NCBI RefSeq assembly: GCF_041381155.1
Contig: NC_091134.1
Coordinates: forward strand, 36,973,338 to 37,037,337
Source: Argopecten irradians
Lineage: Eukaryota > Mollusca > Bivalvia > Pectinida > Pectinidae
DNA length: 64,000 nucleotides
Direction of reading: 5' to 3'
Under the pieces are notes generated by a model, which was not told the DNA's origin, ran no database searches, and worked only from the letters and a program-made list of their open reading frames with translations. Below are positions 1 through 64,000 of this stretch, in pieces; position 1 is the first letter of the stretch; every line of letters begins with the position of its first letter. Both the position numbers and the translations under genes were made by a program.

Positions 1-354
1 CACGGAGTACAGCGGACCGCCGATGTTTTGGACTTCTACAAGTATTTCACAGACAGGTTCAGGTTACGATGGCCAATGAAAGGAAACAAACACATTGCAA
101 CTTTAGTATATTATTTCTTCTAAATACAACACTTGATTGTGCAAGATGTCAAGCATTTTATGGGAATGTTTTGCATTGAAATTGCCACTTTTATACATCG
201 ATTTTGTGGCTCTCTGGACATCATTTTTCCAAAAAAAATTTGATGCGCAAAATATACCGATAGTAGATTTTTTTCAGCATTTTCAGCCCAAAAAGTACCT
301 GCGCAAAGTACACTGGTGCCCAAGTTACACAAGTTTTTACAGTATATATTTTAC

Positions 355-3300
355 AATTTGACATAATTTTTTAGCAGGCTCAGATGGGTTTTTTTCATTG
401 ATTAAAATCAGATCAAGCATCATACCTTTGAGAAGTCCTATGGCAGCCTCAGCTGATAAGTTGAAAGTATCTATAGCTTGTACAATTTGTAAAAGCCCCT
501 GAAAATGGTCGATCATCTTCTCCCGACACGTCGTTGATATAGACTGGAGAGAATTGGCAGCTACAGTGGCGAGCTTTGGGTCCTGTAGTCCTCGCAGTAG
601 GAACTGCAGCACAGGGTCTGTCGGGAAAAATTTGTTATTATTTAATAGAGAAATAGAAAATATTGAATCAACTTTAAAACTGTAATGTGGAGTAATTTTC
701 TAGATATTGCGTTTTTGAGGATTTCTTCTTGACTTAATATTATTCCGTATCATTAACTAATTCACTTCTGAAGACATCAAGACTAGACCAGTCCATTACA
801 AAATTTCAGGAGTGAATGTGTAAGTACCTAGGAACTCCGGGTGCTTCTCTATCCATTCTGATAGCTCCCCAAACAGGCGTATACTGGTGTGTCTCACCGA
901 CACATGGGCTGTATCGGGGATAGACAGGATAGCTTTGACAACTTCTGGTACAATCTCGTTCTCATCCCTAGAAAAAAATATAATGTACTGTCAATTCAAA
1001 ATCAGACAATATAGTCAACATAAAAATACTTAAACGGACAATACATTCAAAATATAATTCAATTCAATGCCAAAAATGAACATTTCGGACAATGTAGTCC
1101 ACGAGTCTACAATGAATATCAAGACCTGTGAACAGTTTATTTTCAATGTGACATTTTCTTGCCTTATGACTTTTCCATTGCAACTTACTGTCAACGCAAC
1201 AATAGTGTGAACAGTTTAGGTTAATTACTACATCAGGATGCTGTCGCTGTTACCTGGCACGTTCTCGCTACACTCTCGATTACTTGGTCACAGTTTTCGT
1301 GATGTTATCTCGATGGTGCCGGCAACTATTTCATATTATTTCTCATCACCCATATAACCATTGCACACAAACATACATAGAGTAACAAGTTTGAATTTTG
1401 TCTATTTACAATACTAACAAGTTTGAAATACATTATGTCTAATTACAACATTTACAGTAACTAGTTTGAACTATGTCTATTTACAATACTTATAATAACC
1501 AATTTCAATTTTGTTTATTTACAATACTTACGGTAACAAGTTTTTGGCTACAGCAGTCATTACAAACAGAGAGGCCTCTGTTACCTCCCAGGATGTTGAT
1601 GATGTCTGTGACTTTAAGTTTTCAAACATCTGTAAAAGATATTCGTTTTTGATGAAGATTCAACATTAAAATTTTAGTCATATATTTCCAAATTCAAGTA
1701 AAAGGCCTATTGAACTTGTGCTTAATAGAACTTCAGCAATATTCTTTTCGTAATTATTAATAGACACAATATTTGAGATGCGATTTATATAAGACTGTTT
1801 GTGGAGACAATAATCGTCAAAGAAAGTCTTTTATATCAATGTTAAAAGTTGCTGATCATCAATAACACAACTTACCTGGTTAAAACATCGAGATGATCCC
1901 ACAATAAATATCACATCTTTAATCAGCTCTGACACACGTATCCTGAACTCGCCGAAGTCATCCGATTCATCAGGCACGCCTTCCTGTAAATTGGGGATCA
2001 AAGGGAACCAAATTAATTCCAACATTTTGAAATGTCTTGCAATATATTATAAATGACCAGATCATCATCGAATATGTCAGTCAATGTCTTTTCTTCAGAA
2101 TGATTTTTCACAGAAACAAGAAATTAATTAAAGCGACCCAAAATGAGTTTCTTCTGACTGAGATGGAAAATACAGGACCATCACTGTAAAATTGGAAGTC
2201 TGATGACATTCGTAAGAGATTGTTATTGAGATCGCCTTATTACATTTGAACACAATGTGGCAGATTGTATGAAGTAGAACAAATATGAACAAGGACATAG
2301 TCATTCAGATCCCCCGCCAATGGAGATATCAAAGCTGAAGTAAGTTTGATTGTGGAGACTTATGTGTATGGAAAAAAAACCAGGAAAAAGTGCAAAAAAT
2401 GAAAACCTAAAGATAGCAAAAGGTACTACTAGACCATAAAATGAATGTGTCTATGAAGTGGAAATATCTCTGCTGGTTATAGAGTTATGCTCCGGAAATA
2501 AACCTGCTACAAAAATATGATATTTTCAGCAATGTCTCTATGGTTACAGAAAAAAGCACAATAAGTGAAAACCTAAAAATAGCAAAAGGCACTACTAGAC
2601 CATAAGAACAATGTGTCTATGAAGTTTCATGGAAATATCTCTGCTGGTTTTAGAGTTGTGCTCCGGAAACGATTCTTACACAAAAATCTGCCATTTTCAG
2701 CAATGTTTCCATGGTTACAGAAAAAAGTACAAAAAGTGAAAACCTTAAAATAGCAAAACGCACTACTAGACCATAAGACTAATGTGCCTATGGAGTTCTG
2801 TGCATATATCTCAACCGGTTTTCAAGTTATGCTGCGGAAACGAACCTGGTACAAAAATATGATATTTTCAGCAATGTTTCCATGGTTACAGAAAAAGTGC
2901 AAAAAATGAAAACCTAAAAATAGCAAAAGGCACTACTAGACCATAAGACTAATGTGTCTATGGAGTTCCTTGCATATATCTCAACTGGTTTTCCAGTTAT
3001 GCTGCGGAAACGAACCTGGTACAAAAATATAATATTTTCAGCAATGTTTCCATGGTTACGGAAAAAATGAAAACCTAAAAATAGCAAAAGGCACTACTAG
3101 ACCATAAGACCAATATGTGTATGAAGTTTCGTGGAAATATCTCTACTGGTTTTAGAGTTATGCTCCGGAAACCATTCGGACGGACGGACGGAACCCATTT
3201 GTATATCCCCTTCGTTGGGCGGGGATAACAACACTCCTGTGTTCTCCATTTGCTGTTGGGGTGTAATTTCCCCCCCCCCCCCCCAACCTTGTACATATGA

Positions 3301-6300
3301 CATTCATATACTTACATGGTCAGTATCCATTTGACAATGATTACATAAGGCTATAATCAGCCTCTGTATGTAGGGCTTGAATATGTCTGTTAACATGTCC
3401 TGACTTCGCTGGTACAGGTCTTCAGAGAGGCGGTACCAAAAATTGAATGTTATTTCTGTCACCTGAAAGGAGTGAAAGATACATGATCATATCCAAGAAA
3501 TAGCCATCTGTGGTTTTACTCACGCTTTGGAATGATCAGTACCTGGCAATTGCTTCACATGTATTTCAACCTACCAATCAAATGGTAGAGGACTAGTGGT
3601 AATTATCAGAAGGAAGAAGACATATACAAGTAATGTCTAATCCTTTTGATATTGTTTTTGTCAATAACATTATGTGAAATCAAATATTGGAAAAGTAGTA
3701 CAATTGTGAAAAAATGCCAAATTTGATATGTCAGATCACCTGAACCATTTGACAACTGCAGCCAACTAGACAAAGGTAATTTAAATGATGAGTGTTTCAG
3801 TGTAACTAAATCAGTAGTTAGAAAGAACAAACCTTATCTAAATCGGATGTGCAGACTCAACTCACCTCGTATAAATGGTGACCCACACATGTTAACAGTA
3901 TTTCTAGGATCCTTAGGTCGCCAAGGCCCTGCAAAACAGTGACATGTATCATTAATTAGGACAGAATTCAATAATAACATATATCAATGATGAGGGCAAT
4001 TGTTGTTTAAAAGGTTGTCAGTTTAACCACTTAATTTATTAAATTTCATTTGCTGCAAAAGCTGCGATGATGTTTTCCCTAAAATAAGCTAGTAGGTAAA
4101 GAATAAGTTCTGAAGAATCTTGTAAAATTTATAAAGTTAGTATTAAAAGAAATTATTTAATCTTGATTTCAAAAATTGTTGTTAAACTGTGACTAACCTA
4201 TGTACCTTTTGAACAACTGGGCCCAGAACTGAAATAACACTGACTGTAATGTACACTGCAGGTGAGATATTATACAGTCAAAGTATGGGGTTGAGAGATA
4301 TAACAAATTTCTGGTTTCCGGAGACTTGTCTATTTCCCGAGTCAAAGCCGAGGGAAATAGGCAAGTTCAAGGGAAACCAAAAACTTGATATATCCCTCGA
4401 CCCCATACTTTAACTGTTGTAATATACAGATACATACAAAAGCTATAATTAGACAAAAATGTATTTCTCTCATACGTTATATTCCTGTCGCGTACGGCCA
4501 TGGTCATTAGAGATTGAGAGACTTTTACATTGTAATAAATCTACATAATCTTAGCTTCAAACACTCAAATTATTCCACAATGATAATTGTGATTCCATGT
4601 CCGTTTTGTTTTGCTTCTACTCAAACCGCAGGTTATAATTTGATTCCGGTATGATTTCTCAATATTTCAACATTTTACACCACTAGGCATAATACTAAAT
4701 TTATATACCTGTATTGTTGAAATTACGAGACGTTAACCACTTATAGGTAGCCTAAAATATACATAACAACTGTACGTACATTTACATATAAGATAAACAT
4801 GACGCTGTGTTCGGTACCAGTTTCCAATCAATACTAACGTCGTTTTATTACTAACGTCGTTTTATTAATAAAAACTAACACACAGTAAATATTTATATAC
4901 CTAGTGAGGTAACATATGTACAATTGTAGATAGATTTTTTAGATTAGTTTTTTTAGGGGAAACACTTACCTGGTTTGGTGTGTCTACAATGGCTTCTAGC
5001 AGAGACTCTGCCAGTTCAGTAAATATTCTACAAAAATTGACTGATCTGAAACAGATAAAACATTGGTTTGACATTTTAAAGTACATGTGGTAGAGAAGTG
5101 CAGAAGATTACAAATGTTGTTTTTTAATTCAAATAAAACAAGCCCAATACTTCACAACCAATCGCAAATGACACAATCATTTATTTCTTCTAAAGTGGTT
5201 GTAAGTGAAAGTAGAAAATTAATATAGTCTGTTCCACGAAAGTAATCTCTGCGACCTTGTTTTGAAACAGAATATGCAGTATTCATAAGGCTTGAATAAA
5301 AGTTGGTCTACACTATCTGATTGTTTTCCTTACTTATCAGTGTCCTCCAAGGCTACTGTCATGTGATAAGCTTCCTGTAGCGTTAAACTTCCGTGGTACA
5401 AGGCTTCAGCCAGCTGTAGATGTTTCCGCAAATCCTATAGAAAGCAAACAGAAGTTGTTTACATTGAAAACTGTTGGCAAAGACATGCATATATTATTTA
5501 ATATTAAATTCAATAAATCTTTTTCTTAATGGTGTCTGGTGATTACCCTTAAGTTGGTACATCAAATCCTCTAGAAAGCAAATAACTGATGATTCAAAAC
5601 AAATGGTAGTGACAAACATATTTTCAATGTGAAATACGATATCTAATATTAAGAAAACCTTTTCTAATGGAACCAGATGATTTATAGATGACACTGTATT
5701 GGATATACTTACATCAGCACAGTACAATGCTGAACATATACAATCTGTGGCTGCTTCATGTAAAACAGACGGACAATCTTGTGCTACCTACAAAACAGAA
5801 AAACAAAGAATATATATGGTCACTGTAGCTATAAAGGAATAATTACATAGAATATTATCGATTTAAGGATATAGAGAAAAGTCATAAAGTAGTCTGCACA
5901 TTACAGAAATATGTCATGGAATGCAATTTAACTGAATAAGCAACGTATCATTGGAAACGTTTTATCACCTTTGAAAGGATTTACAAAAACCTCATAATGC
6001 ATATTCCCACAAGTATCAAATAATGGTACACAAAATAGCAAGTCACACAAAAAACAAGTTTTGATCGCACAAAATTGATTTACTCACCAGAACCTGGAAC
6101 GGAGCCATCAACAGTTTATTGTGTGTAATACAGTCATCTTGTACCACACCCAGGGCAAACCAGCTACCCATACAGCGGAACACTTTGGCCTGGGCTCGAG
6201 GATCGGTGGAGCATGTCTCAAGGCAGGCCGTCTGTAACATACATTGTACATACCAATAATTTCAGCATTTTTTTTTCATCTGTTATATTATACTAGATTC

Positions 6301-9300
6301 ACCAATGGCTTATGAACGAAACAATATTTAGAGATATTCTGATCAACACAAAAAGTTTGCACTGTCATGATCTGCAGAAGAACAATAACCTAGAATGATC
6401 TGATGACAAAAACTGTCTATTAGTTTGATTTGACTTACTAAATGACATTACAAAAGTGATACCTAGGTGTTTTTTTTTAATTTTCTTATGATTCATACAT
6501 ACCAGTAACTGTAAAACCACAGAGGAGGCCTTTGTAAGCTCCTCCATAATATCATTTCTTCTGTTGGATCCTAGGCGCAGTGATCGACTGTTTACCTGAT
6601 TAAGTGGAGAGTCTATCAATTAGCAAACAAGTACATTTCTATTTCTTACATAATTTCGAAAGTAGGTTAACTATGATAAGGACTTCCTCTTAATAACATG
6701 AAGGACAAGTGGTAAAATGTCAGACATCTTAACCACTTTACCACCAAGGAACTCTAAATTTGAAGAGACAAATCTAACGCATAAATCAGTTTTAAAACTA
6801 CCAACCTAGAAATTATTTTGCTTAATTAAAAGTCACTGCTGGCATGTCTTATAACTAAATCACCCTTAATCAAAATTGATATATATTATTTTGGAAAAAG
6901 ACTGTCAATTAAGGTCAATATTGTCTTAGAATTATTATTGGTGATATCTTACTTCTTCTGGTATGACAGTCAGCACTTCTAACAGGAACGGTAGCTGTTG
7001 AACATTACTGCCAAACCTACACAGACAAACATCTGAGTCAGCAGAAACATAAACAATACATTGACAAGTCAACAAACCAGAACGTTTGTATACTGTTATT
7101 ACACATACTGTTGAACATTACTGCCAAACCTACACAGACAAACATCCGAGTCAGCAGAAACATAAACAATACATTGACAAGTCAACAAACCAGAACGTTT
7201 GTATACTGTTATTACACATACTGTTGAACATTACTGCCAAACCTACACAGACAAACATCCGAGTCAGCAGAAACATAAACAATACAATTACAAGTCAACA
7301 AACCAGAACGTTTGTATACTGTTATTACACATACTGCTGAACATTACTGCCAAACCTACACAGACAAACATCCGAGTCAGCAGAAACATAAACAATACAA
7401 TTACAAGTCAACAAGCCAGAACGTTTGTATACTGTTATTACACATACTGTTGAACATTACTGCCAAACCTACACAGACAAACATCCGAGTCAGCAGAAAC
7501 ATAAACAATACAATTACAAGTCAACAAACCAGAATGTTTGTATACTGTTATTACACATACTGCTGAACATTACTGCCAAACCTACACAGACAAACATCCG
7601 AGTCAGCAGAAACATAAACAATACAATTACAAGTCAACAAGCCAGAACGTTTGTATACTGTTATTACACATACTGTTGAACATTACTGCCAAACCTACAC
7701 AGACAAACATCCGAGTCAGCAGAAACATAAACAGTACATTTACAAGTCAACAAGCCAGAACGTTTGTATACTGTTATTACACATACTGTTGAACATTACT
7801 GCCAAACCTACACAGACAAACATCCGAGTCAGCAGAAACATAAACAATACATTTACAAGTCAACAAGCCAGAACGTTTGTATACTGTTATTACACATACT
7901 GTTGAACATTACTGCCAAACCTACACAGACAAACATCCGAGTCAGCAGAAACATAAACAGTACATTGACAAGTCAACAAGCCAGAACGTTTGTATACTGT
8001 TATTACACATACTGTTGAACATTACTGCCAAACCTACACAGACAAACATCCGAGTCAGCAGAAACATAAACAAGACATTTACAAGTCAACAAGCCAGAAC
8101 GTTTGTATACTGTTATTACACATACTGTTGAACATTACTGCCAAACCTACACAGACAAACATCCGAGTCAGCAGAAACATAAACAGTACATTTACAAGTC
8201 AACAAGCCAGAACGTTTGTATACTGTTATTACACATACTGTTGAACATTACTGCCAAACCTACACAGACAAACATCCGAGTCAGCAGAAACATAAACAAT
8301 ACAATTACAAGTCAACAAACCAGAACGTTTGTATACTGTTATTACACATACTGTTGAACATTACTGCCAAACCTACACAGACAAACATCCGAGTCAGCAG
8401 AAACATAAACAGTACATTTACAAGTCAACAAACCAGAACGTTTGTATACTGTTATTACACATACTGTTGAACATTACTGCCAAACCTACACAGACAAACA
8501 TCCGAGTCAGCAGAAACATAAACAATACATTACAAGTCAACAAGCCAGAATGTTTGTATACTGTTATTACACATACTGTTGAACATTACTGCCAAACCTA
8601 CACAGACAAACATCCGAGTCAGCAGAAACATAAACAATACATTGACAAGTCAACAAGCCAGAACGTTTGTATACTGTTATTACACATACTGTTGAACATT
8701 ACTGCCAAACCTACACAGACAAACATCCAGTCAGCAGAAACATAAACATACATTACAAGTCAACAAACCAGAACGTTTGTATACTGTTATTACACATACT
8801 GTTGAACATTACTGCCAAACCTACACAGACAAACATCCGAGTCAGCAGAAACATAAACATTACATTGACAAGTCAACAAACCAGAATTTGTATACTGTTA
8901 TTACACATACTGTTGAACATTACTGCCAAACCTACACAGACAAACATCCGAGTCAGCAGAAACATAAACAGTACATTGACAAGTCAACAAGCCAGAATTT
9001 TGTATACTGTTATTACACATACTGTTGAACATTACTGCCAAACCTACACAGACAAACATCCGAGTCAGCAGAAACATAAACAAGACATTTACAAGTCAAC
9101 AAGCCAGAACGTTTGTATACTGTTATTACACATACTGTTGAACATTACTGCCAAACCTACACAGACAAACATCCGAGTCAGCAGAAACATAAACAATACA
9201 ATTACAAGTCAACAAACCAGAATGTTTGTATACTGTTATTACACATACTGTTGAACATTACTGCCAAACCTACACAGACAAACATCTGAGTCAGCAGAAA

Positions 9301-12300
9301 CATAAATAATACAATTACAAGTCAACAAACCAGAACGTTTGTATACTGTTATTACACATACTGCAGTATTTCAGAATCAACTCAAACTCAATATTTATAA
9401 TAAATGAATATAGTTCTGAGATAATTAATCTCTATCAATTCAAACAATTGGAAGTTCAGACCATTATACAGTATATTGACTTTACATCTGTACAAACTGA
9501 ACCTTTAACTCCGACCATTGAAATATATTTTCTCTACCTTTTTTCAAACTCAGACTATCAGGTACATACCTTTGCACCAGCTCCAATGTGGCATCTTTCC
9601 ATGCAGCCATTTGCAATGCAAGGTCAGCCAGGGCAAGACTGAGCTAAGGGAAAAATTAACAGAAGAGTAAATAAACATGTTATAAACATAACAAGATAAC
9701 AACATTTTATTCCCAGAGCAAAGAGCAGACTAAGTAAGTTGATAACTTCATATGTAATTATCTACATATTTGACTTATAATCATTTAGTATGCAAAGATT
9801 CATTTATACTTTCTAGTTCATTTTGTCTGAATTTCTAGAAATTTTATTATCATGATCCAGAATTGTTCTAATGTACTTAGCAAAGTTCTTACCAACTGCT
9901 TTTTATTTTTTTATTTAGGAATTCCATGTTTGCTGTAAAACACATGTTGGTATGTCTGTTCCTTCCTTTTGTTTTCCATCTCCTTAATTTATAAAACTTA
10001 CCTGTGTAACAATAATAGCCTGTGTGTCTCCAGATATCTTCCCAGCATGCTCCAGTAAGGAATCCTTCAAATACTGTAATCATAAAATGTTACAACACTT
10101 ACTTTTAATGGTTAATATATCAGACTTCCTGTACATTTTATGATAAACACTGGTATGTTATATTGCAACATTTTTTTTCTTTGACAACAAATTCTGAGGG
10201 ATTGAACAGCAGAAATTGTTCATATGTGGATATCTCAAGTATGAAATTAGAAATTTAGAAATTTAAATACCAGGTAACGCCCTTTAAAATACATTTTGAT
10301 CAAATCCACTATTTTAAACACGGTGAACCATAGGTATAAGATCAAACCATGTACAATGCTGAATGGTCTATTCATTTAAGATTAACTTTATATCATGCAG
10401 ATTTCTGAGAAATGGTGATTTGACTTCTGAAACTCCTAAAAGTCAAGGGTCATCTGGATGCCCTGGTTACTAAATGGAAAACACCCAATGAGGAGTTATA
10501 CTTACACCATGGGAATCAACAGGAAGCTCATGGAAGGAATACTGAATCTGAAAGTTAGAAATAAATGAAGACTCGTGAATACATGTACCTGATCCAGATA
10601 ATAAAATTTAATCATGGACTCATGGTTCTGTGCTGCTAATAAACAAGTTTAATTTCCCTTCAATTTGTGAGTCTGTAATTTCACTAACAGTATGTCTAAT
10701 GGTTTTTTCTCTCCATTCCAAGGACCAAGGTGGCAAGTCTTTGTTTTATAATTCTAACCAAAAAGTTTTTATGATCAATTTTCTTGTAGATATGTAGACA
10801 AGGATCACTACTTGTGTTAGTGTATCCGGTCAGCATTTTAGTTACATCCGATAACTACCTTATACATTTCTTATGGTAAAAATACTCCTCAAAGTAATGA
10901 AATTCCTGTACTAACGACTGACTTCACATATAGTATAATGAATAAATTAAGTGTTAAGACAACAGTGTTGTTATCTGAAACTGGGTTGTCACTAATATAA
11001 CGCTTATAGCTTTCAATTGGCCTATGCAAACGCTCCAGTGAGTGTGATGTGCGCAAGTGCTGTGTGCAAAAGAAACCATGTGCAGTAAATAGGCCTAAGA
11101 CTTTGATATTGTTAGGGGTTTCACCGATTTCAACTCATCATCATGGTTTTATCAATAACAAACAAAATAAATCTAATTCAAAGCAATAATTCTTAGTCAT
11201 ATGATTTTTCTCGAAAGATGTAGGCGATTGTTATGGAATCCAGACGAAGTATATATGACGAATCAATGTACAAATGTAACATTACCTTTGTCCTCATTGT
11301 TTGTGCAGCAAAGTAACAAGATTCGAGTGTGTGCTGTTGCCGTAGTAACTGGTCTGAAATCTGCCAAGCACATACCTGTAATAATCAATGATGATTATAT
11401 TTAAAGTCATATTGTTATTAGTTTTAGATTAAATTACATAGATGTATCAATATATATATAAGAATAGATGTAATTATATCAGATAATAAGAGCTTGTCAG
11501 TGCTCCAGATAATTTGAGGGTGGGTAATTGTACTAATATTTTTGAAAGAGAGAGGTACAACTCTGAGTTCTGTGTGAACCCAAAACTTAACAGAGATATT
11601 TTGATAAACGTTACATGGTTTTAGTATAAAGTAATTGATCATTACTTTATACTTTATATTGTCTCTTGAAAAGAGCTTTTTTTCTTTCGGGCTTCGCCCT
11701 TCGAGAAAATAACTCTTTCCAGGAAGACAATTCCCTTCACAGAGGGTCATAATTACATATTGTACAGATACGCATTCACACAGAGGGTAATTGACAGGTT
11801 TTCAATATTTTCAATGGGTATTTTACCCGTTAATAGCTCAAGATACTCTGGCCCTGACACCAGACTTCGACATTATAATAGATACCTGGTAGATGTCTGG
11901 TTTATTAGAGCCACAGCGCACTAGTACATGAATGTGTTGAACACGCTGACTATATATTTATATATATATATTCAGACTGACCACCAAGAATCGTGACTAA
12001 CCTTGATTTTTTTTCAACAAATGAAAAATTCATCTACCCAAATACAGCAATCTGTCGAGATTAGAGGCAATTTGAATACTATGAGAAAATGGCAATGACA
12101 AAGAGGGAAATTTAAAGTTGTGGTAAAGAAACTACCGTGTTAACACAATAGAATATGCATGCAGGATAAAATTGATAGCTATGAGATGATAAAATATTCA
12201 TTTGTTGAAAAGACCAAGGTAAGTGGGGATTCAATTGTTTTTGTTGAGTTACACCTTTTCATGTACTAGTGTGCTCTGGCCCTAAACCTCATAATGTCTT

Positions 12301-13061
12301 AGTCTGGTGTCATGGCCAAAGTATCTCGGATATATTCATGTACCTGTTACACATCTTAACTGGCATGGAGAACTGGTGAATTATTTCATAAATATTTTGC
12401 ATTTTCCCCACAAAGTGGACAGAAATTCTGAATATCAAATTCTGAACTGTAAACTCGGTTGATAAACTTCACATTGACATAAAAGGAGTACTGTAAAATT
12501 TGATGACTAGAATATCAAGAAGAATAAGATTTTCTAAACAAAACTTGTGAAAATAATTTTATCTTGTTGAATAAGTCTAGATTTACATAAACTTTCACTC
12601 TTATTGGCTTCGAGTTGGCCGTTGTGCATCTGTGTGAAATTATATGGGAATATGTTAAACAATGATGGGAAGTTTATACTTGAAAGAATAATAGCCAAGC
12701 TCGTCTTTTTAAAATTTGATGATCTGACTAATCTTGATTCATGACATACAAATTTCATTATCAAGTCAGTCAATTACGGTTGTTTTAGATTTCTGTATAC
12801 ATTTCTTACATCATGATAAATAACATCCTTCTTATTGGAGTCTTAATCGGGGTTTTAAATCAGATGTAACATCGTAGTTGATGATCTTGAGTCCAGGCTA
12901 GAAGCACATTGCAAAAATCTCCACACGTGAAAACTGATACTTACCGATCGCTGGAGTTCTCCAAGCCATACTGAAGCCTGCTCTTTTCCAGCTTTATCCG
13001 GATTATTATAAAGCGCCTGTAATGCTTGCAAGACAGTTTCAATAGGCGGCTCGTTTTCCAT
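355..13061 (-). CDS. TNPO3: Transportin-3, N-terminal 17 exons (3' end beyond window)
   Basis: Importin-beta family receptor that carries SR-rich splicing factors into the nucleus through RanGTP-regulated HEAT repeats. Exons (minus, 5' to 3'): 13061-12945, 11375-11286, 10547-10506, 10073-10002, 9643-9570, 7016-6953, 6595-6503, 6231-6088, 5787-5713, 5434-5334, 5045-4970, 3928-3866, 3462-3316, 1983-1876, 1629-1532, 967-828, 617-355. All join in frame with AG/GT borders and give 589 codons of a family usually near 920 aa. Seen: start [14 protein letters not shown], then [14 protein letters not shown] (1-39), SCYFAAQTM (exon 2), [14 protein letters not shown] (exon 6), [14 protein letters not shown] (exon 8), [13 protein letters not shown] (exon 11), SFNFWYRL-like TFNFWYRL (exon 13), [16 protein letters not shown] (exon 14). 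These follow vertebrate TNPO3 in order and spacing. The last exon end is less certain: a GT at 425 is possible, but the reading to 355 keeps EPAKKLC aligned without gaps. Introns carry the 113-bp array and several MITEs. Confidence 0.95.
2340..3270. repeat. About five ~170-bp tandem copies in TNPO3 intron 13
   Basis: Each copy contains the words 'cactactagaccataa', 'ggaaatatctctgctggttt', 'gttatgctccggaaa' and 'cagcaatgtttccatggtta'. The block ends in a GGAC microsatellite, a '(t)atccccttcgttgggcggggata' palindrome-like stretch and a C homopolymer near 3270. This looks like a dispersed bivalve repeat amplified locally. Confidence 0.75.
4274..4417. mobile_element. Short foldback element (MITE-like), TNPO3 intron 11
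   Basis: Arms starting ACAGTCAAAGTATGGGGT on the left and ending with the near-complement (ACCCCATACTTTAACTGT) on the right, with further pairing through 'aagtttctggtttcc'-type sequence to a central 'cccgagtcaaagccgaggg'. No coding capacity. Family unknown. Confidence 0.65.
6995..9363. repeat. 113-bp minisatellite built on the TNPO3 exon 6 splice acceptor
   Basis: About 21 head-to-tail copies, spaced exactly 113 bases over most of the array, with a few single-base deletions between about 8525 and 9000. Read on the minus strand, each unit contains TGCTGACTC (branch-point-like), a T-rich tract, TGTAG, and then the first 22 bases of exon 6. The unit nearest exon 6 (7016) is the functional acceptor; the others lie in the intron between it and exon 5. 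After the 22 exon bases the repeated copies continue TATGTGTAA instead of the real exon sequence. Confidence 0.95.
11831..12335. mobile_element. MITE with ~100-bp inverted ends, TNPO3 intron 1
   Basis: The left end 'aagatactctggccctgaca' plus 'ccagacttcgacattat' pairs with the right end read on the minus strand ('gagatactttggccatgaca', 'ccagactaagacattat'). The inner parts of both arms share 'cactagtacatgaa'. No ORF of note between the arms. Confidence 0.65.
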
Positions 13062-13116
13062 TCTGTTTAACTTATCAATTTAGTAAATCTAATTCATTCA
13101 GCTTCAGCCGGGTTGT

Positions 13117-13126
13117 ACCGGAAGTG
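13117..13126 (+). promoter_or_regulatory. ETS-type site upstream of TNPO3 start
   Basis: ACCGGAAGTG, a full ETS/GABP-class consensus, lies about 55 bases upstream of the TNPO3 initiator ATG. Such sites are typical of TATA-less housekeeping promoters. Function is inferred from position and motif only. Confidence 0.5.
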
Positions 13127-13426
13127 CCCTAAATGTTCGTCTGTAGGTCCGCGGTTAATAAAAAAAATTACATTAATTTATGTTTAAAACAACCAACATC
13201 GCTGATTACTTATATAATCATTTCAAAGTTTAAAAGAGATCGACAGAAAAAATGACTGTTTAATGATAAACTTAAAAGGTGATTTGAATGATAAATCACT
13301 AAAAATATTTTTCAGGCGCATTCGTATACTGATATCTTAAAACACAAAAGATATACGCTGCCTTGCGCTTACTCCCCAAAACCACATGTGCTCTGGTAAA
13401 GGCTATCTCTGTTGATGATGAAGTAC

Positions 13427-13560
13427 AGCAAATCTTAGTCCGCTAAACCTGCCTATATCATTAGGCTTTAAAAAAAATCCTATATATATATTAGGCAAAA
13501 CAAAAACAAAAAATAAAAAAGGCTAATAATATATTCAGGTTTAGCGGACTAAGCAAATCT
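13427..13560. mobile_element. 116-bp MITE with perfect ends and 9-bp target duplication
   Basis: Terminal repeat TAGTCCGCTAAACCTG (13436-13451) is exactly complementary to 13536-13551. Both sides are flanked by AGCAAATCT (13427-13435 and 13552-13560). A 9-bp duplication fits Mutator-like transposition; the short A/T-rich core is non-coding. Confidence 0.85.
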
Positions 13561-13932
13561 ATACTAGATCCACATCCAAAAACATATACATACACAGACT
13601 GTTTTCACATAATTTCAAAAAGAAAACAACTTAACATAACTTTTTTTAGGCCAATTTCATTTTTAAAACCACTATATTTACATATTCATTGCAGTCCCAC
13701 TATGTACCATTACCCAGAGCAGTTGGCATTTATAAAATAGCAAGTTTATCAGTCTATGAACTACAATCGCTTATTATGACGTCATTATCATTGTGACACC
13801 ACAATTGTCGTGTCAGCGATCACGGAAAATGTCTGTTCCATCATTGACGATAACGAATGATTTATTTATTATAGATGCAAAATCCCTAAAATGTCATCAT
13901 AAAGTTGTAACCAAATGTAAATGTAAGCATTT

Positions 13933-14060
13933 AACGTCTTTCAGTTGGCATTCATAGCCAAAATGAATGACAACTGAAAGACGTTTTCAGTTGGCATTCA
14001 TAGCCAATATTAATGCCAAGTGGACAGAGATAAATTCTACTATGTCCACTTGGCTATGAA
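13933..14060. repeat. Nested hairpins, 'cagttggcattcatagcca' unit
   Basis: AACGTCTTTCAGTTG at 13933 pairs with CAACTGAAAGACGTT ending near 13987. The unit then repeats and pairs a second time through TGCCAAGTGGAC and GTCCACTTGGCT. This is a compact foldback, probably a degraded MITE. Confidence 0.6.
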
Positions 14061-14446
14061 CCCTAATACTACAGAAAACATAATTTTATGAATTTTTTCT
14101 ATTTTTGGCTAGCAAATTTGCACGGATGGTATATTTCAAGCTCAAATATCTCATAAAGTAGTTCAAGACCATTCATTTTTCTTTACAGATTTGAAATCTA
14201 CATACATGAAAAAATCCAAGAAAATAAGAACTGTAAGAGGAAAAAAATGATATGGATTTTCCCAAAAGTATGGAACGACCTTAACACAACTTTGACAAAC
14301 AGTACCGGACTAGAGATTTAGAATCTCTGATCTGACATATTCATGTGGATTATCAGCTAGACGTAATGTTTAATGTCTTGCTTCCACAGCCATATACTTG
14401 TACCTTTATACGTATATATATAGTTGTACGTAAATACGGTCGTTTC

Positions 14447-14604
14447 GAGATACCAAAACGACGTGTAAAATTTGCCGCCGATTAGTAGCACATTTCGGTG
14501 ATAGTGACGTCATATTTTGATGTGATTTTTGTGGCGTCACAATCACATGAAGGTGGGACTAATCGACGGTAACTCTTAAATCATCCACTTCGTTTTGGTA
14601 CCTC
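14447..14604. mobile_element. Foldback element, arms ~70 bp, imperfect
   Basis: GAGATACCAAAACGACGTG on the left matches the complement of the right end CGTTTTGGTACCTC. Inner 'gccgattag' and 'ctaatcga', and 'gtgacgtca' and 'ggcgtcac', also pair. Non-coding. Confidence 0.6.
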
Positions 14605-15227
14605 GCAATACCTGTAGTGGTCAAATTATTCTGTCTGTAATTTCATAAAAAACGGGGTTTTATTCAAATGTTAAATCTTTCGCTACTACCTCATAAACTA
14701 TTAGTCGCAGAACAGTTTTCGACTACATTTTTACGACTCGAAAGCTACCATTGCCTGCTGCATTGGTATATAAATTAAAGGTATATTAGATGACTTCAGA
14801 AAACAAGTTTTACAAGTATGAAAAAACTTGTAAATGACATGCAATGTAACTTTTTTACGACTATTTTTGTGTGGAAAATCTGTCGGGGAAAGGTTTGTCC
14901 GTCTGTGAAATTGTTCCGCCGTAGAAAAGGGATTCTATCGATTTTACATTGTATCTGTGTAGAAACATGGCACACTTCAGTCATAAATAATTTAGGTAGA
15001 TCTGTGGTCATCCTCGAAATTTCAGGGGTTAATATCACTGTCGTTATATTATTCATGACGTCCAACTTCAACTTGAGCCACAAAATCAACCACAATGTAC
15101 CGTAATTTGATTATTTTGATATGAGGACCAAATGAACATGAGTAGTCGTAGACAGAGCCTTCTTTTTTTATGACATATCCTGGTGGATATTACAAGACAT
15201 TATATTACGAAATAGGCCCAGTTCCAC

Positions 15228-15372
15228 CAACATTTAATTACTTTAAGGAACTCATTAACTTAGCATAGCAAAGCATTACACAAGTTGAGGAGAAAAAAAG
15301 GTAAAGGAGCTTTCCTTAAATCTGTAATGATTTCCTATGAGCCGGGATTCTCTTTGAAGGAATCACGTTAAA
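15228..15372. repeat. Dispersed 'ccttaa' repeat, copy 1
   Basis: Starts near 'aggcccagttccacc' and contains 'gcaaagcattacac' and 'ctttccttaaatctgtaa'. It is similar, in opposite orientation, to the sequence at 19790-19975. Probably a small non-autonomous element. Confidence 0.5.
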
Positions 15373-15382
15373 TTGGCCCGTA

Positions 15383-16925
15383 GTACGGTGGCTGGGAGCG
15401 GACATGAAATAAATAAAATTATTGCGTGGGAACGAAATATTATTGCGTTCGAACGAAATATTATTGCGTGGGAACGAAATACTATTGCGTTCGAACGAAA
15501 TATTATTGCGTGGGAACGAAATATTATTTCGTTCGAACGAAATATTATTGCGTGGGAACGAAATATTATTGCGTGGGAACGAAATACTATTGCGTTCGAA
15601 CGAAATATTATTGCGTGGGAACGAAATAATTATTTCGTGGGAACGAAATAATTATTTCGTGGGAACAAAATATCAACGGTTTACCTTTGGCTATTTCAAA
15701 TGTGGCAGTCTGCAATTTCATATCAATATTCTTTGTAATTGGTCATTTAAAGTGTTTTTTTTGTAAACCTTCTTAATAAGGTATATTTTATAAAGAATAT
15801 TTTGCCTCGAAACCATTAATTTAAAGTTTATTGCATGTATTATTTGGATTTGTATTCTATTTCAGTATTTGCCTTCAATGATTTGCATTAAAATTGTAGA
15901 GAAAGTCATGTAAATTCATTGTTTTACTTTTTAAAATAGTTGACTAAGTATTGATACAAAACAACTTTCGTTGTAACACAATTGCACACATTCAAATGGA
16001 AATATTGAAGCATAATGTATTAAAGTCATATACACAGTAATATAAAAGCACATATAATGCTTTTATTTACGGCAGCGTGTTAGGACCAATATATAGTTTT
16101 ATTTATCATGTCCATACAGATTATTATCTTGTACGTTTAACTTAGTATCTTTTTAGTATCTATTGTTACAGTATCGTGTACATTTGTACGTACGTATGCA
16201 CAAACACTTATCTTGTACGTCTGTACGTACATCGTTGTATCATGTACGTACAACCTAGTATCTTGTACCTACAAATTATCATCTTGTACGTACAACTTCA
16301 TATCTTACAAATTATAACAATATCTTGTACGTACAAGTTTATATACTAAGTTGTTCATATGTACAAGATACTATATATATATATATGCTGTACGTACAAG
16401 ATAGATACAATTATAGACATGTATAGTGTCCCCTGTACGCCATCATAGGTACGTGTATTTCATTAGATATATAAAGTATAATACAATAAACAAGACTTTA
16501 AATAGTTAAAAATAAGGAAAACATCTTTTTAGATAAGGTGCCGTTTCATAAGTTGTAGGCCATATCTTAATCATATTACTACGGTGGCATGATTACTGTC
16601 ATATCATCCATGTATGATAATGAGTTCAATAGTTATTTCGTTTGAACGCAATAATTATTTCGTTCGCACGCAATAATTATTTCGTTCGCACGCAATAATT
16701 ATTTCGTTCGCACGCAATAATTATTTCGTTCGAACGCAATAATATTTCGTTCGAACGCAATAATATTTCGTTCGCACGCAATAGTATTTCGTTCCCACGC
16801 AATAATATTTCGTTCGAACGCAATAGTATTTCGTTCCCACGCAATAATATTTCGTTCCCACGCAATAATATTTCGTTCGAACGCAATAATTTTATTTATT
16901 TCATGTCCGCTCTCAGCCACCGTAC
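15383..16925. mobile_element. Foldback (FB/Galileo-like) element with satellite arms
   Basis: The ends GTACGGTGGCTG are mirrored at 16914-16925 (CAGCCACCGTAC). Next on both sides is a GCGGACATGAAATAAATAAA stretch, then an array of ~20-bp units alternating 'attgcgtgggaacgaaat' and 'attgcgttcgaacgaaat': about 12 units on the left (15418-15665) and about 13 on the right (16632-16890) in inverse orientation. The ~960-bp core is AT-rich and has no convincing ORF. Long inverted repeats made of tandem units are the hallmark of foldback transposons. No clear target duplication was seen. Confidence 0.85.
16120..16420. repeat. Palindromic 'atcttgtacgtacaa' cluster
   Basis: About ten occurrences of TTGTACGTACAA or shorter forms, usually preceded by 'tatc', within the core of the foldback element. 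Each is a self-complementary GTAC word. Could be binding sites or simply a degenerate satellite. Confidence 0.6.
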
Positions 16926-17351
16926 CCTTGGATATTGATTGATTATGCTCTGTCGTATGCCCAATTTGACTTCTAAATATAATCTAGAATTATTATTATT
17001 TTGAACATATTTGTCGGGTAGTTAGTCTAATTTCCTGTGAGGACAAGGTTGAGGCTAGGCCTCATGAAAGTTCGGACCCGGGACCGTTCGAACATTTTTA
17101 CAGGTGTTCCAATTTCGTGATCTATGCTAATTATTTAAAAAATGATATCTTACAACTTTGTAGTATAATTACACCAAGTTGAAAATAATTCGTTTATGCG
17201 TGTCTTTGAAGGAAATGCACCTGAATAAGGCTGTCGTTATCAAATTGTTTCAGAAACGTCATCGAACGCACCCGAGTATCCTCCCCTTGCAAAATCCCAT
17301 GATCATGAATGAGGAACGTTGTTGACAGCAAAGAAAAGCCAGAGACACGAC

Positions 17352-20300
17352 ATGGATGCTGACGGCCTGCCCCTTGTAGGTCCCGGGGTGGACTATACAA
17401 AGGTAAACTTTATAATATATAACCGGTCAGCTGGTCACCTGGAAGGCGACTAAATATCGGATGTTTGCCTCCCCTAGATCAGTATCAGAATCAGGCTGTC
17501 AGGTGTTTTAAGTTCTTGTATTATAACCAACGTACATGTAAACACTAAATAAGTATTATAGATTATATCAAAAGCAAATAGATAAATTCGAATTTGAAAT
17601 AAAGATAATAAATCTTAATTTAATCTAGAATCAATTGTTTGGATAGTGGATATAGTGTAAGGTGCTTATACCCTCATGATCAGGTTTGGGACCATCCCGT
17701 ATATGCAGGATAGTCCTGCATTTGAGTAATAGTCCTGTATTTGAGGGATAAATTTGTTACTCAAATGCAGGATTACGTGAAATGAAAATGGATAAAGTTG
17801 TTTTAAAAATTTGTATCAAAAAAGGGCGTCATCATTTTCAGATACCCATATAACTAATTGAAAACTTATGTATTTGTTTATGAACTATTGAATTCTATTA
17901 TCTCACTTTGTAATAAAGTGACAATTTAGGTGCTCTCCATAGACTACAGTGTATAGCCATCAGGGAAATTTAGTGCAAATGTCATGGTTGATTGACTTTT
18001 ACCTGTGTTCTATTTTTAGCCCCATAGTAAGCAATAGAGGTGATAGTGTTTGTGACTTTTACCAACATTTAGATGATGAAATTTGTTTCCATTTGAGTAA
18101 TAATGTGGAAAGTTGTATTAGTGATGATGCCTTATAAAAATTATGAGTTGTATTAGTGACATATTCAAATCAAAAAAAATTATGATGCCTTATAAAAATT
18201 ATGATGCCCTTTTTTGATGACAATGTTTAAATCAACTTTATCACTTTTCATTTCATAGAATCCTGCATTTGCGTAACAAAATTATCCCTCAAATACAGGA
18301 CTATTACTCAAATCCAGGACTATCCTGCATATACGGGATGGTCCCCAACCTGATGATCACCTTACATGCACTGTCACAATTGTGTCTTATAATTCTGCCA
18401 TACTGTACCTGTGTGTATATGAATGTTAGATCATGGATTAACTCCAAATTATCAATTGTAAAATTTAAAAATTATTCAAATTAAACCGGAAGATGAAATT
18501 TTCTAATATAATTTAACATTTAGTGTCTAAACTATTTATCTGTATATTTTTAGGTAGAGGCCATACACCAAAAGCGAACACTCGCCTTCCTGAACCACTT
18601 TGTGAGCCACACAGCCAGCTTCCTGAACAGGTTTTCTTGTGTATGTGAGGAGAAACTGGATCACATGTCGAGTCGGCTTAACCAGTTAGAGATCACGATG
18701 AACATTCTAGAGGCAAAGGTAAAAAAGTGGCATTTAAATTTTTGAAATTTCCATTTAACAAATAAATTCAATTGTAATATTTAACAGTAATATGTCTGTA
18801 TAATCAGTCACTAAGATTCAGACATGAGCTCACTGTATTTACTGTATCCCCTTATCATCCATAAGTTGTTAACCATTGTTTGTGGGGTTTTTTCTGCCAG
18901 CTGACATCAATACCAGGGTTAGAGAATGTTACAGCTCCAACAAGTGGATCTGCAGCAACTACAGAGTCCCCAGCAACAAATACTCAACAACCAGCTGCTG
19001 CAACTGGTCAACAGCAAGCAGCCAATCCACCAGTCACTCCAGGTCCTCCCCCTGTAAGTATATAGCCCACCAGGTGCTCCATGCCCTCCCCCTAGTAAGT
19101 ATAACCCCCCAGCATGCAGGCGCTCCCCCTGTAAGTATAATCCACCAGGCACTCCAGGCTCTCCCCCTGTAAGTATAACCCTCCAGACGCTCTCCCTGTA
19201 AGTATAACCCACCAGGAGCTCCCCCTGTAAGTATAACCCTCCAGATGCTCCCTCTGTAATTATAACCCACCAGGCACTCCCCTTGTAAGTCTAACCACCA
19301 GGCTCTCCCTCTGTAAGTATAACCCTCCAGACGCTCTCCCTGTAAATATAACCCACCAGGCACTCCCCTTGTAAGTCTAACCACCAGGCTCTCCCCCTGT
19401 AAGTATAACCCTCCAGACGCTCTCCCTGTAAATATAACCCACCAGGAGCTCCCCCTGTAAGTATAACCCTCCAGATGCTCCCTCTGTAATTATAACCCAC
19501 CAGGCACTCCCCTTGTAAGTCTAACCACCAGGCTCTCCCTCTGTAAGTATAACCCTCCAGACGCTCTCCCTGTAAATATAACCCACCAGGCACTCCCCTT
19601 GTAAGTCTAACCACCAGGCTCTCCCCCTGTAAGTATAACCCTCCAGACGCTCTCCCTGTAAATATAACCCACCAGGAGCTCCCCCTGTAAGTATAACCCT
19701 CCAGATGCTCCCTCTGTAATTATAACCCACCAGGCACTCCCATTGTAAGTCTAACCACCAGGCTCTCCCTCTGTAAGTATATCCCACCATACATTCCTTA
19801 AATTTAAGGAATCCCTTAACTTAAAATTCTCCAAAGAAAACTTTTACAGATTTTAAAGAAGGCTCCTTAACTTAATATTGTTCCTTTACTTTTGTAATGC
19901 TTTTCTACAGGGAAATTTAAATTAAGATATCCCTTAAAGTTAAGAAATGCTCATGAAACTGGGCCCAGGTGCTCCAGGCCCTCCCCCCTGTAAGTATAGC
20001 ATACCAGACACTCCAGGCCCTCCTACTGTAAGTATAACCCACCAGGCACTCCAGGCCCTCCCTCTGTAAGTATAAACCACCAGGTGCTCCAGACCCTCCC
20101 CCTGTAAGTATAACCCACCAGGTGTTCCAGGCTCTCCCCCTGTACGTATAACCCACCAGGTGCTCCAGGCCTTCCCCCTGTAAGTATAACCCACCAGGTG
20201 CTCCAGGCCCTCCCCCTGTAAATATAACCCACCAGGTGCTCCAGGCCCTCCCCTGTAAGTATAAACCACCAGGCGCTCCAGGCCCTCCCCCGTAAGTATT

Positions 20301-23300
20301 ACCCACCAGGTGCTCCAGGCCCTCCCTCTCTGTAAGTATAACCCACCAGGCGCTCCATGCCCTCCACCTGGAAGTATAACCAACCAGGTGCTCCAGGCCC
20401 TCCCTCTGTTTGTATAACCCACCAGGTGCTCCAGGCCCTCCCTCTGTTTGTATAACCCACCAGGTGCTCCAGGCCGTCCCTCTGTAAGTATAACCCACCA
20501 GGTGCTCCAGACCTTCCCCCTGTAAGTATAACCCACCAGGTGCTCCAGGCCCTCCCTCTGTTTGTATAACCCACCAGGTGCTCCAGGCCCTCCCTCTGTT
20601 TGTATAACCCACCAGTGCTCCAGGCCCTCCCTCTGTAAGTATAACCCACCAGATGCCCTTTGTAATTATAAGGTTGTTCCCCCAGAAAATATAACCATTC
20701 GTGTTACCCCATTAAGTACAACTTACAATGCACTCATTACGAGTACAACAAGATGCTTCACTTTCCAGTATTATTTAAGAAAAATAAGCCGTGTGTCCAG
20801 TGACATTATTTTGGCGTCAGCGACATTATCTATTTGTGGCATGACATACCTTTCTTTGGAGAAAAAATATTAAAAGGTTACCTTCCATTTTATGGACAAA
20901 AAATGTTTTTATTCCCACAAATATGAACTTTGTGAAATCGTTAAATAATATTAATATTAAGTTTAAGAATATTTCTTTCCTGATTTTATAACATGAATAA
21001 TTATACTGTACTGTCTCTTGCTTCAGCACTTGCTGCATATCAAATATTTATTTAGTCTTCTATTATATGTGTGTAAATGTCAATTCATTCTGTATATGTT
21101 TTGTTGATAGCCCCCAGACGCTCCAGAAGCTCCACCGGCTCCAGTGGAAGAAGAAAAACCAGCTAATCCTGTTTCCAAAGATCCACGCTATGCAAAATAC
21201 TTCAAGATGCTTCAAGTGGTAAATGTTTTAAGACTTTGCAACATTTGAGAGTCATCCTTGCCACAGTTATCTCCCCTTCAATAGTATCAATACTGTATCA
21301 ACTGGTTGGGGTTCGTTTAATGTTTTTTGTGTGTGTGAGAGTGTGAATAATGAATTTTTGAAGGTGAAATATATTTAATTTTTCATGATGATAAATGAAA
21401 ACATTTCATGAGGGTCATATATTTACCGAATATACAGATAAACTTATGATTTCATGATAATGAAATATAAAAATAGAAATGTCAAAAGTTTTATGAATGT
21501 CAAATATAGAATTTTATGACAGTTAGATACATATGTGTATAGAAATCTATGAGCGTCACGTGATTGTAATTACAGGGTGTACCAGAAGGAGCTATCAGGC
21601 CAAAAATGAAAATGGATGGACTGGATCCAGACTTACTTAGGTAAAGTGATACTATTTGTAATTTCTTGTTGGATATTTGGTTTGGCCTATTATCATGTCT
21701 AGGGTCCCATGAACAGCCAGGGTCATTTACTGTCGTGACTGCCTAACCGTTGACGAATAATATGTAGTAGTTATGCAGTAGTTGTTCGGTGTGTACTGGG
21801 GCTATATTTAGAATTTCTACAGTGATTAATAAAGTAGGCATGGCTTGTTCTGCATTGTAGTAATCTCGTGATCGTTCAGGATACACGAGACTTAGTCAAT
21901 AAAATAAAACATGGCATTGCGCTACGCTAACAAACTTGGTCTTATGTTTTCGAGTGGTGTATTCACCGAAGATAGCGTTCGGGATACAATACTGCATTAT
22001 CATTACAGAGGACTTTCTTATATAGAACAAATAATCATACCCTGGCTCCACTCCTTTCCTGGCAGGGTATGAATTCCACCCCAGTGATCCACATTGGACA
22101 CTTTGAGACTGTTAAAAATATATTTTTTGGGTACATGTAATATACTTATGTAATTGTATTTTTTTCTCTAACAATGTTAGAGGTATAGCACGACGAGACA
22201 CTTTTGATCATTACGTCGTGTCTAACAGAAGTTTCTCAATATCGAGATCTAATATTATTGGATTACTGTATTGTTCTGACATCTATGATCAATATTAAAT
22301 TCACAAACCTTTCCATTATAATGTTTCATCAACTATTAGTGGTAAAATCCAAGGCAAACATAACACATTTTTCTGTTCAAATACGCCGCCATGTTTAATT
22401 TACAGATGAAATGAAACACTCGCCAGGTAGAATACATGTATGTTTAAAAGTTTTAAAAAGCCAACAAACTAAGAATAAACATGGTGAAACTGAACAGATA
22501 TTAGTATTATATGTATTTAGAATTTAGCGAAAAAGATTTTGTTAAAGTTTATGTTAAAAACCTTGTTTCTTTCGTAGTGAAAATTTGTAGGTCATTCCAT
22601 ATATGGTACTAGTTGCCATATTTGGAGCGCGAAACTTTCTGATGAGAAGCATTGATCATGGCAGCCAAGTGAGCTGTGTCGATGTGAGCCATTCAAAAAT
22701 GCTTCAAAATAAAATTTAGACATGGAGGTGGGTAAATAAATAATCATTTTATGTTTAGAATGTTTGATATTTTTTAATTTAATGACAAAATTACATGACA
22801 CACATGAAATGTAACATTTTCATCGCTGGATGTTTTGCATCACTACGGTCAATGGGATGGAATCGTAGCTCAGACGACGACCATCTGTCAGAAATCTTCC
22901 GTCCGTCGTTCAGAACTACGTCATACATCTGCCATGATGTTTCGTTTTTGTTTCATCGTGGAAAGAGAGATACCTGGATGTTACCTATGAACCTTCTGTC
23001 ACCGGTGCCCGCAATAGCCACGCCTACTCGCTGTCAGGTTTACCTAGTTCTAAATATAGTCCGAGTACACACCGAACAACTACTGCAGCCGCGCGATAAC
23101 TACTACACAATATTCGTCAACGGTAAGGCAGTCACGACAGTAAGGAATCTAGTCGGAGACCATGTGTAACGTGACATAGACAAATATGTCACATGACTTG
23201 GGATGTAATGCTATATATGAGTGGTTGTGGTGACCAAGTATCTAAGATGTCCTGACATATTTCTTAAAGCCGTTCGCCTCTGGGTCTTGAATTCTAATCC

Positions 23301-24158
23301 AATGTGGGGCAGTTGCTACATTCTGTCAGCTTGTCAATGGATTTTCTCTGAATACTCTGGCTTTCGTCCACCATCTGAATCTGGCACATCCTTAAATGAC
23401 CATGGCTGGTAATAGGACATTAAACTAATCAAACCAGACCAAAGTATGTTATATGACATGAGTGATTTGTAATACATGATCAGATACAAAATGTATTTAT
23501 AATCATACAATCTATGTACTGATAGTGAATTAAAATGTGGCATAGAATTATCATACATTAGTATAGTTAACAGAAATATTTCCTCAATGTCTTGTTTGTC
23601 TATGACCAGAATGCTAGAACCTCAATATTCATATTGATTTTGGATATATTAGGGTGTTGGGTCGAAATAATTCGCCGTATAGTGGCGTATACATCAAACG
23701 GGTCGAGACATTTTATACCTGCGCAAAAAGATGTAAACAAACATGAAGACGAACACGTTGTGTTAGTGTTATTTTGGACTGAAGAAGCCCCTATAGTGGC
23801 TGAATATATATTTCATAGAATGATTTTGAGTTTACTTTGAATTTATTTTAGCCTTTTATCTCAGACTATTGATATACTGGTTTTATATCGTTTTTACCTC
23901 ACTAGGATATATTAGGGTTTTCTCAATTGTTTGATTAAACAACCTTGACCTATTTTTAAGGTCATATATAACTAAGATATCCAAATGTTTTCTGTAGCCT
24001 CCAACATTCAATACATTTTTTGGCATTTACTTTGAACATCTTTCTTTTTCCGCAGCACCCCGGATGCCCCAGCGCCACCTATGACAGCCAAAAAGGCTGA
24101 TGACAGCGAAGACGACTTCAGTGAAAGTGATAATGACAGCGATAGTTTTAGTGACTAA
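17352..24158 (+). CDS. WASHC3: WASH complex subunit 3 (CCDC53), complete
   Basis: Small coiled-coil subunit of the endosomal WASH complex, which activates Arp2/3 for actin patches during receptor sorting. Exons: 17352-17402, 18554-18718, 18901-19053, 21111-21218, 21576-21640, 24056-24158 (stop TAA); phases agree, 214 aa against about 194 in human. Seen: MDADGLPLVGPGVDYTK (1-17); KRTLAFLNHFVSHTASFLNRF then VCEEKLDHM and LNQLEITMNILEAK (18-72, coiled coil); LTSIPGLENV (73-82); Pro/Gln/Thr-rich linker to about 140; KDPRYAKYFKMLQVGVPEGA (144-165) and GLDPDLL; acidic Ser/Asp tail ending SDSDSFSD. Exon 3 ends in PGPPP exactly where the donor minisatellite begins. Introns 1 and 5 hold DNA transposons. 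Polyadenylation signal at 24427. Confidence 0.95.
17656..18366. mobile_element. DNA transposon relic with ~140-bp inverted ends, WASHC3 intron 1
   Basis: Ends TGTAAGGTG / CACCTTACA. The arms share 'gaccatcccgtatatgcagg', 'atagtcctg', 'tttgagtaatagtcctgta', 'tttgagggata' and 'tgaaatgaaaa' in inverse orientation. The core holds only a short duplicated 'atgccttataaaaattatga' and no transposase. Confidence 0.8.
19054..20660. repeat. Splice-donor minisatellite in WASHC3 intron 3
   Basis: Begins at the exon 3 donor itself. Units read 'ccaggtgctccaggccctcc' then 'ccctGTAAGTATAACCCA'. Block 1 (19054-19790) has shorter ~29-bp variants organised in a 230-bp higher-order unit, with 'accaggagct' at 19211, 19441 and 19671. 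Block 2 (about 19970-20660) has about 18 units of 38 bp; GT positions 19990, 20028, 20066, 20104, 20142 and 20180 show the period. Some copies carry altered donors (GTTTGTATA, GTACGTATA, GTAATTATA). The blocks are separated by an unrelated insert. The long minus-strand frames here are repeat artefacts. Confidence 0.93.
19790..19975. mobile_element. Insert splitting the donor array ('ccttaa' element, copy 2)
   Basis: A non-repeat segment rich in 'ccttaacttaa' ending in 'catgaaactgggccca' that interrupts the array. It resembles the complement of 15228-15372. Likely a small transposed element that landed in the satellite. Confidence 0.55.
21727..23143. mobile_element. Non-autonomous DNA transposon with ~120-bp inverted ends, WASHC3 intron 5
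   Basis: The left arm starts TTACTGTCGTGACTGCC and continues 'accgttgacgaata', 'gtagtagttat', 'gcagtagttgttcggtgtgt' and 'ctatatttagaa'. The right arm (about 23020-23143) is its complement with roughly 10-15% differences. No transposase ORF is recognisable between them. Confidence 0.8.
23330..23420 (-). repeat. Fragment of the 'aacagccagggtcat' bivalve repeat family
   Basis: Read on the minus strand: 'gtcctattaccagccatgg', 'tcatttaaggatgtgccaga'. The same family appears at 21710 and at 60086-60160. Confidence 0.45.
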
Positions 24159-24426
24159 ATGTGACAACACATTCCAAGTTTTCTCTGCGACTGTGTACAT
24201 GTCATTGCAAACCTCTGAACAAAGAGACCAGAACTTCATGTATGTGCAATATATATTCCATGTCTCTTTCATGTTTCTGTAGGATATGTGTGCTGGATCA
24301 TCAATGAAGATGTGAGCTTATTAAGTTACCGAGGCATTCAAAGTTACTGTGAGGAAGGTTATATGTATGTGTGTGATTTTTACATAGCAAAATGTTGGAT
24401 GATATGTTTATTGAATATTACTTTAA

Positions 24427-24432
24427 AATAAA
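24427..24432 (+). terminator. Polyadenylation signal of WASHC3
   Basis: AATAAA 269 bases after the WASHC3 stop, the first canonical signal downstream on the coding strand. Confidence 0.65.
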
Positions 24433-24469
24433 GATTATGTTATGGAAAATGAGAATTATTGTCTTTCAA

Positions 24470-25250
24470 GAAACATTTTTTGTCATCTGGCTCTGATTTC
24501 TTAAAATAGTCTTCTGTCAAATATGATTTTTAGTTAAAAAAAAAAAAAAAAAAAAACTTAAAAAGCTCAACTTAGCCTACATAACTTCAAAATGTGCAGA
24601 TTTTGTTTCCAGAAATCATGGCCTGGTCCTTTTGACTGTTAATGAAAACATCAACCTTTAGTGGCATTGGATGGCTTATTTTGAAGATAGTGCAGAACTT
24701 TCTATATGACTTCTGTAGGGCATAAGGTTTAATAAAAACAAAACAACCCAATATTGGGCAATATTGGGTTTTAAAATAGCATGCTTTAAATAGTTTTACC
24801 TAATTACATTCCTACTCCACAAATGTCATCAGCATCTTTCATGGGGCTGTTTTGAGATCATCCTTAAGATAATGAGTCAACAGTGATTCCCTAATATTCT
24901 GCCCACCTGCGGATAGTATCCAGTTCATATCTTGTGGCTTGCACATTAATCGGGCGCCTTCTGTGCTGCTCTGATCACTGGAGTACTAAATCTACAACTA
25001 ATTCCTAGTCACTCCCCAGTATACTTCTAATAGTGGAGATAACCTCTAAGTTGAATATCTATTCACCACTTCCTAAGGTCCTGATATTTTCTGCCAATTA
25101 TTCATATTTCGTTGTCTTGCCTTCTCATGCTTCCTCACAGCGTACCTCCCATGGAGCTGCCAACTCATCCATTACTATGCCTTCGTCTGCTGTGACCAAA
25201 TGAGAACATTTAGGCATATGGATTTATTAGCCCTCCATCATCGGATGGTG
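24470..25250. other. Intergenic, no gene seen
   Basis: AT-rich DNA downstream of WASHC3 with an A homopolymer near 24540 and a 'gccctccatcatcggatggtgg' repeat start at about 25230. No exon-like conserved reading found on either strand. Confidence 0.5.
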
Positions 25251-27090
25251 GCCTATTCAAATCGCCTTTTGTCTGTAGACCGTGGTCCGTCCATCTCTCC
25301 AACTGTTAACTATTCTTGTTGCCGCTATTAAGGTCTTTTTCAAATTTGATATGTAGGTTGCCTTAGGGCTCTAGTTGTGCATACTGCATTTTGTGATCGA
25401 TCGGTCAATAAGATGGCCACCAGGCAGCCATCTTGGATTTTGATAGATAAATTTTGTTACCCCTATTTCTTAGAAAGAACTGAAGGGATCTTTCTCAAAT
25501 TTGATATGTAGATTGCCCTAGAGCCCTAGTTGTGCATATTGCCTTTTTGGACCGATTGGTCAACAAGATGGCCGCCAGGCAGCCATCTTGGATTTTGATA
25601 GTTAAAGATTCTCAGAAAGTACTGAAGGGATCTTTCTCAAATTCCATATGTAGGCTCTCCTAAGGCCCTAGTTATGCATATTGCATTTTGGGATCGATCG
25701 GTCGTTGGATTTTAATAGCTAAAGATTGTTATCGCTCTTTCTCAGAAAGTACGTTGAAAAATGACCCCGAAAACCGTTGAAAACTGAACTTTAGCGCACT
25801 TTTCACACCGACCCGTTGAAAATGGACCAACACACAACACAACAACACACAACACACACACACACAATATCACACTACACACAGCACAACCACGCAACAA
25901 CAACAACACAACAAAACACAACACACACAACACACGAAAACACCACACACAACAACACGACACAACATCACAACAAAACATCATACAACAACACATTACA
26001 CAACACAAGAACACACAACACAACACACCACAACACACAACACAACACAACACACACACACACAACACACAACACACAACCACGCAACAACAACAAAACA
26101 CAACAACAACAAAAGACACGACACCACCACACAACACAACATCACACAACACAATACCACACAACAACACAACACTACAATACACAACACAACCACAACA
26201 CACGACAACAACACACAACACAACCACACACCTCACAAAACCACAACACAACACAACATATCACACAACAACACGACACACAACAACACAACACACATCA
26301 CAACCACGCTACAAAAACACAACACCACACCACACAAAACACAGCTACACAGCATCCAACAACACACAACACAACACACCAATATCACACAACATAACAA
26401 CATAACACAATAACACAAAACACAACGATGATAACAATACAAAATTTCAATTCAAATCACGATGATTACGTAATTTAGATACCAGCACAGAAAGGGGGCC
26501 TATATTAGGAATGGCGATAACAGAATTCGAAAATTATGTTTGTGCAACAGCTACATATGTGAATGCACTTAGGTCATTTTCAAGAGACCATCCGTTGAGA
26601 GTTTGCCAAGGTCATTTTTCAACGGTCATTTTTCAACAGACCTGTCGTTGAGAATTGACCCTAGACGCTGTCAATCTTCAACGGCATGTTCAATTTTCAA
26701 CGGCATTCGGGGTCCGTTTTCAACGTTGAAATATGACCCGAGACCAACTTTCAACGGAGGTCCATTTTCAACGTTACACCGGCCGCCATCTTGGATTGTG
26801 GTAGTTGAAGTGTGTTACCGCTATTTCTCAGACAGTACTTAGGGAATCTGTCATAAATTTCATATGTAGGTTTATCTCGAGCCCTTGTTGTGCATATTGC
26901 TATTGGGACCAATCGGTAATAAAGATGGCCGACCGACCGCCATTTTGGATTTTGGTAGTTGAGGTTTGTTAACGCTATTTCTCAGAAAGTGCTGAAGGGA
27001 TTTTTCTCAAATTTCATTTGTAGGTCCCTCTAAGGCCCAAGTTGTGCATATTGCATTTTGGGACCGATCGGGCAACAAGATGGCTGATCT
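25230..27090. repeat. Tandem ~160-bp 'gccatcttggatttt' copies, split by an insertion
   Basis: Each copy has 'aagatggc(c)gcc', 'agccatcttggattttgata', 'tctcagaaagtactgaaggg' and 'ctcaaatttgatatgtaggt'. Three copies lie before 25750 and two after 26775; the break is a foldback insertion. Confidence 0.75.
25752..26773. mobile_element. Foldback element with CGTTGAAAA arms and (ACAAC)n core
   Basis: The left end carries repeated CGTTGAAAA-type words (25752, 25783, 25812) and the right end carries the complement TTTTCAACG many times (26585-26773). The core (25830-26440) is ~600 bases of nearly pure A/C sequence (acaac, acacaac). The element sits inside a 'tctcagaaagta' repeat, so insertion is clear. 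The long Cys/Val- or Thr/His-rich frames are low-complexity artefacts. Confidence 0.75.
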
Positions 27091-27159
27091 CTTGTTTGTT
27101 GGTGATGTCTGAGAATACAATCCAACACATTTCTCACGTGTATGTATGTATGAAGTATG

Positions 27160-27470
27160 CCATGCCCCAACCCTGTACAAAGTTGAAGAAAATGGGCTAG
27201 TGGCTACCGGTTCTTTGTTCTTTCTAAAACATTTGCTAATTCACCAATCATCATTTCAAGGCACCTGCTGTACTTTTATTGTAACACGCGCAAGATTTCC
27301 TTGTTGGTTGCACAATAAGCATTCTGAACTCTCAGTCAATCCCCACCTTCGGAATTTCAGCGAACATATGGAAATCTTTGAGATAATCTTGATCATCTTC
27401 ACAAGGGCTTGCTGGCGATTCATTCTAGTACCACTACTGTCAATGAGATAAATTTCCTGGTGTGGTTTGA
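27160..27470 (-). pseudogene. Decayed reverse-transcriptase-like ORF fragment
   Basis: The minus-strand reading gives LKFRRWGLTESSECLLC followed by NQQGNL. This resembles the C-terminal 'RWG.T....C.LC...G.L.H' region of retroelement polyproteins abundant in bivalves. Stops and frameshifts follow. Related debris may extend to about 28000, but I could not read it securely. Confidence 0.4.
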
Positions 27471-28439
27471 GTCTTTAAGGCTTGCATCGAACATGGATGT
27501 CTCTGATAATTGATCTGATTCTTAACAATAGAGGGAAATCTTTCTTTCTGGATTCACATTGAAAATTTCCCGAATTCCCGGTCCCTCCAACTTCACTTTT
27601 GCCAGGGGCATTCAGTACGATACTCACCCGAGGGAATATCTATACTGTACTGAATACCTTTGGCTAGCGAAGATGGTCTTTCTTGATGAACAGGCTTTAG
27701 CGTGTGTTGTGTTGCGTGGAAGTCGACTCCCAAATAGCGTCTTGGTATTTAGTCTCTCTGTCTGCTGGTTTGATGATAAGGTGAATCTCCATCACTAAAA
27801 GTACCCCCTATGCCTGTTGAAGTGATGTCTCCCACCGAGAATTAAAGCTGGATTTCGCTTAAATATTTTCTAACAATTTCCTTGATGTGGTCCAGGATAT
27901 ATGGTGGTGCGGTATGGATCCATCTACTTGGTATATGCATTGGAGAAGTGCAGCGATAATACGCCCGTAGAATCATTAAAACTTCCTTTATTAGGCAAAA
28001 AAGTATTCGTTAGCTGTCATTAAGGTTACAGTGTGCTTGAAAAGTATCTCTTCTCTGCTTCAAAAAGGAAATGACCCCAATAGGTTTATGTTCTTTGAAA
28101 TTCTTGTCTTTCAGAAAAACCTCTATGCTCTATTCGAATTATTCCATATCGTACCTTTATTCCAGAAGACATTAGACAGTGTAAGGTATACGAATAGGTC
28201 CTGTGGCAGTGAAGACTTCCTTCAGGTTCAGTATCCTCGGAGCAAAGAGCGAAAAAAAGTCTTTGTGACTCTCTTGAAATGAAATATAAACTAGCAAACA
28301 AAATGTTAAAGTAATTAAGTCTCTGCCATAGTATATTTCTTTTTTTTATTCAAAGCATTAATATAGAGACTTTATTTTCTCACAAGGACATAATAATAAT
28401 TATTTATCCCGAAGAAGTTACCGTATACAAATTAATTCT

Positions 28440-28610
28440 AGAACAAAGTACTTTTTAGGCAAAAACATTCTCGCTCTTAGCTTGGCGCATGGTCGCTTTT
28501 CACCTGGTGCATTGTCCGGTTCTTCGCTTGGTACATTGCCTTGTTGCACCGTTGCTCTTCGCAAGGCGCTAAGTCGCTCTTACCATGGCGCGACATGACC
28601 GAAAGGTCAC
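28440..28610. repeat. Degenerate ~28-bp 'cttggcgcatggtcgctctt' repeat
   Basis: Five or six imperfect units of 'cgc(t)tggcgcat(t)gtcgctctt'. Period and copy number are approximate. Confidence 0.45.
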
Positions 28611-28619
28611 AATAAATAG

Positions 28620-29640
28620 ACCAGTGACATAAATAGAACAGTAATATAAATAGATTATCTGAAAAAGGTTGGTAACTTCAAATGATTAATGATATATACT
28701 AGTCAATGCACGTAGATCAGTTGTATGCTAATAAAAGCTCCGTGAATAGGCTAGTGACATAAATAGGTCGATACTTAAAACCACTAAGAAGAACACCGAT
28801 TAAGACAATAGTTGACTAAGGTTTTATCGTAGATTGCATGATGATCAACAATTCAAGCGCACGCCTTCCTTCTATGACGTCTTTGGCTTGATTGCAATAT
28901 GTATGTTATTACCCCCTGCGAGACCTCAGCAAAAACGACCATCAAAATGCCATACATAGATAGGTTTAATCAGGTTTGTCGTGGTAGAGATGTATTATAT
29001 GGAGAGGACAAGAAGGGAGGTCATTATTCATGGCGGTACGACAGTCGTGAAGGTGCCGACCGTTAAGTAAGACTATCGCCAGCGTGATTTATCGGTAAAA
29101 CCATTTACATCCCAGTAATTTGATTACTAGTCTGTGCACGGCCGTCCGATAGTGGCGAGATACAGAGGTCGCTAGTTACCACTAGTGACAGATTTGTTTT
29201 CCTGGAAACAAATTGTTTGTAATTGAATAACGATGTTTGATCAAGCTATATTAGGGTATCTGTAAATACTACATGTCCAATTAAGGAATGCTTCCATCAA
29301 AGTTATATAGGATCTTAGACCGGATTATCATTCTTAGAAATATCTTTTTGAGGACAAGAAGGGAAAATATGATACAATATCTTACGGAACAAAGGACAAA
29401 GATATAACAAATCAATGACAAGTTTCAATGCTAAATGTAGCGAAAATCCGAATAATTCTTTATCAAACAAGCTGTAAACAGTATGTTCAAAATGGAGACG
29501 GGAAGTGCCAAGGTCTGTGATTTCTCCACAAATTTTACTACGGTTCCAAAATCCTTTACATCGTCAAATAACTCTGGCTATTTAAAAGACGTAAAGAAAT
29601 CCAAATCAACGAAATCGCATACTGACCATGGAGATACATA
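28620..29640. other. Intergenic, no gene seen
   Basis: AT-rich sequence with no exon-like conserved reading, between the degenerate repeat and the 31-bp array. Confidence 0.5.
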
Positions 29641-32600
29641 CTGAATCACACATTGATCATCAGGAGACATGCTGTACCGCACATAGATCACCAAGAGACA
29701 TACTGTACCACACATTGATCACCAGGAGACATACTGTACCACACACTGATCAACAGGAGACATACTGTACCACACATTGATCACCAGGAGACATACTGTA
29801 CCACACATTGATCACCAGGAGACATACTGTACCACACATTGATCACCAGGAGACATACTGTACCACACACATTGATCACCAGGAGACATACTGTACCACA
29901 CATTGATCACCAGGAGACATACTGTACCACACATTATCACAGTAGAACATCTGTACACAATTGATCACAGAGACTACTGTACCACACATTGATCACCAGG
30001 AGACATACTGTACCACACATTGATCACCAGGAGACATACTGTACACACACATTGATCACCAGGAGACATACTGTACACACACATTGATCACCAGGACACA
30101 TACTGTACCACACATTGATCACCAGGAGACATACTGTACCACACATTGATCACCAGGAGACATACTGTACCACACATTGATCACCAGGAGACATACTGTA
30201 CCACACTATCACGGACATACTGTCAACATGATCACAGGAGACATACTGTACACCACACATTGATCACCAGGAGACATACTGTACCACACATTGATCACCA
30301 GGAGACATACTGTACACACACACATAGATCACCAGGAGACATACTGTACCACACATTGATCACCAGGAGACATACTGTACCACACACATTGATCACCAGA
30401 AAGACACATACTGTACAACACATTGATCACCAGGAGACATACTGTACCACACATTGATCACCAGGAGACATACTGTACCACACATTGATCACCAGGAGAC
30501 ATACTGTACCACACATTGATCACCAGGAGACATACTGCCCCGCATTGTTCACCAGGAGACATACTGTACCACACATTGATCACCAGGAGACATACTGTAC
30601 CACACACATTGATCACCAGGAGACATACTGTACCACACATTGATCACCAGGAGACATACTGTACCACACATTGATCACCAGGAGACATACTGTACCACAC
30701 ATTGATCACCAGGAGACATACTGTACCACACATTGATCACCAGGAGACATACTGTACCACACATTGATCACCAGGAGACATACTGTACCACACACATTGA
30801 TCACCAGGAGACATACTGTACAACACATTGATCACCAGGAGACATACTGTACCACACACATTGATCACCAGGAGACATACTGTACCACACATTGATCACC
30901 AGGAGACATACTGTACACACATTGATCACAGGAGACATACTGTACACACACATTGATCACCAGGAGACATACTGTACCACACATTGATCACCAGGGGACA
31001 TACTGTACCACACACATTGATCACCAGGGGACATACTGTACCACACATTGATCACCAGGGACATACTGTACCACACATTGATCACCAGGAGACATACTGT
31101 ACCACACATTGATCACAGGAGACATACTGTACCACACATTGATCACCAGGAGACATACTGTACCACACACATTGATCACCAGGAGACATACTGTACCACA
31201 CATTGATCACCAGGAGACATACTGTACCACACATTGATCACCAGGAGACATACTGTACCACACATTGATCACCAGGAGACATACTGTACCACACATGATA
31301 CACACGTAACATTGATCACCAGAGACATACTGTACCACACATTGATCACCAGGAGACATACTGTACCACACATTGATCACCAGGAGACATACTGTACCAC
31401 ACATTGATCACCAGGAGACATACTGTACCACACATTGATCACAAGAGACATTGATCACAATGTACAACACATTGATCACCAGGAGACATACTGTACCACA
31501 CATTGATCACCAGGAGACATACTGTACCACACATTGATCACCAGGAGACATACTGTACCACACATTGATCACCAGGAGACATCTGTACCACATGATACCA
31601 AAGACACATTGATCACCAGGAGACATACTGTACCACACATTGATCACCAGGAGACATACTGTACCACACATTGATCACCAGGAGACATACTGTACCACAC
31701 ATTGATCACCAGGAGACATACTGTACCACACATTGATCACCAGGAGACATACTGTACCACACATTGATCACCAGGAGACATACTGTACCACACATTGATC
31801 ACCAGGAGACATACTGTACCACACATTGATCACCAGGAGACATACTGTACCACACATTGATCACCAGGAGACACATACTGTACCACACATTGATCACCAG
31901 GAGACATACTGTACCACACATTGATCACCAGGAGACATACTGTACCACACATTGATTACGAGGAGACATACTGTACCACACATTGATCACCAGGAAAGAC
32001 ACATACTGTACCACACATTGATCACCAGGAGACATACTGTACCACACATTGATCACCAGGAGACATACTGTCCCACATTGATCACCAGGAGACATACTGT
32101 ACCACACATTGATCACCAGGAGACATACTGTACCACACATTGATCACCAGGAGACATACTGTACCACACATTGATCACCAGGAGACATACTGTACCACAC
32201 ATTGATCACCAGGAGACATACTGTACCACACATTGATCACCAGGAGACATACTGTACCACACATTGATCACCAGGAGACATACTATCCACACATTCATCA
32301 CCAGGAGACATACTGTACCATACATTGATCACCAGGAGACATACTGTACCACACATTGGTTATTTGGAGACATACTGTACCACACATTGATCACCAGGAA
32401 AGACACATACTGTACCGCACATTAATCACCAGGAGACATACCGTGCCACACATTGATCACCAGGAGACATCCTGTAACACACATTGATCACCAGGAGACA
32501 TACTGTCCCACATTGATCACCAGGAGACACACTGCCCCGCATTGTTCACCAGGAGACATACTGTACCACACATTGATCACCAGGAGACATACTGTACCAC

Positions 32601-32935
32601 ACATTGATCACCAGGAGACATACTGTACCACACATTGATCACCAGGAGACATACTGTACCACACATTGATCACCAGGAGACATACTGTACCACACATTGA
32701 TCACCAGGAGACATACTGTACCACACATTGATCACCAGGAGACATACTGTACCACACACATTGATCACCAGGAGACATACTGTACCACACATTGATCACC
32801 AGGAGACATACTGTACCACACATTGATCACCAGGAGACATACTGTACCATACATTGATCACCAGGAGACATACTGTACCACACATTGGTTATTTGGAGAC
32901 ATACTGTACCACACATTGATTTTCTGGGGAATCAG
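29640..32935. repeat. Large 31-bp minisatellite with a BclI-type palindrome per unit
   Basis: About 105 units 'cattgaTGATCA'-type: each reads 'attgatcaccaggagacata' plus 'ctgtaccacac'. Many units are identical over long stretches (31640-31880, 32100-32280). Frequent +2 variants have an extra CA. Several damaged units occur near 29935, 30210, 31295, 31440 and 31590. The last two units at 32350 and 32885 share 'attggttatttggagacata', so a terminal block was duplicated. Small ORFs inside are repeat artefacts. Confidence 0.95.
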
Positions 32936-33291
32936 CAACGATGGATGATACGCCTTAATGTTTCGCACACCCTCTACAAACTAAACATGACCAGCGTACA
33001 AACTAAAGAACAGTTATTGTGATATTGGTCGATTTCCGATTAAAGACCTTTGCTACGTCTCGGATATCCCCTAGGCCAAAAAATCTCCGGATGAATATAC
33101 AAAACAGTTTAAGAAGGGAGAAACACACATGGCTGAGGTCGATACGCCGTCAGAAGATCCGTAAATCATCGGGGACAATATCATCGGAGTAAGTTTCCAT
33201 GTTTGGCTGTCTGCGAGGCGTGCGTTTGGGAAACCAATCTTCTTCTGCTCGGCAATTCGTCTGAGAACTCTGACCCGCAGTTACATCATCT

Positions 33292-33316
33292 ATATATATA
33301 TATATATATATATATA
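33292..33316. repeat. (TA)n microsatellite
   Basis: A run of TA dinucleotides. Confidence 0.8.
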
Positions 33317-33319
33317 ACC

Positions 33320-36300
33320 CTATGAGTTTTAAAATTCTTGTTTGAGACGTATAACATATGGATGTGTTCAGAAACAAGACACATCTACATGGAATTAAAT
33401 TAGGCTCTAACAGGCTAAAGAAACCTGCATAAAAAAAGTCAAATTAGGCGGTTAGAACAGAGTTATGTGTAAAGTTCAAGGAAATCTATCGATTGGGAAT
33501 AGTCGCTGTTCAATACAAGCCTTGAGGGAGCTATATTTGGATTTCATCAAATTCAAGTTTCTAAGGAAGGGTTAATTTTCTTTTCCGCATAAATCAACTC
33601 ATGTGATGTAGTGGTTGTGCCAAATGTGTAAACAGTAGAGCCCATTTCTTTATTTTTTAAATTTTGCTTTATTAATTTTCGTTTCTGCTAATGTGATGTT
33701 TATAAATATTTCAAAATAATAAAAAATGAGCTCATTATATCACAGAATGCAGTTCACTGAAATAACGTGATGCGATCGATAAAGGAAACGATATCCTAGC
33801 CATCAATGATAAGTTGGATGCTGACGTGCACGTTGCTGCCAGACCGAGCCGCGATAGACAGCCAGAACTGCGTTCAGAGTACTATACCTTGATTGATGGA
33901 CACGAGATTTGACAGCTAGTGCAATATCAAGTTTCAATTTTTATATTGATATATCTTTGCAGAAATAAAACACTACCGGATTCAATGATCTTCGACATAT
34001 AAATGTATGGATGAACAATCCTCACATAAACGAGTCCATCCATTATCACAAGTAGACGCTGTCTGAGGATTGGTAAGTCCCTGAGGTGGAATGTTGTTTA
34101 TTTCAGACGTTTGTTTCATTAAAAAAATGATTTCCCATATATTAGTTCTCCAAAATCTCCCAATACCATATTACACATTTTATTCTTTGGAAAATCGAGA
34201 GACATTCCAAGTGAATAGTTGTCGAGCTTACAACAGTATTAAAACGCCGTGTTTTGAACCTTTCATGCATACCCTCGTTGTTGGATTATAAATATGTATG
34301 TGATACTTGAAACAAATAACATGGCAGACTCTTAGTGGCTCGTGTTATACTTTACTGGTAACGAGCTCAGTAGGGAGACCTTATAGCTACGCTGTAATTA
34401 ATATCGTGATGACTTTTGTTTCCACTTCAAACCGACGACGCTAGATCACCTATACCTATGTTATTCACATCTCTCGGGCGCCACAAATTTCTCAATTTAA
34501 TGGCCTACTACTTTTCCGAAACGGCATTTAACCTTTAAAATGGGAATGTAAAATGAGATCGATAAAAAGTTATTAACTTACTGTTAATACTACACTTATC
34601 ACCACCTTCTAAACATTTTGACAAAATAAATCAAATGTAAATTTTCATAAAGCGGGTCGTCTTATGCTTCCCGCCTTCGTCCTAAATACCGCGCGGTAGT
34701 AGACTATCACTTCGTCAGACGGCAAATCTCCACTGTAATCGGAAAAAATTGTTTCCAATCATTAATATTCTGAAATGTTTTGTGATTAAGAAAATTAAAA
34801 ATAAATAAATAAATAAACCAGATGCAGGCTTAAGACTAAATCCATGTATAACTTATTTGAATCAGGGACGTAACTATCAGTAAGAATCATAGAGACATAA
34901 ATCAAAAATCCCAACGTCGGATAGGATTTCGATTGGTGTTGTACCAATATATGTGAATGCAATTGACTTAAATATTGCTGAATCCTGGAACATGTTTAGG
35001 TTCATCTTTTTACATAGGTTAAAATTCCACTTCTCCCCTTTTTGTTTTATGAAATGAACGTTCACAGCTTTTAATACATTACCTTATGGTTCCGAATGTC
35101 GTGTATGAGACAGGGAACGCTTGATGTGCCCGAGTACCTGGTCCTAATATTTTTTTGCTTATTTCCATAACCATAACTATAGCAATATTTGTGTCTTTTG
35201 TATTATCAAGTTTTGCTGATATGACAGTTTTGCTTCTTTTTTGAAGTACCTTCACTGGCCCAATCTTCTTTCCGCCCTTTTGACCTTGTATGTGATGTTC
35301 ATCTCTGTTTACCCCCTCTCAGTACTTTAAAACCGATGAGTGCCAATTACTTTTAAACCTAATTTTAAGCTAGCGTCGATGATTTCGACCTTTATGTTTA
35401 TCATTACATTTTTTTCATTCCAAGCCATAAATTAACTTGGTGGAAGGTCTATGTGTTTGGTCTGCCAATAGGTGTCGTCTGCTCGCAAGTGTGTCGTCTG
35501 CTCGTAAGTATCCAGCTGATGAATCCCGATAACTATGACAGTTCATCCTTCTAATCCCCAGAAGCCGACAAACATCAGCAACAGAACTATGTAGGCAAAC
35601 CGGGTATATTTATACAAATCACTGTCTGCTTTTTTAATCAAAGTAATTCTGAGAATATTATTCAGTTTAATGTTCCGTTGCACGAACACGGAGGCGATTT
35701 TTACATACTGAAATAGAAAGATATGAGTAAAGGCACGAGCTATGGAATCCTTTGTGACCCAAAGGATGATGGTCAATTATCGCCCATCTCACTCCGGATG
35801 TTCCTTCATTAAATTGGATGGGCGTTTTTGACCCGTGAAGCCAAGAAGTTTTGATGAAATATTGGTGATTCCGAAGGAATGCCTTGGTCTGCTATTTGTT
35901 AGATTGCGGTCTGTGATTTCCCACCATCAACTAATCAAAGGTCTCATCTTCCCTCATGATCAAATGCTTCGTGGTTCCTTCCTAAAATCAATAGATAATA
36001 TAGATAACTCAAGTATGTATAAGTATTTCGCATTATACTGTATCTTGATTACCAAAGGTTAGAGAGAATATATTAATGCGAATAGCGATCAACCAGCTTG
36101 TGCGTATGATAGTGTCACGAACCACGTTATCATTATCCAACGAGGAAAACTCGAATCGCCAAGCCCCATGGCGGGATTAAAAACGATTACTAGTTTTCAC
36201 CTTCAAACACAGAAGGGAAGCCACGCTGCATGAGAGTATTATGGAAAAATGATTGGCAATCTAACACAGAAATTAGAAAACGCTTTGCTGCGTGAAATAA

Positions 36301-37130
36301 AAAGATGCAGTCACGAATTGAAAGCAGATTTGCATCAAAAGCCCTTTTTATCAAAATTACAAAACTCTGTTCTCAAAAAAAAAAAAAAAAAAAAAACCAC
36401 CAGAAGTGCGTAAAACGCGAAGAAGAATTAAAATTACAATCCATCGTCTTACAGTACGACAGTACCGGTCTTGTATCTCTCTGTTTCTCAGATTAAAAAA
36501 GAACACAATCATGACAAACAGTCTTAAATTGTTTCCACTTTGACATTACACGAAGATTGAAAGGGAGGCGTGATCATCGTATTTTATTTCACCTGCAAAA
36601 GTCAAAAACATCCCCATGACAACTCGTTTCACGAAATTTCTTCAACTGTTTCCCAGATATTTGTAAGTTCTGTGTGCTGTTTTTGTCAACTATTATTAAT
36701 GCCTAGGTCCGAATCTTCGATCTGCATATTGAGCTTTTGAAGCAATAATGCAAAGCTTTCAAATGATTTCAAAGCATATCTTTGGTTTACGATTTACTAT
36801 AAAAAGCTGCAGTAAAGTTTTGGGTCTCTTGCTTGTGATTGCGGAAGCGATCGATGTACAGAAGAAGAAAATTAATACTGAAGTGATAAAAACATTAAAT
36901 GATAAATCCTAAGCAGCACACACGCGAATCATTGATTAAGGCTTCAGTTGAGATCAGCGTTTACAGATAACGCCATCCACTATCATCAATTAATGGCATT
37001 AAATGTTTGCATTAACTGTTTCACAAATGATTGTCAGTTCAAACAATGATTCGATTATAGTCCTTCATTAAAACATTCTGTACCACCCATTTAGAGCTAT
37101 AATCAAACTCCGGTTCTGATATGGATGATC
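33320..37130. other. Intergenic, no gene seen
   Basis: About 3.8 kb of AT-rich DNA with an A homopolymer near 36378. I found no multi-exon homology on either strand, but divergent short exons could be missed by eye. Confidence 0.5.
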
Positions 37131-37234
37131 AGGCGAAGCTTTCTCTCTCTCTCTCTTTCTCTGAGAGCTTCGTATTATACTCGCGTGGCTAACATACCTC
37201 TGTAACGTTGCAAGTTTGGTACAAGTAAAGCAGT

Positions 37235-37760
37235 TGATTGTGCCCACACCCGCGAGCTTTGTACCCCGTTTATTGTGCCCACACCCGCGAGCTTTGTACC
37301 CCGTTGATTGTGCCCACACCCGCGACCTTTGTACCCCGTTGATTGTGCCTACACCCTCGAGCTTTGTGCCCCGTTGATCGTGCCCACACCCGCGAGCTTT
37401 GGTGCCCACACCCGCGGGCTTTGTACCCCGTTGAGTGTGCCAACACCCGCGAGCTTTGTACCCCGTTGATTGTGCCCACAGCCGCGAGCTTTGTACCCCG
37501 TGTATTGTACCGACACCCGCGAGCTTTGTACCCCGTTGATCGTGTCCACAGCCGCGAGCTTTGTACCCAGTAGATCGTGCCCACACCGGGGAACGTTGTA
37601 ACCCAATGTTGTAGCACACCCAATGATAATGCCCACAACTGGGAATTATTGTAGCTCAGTGATAGTGTCCATATCCAATATGCCCATATCGAACGTGCGC
37701 CAACACCAGCAAACGATGTTGCCCAGTGAATGTGCTCACATCCGCGAATGTTGCCCAATA
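37235..37760. repeat. 35-bp minisatellite, decaying rightward
   Basis: Unit 'cgcgagctttgtaccccgtt' plus 'gattgtgcccacacc', with starts at 37251, 37286 and 37321 giving the 35-bp period. About ten units are recognisable and divergence increases toward 37760. The 183- and 162-residue minus frames are artefacts of the period. Confidence 0.9.
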
Positions 37761-37879
37761 ATTGTGCTCAGGCTCCGGATATTGAAGCAGTCGTAGCCAA
37801 CCATGCTCATGTCAAGGAATGTTGTTGCTCAATGCTATTGTCCACACTACTGATGGATTAGTCACAGGTGGTTGGCGAG

Positions 37880-38095
37880 TTCCTATTTCCCAGAAATAAT
37901 GAATTCACTGAAAAATAAAGTCAATTTTTCAGTAAACTCCTTATTTCCGGGTCACAGGATCTCGCCTACCACCAGCGTTTTTTCAGTGAATTCTGTATTT
38001 CCGGGTCACAGTACCTCGCCTGACACCCGTTGTTTACGGTGAATTCTGTATTTCCGGGCCACAGGAATTCGCTTACTACCTGTCGTTATAGCCCA
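37880..38095. repeat. Three ~70-bp tandem copies
   Basis: Each has 'tcagtgaattctgtatttcc', 'gggtcacag' and 'ctcgcctacc'-like words. Confidence 0.7.
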
Positions 38096-38269
38096 TTGAC
38101 TGTGTGCACACTAGTCCTTTCTTAAAATTTGTTTCAGAATTATTCTTTTGCGCAACTAACAGGTGGGTTGTAGCTAAATTAGTAAACAAGAATTCTACGG
38201 AAGTGGATGTGTCGCCTGCACAGCAGTTCAAACATTATAAAAATAGTTAGTTATATAAGGGAAGATATC

Positions 38270-38700
38270 AAGTCCCGTAACTCTTGCAAATATTGACGGA
38301 TTTTGAACAGTATCAAACCCATGTGAGATCCTATTGATTTAAAGCAATATATATAATTTGGTTGAAATCTGAGCAGTAACCAAGATATTGTCTGTTTTGG
38401 TAATTATGAAGTCCCGTTACTCTTGCAAATATTGACGGATTTTGACCACTATAAATCTAATCCGAGATCTCATTGAAATAAAGCAATACATCAAAGTTGA
38501 AATCGAACAATAAATACTAATGTTATCGTGCCGAAATCGTTGATTTATCTGTTTTGACCATTTTAAAGTCCCGAAACTGCAAATATTGACGGATTTAACC
38601 AGAATCGAAATCATCCGAGATCTCATTGATATAAAGCAATAAAAAAAGCTAGTTTGGTTGAAATCGGACAATAAATATTTAAGTTATCCCACGTAAACTG
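38270..38700. repeat. Three ~150-bp copies of a dispersed repeat
   Basis: Shared words: 'aagtcccgtaactcttgcaa', 'atattgacggatttt', 'gagatctcattgatataaag', 'ggttgaaatcggacaataaa'. Followed by a GC-rich 'cgccgccaacgac' tail at 38705-38755. Confidence 0.7.
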
Positions 38701-38759
38701 TTTTCCGGACGCCGCCGCCAACGACACCGAAGCCGACGCCGACGTCGCCGACATAGTGA

Positions 38760-40680
38760 TACCTATGTGTAGCTCTTACGTTGCATGCGGCACAGACACT
38801 GTAGACTGAAACAAACTATATCGAAAACATATTCTAGCTAGAAGCAGAAAAGTTTTGACGCTTTCGTCTTAAGATTTTTTTTCATATGACCTTCAGGATT
38901 CTCTTGGGCTTCTTGGTGTTTTATTCTGGTTATGTGAATTGCACGAAGATCCCATTAATACCGGTTCCGATTGTTTAAACATCAGAGAAAGACGTATACT
39001 TGCGTGCCAGTGAAAATCTGCGTCCTTGTACAAGTGCTCGACGCTATCAACTTGGGTATAGAAGAGTTCAAGGAGCCAATTTCCCTATCGATTGGATCTT
39101 TGTGAAGAACTAAAGCAGTTTGTGTAGCCGTTCATCATCGTTTTCTGACGCTAATGGGAACATTTTAAATTCATTAGAAAGTGCTTCATGTTTCATATAT
39201 CAACCACTTTTAATGTACCTACAACATATCTTCCACGTTTCACGCAATAAATTGATTCTTTGGAAGCTGGAAAATGTAGATAGGCTTATATTAGTGTAAC
39301 TAGGCTAGTGCGCATGTCCCCGACGGTCAAATGGCTTAGTTACCGGTACCTATGGTGTGGATTAAAAGGTTTAGCATTATCGTTTAGAACACTTTATATG
39401 GCGTTTTAACAAAGTAGTTGTCTTTAAAGACTTGCCACGTAACAATGCGTTTATCTCTTGTAGCAGGCTGCATTAGACCCACTTGCACAGTGCTGACACG
39501 TCGATATGTCAATAAAATAGATAATAAAGTTTTCTGTGGTCGGGCGTATTCCTATCACATCTGCACACGGAGAAGGATGAAATCGATAATGAAAATGTCC
39601 AGGGACAGTCGTGTAACTCGGACAAATGCCTCCATATCGGCTACAGCCTGACATTAAACAAAGGTACTTAAAAAGATCTTCTATGCTGCTGATGGACGAA
39701 GTTAAAGGTCAAGAGTCAGATGAGAAAACGGAGTCAAGGGTCATGTATCAGATGGAAGGACAAAGTGAAAGGTCAAGAGTCAGATGTCGGATGGAGGGAC
39801 GAAGTAAGAAGTCAAGGATTAGATGCCGAAACGAAGTCAGAGGTCAAATATCTCGGATAGAGATACAAAAGAGACAAAATAAATGAAAAAGTGTAAAATG
39901 GAAAGATGAAGAAAACAATATAAAGTGAAATGGGGAAAAGACGAAAAAGAGGTCAAGTGTCAGATGTCAGGAAGAATATATTTTCTAATACAAAATGTGA
40001 TACAATAGAATGTCTGTCAAAGACAAAGATGAGAAGTTGAGAACTGTAATTGCGGGGATATTTTGCATTAGAAGACCCTACCAGGATGCAAACGTTTCTA
40101 TCATGTCTCTCTTGTCTATAAAATGACATCTAATTTGCCAAGAGCAAACATATCCCTTTATGTGGACAGCCATTTATACATAAATTGATCACCATGGAAT
40201 CACCTCTGATTGAACACAGGCTCATATTTGTTCAACATTATAAACTTGAAATTGTCTTGGAATAGCATGTAAATGATAATAACTACTGGTATGTCTGTCT
40301 ACGCAAATCTAGCAGAAAACACCTATCCCAACAATAACGGTAGAATAGTCAGAATGACAGAGAAATAGACAAAGATACACTCTAACACAGTCTCGGAAGC
40401 ACAGCAAAAATATCTACCAAACAGCTCACTAGAAACATTGACTTCCGCTCTGAAAAGCACGCTTACTTATTTTAATTCCTAGCCCGGAATGGAATTGAAC
40501 GATAATGCTTTTTGTGAAAGCTAAAGAAGACTAATTCCTCACGCCAAATTAGGAGTGCCATCGGCTCCAATAAAACGCTGACTAAATCATGTGGCAGTCT
40601 GCACCACATTAACTCCGTGAGTACCCACTTGAGAAACAAATATCAGCGGAAACTGTGGCGCAAATTCCAATAATAGATAC
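38760..40680. other. Intergenic; weak tandem repeat at 39695-39975
   Basis: No gene recognised. From 39695 to 39975 a 'aggtcaagagtcagatg' unit recurs about five times at irregular spacing; an 86-residue plus frame across it is Arg/Ser/Glu-rich only because of the repeat. Confidence 0.5.
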
Positions 40681-40689
40681 GACTGATTA

Positions 40690-41010
40690 CTGAAAGGACA
40701 GCACAAAGACCCTGTGCCAGATGTACCTTACGGAACATAAAACCCCTGTAAAAATACACCATACCGGAAAATAAAGTGACTGCGTGGACATATACCACAT
40801 TACAAAACAACAAAAATGGCTTTTATAAGTATACCATATACAACAGTGAAAACCTATCAGAAGAAAACCACCAAAGAACACCTTGCAATTCATACAGGGG
40901 AAAGAAATTATTAATATACCCATGAATGGCAACAAGAATGGACATCGCAAAATATCCCACATTATCACAAAAAATACCTTGCGACAATATGTCAACAAGG
41001 ACAACAAAAA
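40690..41010 (+). pseudogene. Possible relic of a C2H2 zinc-finger array
   Basis: Plus-strand readings in shifting frames give LTEHKTPVKIHHTGK near 40735-40770, YTTVKTYQ near 40845 and EHLAIHTGERNY near 40880-40910. The HTGxK/HTGER pieces resemble C2H2 linkers, and the first two are about 84-86 bases apart as in finger arrays. No intact finger remains. Confidence 0.35.
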
Positions 41011-41019
41011 AGTTTAAGC

Positions 41020-42690
41020 TACTGATATTGAACAGGTTAGCTCTAGGACCAATTTGTGCAATCATAATAATTACCATATTAAAGGCTCAACCCTTTCCTA
41101 AACAGACATTAAAAGTTTCTTTTAAAAAAAACCCAAAATAATTTCACACAAGAAAATTCCCTGAACAATCCATGTTAACAGTGAAGATTCTCCGTTTTGC
41201 CGTCTGGCACAGTGTTGTCAACTAAAGTTAGGCAGAACGAATTCGGGATACATACAATGTAATACGACCCGCGTTATAAAAATGAACGTTTAATTTTTTA
41301 AATTAAATTGTTCAGAAGGTGACGATAATAGAAATATTCACGGTAAGCTAATATCATTTGAGATTGTGCAAAGTTAACAATTTCGTTTTATGTTCCCCTT
41401 TTAATAGTTGAAAGCCTTTTCGGAAAGGTTGTGCACCTTTAAAGAAAATATAATTATCGTCATTAAATTTTCGCGAAAATTAACTAGTGCGAACAGTGCC
41501 AAAATGTTGTTACCGTTAAACTGTGTACGCTTATAATACATTGTTCAACCCATATATCATGCATGACAACACATAGTCTATGGACCTAGTGAAAGTTACA
41601 TTGGCAATATCCATGCGTAAATAAGTCTAACGGTTCTGAAAACCTTAAGAAAATATCGCAGTCTTAGTGCATTGTACATTGTCTACACCCCCTACTGACA
41701 TTGCGACATTTTAATCCGGTGTCATAACGTAGCTAATACTTCCTGAGATCACACATCTTGTTTATTTCTCACATCCTAATTGCTCCATTTTGATTTTACG
41801 TTTTCCATTTGTTTCCATGTTTAATTAACTACATTACAAAATGTGACAAAGACTCTCAGGTTTTCAGACATTCTGCGTCATTTCTACAGTTCAGATAGAA
41901 TATCTGAAAACATTTCTTCAGAATACTGTGTTTGCATTATAAGCTTTTATTATATAATTTAAAAAGAAAACTAAAAAAAAACCGAGAAAGTAGAGTTTTC
42001 TTAATTCTATATTCTGCAAACAACTTTATTTTGCGTATATAATGATGCGCGTCGTCGTTGTTAATTTTCTCGAGTAAATTAACCCGCATTGCAATACAAT
42101 ACATTCACATATGAAATCTAAGATTCGCAGCGAGGTCTCTGGCGTTATGAACTCTGCCTAATCGGAAACTTCACCGTTTTACTTTTTACATGATATACGT
42201 TGTACATCATTGCTTCTAATGTCAAGCAATTCACTTTCAACATTGACGAACACAAGTCTGACAAGTTCTAGGTAAAACAACATAGAAGAAAGGACCTTGC
42301 CTTAGTAGTAAACACTTCTATTTCAGGATAAATCAATCTTGGATCCGATCTGGCTGTTCTGCAGCTGCAAAAATATAAGGTAAATCTTAACATAACATAT
42401 TGTGAGTGTTGTTTACTTAAAACAAATGCTATACACGGTATTTGTAACTTAAAATTTACAAAAAAAATGTATCTGAAAAAAATCAACGGATCTACTATTG
42501 TATGTTTCCTTTAAGTTATTAATATATATGTAGCTATATTATTCTTTTAACATTCAAATCATGTATATACCATATGTTTAAACATAAAATGTGCAGCTAT
42601 TTTAATTTCGTATACATGTACTGTAGTTAATTCCTTATGCACATTATATGCACTTACAAGGCCGACTGAGCATATCAAAAAGAAGAAAAA
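41020..42690. other. Intergenic, no gene seen
   Basis: AT-rich sequence without recognisable exons; likely 3' flank of the minus-strand galactosyltransferase gene. Confidence 0.45.
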
Positions 42691-42799
42691 AAGCCTTACT
42701 TCTGTTGATCTGTTACAAGAAAGTCATCACCATGGCCACCTCCTAACTTATCATTTTCTCTCATGGACAACCAGGTTTTATCTTGAGGCCACCTTAAGC

Positions 42800-42990
42800 T
42801 GCAGAGCAAGTCCGCTGTTCTGACGATAAGTTTGTTGTTTTGACGACAAGTCCGCTGATCTGACGACAAGTTTGCTGTTCTGACGACAAGTTTGTTGTTC
42901 TGACGACAAGTCCGCTGTTTTGACGACAAGTTTGTTGTTCTGACGACAAGTCCGCTGTTCTGACGACAAGTTTGTTGTTTGTCGACAGAT
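42800..42990. repeat. 20-bp minisatellite, alternating dimers
   Basis: Units 'tgacgacaagtttgttgttc' and 'tgacgacaagtccgctgttc' alternate, giving a 40-bp higher-order period, about nine units. Confidence 0.9.
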
Positions 42991-43097
42991 AACAAGGTTG
43001 ACATAACCAGAAGTGATTTATCCTCGTGTGTTGTTACCGACAGCTACGACAGGAGGCATGTACTCTTGGAATACCGAACTCAACTGTTTTTTGTCCT

Positions 43098-43410
43098 GGA
43101 AGTTTGCAATGAACAAGTTAGAAGCCGCGTACCCTTGGTCAGTCGACATTGTCCTTGTTTTAAACGTTGGATGAGCTAGCTAGGAGCCACCGTCCGTTGG
43201 TTGGCATGAGCTGCCTTGATTGGAGTTCTCGGTTGAGCTGGAAGCGTGTACCATTAGTCGACATTTGATGCCTTTGTTTTTGAAGTTTTGGTTGAGCTTG
43301 GGAGTGTGGATCCGTCATTGGCCGACATCGACTGTCATTATTTTAGAAGTTCTGGTTGAGCTAGGAGCCGACTTCATTTGGTCGGCCGACATCGATCATC
43401 ATGTGCAGAA
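43098..43410. repeat. 60-64-bp degenerate array that includes the galactosyltransferase stop
   Basis: Units at about 43347-43410, 43283-43344, 43222-43282, 43162-43221 and 43098-43161 share 'gttgagctaggag', a variable stretch and 'gg(c)cgacatcga'. The rightmost unit is the coding 3' end and stop of the minus-strand gene. Confidence 0.7.
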
Positions 43411-46400
43411 ATAGAGGCTCCTCTTTACTGAACACAAGTCTGTAAGGCACGTTATTTAGTCCATCCAACTGGAACCGTTTGTTCACGCTTTTGAGTAATT
43501 TTGTCCTAAAATCAAGGACACAGTTTTAATACTTTTTAAACAAGTATGACGCGTTGATGCTCAATTAATATAATATTGATATATTGCATTTAGATAGGCT
43601 GCAGATAGTGTTTTGATTTAGATAAACATCTTATAATGTTATTTTAGGATCACCTGTCAATTACACAGGTATTCGCTAAAGTAAGATCGTTGCATTTTAA
43701 GATTTACGTTAAAAATCAAAGCAATGACATCTAGTCACGAGACAACTCTCCATCAAGTACCCGGAAAAATGAATTACATTGACGCCGAAAATAATTGCCT
43801 ATAAATCAGCGACCAAAATTGCAAAAAATAACTCGATTATGACAACAGTATACACATTTGATCTGTCAACATTACTGCAATACAGTTTAGAATTTTCACA
43901 TCGCACACCAAACTACAATTTCAGAAATTCTAATACACTACTTCCAGTTCCTTCCAAAAAAACATTTTATCACCAATCTTTCTTTCCAAAAACTATTAGA
44001 GACTGGAACAATCTTCCCGAACACATAAGGAACAAACCCACTCTTAACTCCTTTTCACAAGCACTATCAAAACTTTCGACTACAAAATCAAATCCACTAA
44101 ATACGTATGGGCATAGAAAAGGTAAAATCAGTCAATGTAGATTAAGAATGGGCCTTAGTGCCCTAAACAAACATAGATTTTCTTACAAATTGACACCAAA
44201 TAAATATTGTGATTTATGTGTACTCTCCTGAGGATGAAAAACACTTCTTTTTATTATGTCCTAGATTTATAATCCCACGTACAAAACTAATTCAAAATAC
44301 TTGTAAAGAGCTGGCTCCAAATGTCAATCCTGACCTTATCATCAATCTCATACCTGATATCTTTGTCAAAATTTTATTACATGGCTCTGAAGATAATACC
44401 GATTCATCAAACAAAATTATTTTTGATTCCGTTTTCGAATACATCATCAACTCCAAAAGATTCTAAATAATTATTTCTTTACACTTCATTTCCCCTCCCA
44501 TCTGCATCTGCATCGCTCTCTCCCCCTCCTTCGCCTGTCTCTTTCTAAGTCTCACTCTCTTCTCTCTCGATTTCTTTCTCCCTCTTCCCTTTCTCATTTT
44601 TTTTGTCATGGAATGTTTGTGTGAGTGAGAGTGTGTGCGTTATTCTAATGTATTGTCATGTATATATTGTATTGTCATATGTGTCGAGGAGAGCATCTAG
44701 TAGCCCTAGGGCTGTGTGCAATCCTCGTTAAAGAAATAAAGAATTAGAACAGAATTAGTTATAGTGCCATTCCAGTGAACTATACTTCCATGTAGTATAT
44801 CACTAGGTGGCATTAAACCACATTTCACCAATACCAATACATTGCAGTAGCGTTATATTAACCAAGGGGTTCCATCTTTAATGACTTTGGTCAATGAGTT
44901 ATTTTCCGATATTACCTGTTTATCGTAAACAAAATAGTTGATTATAATTATCTATAATAATCATGATATACCATCTGTACGATGACATGTTAGGGCCATT
45001 ACCTGGAGCTCCATGCTGATGGCTCTCGTTTTTCATGACGTAGCATCCGGTATCTAGCGACAACAGACGATGGCCGCATTATCCGTAAGCCGGAAAGCAA
45101 AATTCTTGAGAAAAAAAAAAGAGAAAAAAAAAATAAAACGTGTTATGTATAAAAGAGGAATTAAATGATGAATCCTTATAAAATTAAAATACGATGAATC
45201 CTGATAAGTTAATCCTTTTAATTCAATCTAATTAAAATGAAATTGGAAATTAAAATGAAATTGGATACTTTTCTCTAAGATGTCGTTAAGCTGTTGTGTC
45301 AGTCAGTCAGATGCGACGTTATAAACGCGATTATCTTTTACGTTAAGATGATGACATTATAAAATTGTTCGTTTTTACATACAATATTGAATTATATTTC
45401 ATTACACCATCAAGTGATCCTATTCTACTGAACGTAATTACCTATTTAGATTTAAGGGCCAATATGATATACAGGACCGGCAAAACTACCAAACCCAGAT
45501 AGAATTGGAAATGAGCTTAATTGGACATTGGTTTTTTTAAAGTTTGCTTGAATTCTATTTGAAGTTAATACCGAATCTAAAATGAATGGCGCAAAAATGA
45601 ACATAAAAAATACATCACTGCCGACAGAAACTTTTCAATATTCCTTACTGACTTTTCCTCGTTTGCTAATTAACATCATTTTTTGTATTTGTATTTGTCT
45701 TGTCTATAACTGCATTATATAAAATAACTGCTTCGACGAAAACACAATAAATGGCCTGGATATATCGATATCGTAACACTCAAACTTATATAGTATCTGA
45801 ATACGTATTGTGGGAATTGGATCAGGCACTAGCTAACATAAAGACTTGTATAGAACCCTAATTTTGGGCTAAATAATGAGGGATATTAAAACGTCGAAAA
45901 GAGAAATGAAATGGCTTGAGCAGTGAGTTGTTCAAAATAAGGAACATTTTTATTAGTCTGAAACATTAACATGGAATTGTGGACTTCTCTCACATTAATC
46001 AATACATTCAGGTTTTTAAAACTTAACTGTCTAGAAACCTTCTGTACGTTGTAGCAATAGGTGCCCTCGAGACAAACTTTTCCAATGTGATATTTTATCT
46101 AAGCTTCTAAGCCAAAATCTACTTTTTTCTAATATTGTTCGTGAGCGTGTATTAACTTGGCTGCAAGGCATTCAAATAACGGGACTTTATTGACAAAGTT
46201 GATTTGATTCGGAGCGGTGACTTCGGTAGAAGTGTTTATATTCACTTGGGGACAAGTGTGCCCTATCCTGTTCGGAACCACAATCTGCATTCGTTAACAT
46301 TTATGATGGGAGGCAAGAAGACACGAACGAAGTGTGATGAAATTTCGGCGTCGATATCAGCATGGTAACTGATTTCTAGTCAAGACAACTACCGGTGTCT

Positions 46401-49400
46401 TGCTGTGGTACTTCATACAGATTTTTCTCAAGCATCAGCTAGTAAAGATATTTGGATTTTCCAGCTTTGTGACCAGACAGTAACAAGCATTATTAGATGA
46501 CAGATAGATGGAGTCCTTCGGCGTTATTGAAACCGTTTAGAAACATACAAATCAACCATTTAGCCCTCACTATCAACGGCGTTGATCAGATATTAACGAT
46601 TCTAACCAGAACAAGATAATTAAAAAAAAAAATATACATAGTAGCATTTTATCGCTGACACTACTTCATATATCAGTGACTTGAAAGTCATAGAATACAT
46701 ACAATTACATCATATAGATGAGGTCGATCGCAGATTTTATGGCACAAACCAAGAGCGATATCGACCACATACAAAGGACGGAGCCCGAGGGGTTAAAATT
46801 ACTTTTGGTTTATGCAATAAAACCATGAACGTGTTGAGTTTGCTTTATTATTATTATTGAACGAAATAAAATAATTTTTGAAAACTGATGTGCAAAATTT
46901 ATTTTTACAAGGACTTCCCCTCTTACATATTATTTATAAGTCTGTACTTGCTGTCAATATCAACCCTTCTATTTTTACCTGTAAGCCATGTCGTCGTCCT
47001 CCGCACCCCAGCCCCAGTATTCGTTAGAATACCCATTTACTAACCGGAAGTGCTCCAACGTCATTGCAAGTACTCCGCCAACAAGTAGTTCGTACTTTAA
47101 CCTTCAACAAAAATCATGTATGCAAGGATACATCACCAAAAGCCAATAACTGATCCATACAAACATCAATTCAATTATCTTAATAAGAAAATATTTCGAT
47201 AGAGAAATTATAGCCGATTTCATAAGCTTTCACCTGAATTAGTATTTGTATGTAATGAGATTACAAATGTTTTATAATGGGTTTGTATGACAAATGTGTA
47301 AATGTATCAATTGATATACCTGTAATGCATTTCATCTACGGCCACTGATAGGTGAGTAGGCTGCCATGGACAGGAGTAAAGGTTTCTGTCATTTTCTGGT
47401 ACAAGATCGACGTCATGAAATATCACACAGTTAAAGTTAAAGCGTTTCACCGCCTCTAGGAAAGCAGCATTCATCAAACGGCCTTTGTTGAAAGTTGCGT
47501 TACCGAACTGCAACAAAAAAAATTAGAAACTGTCCACGTTGCCGAAGCCTAACTACTCTATTAGTCTGCAGTAATCCCACAGTGGGTGCTGCTGATGTTC
47601 CACAATTGCCTCAATCAACTAATAAAAGTCACAATAAGGTCTCAATGGAATTAAATTATTTCTTCTGTGAGTTACTTGAGACTTGGATTATCACCAAGAT
47701 GAATATTACTATTGTCTGGTTTTGCCAGGAGAATGGTAAGGTTGCCAAAATGTATTGATAAAGACACTTTATAGATCCTATGATAGGAAATATTCTTTAT
47801 AGATGGCATTCATATTTCTGTATTTCTTTATTATCGACACATTATGTCCTTATTGGTGCCAGTAAAATGTTAATCACTTCATATGGTTGCCATAACTTTG
47901 ATATTACAAACGTTTTGCGACAGTTAGTATTCCAAAATCAAAAAAAAAATGTAAATTCATAAAGCGATTGAGTTATCTACGGTCAATTATTCAAAAAGAC
48001 AATTAGTGAATTTTGCATTTCTCATTTACAGCAAAACCTATGGTAGTCTCTAAAGTTAGCAAGTAGGTAACGAATCATCGTCGAATCTCTAGGGGTTATT
48101 ATCACTTTCGTCAATTACACCCCTGTATATATAATTGATTAGGATTTTAAGTTGGGCGTCGATGGCTCTGTAATATCTTCAAATGGATTCTTTACAGGCT
48201 TTTGACTGGTCAGTTTTTTTCTCTTTAACTGATTTTAGTTTTGCTATGCAATATTCCATGGATAATGATAGTGAGAGTAACCCCTGGAGTAAAGAATAGA
48301 ACATACTACAGTATTCCATAAAATTTCCGATGTACTTCAAAAAATTTTCTCAGTACTATAGTACGTTCAAATAAATATGAAATAATTCCTTTTGAAGCAA
48401 ACTTCATAAACATTCCATTCTAAAGGATTTCTTTCTATATATTTTTTTTAAAATTGTTTTTAAACTTTAATTAACCGTTTGAACAACTGAGCCTTGTACT
48501 TTATTAATGTATCCAAGGTAAATATTTTAGTTCAAAACCAAACACTAATCCTCTAAAGCATTTGAATAAAATCCCGACGGAAATAAAACGCCGCCCACAT
48601 TGAATGGGTGTGTATCCGTACTATTGAGTAATATATCACGTTCACCTATGAAGCAATTTATCCTCAGACCTGTCAGTCTAAAAGTATGTAACACTTAAAT
48701 TTCATGTCTGCTTACCTGTTCCGCTACTAAAATCCTGAACTCTAACTGTTGACGCTGAAGCATGCCGACCAAATTCTGTAGAAGTATTGTTAGATGACGG
48801 CGGCGGTCCCTGAATGGAATCACAATCAGGACCTTGTGTCGGGAAACACAGGCTTGTGGCCTCCAGTACCCGCCCGGAATAACAGCTTGCTTAGACCCCA
48901 GACGACAGGTCGTGTTACAGTTCTGGACAGATCCAACTGAAAAAAAATAGTGAAACATTTTTCATTTCTTTAATTATCACTACAGAAGTTTAGATTCATT
49001 TATCAAGGACGTATTCTAGATTCAACTGAAAATAAGACAGAATCACACCAATAAAAAAACTTTTAATTTTGGAACTGGCTTTGTCAGTGGTAGATTGGAT
49101 TCTCCCATAAGTCTTAGTAAATTGCTCTAGAATGTAAGGTCCAACAAGAAAACACTTTCATTACTCTTTTAATTATCATTACAGAGCAGCATAGATTCAA
49201 GGACATGTTCTTTAAGGGACAAATGGCTATGTAAGGCGTAATTCTACTGAAATTAATGTGAGATCAAACCGATAAACCAACTTTGTGAAACTCGGTTGTT
49301 AACGGTAGCTTACTTTTTGGTGAAATTGGTATGTGTCCTATGGGTAAATAGAATAGAGAAAAGGGAAAATAAAACTGACAAGTGGCTGTAAAAAGTGAGG

Positions 49401-52400
49401 TCAGCTGCATGATTTTTTCTTTCTATTATTTTTGTGAAATTGGTATTTACGTGTCCTATGGGTAAATAGTATAGAGAAGAGGGAAAATAAAACTGTCAAA
49501 TGGCTGTAAAGAGTGAGGTCAGCTGCATGATTTTTTTCTTATTTTTTTCTTTCTTTTCTTTTTGGAGCAATTGGTATTTACGTGTCCTATGGGTAAACAG
49601 TATAGAGAGAGGGAAAATAAAACTGTCAAATGGCTGTAAAAAGTGAGGTCAGCTGCATGATTTTTTCCTTCTATTCGTTTTTGTTAAATTGGTATTTACG
49701 TGTCCTGTGGGTAAATAGTATAGGGAAGATAGGAAATCAAACGGAGTAAACGGCGGTAGCATGTAAGGTCAACCGCATGATTTATTTCTATCCCTTTCTT
49801 TTTTGAGACATTGGTATTGATGTGTCCTAGGAGTAGATAGTATACGGAGAATCCATCAATCAGGATAATAAGTTCCATTAACCTGGCTTTATCTATATTT
49901 AGATTCAGTCGTATAAGACGTAACCAGTTATGTCATGCTGTCTCATGTTTTAAAGCTACTAATAACCTTCAACGTCTTTTTAACATCCCATTATCTCAGG
50001 AAGTACACACAACCAGTATATTTTTGTCTGTAAATAGCTTCAGAATTTGAACACACTTTTATTTATAACAACATCTCTAATGATTGTCATTTAAAGATGC
50101 TCCATCGCTGACAAATGGTATTGTTTCACTATTAAAAACAGGAGCAGACGACTTAGTATTTTTCTCCAGTTACAAAAGTTACTTACTTTACACCATTACC
50201 GCCATTGAAAAGTTTGAGCTTTTAATTTTACTTCAAGTTAAAAATATGAAAAATTATTAATTGCATCCTGAAAAAATGCCGTGACACTATATCCTATATG
50301 GAATGAAGTACTGATTGCGCAGGCGAAATAAATTATTTTATATTATTTTTTCTGTTATTTAGACATATATATATACACGATTAAACACCAATTATTGTTC
50401 AAATGATTAACATCATTTATGCTCTGTCGGTGGTGGAGCATCTTTAAAGTGATTACATCTTACTATAGAGGTACATTTTATGTAAGAAAAATCGAATTGG
50501 AGTCCGGTATAATGTCTAGAGTGTGGGATTCGCTAGTACATACACGATTGTCGGTCACGTAACAGGAACATTAATTGTCTGTTTAATCCGGTCTGTGACA
50601 AAAGGTGGAACTAAGCCTTGTAAGGTGATATTAAAGATCACATATCGTGTGATACGAGAAATACAAATTACTTAGTAAGTTTTGATTTGAAACTACAGTC
50701 CTCATAATGGTGCTTCTTTCCTGTTCTGTTTTTCTATTCTATTTCTAGGAGCATTTTATCTTTTTATCTGCTTGGGTCATTTTTAGTTCCAGGATCAATG
50801 TTCTTGTACTGTAATTTAATAAGAAGAGAAAATAAACTAACTACGGGACTAAAGAACAAACTATTTTGTTAAACGGAATAAAGCCTTTAGAACCACTCAG
50901 TCTGATGAACGGTATAAACTCCAGAATTCTCAATTTAATGAAACGAATCAGATTCGATGATTTTCCAGTCTATTGAATGAAATCATCGAATTTCAATGCC
51001 CAAACATGCTCTTTACAATTCCCTGTGGAAATAAATTCCATATTCTTTAGGTTAATCAAAAGAACAGATTCGGAGATATGGTAGTCTAGAAAACGGAAAC
51101 GATTGCTAGGCCGTGACATCTAAAAAACGGAAAAGATTGCTAGGCGGTGACACTAGAAAACGGAAAAGATTGCTAGGCCGTGACATCTAGAAAAGGGAGG
51201 GGAATTTTTTACTACAATTCAATAATTAATCAAATCAAATTGTAAAGCGTATTTCGGTGACCAAAAATTGCATATACTAAAATACAGAAGGAAACGAATG
51301 TGATCGATATTGTCTCATCCCCTGGCACGTGTTATCCTTGTCCGTATATTCAGCATGAAGCCTCACTATTACTGCTATTTGCCTAAATCCAATCCTAACA
51401 CATTACCTAGTAGTCTTTCCGTACTTGTCAAAGGTCATCAAAGGTCAGGGGACGGTGATAATAATGTATATTTTTGTTTCTATTCACACCCAAAAGGTAA
51501 GCAGTAATGTGATACTTTTAAATGTTTTACAGGTGTTAACTTACTAAATGTTTTGTGAACATGCCATTATCTCAGAAAGTACACACAACCAGTATAGTTC
51601 TGCCTGTATAGTTCTGCCTGTAAATAGCTTCAGAATTAGAACACACTTTTATTTATAACAACATCTCTAATGATTGTCATTTAAAGTGATTACATGTTAC
51701 TATCAAAGTACATTTTACGTAAGAAAAATCGAATTGGAATCCGGTATAATGTCTAGAGAGTGGGATTCGCTAGTACATACACGATTGTCGGTCACGTAAC
51801 AGGGACATTACTTGTCTGTTTAATCCGGTGTGTGACAAAAGGTAGAACTAAGCCTTGTTGAGTGATATTACAGATCATCGTGTGATACGAGAATCGCAAA
51901 TTAAGCTTTGATTTGATGCTGTAATCCACATGGTATAATGAGGATTAAAACATGAGAACATTGTTTTTTTTAGATTACTAATTACTTTGTTGATTTTTTA
52001 TAAACAAATTTAGTCTTATAATTACAAAAATTAAACCCTAAGCCATATCATGGGTATCCATGTAGAACTACTGTTCTTCCATACAAAATATTATCTTCAA
52101 AGACTGCTCATTTCTCACCATGGTAGCTAGGGATATGATTTACTTCAAAAGGCGAACAAGATTGAGAATTATTTCAAGAGTTTAACTTAATTGTACCTCT
52201 GTTTCGTCCTTGCGTATGACTCGTCATTCAACAATAATGTGACTTTTACTGCATATGCATATGTGACAAAATACCATGGTTTACCTGGAGAAATTCTGTT
52301 ATATCGCTGTAAAATAACAATCGCGCAGTTGTGTATTCTCTAGATGGTCGTACAAATGATATGAGGAGAGATTTACAACTGCGGATCTCTAGGCTGCTTT

Positions 52401-53586
52401 TTGAAAACTTGTGAAACACGAGAGGCAATCGGGAAAAAAATGAATTAATAGCACAAAATGACATTTATATGGCAGATGCTTTTGATTTCAAGACAAGATG
52501 AATGAAAATGTGTTAAATGTTTCATCCATCGACAATGAAATAACAACGAGTCCCTTTATTCGACTATGCGCGTTCAGCACGTAGCAACACTTTCCGACTA
52601 AGAAATTCACCACTACCGTTTCTACAACACAATACCACAAAGGATTGTAAGGATTCTTTTTGTTTGATTAATTTACGTCCTGTTAGCTGTGCGTGTTTTG
52701 GAAGGCTGTGGTATATTCGTGTTGCGTGTTCTTGTATAGTGAATTTCTTGCCTTTTTATAATTCTGTTTAACTAAAGCATGATCCCGAAGACACCAAGTA
52801 GCACACCCCACCAAGTCACATTATACTGTAAGGATTGTAAAAAGATACACAAGATACTTTAGTTTTAGCATCTTCGAAGATCAGAGAAGTTATTAAATTT
52901 TTAACACGGTCGAACCGCGTTCATTTGCCCTGGTATAACCTGACGACCCTGTTTAATTTGAAGTATTTTTGCTTGTTCAAAAACAAAGAACTAAATATTT
53001 AAGTTTCATAATACTAGTCCTGTGTACTTTGTTATCTCGAAAAGTTATCATGATCAAACAAGCTTGAGAAGGTTTGACTGTATAACTGTTAGTTATTATT
53101 TGGAAGAAGTTGAATACAAATATCAACTTGCCTATATTGTTTTAGAGGCATCGATTTGTTTTATTTTTTGAAGTAGAAGTGTGGGCTAGATAACAAGCAT
53201 TAATTTATCAACTTACCTAGGTTTGGCGGAACTGGGTCACAGAGGGTGATGGTTTTTTCCTCGCCATGGATACTCCAGGCAATGTCCTTCTTGTCGTTAG
53301 CTATTATATCCATACCGCTATCATGTTCACTCAGCGTAGAAATAACAGTTTTGATTTTACGACGAAACACTTCTATTCTGGCGATATTTTTGTATCTTTT
53401 AAAGTTATAGTTTCCTATCATCTCGCGGTACATTCTCTTCTTTTGGACGATCTGCTGGTTTTTAGACAGATGGTATCCTCGCTGGTCGTGTCGGTGGACG
53501 ACGAGAATCTGACACAGAGTAATGACGATGATGAAGATGAGAAGAGCGAGGAACAAAACGGACGGCAAATCTTTCCTTTGGAACAT
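43361..53586 (-). CDS. Beta-1,4-galactosyltransferase family protein (predicted GalNAc-transferring)
   Basis: Golgi type II glycosyltransferase (GT7) that adds Gal or GalNAc in beta-1,4 linkage to GlcNAc. Exons (minus): 53586-53217, 48936-48716, 47507-47320, 47101-46979, 45104-45003, 43505-43361; phases agree, 382 aa, complete. Seen: short cytosolic MFQRKD, membrane anchor about 8-30, stem to about 115, Cys pair region NCNTTC, GGYWRPQAC, KVLIVIPFRDR (155-168), FNKGRLMNAAF (203-213), HDVDLVPEND (228-237; DVD metal site), GNEYWGWG-like NEYWGWGAEDDD (286-297), RYRMLRH (metal-contact Met321 and His324), DGLNNVPYRLV near the end. Leu266 occupies the position of B4GALT1 Tyr289. Intron 5 carries a LINE fragment on the plus strand; intron 1 (4.3 kb) carries duplicated repeats. 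Which vertebrate paralogue is closest cannot be told by eye. Confidence 0.93.
43790..44755 (+). mobile_element. 5'-truncated LINE, C-terminal ORF2 piece and 3' tail
   Basis: The plus-strand reading from 43779 contains HRTPNYNFRNSN, FFPKTIRDWNNLPEHIRN and KYCDLC. A one-base frameshift near 44220 leads into EDEKHFFLLCPRF and on to a stop at 44466. The CxLC...H.LL.CP pattern and 'TIRDWNNLP' belong to the C-terminal region of CR1/jockey-type non-LTR elements. A CT-rich 3' UTR follows, ending 'aaagaaataaagaatt' at about 44750. It sits in galactosyltransferase intron 5, antisense to the gene. Confidence 0.8.
45110..46970. other. Galactosyltransferase intron 4, nothing else seen
   Basis: AT-rich intron with no recognisable repeat family or second gene. 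Confidence 0.5.
49320..49860. repeat. Five ~120-bp tandem copies in galactosyltransferase intron 1
   Basis: Shared words 'attggtatttacgtgtccta', 'tgggtaaatagtatagaga', 'gggaaaataaaactgtcaaa', 'gtgaggtcagctgcatgatt'. Copy starts lie near 49322, 49434, 49566, 49686 and 49806; spacing differs because of T-rich length changes. Confidence 0.85.
49979..50660. repeat. Segmental duplication, copy A (with MITE)
   Basis: Matches 51546-51900 closely: 'ccattatctcaggaagtaca', 'atagcttcagaatt', 'acatctctaatgattgtcat', then after the insertion 'gtgattacat', 'gaattggagtccggtataat', 'cgattgtcggtcacgtaaca'. About 330 bases are shared outside the insert. Confidence 0.9.
50095..50443. mobile_element. TTAA-flanked MITE, copy 1
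   Basis: Ends AGATGCTCCA and TGGAGCATCT, flanked by TTAA at 50091-50094 and 50444-50447. The duplicate at 51681-51684 has a single TTAA and no insert, so the boundaries are proven within this window. TTAA targets are typical of piggyBac-group elements; the ends do not show the usual CCC start. Confidence 0.9.
50740..51200 (+). pseudogene. Degraded copy of the 55299-56060 segment
   Basis: The plus reading SRSILSFYLLGSFLVPG, then IRRENKLTTGLKNKLFC and stop, parallels the C-terminal half of the ORF at 55299. The following 'aacggaataaa', 'gattcggagatatgg' and 'aaaagattgctagg' stretches also match 55580-56060. A 35-bp unit with 'acggaaaagattgctaggc' is repeated three times at 51083-51198. Confidence 0.6.
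51310..51480 (+). repeat. Dispersed repeat, copy 1
   Basis: Nearly identical to 60508-60650 ('tgtctcatcccctggcacgt' onward, about 140 bases, few differences). Confidence 0.85.
51546..51900. repeat. Segmental duplication, copy B (MITE-empty)
   Basis: Counterpart of 49979-50660 with an internal 'gtatagttctgcct' tandem duplication and an uninterrupted 'gtcatTTAAagtgat' junction at 51681. Confidence 0.9.
52685..52835 (+). repeat. Dispersed repeat, copy 1 ('gacaccaagtagcacaccc')
   Basis: Matches 60150-60285 in order: 'tattcgtgttg', 'ttcttgta', 'aagcatg', 'ccgaagacaccaagtagcac', 'attatactg'. Confidence 0.75.
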
Positions 53587-53599
53587 AACTGAAGAGACA

Positions 53600-55290
53600 A
53601 TGTGTTGGTAGCCATCTGTTGAATCCTTGCTTCACCGACCATGTTTGGACGATTGGTGGCGGTGGGTGTTACGTCCTGTTTTGTTTACAGTTCACCATCT
53701 CTGTGCGCTTCCTTTCAGGTGTAGTTTACTCTGACACATCTCCCGCGCTGCTCTCTCACTATACCAAGGTTTTATTGAACGTACCAACTCTGCTTCCTTC
53801 TCCGCCAATAACTGACAGTACATATGCCGTCGCGAGGCAACGCCGTCATAACGCCTATCCCCTACGTGTCCCTTCGTTCTTTCCACAAATACTTGTAGAC
53901 ATGATTGTTTTACAAGCTCCCCAATACTATATATTACATGGAACGTGCCAGAAATGTAGATTGTTAGAGCCAAAAACGTGACATATCGATGCCAATTTTC
54001 GATGGCTGTATATCTCGCCTTTCATCTATAATCACCAATATAAAATGTATAACAGAAATGAAATATCGGATATTTCGCGAGATGATACTTGCTCGAATTC
54101 GCAGGAGATCTACTTAGTCATGAAAATTTGATCCTAGAAGTTTAAGAAACAGACCAATTAGCATTGATTTTATAGCTTGCGAATTTCAGTTAGTTAAGAT
54201 TGGTATTTTCTCGTTTTAAAAGAAATTCGTGAATTTTTTAACCGTATCTATTCGTTAGTTTGTAATCTGGATCTTTTTGATAAAAGTTCATTAATAATGT
54301 TCAATTAGCTTTGAACAAGTTTAATGAAAATGTTAAATCCAATTTCACATAACTAGAGTTTTTTTTCCTTTCGTTTCCTTTGTATGAAATTTCCTTCTAC
54401 CAATACAATCGTGCGACGTCATACATTCGTTATAACCATTGTCAATGCCAGTATGTACTTATGTCGTTATACTATATGTCTTGAATATATTTGACCTTTA
54501 TTGATGACGTCGGAGAACAGGTCAAATTTTATTTCCAAGTGTGTACCAGATTCTGAATTTCCGATATTCTAAGAAAATAAAAACAAGTAATCGTGGTTGT
54601 TTTATCGCTGTATTGACATTATTTTAGCTGTGTTTATCTGATATAGACAAAACATATTTTACTGTAAAACACATTACTTTCAACACAATTTAATTTCGCG
54701 TTTACGCTTAAAAGTAATTATTCACGGCAATATGATTTCGTGAAAAATTTCCGATTATTGTAGCCCACGAACTTGAATTGCCCGCGAAAATAAGATGATT
54801 AAAAGTAATATTTTAACCTAATTAAAAAACAATTCTTTGCGGATAAATGTGCATATTATCAATGACAAGTTAATCATATAATTACAATCCATTCCAAAAA
54901 TACCACGGTGATATCAACCTTACTAATCTACATTGTCAAATAGAGCATAAATGTAAGTACTTGTGCAGTTTATTGAAGTGCACGTAGTTATAAGTGTCAC
55001 ATTATATCCACATTATTCTTCATCTCTACTCAAACAAATCCAGATTGTTTAAGGCATAATTGCCACGTTGGAGCCCAAAATAAAGGTTTTCAAAATGTGA
55101 CCATTTTAAAACAAATTACATCTCTTACCCTGAATCTGAAATAACTAATTTTCTCAACAGAATGAGAATTTCGTTTTATGTAATTCGCATACATTGCCCT
55201 TACTTTTTAACCAGCTTTAAATGTTTTGAGCATCCAACGTAAAATGGTAGATGTCCCAAAATTGCTTATTGTTACAAAATATATACTGAT
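53600..55290. other. Upstream flank of the galactosyltransferase gene, no gene seen
   Basis: AT-rich. Overlapping short frames at 53619-53981 on both strands show no family resemblance. 5' UTR exons could lie here but are not identifiable. Confidence 0.45.
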
Positions 55291-55298
55291 AATTTCAG

Positions 55299-55577
55299 AT
55301 GAAAAATATAGAAATTTTTAACGTTAGCTTGGCTTTCCAAACTACTGCAAGCCAATGCTATCGCTTGAAGAAATATTGCGATCGATATCAAGCTGTGAGG
55401 TCAAGGTCATTGGCATTGGTTCTGCTGGGCAGCCTGGTGGTAGGAGTGTGTTATCTGGTGGGGTCATCATTTAGACACAATTATAATGACCTGGATCCAA
55501 GACGTGTACTGTTACTTGATAAAAAGAGAAAAACAGACTTATTAAAGGACAAGTTCTACGACAAACGATTCTATTGA
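55299..55577 (+). CDS. Possible exon, 92 aa, one membrane segment, unrecognised
   Basis: ATG directly follows a good acceptor ('actgataatttcag') and the frame ends in TGA. Residues about 36-56 (LALVLLGSLVVGVCYLVGSS) form a hydrophobic segment flanked by Arg-rich sequence; the C-terminus is Lys/Asp-rich (LLLDKKRKTDLLKDKF). A decayed copy lies at 50740-50880, so this belongs to a duplicated segment. I do not recognise the protein. It could be the last exon of an unseen plus-strand gene, a small stand-alone membrane protein, or part of a repeat. Confidence 0.35.
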   Translation: MKNIEIFNVSLAFQTTASQCYRLKKYCDRYQAVRSRSLALVLLGSLVVGVCYLVGSSFRHNYNDLDPRRVLLLDKKRKTDLLKDKFYDKRFY

Positions 55578-56199
55578 ATAACATTCTGATAAATGGAACA
55601 GATTCCAGGATGCTCAATTCAATAAAACGAAACAAATTCTAAGATGCCCAATTCAATCAAATGAAACTGGTTCCAGAATACCGAATTCAATAAATGAAAC
55701 ATATTCCATGATTTCGGCGTATTAAATTAAATGATCGAATTTCAATTTACAAATATGGGACAGGTTGCAAGAACGTTCATTAAGGTAATCTTTAAGTCTT
55801 AATGAATCATTAAATAACTAATGATCAATTAGTTAATTTATCATTAAAACGGCTTTATTCAAAACGTCATTTAAGGGATCATTAACAAATGAAGGTTTAA
55901 TGGTTAATATGCAATTAGGGCCTTATTAAGTGTGGGGATTCCTTCTTCCCATAAAGCATGTGTATCTTTCAAACGGAATATTAAAATGAACTGATTCGGA
56001 GACATAAAAATCTATAAAACACAAAAGATTGCTAGATAAGGAAATTAGGGGGAAATGATCCTTACAATAGCATACTGTTAGTCAAGTTATTTTCGCGGGC
56101 GAACCAAATTGAGTATTTCTCGGAAAATGATAATTCGCGGAAACTGATCACCGTGAAAATGTTTCTTTTTTTTATTTGTCTGATTGTTTGTTTGATTAT

Positions 56200-59100
56200 T
56201 TTTCATTCATTCATTTTATTCCGTAGGCCTTTCGACCTATAGGTGAAAATAACAACATGTATTTATCAATTGCAACGTACCGATCCATATAAGGAGAGTG
56301 ATCAACAAATATTGGAATATTACATAGGTTCATAATAATAATAATGATATTCATGTAGTAAAATAATATATTATGAATTCAATGCGAGACAGTTGACAGA
56401 TTTCAAACTCAAATCTAATAAATGAAAGATAATTAACAAGGACACTTATATATTACATTTGTTATCTAAATATATATTAATAAGGCTTTCAGTTCCTCCT
56501 TTTGCATGCTAAATATAGATATTTACCTAGATTGGATAATTCTCTTACATTATTAATACTTAGGAGCTGTATTAATTTGAAAACAGATGGTCTTTTATAA
56601 TAGTATTTTTTGATGTATTTCAACCTTAAATCATTATAAAAAGGACACATCAGAATAAAATGAAATTCGTCTTCTACATCTCTTAGGTTACACTTAATAC
56701 ATATTCTATTTCTACGTAAAATGTTATGGTGTCTACCAACCTCAATATTTAAGTTGTGACATGATAATCTAAATTTGGTTATTACATGTTTGTATTTGAC
56801 CTCAATAGATTTACGTAGATAAAATTGGACACAATGATTGTTTATCAAGTGTTGGTATAATGAACCTTTTGGTGAGGCAGATATTTTTGCTACGATGTTT
56901 TGCTTAGTGCTATCAACTAGTCTCTGTTTTATTATTTGAAAAGCAACGTTGTCAGGAATGTAAGTGTCAACCATATAACCGAGTCCTAATAATGCTAATT
57001 CATTCTTAATATTACTTATCCACTCGTCATTTTCGTTCACACGATCATCGAAACAAGTTTTCACAATCAAGTTATCCGTATTTCTGAGCTTTAACCAATA
57101 TTTAAACACTCTTAGTTTTCTAACTACATACATAGGTAAGCGACCTAGTTCACAATATACTAAATCATTACTTGTAGATTTTCTAACTTTTAGAATTCTC
57201 TTACAAAAATTCAAGTGTACCCTTTCTATATCTGGTGCTTTGTGTAGTCCCCAAATTTCGGCTGCATAACATAGAATACTACTTACATGTGAATCAAAAA
57301 CTGAACAATATGTTTCAACATTCAAACAATGATTTTTAAAGGAAGATGCTAATGCAAATAATGCCTTTTTACCTTGTTCTGCAAGATGTTTCTGTGTTTT
57401 TGTAAATTTGCCGTTGTAATTAAAAAACATACCTAAGTATTTGAACGTGTCAACAATTTCTAACATTCATGTTGTCATATTTCCATGATTCATTACTTCG
57501 TAAGTGACCACCGTTTCTAAAAACAATAATTTTCGTTTTTTCGACATTAACCTCCAGGTTCCGGCGTCTAGAATAATCTAATAATGAATTTTACATGCAT
57601 TGCAAACATTCTGGACTATTGGCAAATAGGACCGTGTCGTCAGCATACATTAATAGGAACAAATTAAGCATTTGTAGTTCAATATTAGGACAATTATCAT
57701 TAATAAAACTCATTTCAAAATCATTAACATACATTGAGTAAAGTACAGGTGACAATATTTCCCCTTGTAAGAGTCCGGTTCTGTTCGGGAAGCATTGACT
57801 CAAATGGCCATCGAGTTTTACACAGGCTTTAACATTTTCGTATAATGAAAATATGATTTTTAAAAACTTTCCCCTAATTCCATAATTAATCAGTTTTACT
57901 CCATAACTTTCCTCTATCAATAAAATCGAATGCCTTTCGAAAATCTATAAAACAACAATAAAGTCTTTCCTTATTTCTTAGTTTCTTATTAATTAAAGTT
58001 TGTAATACGAATATGGCGTCTAAAGTTGAAGACCCCCTTCTGAATCCAAATTGTGCATCTGTTAAAATACTATTTTCTTTCTCCCATTTCATGATTCTAT
58101 TATTCAAAATAGTAGTAAATAATTTACCGAAACAACTTACAATAGATATACCTCGATAATTGTTTGTCTCGTTAACACATCCTTTCTTGAAAATCGGAAC
58201 TATGCAAGATTGTGACCAGGACTCGGGGAAAAACCCAGATCTAAAAATAGAATTGAACAATCTTTCCAAATATGGTAATAATATATCTTTTCCGTGAATG
58301 AATATTTCATTCATTATTAAGTCTTCGCTACAACTTTTATGTAACTTCAAATTATTAATAGCACTGATTATTTCTTGGGCTGAGATATTGCAGTCAAGAT
58401 TTTCGTACACAGGTTCCATATCATCTTCAGGAAGGTCTGAGCATTCGCCATTGTTAGCATCCATTAGATTTTTAAAATGTAGATAAAAGTCGTCTATGTC
58501 GAGTGTAGAGTTAACTCTGTTCGTTTTATTTTTCTTAAATAATTTGAAAAACTGTTTCGGGTTACTCTTTTTCAAAAGCTCCAACATATTTCCTTCATAC
58601 CGTTTATACTCCCGTTTTAGTTTATATTCTAATTTTTTAAAATTACGCTTAGCAGTTAATAGTCTGAGGTGCGTTTCATCAGATTTGTCTTTATTAAAAT
58701 TTGACAAAGCTTTCCGGTATTCTTTATAAAGGTGTTTGCATTGAGGAGTAATCCATGGTTTGTCCTCTGTTGAATTAGAAAACTTTCTATCTACCGTATT
58801 ACGAACAGGGTTTTCTCTACACTCACAGAACGGTAAAGTACAATCATTGATTATGTGACATATGTTATTTACACATTCGTTCACCACATTTTGGCTGTTA
58901 AAGTCAACATTAAGTTCTTCATCTATCATCATTTAATTTATCCCTGACTAAATGTATATTTTCTTCTTTCCATCTAACCGACATGCATTGTCCTCTACTG
59001 TATTCGACATTTGAATTTACATTGTCTACAGCTTTTGTAGAAACAGTCTGATTAATTTTTATACTAAAAGTAATGGGACAGTGATCAGAGAAAGTATTGA

Positions 59101-59315
59101 AATTACCGGAAATAAATTTGGTAACGTTTCCTTTTTGCGTATTATCAGTAATCAAATAATCAATGAGACTCTTTCCATTATTATTATAGAAAGTAAAGTT
59201 ACCTATAGCGTCATCTGGGTGTCGTCCATTGACTATACGTAATCCCGATGACTTACACATATCTAGACATAACGCACAATGTTCGGTCACTTTTACGTCA
59301 CGCCGGAATTTCATT
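56200..59315 (-). mobile_element. Frameshifted non-LTR retrotransposon (LINE), 5'-truncated
   Basis: Endonuclease C-terminal part: SGLRIVNGRH and FSDHCPITF (59314-58919). Reverse transcriptase: KPWITPQCK linker, WSQSCIVPIFKKG, NNYRGISIVSCFGKLFT, DAQFGFRRGSSTLDAIF, FIDFRKAFDFIDR (58932-57886). Palm: TGLLQGEILSPVLYSMYVNDF and MYADDTVLFA (57920-57591). Connection LEVNVEKTKIIVFRNGGHLR (another frame, about 57560-57490). C-terminal domain: DTFKYLGMFFNYNG to CIKCNLRDVEDEFHFILMCP (57466-56489). At least four frame breaks (about 58925, 57900, 57590, 57475). The 3' end carries AATAAA and an (AATG)n tail near 56200-56225. Catalytic YADD is intact, but the element cannot make one protein. Confidence 0.9.
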
Positions 59316-59319
59316 GGAA

Positions 59320-60060
59320 AAAGCGTTGAACAGTTAAATGATATAAGCGCAATACTATTTTTTTTAATTGAAAAACAGAAAGGATATATTTATTCAATTA
59401 CGGAAGGACTTTTATCAAAATATTTGTAATATTTATTTTTCTATTTATGTGTTTTTGTTGAGAAAATGACGTTTTTTGGCGCGACAGATATAACACGCAC
59501 CTGTATGCGGTTTCAGTTAAAGTAACACTGTGGTCATACTGAATACCCATTGTGGTAAAATTTGACAAAGAGATTCCCCAAAAACGATTTATCATGATGT
59601 CATTTCGTTATAATGAATTGTGACGTCATACTTCAAAATGGTCGACTTTGTTTGTAGACTTGCCGATCGACAGATCCGAAGAGAAAAGAGAAAAAAGTGA
59701 AAAAACACAAATACACACAGTACAAAACGGTACTAATACATGAGACAGAGACATGAATTGTTAATATAAAAATACGTTTTTCTTCAATTTTAATAACATG
59801 TCAGAAAATATAGACTGCGACGTCGTTCTACTTTTTTATGTTTTCTATTCAGAATAAAAAAAATACGTTTTTGCTCAAATATACGTGTGCGAAATCTCTA
59901 CTGAAAATTAAAAGAAGTATTCGAAAAATTGCGTTTTTTCTTTGTCTTGCAGGTTTGCCGAATGTCGGAAATGGCATTAATTGCGCTCGTCATGTTATAA
60001 GATAATGACGTCTTTTACATTCAATAACGTTACATAAAAGTGACCGAACTTTGTGCGCGA
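59320..60060. other. Flank of the LINE, no gene seen
   Basis: AT-rich, no exon-like reading recognised. Confidence 0.5.
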
Positions 60061-60085
60061 TGTCCTAGCATTCTACGACCAAATT

Positions 60086-60290
60086 TATTAACGTCCAATC
60101 AACAGCCAGGGTCACGTAAGGATGGCCTCCCATGCGGTTTATAACGTGTATGTAGTGCGAGGTGTGTGTTACGGGAGACTGGTGCATTCGTGTTGTGTAT
60201 TCTTGTAGTGCTTTATAATTGAAGCATGCTGCCGAAGACACCAAGTAGCACACCCTATCCGATCATATTATACTGACAACGGGCAAACCA
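60086..60290 (+). repeat. Dispersed bivalve repeats, second copies
   Basis: 'acgtccaatcaacagccagg' (60090-60110) is followed by the second copy of the 52685-52835 repeat, ending 'acaacgggcaaaccagtcgt'. Confidence 0.7.
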
Positions 60291-60507
60291 GTCGTCTTAC
60301 TCAGGAGAAGTAAACTAAAGAGTTATCAATCGTAAAATTAATCCTTGTGAAAAAAAGTTATCCTGGAAAACGCGAAGTTAAATCTCCGGGAAAATCAGTC
60401 GGTTTACAATTCTAATATTGTGATTGATAAGAAAACTATCAAATGTATAAAAGTGAACAAATTCACATAGATCATGGTCTGGTACAAGGAAACAAATTTG
60501 ATCAATA

Positions 60508-60650
60508 TTGTCTCATCCCCTGGCACGTGTTATCCTTGTCCGTATATTCAGCCTGAAGCCTCACTATTACTGCTATTTGCCTAAATCTAATCCTAACACA
60601 TTACCTAGTAGTCCTTCTGTACTTGTCAAAGGTCAGGGGGTTGTGATATT
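60508..60650 (+). repeat. Dispersed repeat, copy 2 of 51310-51480
   Basis: Nearly identical to copy 1 until 'cttgtcaaaggtca', where copy 1 has a short internal duplication. Confidence 0.85.
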
Positions 60651-61215
60651 AACCGGCTCCATTACAGATCTATTAGTGAATCCACATAACTTGTTCACAC
60701 TTGTCTGAGACTAATTGGAGGAGTCAGCGATGTGTCTTTGGACAAGGTGATAGAGATTTACAACAACAGCCTGAACACTTGTCTGGTCCAAGCCATCAAG
60801 CTTTTAGTCTACGCCGCAGACGGCCAACGACAGACATGGAATAACTGATATTTATGTAGATGTCACTAGGGTATGTTTTTTCTTTGGTGTGGACGCGCTA
60901 TAACTGTCGTAGCCTAGACTAACTATCATTATCAGATGAGAGGAGATGATTCAACGCTTACCAAGGGAATAAATCAAAATTACACGTTGCCTAAAAGGCA
61001 CCCCTTTCCATGATTCTCGATATAAGACAGTCGTTTTATCAATAGCATATAAAAAAATATGTTCTCTTTATTATTTTTTATTTTATTTTCACGTTATTTT
61101 CCATCCTGTATTAACAATAATCTTACAGTGTTCGTCTGTATTATAAGTAACATTTGTTTCCATTTTCATTAGTAAGCTCAATGGTTTAGAAACGTCATTT
61201 CTTATCGATAGTTAC

Positions 61216-61293
61216 CTACATTATCTGATTCCCGTGTCCATATTTGTTCCCGACATTGGCATCAGAGTCCTTTTTGATTTGCTGCAACAAATC
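61216..61293 (-). CDS. Possible terminal exon, 25 codons, unrecognised
   Basis: On the minus strand a strong acceptor (TTCTTTTTCCAG) precedes DLLQQIKKDSDANVGNKYGH and then GNQIM and TAG. A GTAACT follows the stop directly. The other two frames also stop inside. It reads like a conserved exon, but no family is recognised and no partner exon was found. Confidence 0.25.
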   Translation of the reverse strand, partial: DLLQQIKKDSDANVGNKYGHGNQIM

Positions 61294-61433
61294 CTGGAAA
61301 AAGAACAAAAGGACATTACATTATAATGCTATGATGGTCAAACCATTTCCGTTTCCTTAGAATGCGATACATATATTTGGAATCAATTACGACCAGTTAC
61401 TTTACAACATTTATCATTTATTTCTATGAAAAA

Positions 61434-61482
61434 AGGGGGGGGGGGGTCGAGGCTGTGTGTGTGGTTTTTTTTTTTTTTTTTT
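61434..61482. repeat. G and T homopolymers
   Basis: A poly-G run near 61435-61447 and a poly-T run near 61465-61482, prone to assembly error. Confidence 0.8.
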
Positions 61483-61599
61483 TTATTCGTTTGAAATACA
61501 AAGTGACCTTTAAATCTCAAGAAAGAACTTGGAAAATTGTGTGATGGTGAAGTCGACGATGATGTGGCCTCCATGATAGAAAGAATACCAACATTCATC

Positions 61600-62335
61600 A
61601 GCTGAAATATTTATAGTTCTAGATCTACTATATGTTTTGTGAATTTTATGTCTACATGTATGTTAATAAACAAAAATGCGTGAATATTTATTGCTGATTA
61701 TTAAATTATAATAAGATATTTACTTAAGTTGCTGTTTTTCCTAATTTATCTATAATGCAAAATATTATATGTGTATCATAGTGAATCTCAGAAAGACTCA
61801 TATGATAAGATTTTTTTTCTTTTCAAAATGTAATTAATAAAGCATATTTACTGTGATAATATATATTATAATGTATAACTATGCCTATATTCATGTATGC
61901 TACAAGTGTACTGGTAAATGCAGGTAAACACAGGTAACCAATTTTTTCTAAAATAGACTATACCTTACCTGTAATTAGCCCTTATTGTTCTCTATTGTTC
62001 CTCATCCCAATGTTAAAATAGGATCGATATGTTGGCGGAGTGGGAAGACACCGGTGACAATCAATCGAGAACCGTCGGCACTTTCCGTAAACGATAACCA
62101 TATTTGGAAAGTGTCGACAGTTCCTAATTGGGCCAATTTCCGCCAGGAAAAGTTTGTAGTAAAGTTTTTTTTTATTAGGACACAACTTTCAAATGAGATA
62201 ACGTTGCAAAATTCCACCACATTATGGATTATTCAATTCAAGTAAAAAAATGTCATCTGCAAATCATTTGGGCATTTTAAAGGATATAACACCGATGTTG
62301 GTTTTACATTGTAAAAAAAAAAGAATATTCATCCG
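61600..62335. other. Intergenic, no gene seen
   Basis: AT-rich. Overlapping frames at 61982-62245 on both strands show no recognisable family. Confidence 0.45.
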
Positions 62336-62338
62336 ATT

Positions 62339-62360
62339 TGTGTGTGTGTGTGTGTGTGTG
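62339..62360. repeat. (TG)n microsatellite
   Basis: Eleven TG dinucleotides. Confidence 0.85.
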
Positions 62361-62511
62361 GTTTTTTCCCCACTGTATCAGCCACGGGCATTTGTAGACT
62401 AAAAATGTAATCTGAAAACATGTCTTGGTAATAAGTCAGAGAATATTACCAAGAATTCTACTATAATATCTTTAATAAAACAAAATGTGTACGCCTGTGC
62501 TATCAACTTAA

Positions 62512-62864
62512 AGATGCTCCACCGCCGACAGACCATTAATGATACTCATCATTTGAACATTAATTGATGTTTAATCGTGTATATATATGTCAGATTAACA
62601 CAAAAAGAATATGAAATAAATTATTTTGCTTTTGGTGCATGCGCAGTCAGAATATCATTCTACATATAACATAGTGGCACGGAATTTTTTCGGGATGCAA
62701 TTAAATATTTCCAATATTTTTATCTTAAAATAGAATAAGAAGCTCAAACTTTCCAATAGTGGTAATGGTGTAAAGTAAGTAACTTTTGTAACTGAAGAAA
62801 AATACCAAATCGCCTGATCCTGTTTTTGATAGTGAAAAATACCATTTTTCAGCGTTGGAGCATC
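62512..62864. mobile_element. TTAA-flanked MITE, copy 2, opposite orientation
   Basis: Starts AGATGCTCC after TTAA (62508-62511) and ends GGAGCATC before TTAA (62865-62868). Its interior matches the complement of copy 1: 'gcgcagtcagaat', 'gacata', 'ggtaatggtgtaaagtaagt', 'gaagaaaaatacc'. Confidence 0.85.
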
Positions 62865-63295
62865 TTAAACATTTCGAAAGTACACGAAATCCTCAGTTCA
62901 TTTGATAAGTTGACTAAATAATTAAGTTTAAGATAATTTACATCCTTGGGTCCCTCCTACTTAACTTTTTTTTTCATCTTGAGACCAGAACAGTAGACAT
63001 GGTTACACTAAGTAAGTGGAATATTTTAATTAATATTAAATGATCTACGCCGTCGGATTGTTTTTAAGACAAATGAGATAGTTTTTGTGTTGAGAAAATA
63101 CCAGAATAGCATGTATATATGATAGTATTTACATTAGTAACATTATTAGGCCCACTAAATTATTGGATATATTATTGTATTTTTATTTGATTTAGAATTA
63201 ATGCACTTTTCTCTCTTGAAATCTATTACTATGAAACATGATAAGTCGTATGCATTTACAGACACCATGGACCTTTTTGTTAGAGATATTTACAT

Positions 63296-63310
63296 GAGTT
63301 ATCTCCCTTT
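63296..63310 (-). repeat. AAAGGGAGATAACTC word
   Basis: Fifteen-base word, on the minus strand, recalled as recurring across mollusc genomes, probably a remnant of a short interspersed element. Only the core is recognisable here. Confidence 0.4.
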
Positions 63311-63819
63311 GTAAGAACTCTCCGTACAAGTAATAACAACACGTGTTTCTTGCTGTCTTGTGTTTAGGAAAAGGTGTCCAGATACTGTCACAATGGTCGT
63401 ACAACGTGTTGTGTAAGTATATGTATTACATGACCTATAGTTCAGTCTCCCATTTCGACTACAAGAATATTTTGATAACTATTTATCAAATCTATTTCAC
63501 AAGCAGAACGTCAATCACTTCAGAGACCTAGATACAGCTAGATATCTGATCACTTGTACTTAGCACAGCTGTACGAGTCTGACAATGTCAATATATACAT
63601 ATATACCAACAGAACAGAAACACAACAGAAATTTCCATAAATAAACTTTGGATGCCCAATAAGGTAACAGTAACGTTGGTAAAATCCGTTTAGCCTAACC
63701 CAAAGAGTTGTATAAAAATGCAATAAACAAATAAAGATAGGCATATATGGATGTACACGTTTTCCTGCACTTAAATAACAGACTGACTAACTTTAGAGTC
63801 CAGTGGTTATGGGATACAA

Positions 63820-63867
63820 TAGCTAATGTTGTAGCGGAAAAGATCACCTTCGCTACAACATTAGCTA
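63820..63867. repeat. Perfect 17-bp hairpin
   Basis: TAGCTAATGTTGTAGCG (63820-63836) and its exact complement (63851-63867) with a 14-base loop. Confidence 0.85.
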
Positions 63868-63944
63868 GGGATATATTCAATCGAGCTCGCACAAAGTATC
63901 ATCAAACATAATGGTGACCGCCTTATATTACGTATACTTATTTA

Positions 63945-64000
63945 TTATCCCCCGCTTTCTTCGAAACAGGGGATATTAATTTGGGTTTGTCTGTCTGTCT
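63945..64000 (+). repeat. Start of a dispersed 'cccccgctttcttcgaaac' repeat, cut by window end
   Basis: Ends in a CTGT microsatellite at the right edge. Resembles the GGAC/'gggcggggata' end at 3180-3230 in opposite orientation. Confidence 0.5.

What the first reader, a model, noticed from the sequence alone, without database searches (positions are those of the whole stretch)
6953..9363. About 20 extra copies of a functional-looking splice acceptor in TNPO3 intron 5
The 113-bp unit contains everything a 3' splice site needs on the minus strand: CTGAC branch-point-like sequence, T-rich tract, TGTAG, and the first 22 bases of exon 6. The authentic acceptor (7016) is only the last of ~21 near-identical sites. 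Use of any upstream copy reads FGSNVQQYV then TAA, a premature stop. TNPO3 imports SR splicing factors, and many splicing regulators use poison exons for feedback, so an array that competes for the spliceosome in this gene could be a dosage-sensitive splicing sensor. That role is speculation; the array and sites are direct.
Basis: partly seen in the sequence, partly recalled or inferred. Interest (0 to 1): 0.9.

Follow-up and report, generated by a model that had tools for sequence, protein, structure and literature searches.

The report
Minisatellite copying a splice-site boundary
In this animal's TNPO3 gene a 113-base stretch covering the end of an intron and the start of an exon has been copied 21 times in a row, a real example of an already described kind of repeat whose extra splice sites are probably mostly ignored, although each extra copy could also be read as a tiny in-frame exon.

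Summary
The array is real: 21 units of 110-113 bp on the minus strand (9360-6995), each with the exon-6 acceptor of TNPO3 and the first 22 bases of exon 6. The 17 TNPO3 exons in the window are open, and no second copy was found. An extra copy is therefore not only a premature stop but also a possible 21-nt in-frame exon (FGSNVQQ). That donor is weak; in 18 of 20 junctions it scores below 15 of 17 native donors. The poison-array reading is weakened and unsupported. Minisatellites of intron-exon boundaries are a described class ("mirages", amphioxus), reported not to disturb regular splicing. A random 113-bp segment in this gene holds a boundary in 31% of placements, and intact sites are expected from the array's youth. 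I take it as a new, large member of that class, most likely near-neutral, with the last acceptor normally used. RNA, other individuals and other species could not be tested.

The parts
6995..9360 (-). tandem array, 21 units of 110-113 bp: about 91 nt of intron 5 end (branch-like CTGAC, T-rich tract, TGTAG) plus first 22 nt of exon 6
6953..7016 (-). TNPO3 exon 6 (64 nt); authentic acceptor is that of the last unit
   Evidence: gapless alignment to human transportin-3 chain 4c0o over FGSNVQQ
9570..9643 (-). TNPO3 exon 5 (74 nt), donor AAG|GTATGTAC after 9570
7109..9269 (-). 20 potential 21-nt in-frame exons GTTTGGCAGTAATGTTCA(A/G)CA (first 9269-9249, last 7129-7109) separated by potential introns of 89-92 nt
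   Evidence: 21/21 acceptors, 20/20 internal donors CA|GTATGT; frame read from the sequence
9355..9366 (-). upstream edge of array: intronic CTGCAG|TATGTG (break after 9361); shares CAG with the downstream edge CAACAG|CTACCG (7000-6989, break after 6995); pre-existing cryptic donor GTATGT starts at 9361
7037..7041 (-). branch-point-like CTGAC of the authentic acceptor (A 21 nt before the G of AG)
   Evidence: read; motif judged from recalled consensus
19027..20656 (+). second boundary-spanning minisatellite (38-bp and related units, two blocks) at a WASHC3 (CCDC53) exon donor; authentic donor 19054 is the first copy; 24 exact GTAAGTAT in 18901-20750
1373..1543 (-). third, degenerate boundary-spanning repeat (38 bp x 4.5, 67% matches) at the donor of TNPO3 exon 15 (1531); only the first copy keeps GTAAGT

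Best explanation
It is a boundary-spanning minisatellite of the kind called 'mirage' in amphioxus. A 113-bp segment from intron 5 into exon 6 of TNPO3 was duplicated in tandem between two CAG triplets (microhomology; inferred) and then expanded to 21 units by unequal exchange or slippage (inferred). The last acceptor, the only one joined to the whole of exon 6 and its donor, makes the normal mRNA (inferred from exon definition and from the published cases). The 20 upstream copies are mostly ignored. When one is used, the result is either an in-frame 7-residue insert through the donor at the unit junction or a premature stop. The array is most likely near-neutral and may vary in copy number between individuals. 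Shown: the array, both kinds of splice site, the frame, the open reading frame of the 17 exons in the window, no second locus found. Inferred: origin, splicing outcome, neutrality.
For: Array anatomy and edges. The two terminal units alone have A at column 74 while the 19 inner units have G, the edge-exclusion pattern described for mirages; 1 in 210 if the two A copies were placed at random, though it rests on one column. Five pairs of non-adjacent identical units point to turnover. TNPO3 is open over the 17 exons in the window, 589 codons, and the own-genome protein search found 16 matches, all at this locus. Collapsed to one unit, intron 5 would be 300 nt; 9 of the other 15 introns are 210-403 nt. 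A random 113-bp placement includes a boundary in 31% of cases. Three boundary-spanning repeats in one window, in two unrelated genes. The published class, with Adh3 data and globin RT-PCR suggesting undisturbed regular splicing.
Against: No RNA evidence, no second haplotype and no other species was available. The extra acceptors are identical to the authentic one over its last 17 intron bases and are transcribed earlier, so co-transcriptional use of an upstream copy is plausible. Elsewhere such repeats have been used: a spliced new intron in potato, retention of one unit in ABCA7, and new introns with alternative transcripts reported for boundary repeats of human paralogs. Only 467 of 12,985 simulated boundary-spanning duplications give an in-frame, stop-free exon with a donor this good, which could hint at selection or at a survival filter (post hoc). 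In a 200-kb sample of the contig 0 of 41 arrays held a strong donor motif, which speaks against such repeats being common here.
Confidence: 0.8

Rival explanations
1. In-frame microexon array: the units are spliced as 21-nt exons, adding a variable number of FGSNVQQ heptads at the segment matching human TNPO3 residues 133-139 (numbered from the alignment).
For: 21/21 acceptors and 20/20 donors intact and in frame; the single variable site inside the 21 nt (A/G, G in 2 of 21 units) is synonymous, CAA/CAG. A like event, a tandem duplication over an intron-exon boundary, produced a really spliced intron in potato with 106 RNA-seq reads. An amphioxus PGBD5 gene model takes most of two 108-bp boundary repeats as an exon, a prediction without EST or mRNA support that the authors set aside.
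Against: The donor ACA|GTATGT (18 of 20 junctions) scores 5.0, below 15 of 17 native donors; GCA|GTATGT (2 of 20) scores 6.0, below 11 of 17. 47 of 471 intronic GTs scored as well on the earlier 16-donor matrix. One synonymous site is no statistical evidence. Intact sites are expected from youth (P 0.66 that none of 11 variable columns hits the four GT/AG columns).
Confidence: 0.1
2. Poison-acceptor array: upstream copies make NMD targets and tune TNPO3 dosage, possibly in feedback with SR proteins.
For: Read-through of any upstream copy meets TAA TAA after FGSNVQQYV (read). Poison exons in SR genes are established (background, recalled; abstract of a listed paper).
Against: Each copy has an in-frame exit. 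A boundary array also occurs at WASHC3. Published mirages are reported not to disturb splicing. Variable columns are not significantly rarer in the splice elements (3 of 11 in 54 of 113 positions, P 0.13).
Confidence: 0.04
3. Assembly artefact or wrong copy number.
For: Long near-identical arrays are easily mis-assembled; a published mirage appears aberrantly assembled in a draft genome.
Against: Units differ by combinations of 11 variable columns, which a false repeat of one read would not give. Raw reads were not available, so the exact copy number is unchecked.
Confidence: 0.04

Closest known systems
'Mirage' minisatellites of amphioxus (Adh3, globin BflGb6 and BflGb9, TnC, PGBD5)
   Same: Tandem copies of an intron-exon boundary with AG/GT signals. 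BflGb6 has 150-160 bp units with the 3' end of the intron plus the 5' part of exon 2, concerted inner copies and excluded edges (section 16 of PMC3087553 read; passages of PMC3902484).
   Different: Here 21 units against 6 and 3 in the two BflGb6 haplotypes; another gene and lineage; every internal junction also forms an in-frame donor. Length variation and splicing could not be checked.
Intron gain by tandem duplication over an intron-exon boundary, potato RdRp (PMC4974935; abstract and results section read)
   Same: The duplicated segment crosses the 3' splice site, brings branch site, tract and AG along, and activates a cryptic donor.
   Different: There one duplication and a spliced intron shown by RNA-seq, with the donor from exonic sequence; here 20 extra units, and the donor comes from the intronic end of the unit. 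Splicing not shown.
IFI6 (6-16) minisatellite with multiple splice donor sites (only its title seen, in a reference list; paper not held)
   Same: A minisatellite that multiplies a splice site. The WASHC3 array here is the nearer parallel.
   Different: Donor, not acceptor; short units (recalled).
ABCA7 intronic VNTR (PMC5954066, passages read)
   Same: Each unit carries a splice site, and retention of one unit has been seen in transcripts.
   Different: 25-bp units with a donor; retention shifts the frame.
Variable internal tandem repeats of human duplicated genes (PMC2812944, passages read)
   Same: Repeats at exon-intron boundaries that may form new introns through cryptic splice sites.
   Different: Mostly short units, about 30 bp repeated 4 times, in recent paralogs.

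Membership tests
mirage minisatellite | tandem repeat unit spans an exon-intron boundary of a real gene | tested here: met
mirage minisatellite | units carry AG/GT splice signals | tested here: met
   21/21 AG, 20/20 internal GT
mirage minisatellite | concerted inner copies, edges excluded from homogenisation | tested here: met
   column 74: A in units 1 and 21 only; rests on one column
mirage minisatellite | length differs between haplotypes | not testable with these tools
   one haplotype held; the 10 DNA matches returned are all this array
mirage minisatellite | regular splicing undisturbed | not testable with these tools
   no RNA data
intron gain by tandem duplication | duplication creates a GT...AG unit with branch site and tract | tested here: met
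   branch motif from recalled consensus
intron gain by tandem duplication | the new intron is removed from mRNA | not testable with these tools
   no RNA data
poison exon with NMD autoregulation | inclusion brings a premature stop | tested here: inconclusive
   stop on read-through, but an in-frame exit by the junction donor in 20 of 20 copies
poison exon with NMD autoregulation | element conserved across species and its use responds to protein level | not testable with these tools
   homologue search switched off; no RNA data

The most novel reading that the evidence does not exclude
The array is a ready-made series of 20 near-identical in-frame 21-nt exons, each spliceable on its own, so that individuals and tissues make TNPO3 with 0 to about 20 extra FGSNVQQ heptads in its N-terminal repeat solenoid: a length-polymorphic, splicing-encoded protein repeat caught at the birth of exons and introns.
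Probability: 0.06. Interest if true: 0.75.

Novelty: new member of a known kind. Interest (0 to 1): 0.38.

Why it matters
Twenty copies of one acceptor-donor cassette in series, in a gene with no second copy found in the assembly, form a natural experiment on how the spliceosome picks one of many near-identical sites (first transcribed, or the one bound to a strong exon). They also show a step towards new exons and introns that is usually invisible because it is old. Three boundary-spanning repeats within 64 kb raise the question whether such repeats are frequent outside amphioxus, where the class was named; the 200-kb sample, without annotated exons, neither shows nor excludes it.

Tried and rejected
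Selection on the splice elements within the array: 3 of 11 variable columns fall in the 54 'functional' columns, P 0.13; not significant.

Special RNA structure of the unit: one unit (7220-7108) folded; z-score -0.76, 42 of 200 shuffles fold as well; nothing.

Acceptor strength by a matrix from native TNPO3 acceptors (15 scored, which missed exon 10; the exon-6 acceptor left out of the matrix): 163 to 196 of 406 intronic AGs (40-48%, by unit type) score as high as the array's acceptors. The small matrix has no power here and was not used; taken at face value it does not mark these acceptors as strong. Donors were scored again with all 17 (native ones leave-one-out, the array's with the full matrix), also with a human-like matrix recalled from memory; both put ACA|GTATGT third from the bottom.

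Other boundaries of TNPO3: 33 were scanned for nearby copies. Only the exon-6 acceptor (20 places at 22 of 28 or better) and the exon-10 acceptor (one place, 23 of 28, at 5568) reach 22; the exon-15 donor reaches 21 twice. The best match over all boundaries in each of 20 block shuffles was 18-22, so the exon-15 match by itself is within chance; it rests on the tandem array found by TRF.

Genome background: 20 stretches of 10 kb of contig C1 hold 41 arrays (period 20 or more, 2.5 copies or more), about 16% of the bases. A strong-donor motif set is in 0 of 41, against 4 of 19 in the window; three of those four rows are the WASHC3 locus and one is the exon-15 repeat. The set does not include this array's donor. 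A wider survey of exon boundaries was not possible.

Papers listed but not opened: those on TNPO3, so whether TNPO3 has poison exons in other animals was not examined.

RNA-borne origin (circular RNA, reverse splicing): rejected by reasoning only, since the unit junction lies inside exon and intron and a CAG microhomology explains it.
Full report
What is there. On the minus strand, between exon 5 (9643-9570) and the body of exon 6 (7016-6953) of TNPO3, lie 21 tandem units of 110-113 bp (17 of 21 are 113 bp). Mean pairwise difference is 3.4 positions of 113. Each unit is the end of the intron (91 nt in a full unit) plus the first 22 nt of exon 6. All 21 have TGTAG|GTTTGG. The last one (7016) leads into the rest of exon 6, so 20 are extra. 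The gene is TNPO3: the 17 exons in the window, with GT-AG introns, join to 589 codons without a stop; the rest of the gene lies outside. Its first 316 residues match human transportin-3 (4c0o, E 3.2e-112), without a gap at FGSNVQQ, which faces YSNDVTS of the human protein. A search of the own 846-Mb assembly with the joined protein gave 16 matches, all at this locus (only best candidates are scored), so no second or processed copy was seen that would relax the gene.

At each of the 20 internal junctions the end of the exon piece meets the start of the intron piece as CAACA|GTATGT (18) or CAGCA|GTATGT (2). This is a donor 21 nt after the acceptor. Exon 5 ends in phase 2 (CAA AG), exon 6 starts G TTT GGC, and the 21-nt piece ends CA, so that CA + G restores CAG. 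One or more extra pieces add FGSNVQQ repeats in frame. The stop (FGSNVQQYV then TAA TAA) follows only if the junction donor is not used. The one variable base within the 21 nt is a synonymous CAA/CAG change, G in two units. The donor is weak. On a matrix from 17 native donors the common form scores 5.0, lower than 15 of the 17 scored leave-one-out (three of them are close, 5.1-5.2), and the rarer form 6.0, lower than 11. On a human-like matrix recalled from memory the common form scores 4.4, against 6.0 or more for 15 of 17 native donors.

Origin. The array starts after intronic CTGCAG and ends with exonic CAACAG, so a duplication between two CAG triplets explains the junction. The intronic copy of GTATGT next to the upstream CAG already existed as the best-scoring cryptic donor of the collapsed 300-nt intron. 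Units 1 and 21 alone have A at column 74; the 19 inner units have G. Five pairs of non-adjacent units are identical. That is the turnover pattern of a minisatellite, with edges left out of homogenisation.

Is it more than a repeat? A 113-bp window placed at random in the collapsed gene holds one of its 33 exon boundaries in 31% of placements, so including a boundary is not remarkable. That no AG or GT is broken in any unit is expected: 0.66 probability for 11 variable columns. Splice elements are not significantly spared (P 0.13). The RNA of one unit is not unusually structured. In a simulation, 15% of boundary-spanning duplications (1965 of 12,985) gave a donor at least as good and 3.6% (467) gave one in frame without a stop. 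This mild oddity was found after the fact; it may be chance, or duplications with a harmless exit may survive better.

Company. The window has two more boundary-spanning repeats. At 19027-20656, units of 38 bp and related lengths at the donor of an exon of WASHC3 (PF10152, E 3.1e-44) give 24 exact GTAAGTAT in 1.85 kb against 7 in the rest of the window on both strands; the authentic donor 19054 is the first copy. At 1373-1543 a degenerate 38-bp repeat spans the donor of TNPO3 exon 15, with only the first copy keeping GTAAGT. In all three the authentic site is the copy next to the whole exon, as exon definition would want (inference). A 200-kb sample of the same contig is about 16% tandem repeats of this size class, with 0 of 41 arrays holding a strong donor motif. 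The sample has no annotated exons, so how common boundary-spanning arrays are remains open, and this count gives no support for their being common.

What is known. Amphioxus globin genes BflGb6 and BflGb9 and Adh3 carry minisatellites of intron-exon boundaries, 'mirages'. Haplotypes of BflGb6 have 6 and 3 units, and the Adh3 data and globin RT-PCR suggest that regular splicing is not disturbed (PMC3087553, section 16 read). PGBD5 and troponin C are further cases; a PGBD5 gene model takes most of two units as an exon, without transcript support (PMC3902484, passages). Results that point the other way also exist. In human paralogs, variable repeats at exon-intron boundaries may form new introns (PMC2812944, passages). 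In potato a duplication across an intron-exon boundary gave a truly spliced new intron by waking a cryptic donor (PMC4974935, abstract and results section). ABCA7 shows a repeat with a donor in each unit, one unit of which can be retained (PMC5954066, passages). Searches for bivalve cases gave 0 papers (microexon + bivalve) and 3 (bivalve + minisatellite + intron + splice). I looked into one of the three, an abalone gene with a minisatellite reported in an intron (passages).

Verdict. The most likely state is a tolerated, probably length-variable minisatellite with normal splicing to the last acceptor. The poison-sensor idea is weakened by the in-frame exit and by a like array in an unrelated gene. 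The in-frame microexon reading is the more interesting one, is not excluded, and can be settled by one RT-PCR.

Changes made on re-check: edge coordinates corrected (9355-9366 and 7000-6989); the donor comparison split by junction type; potential intron lengths given as 89-92 nt; published cases in which repeat splice sites are used added against my reading.

Noticed in passing
19027-20656 (+): WASHC3 (CCDC53) exon donor multiplied in a minisatellite, two blocks; 24 exact GTAAGTAT in 18901-20750; authentic donor is the first (19054), with an in-frame stop just after it.
   Followed up: partly
1373-1543 (-): Degenerate 38-bp repeat over the donor of TNPO3 exon 15, i.e. a second boundary-spanning repeat in the same gene.
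   Followed up: partly
5568 vs 5434 (-): A 20-nt stretch around the TNPO3 exon-10 acceptor recurs 134 nt upstream (19 of 20 bases; 23 of 28 over the boundary); possible decoy acceptor or old duplication.
   Followed up: partly
2384-3172; also L016 338-1003 and L021 2618-3111: A 171-bp tandem repeat in TNPO3 intron 13 whose unit resembles, by eye, arrays elsewhere on the contig: perhaps a dispersed repeat family.
   Followed up: no
29636-32920: 31-bp repeat in about 107 copies.
   Followed up: no
47310-48961 (-): Open stretches that look like beta-1,4-galactosyltransferase exons (recognised by eye, not searched).
   Followed up: no
56492-59389 (-): Long open stretches that look like a LINE-type reverse transcriptase (by eye, not searched).
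   Followed up: no
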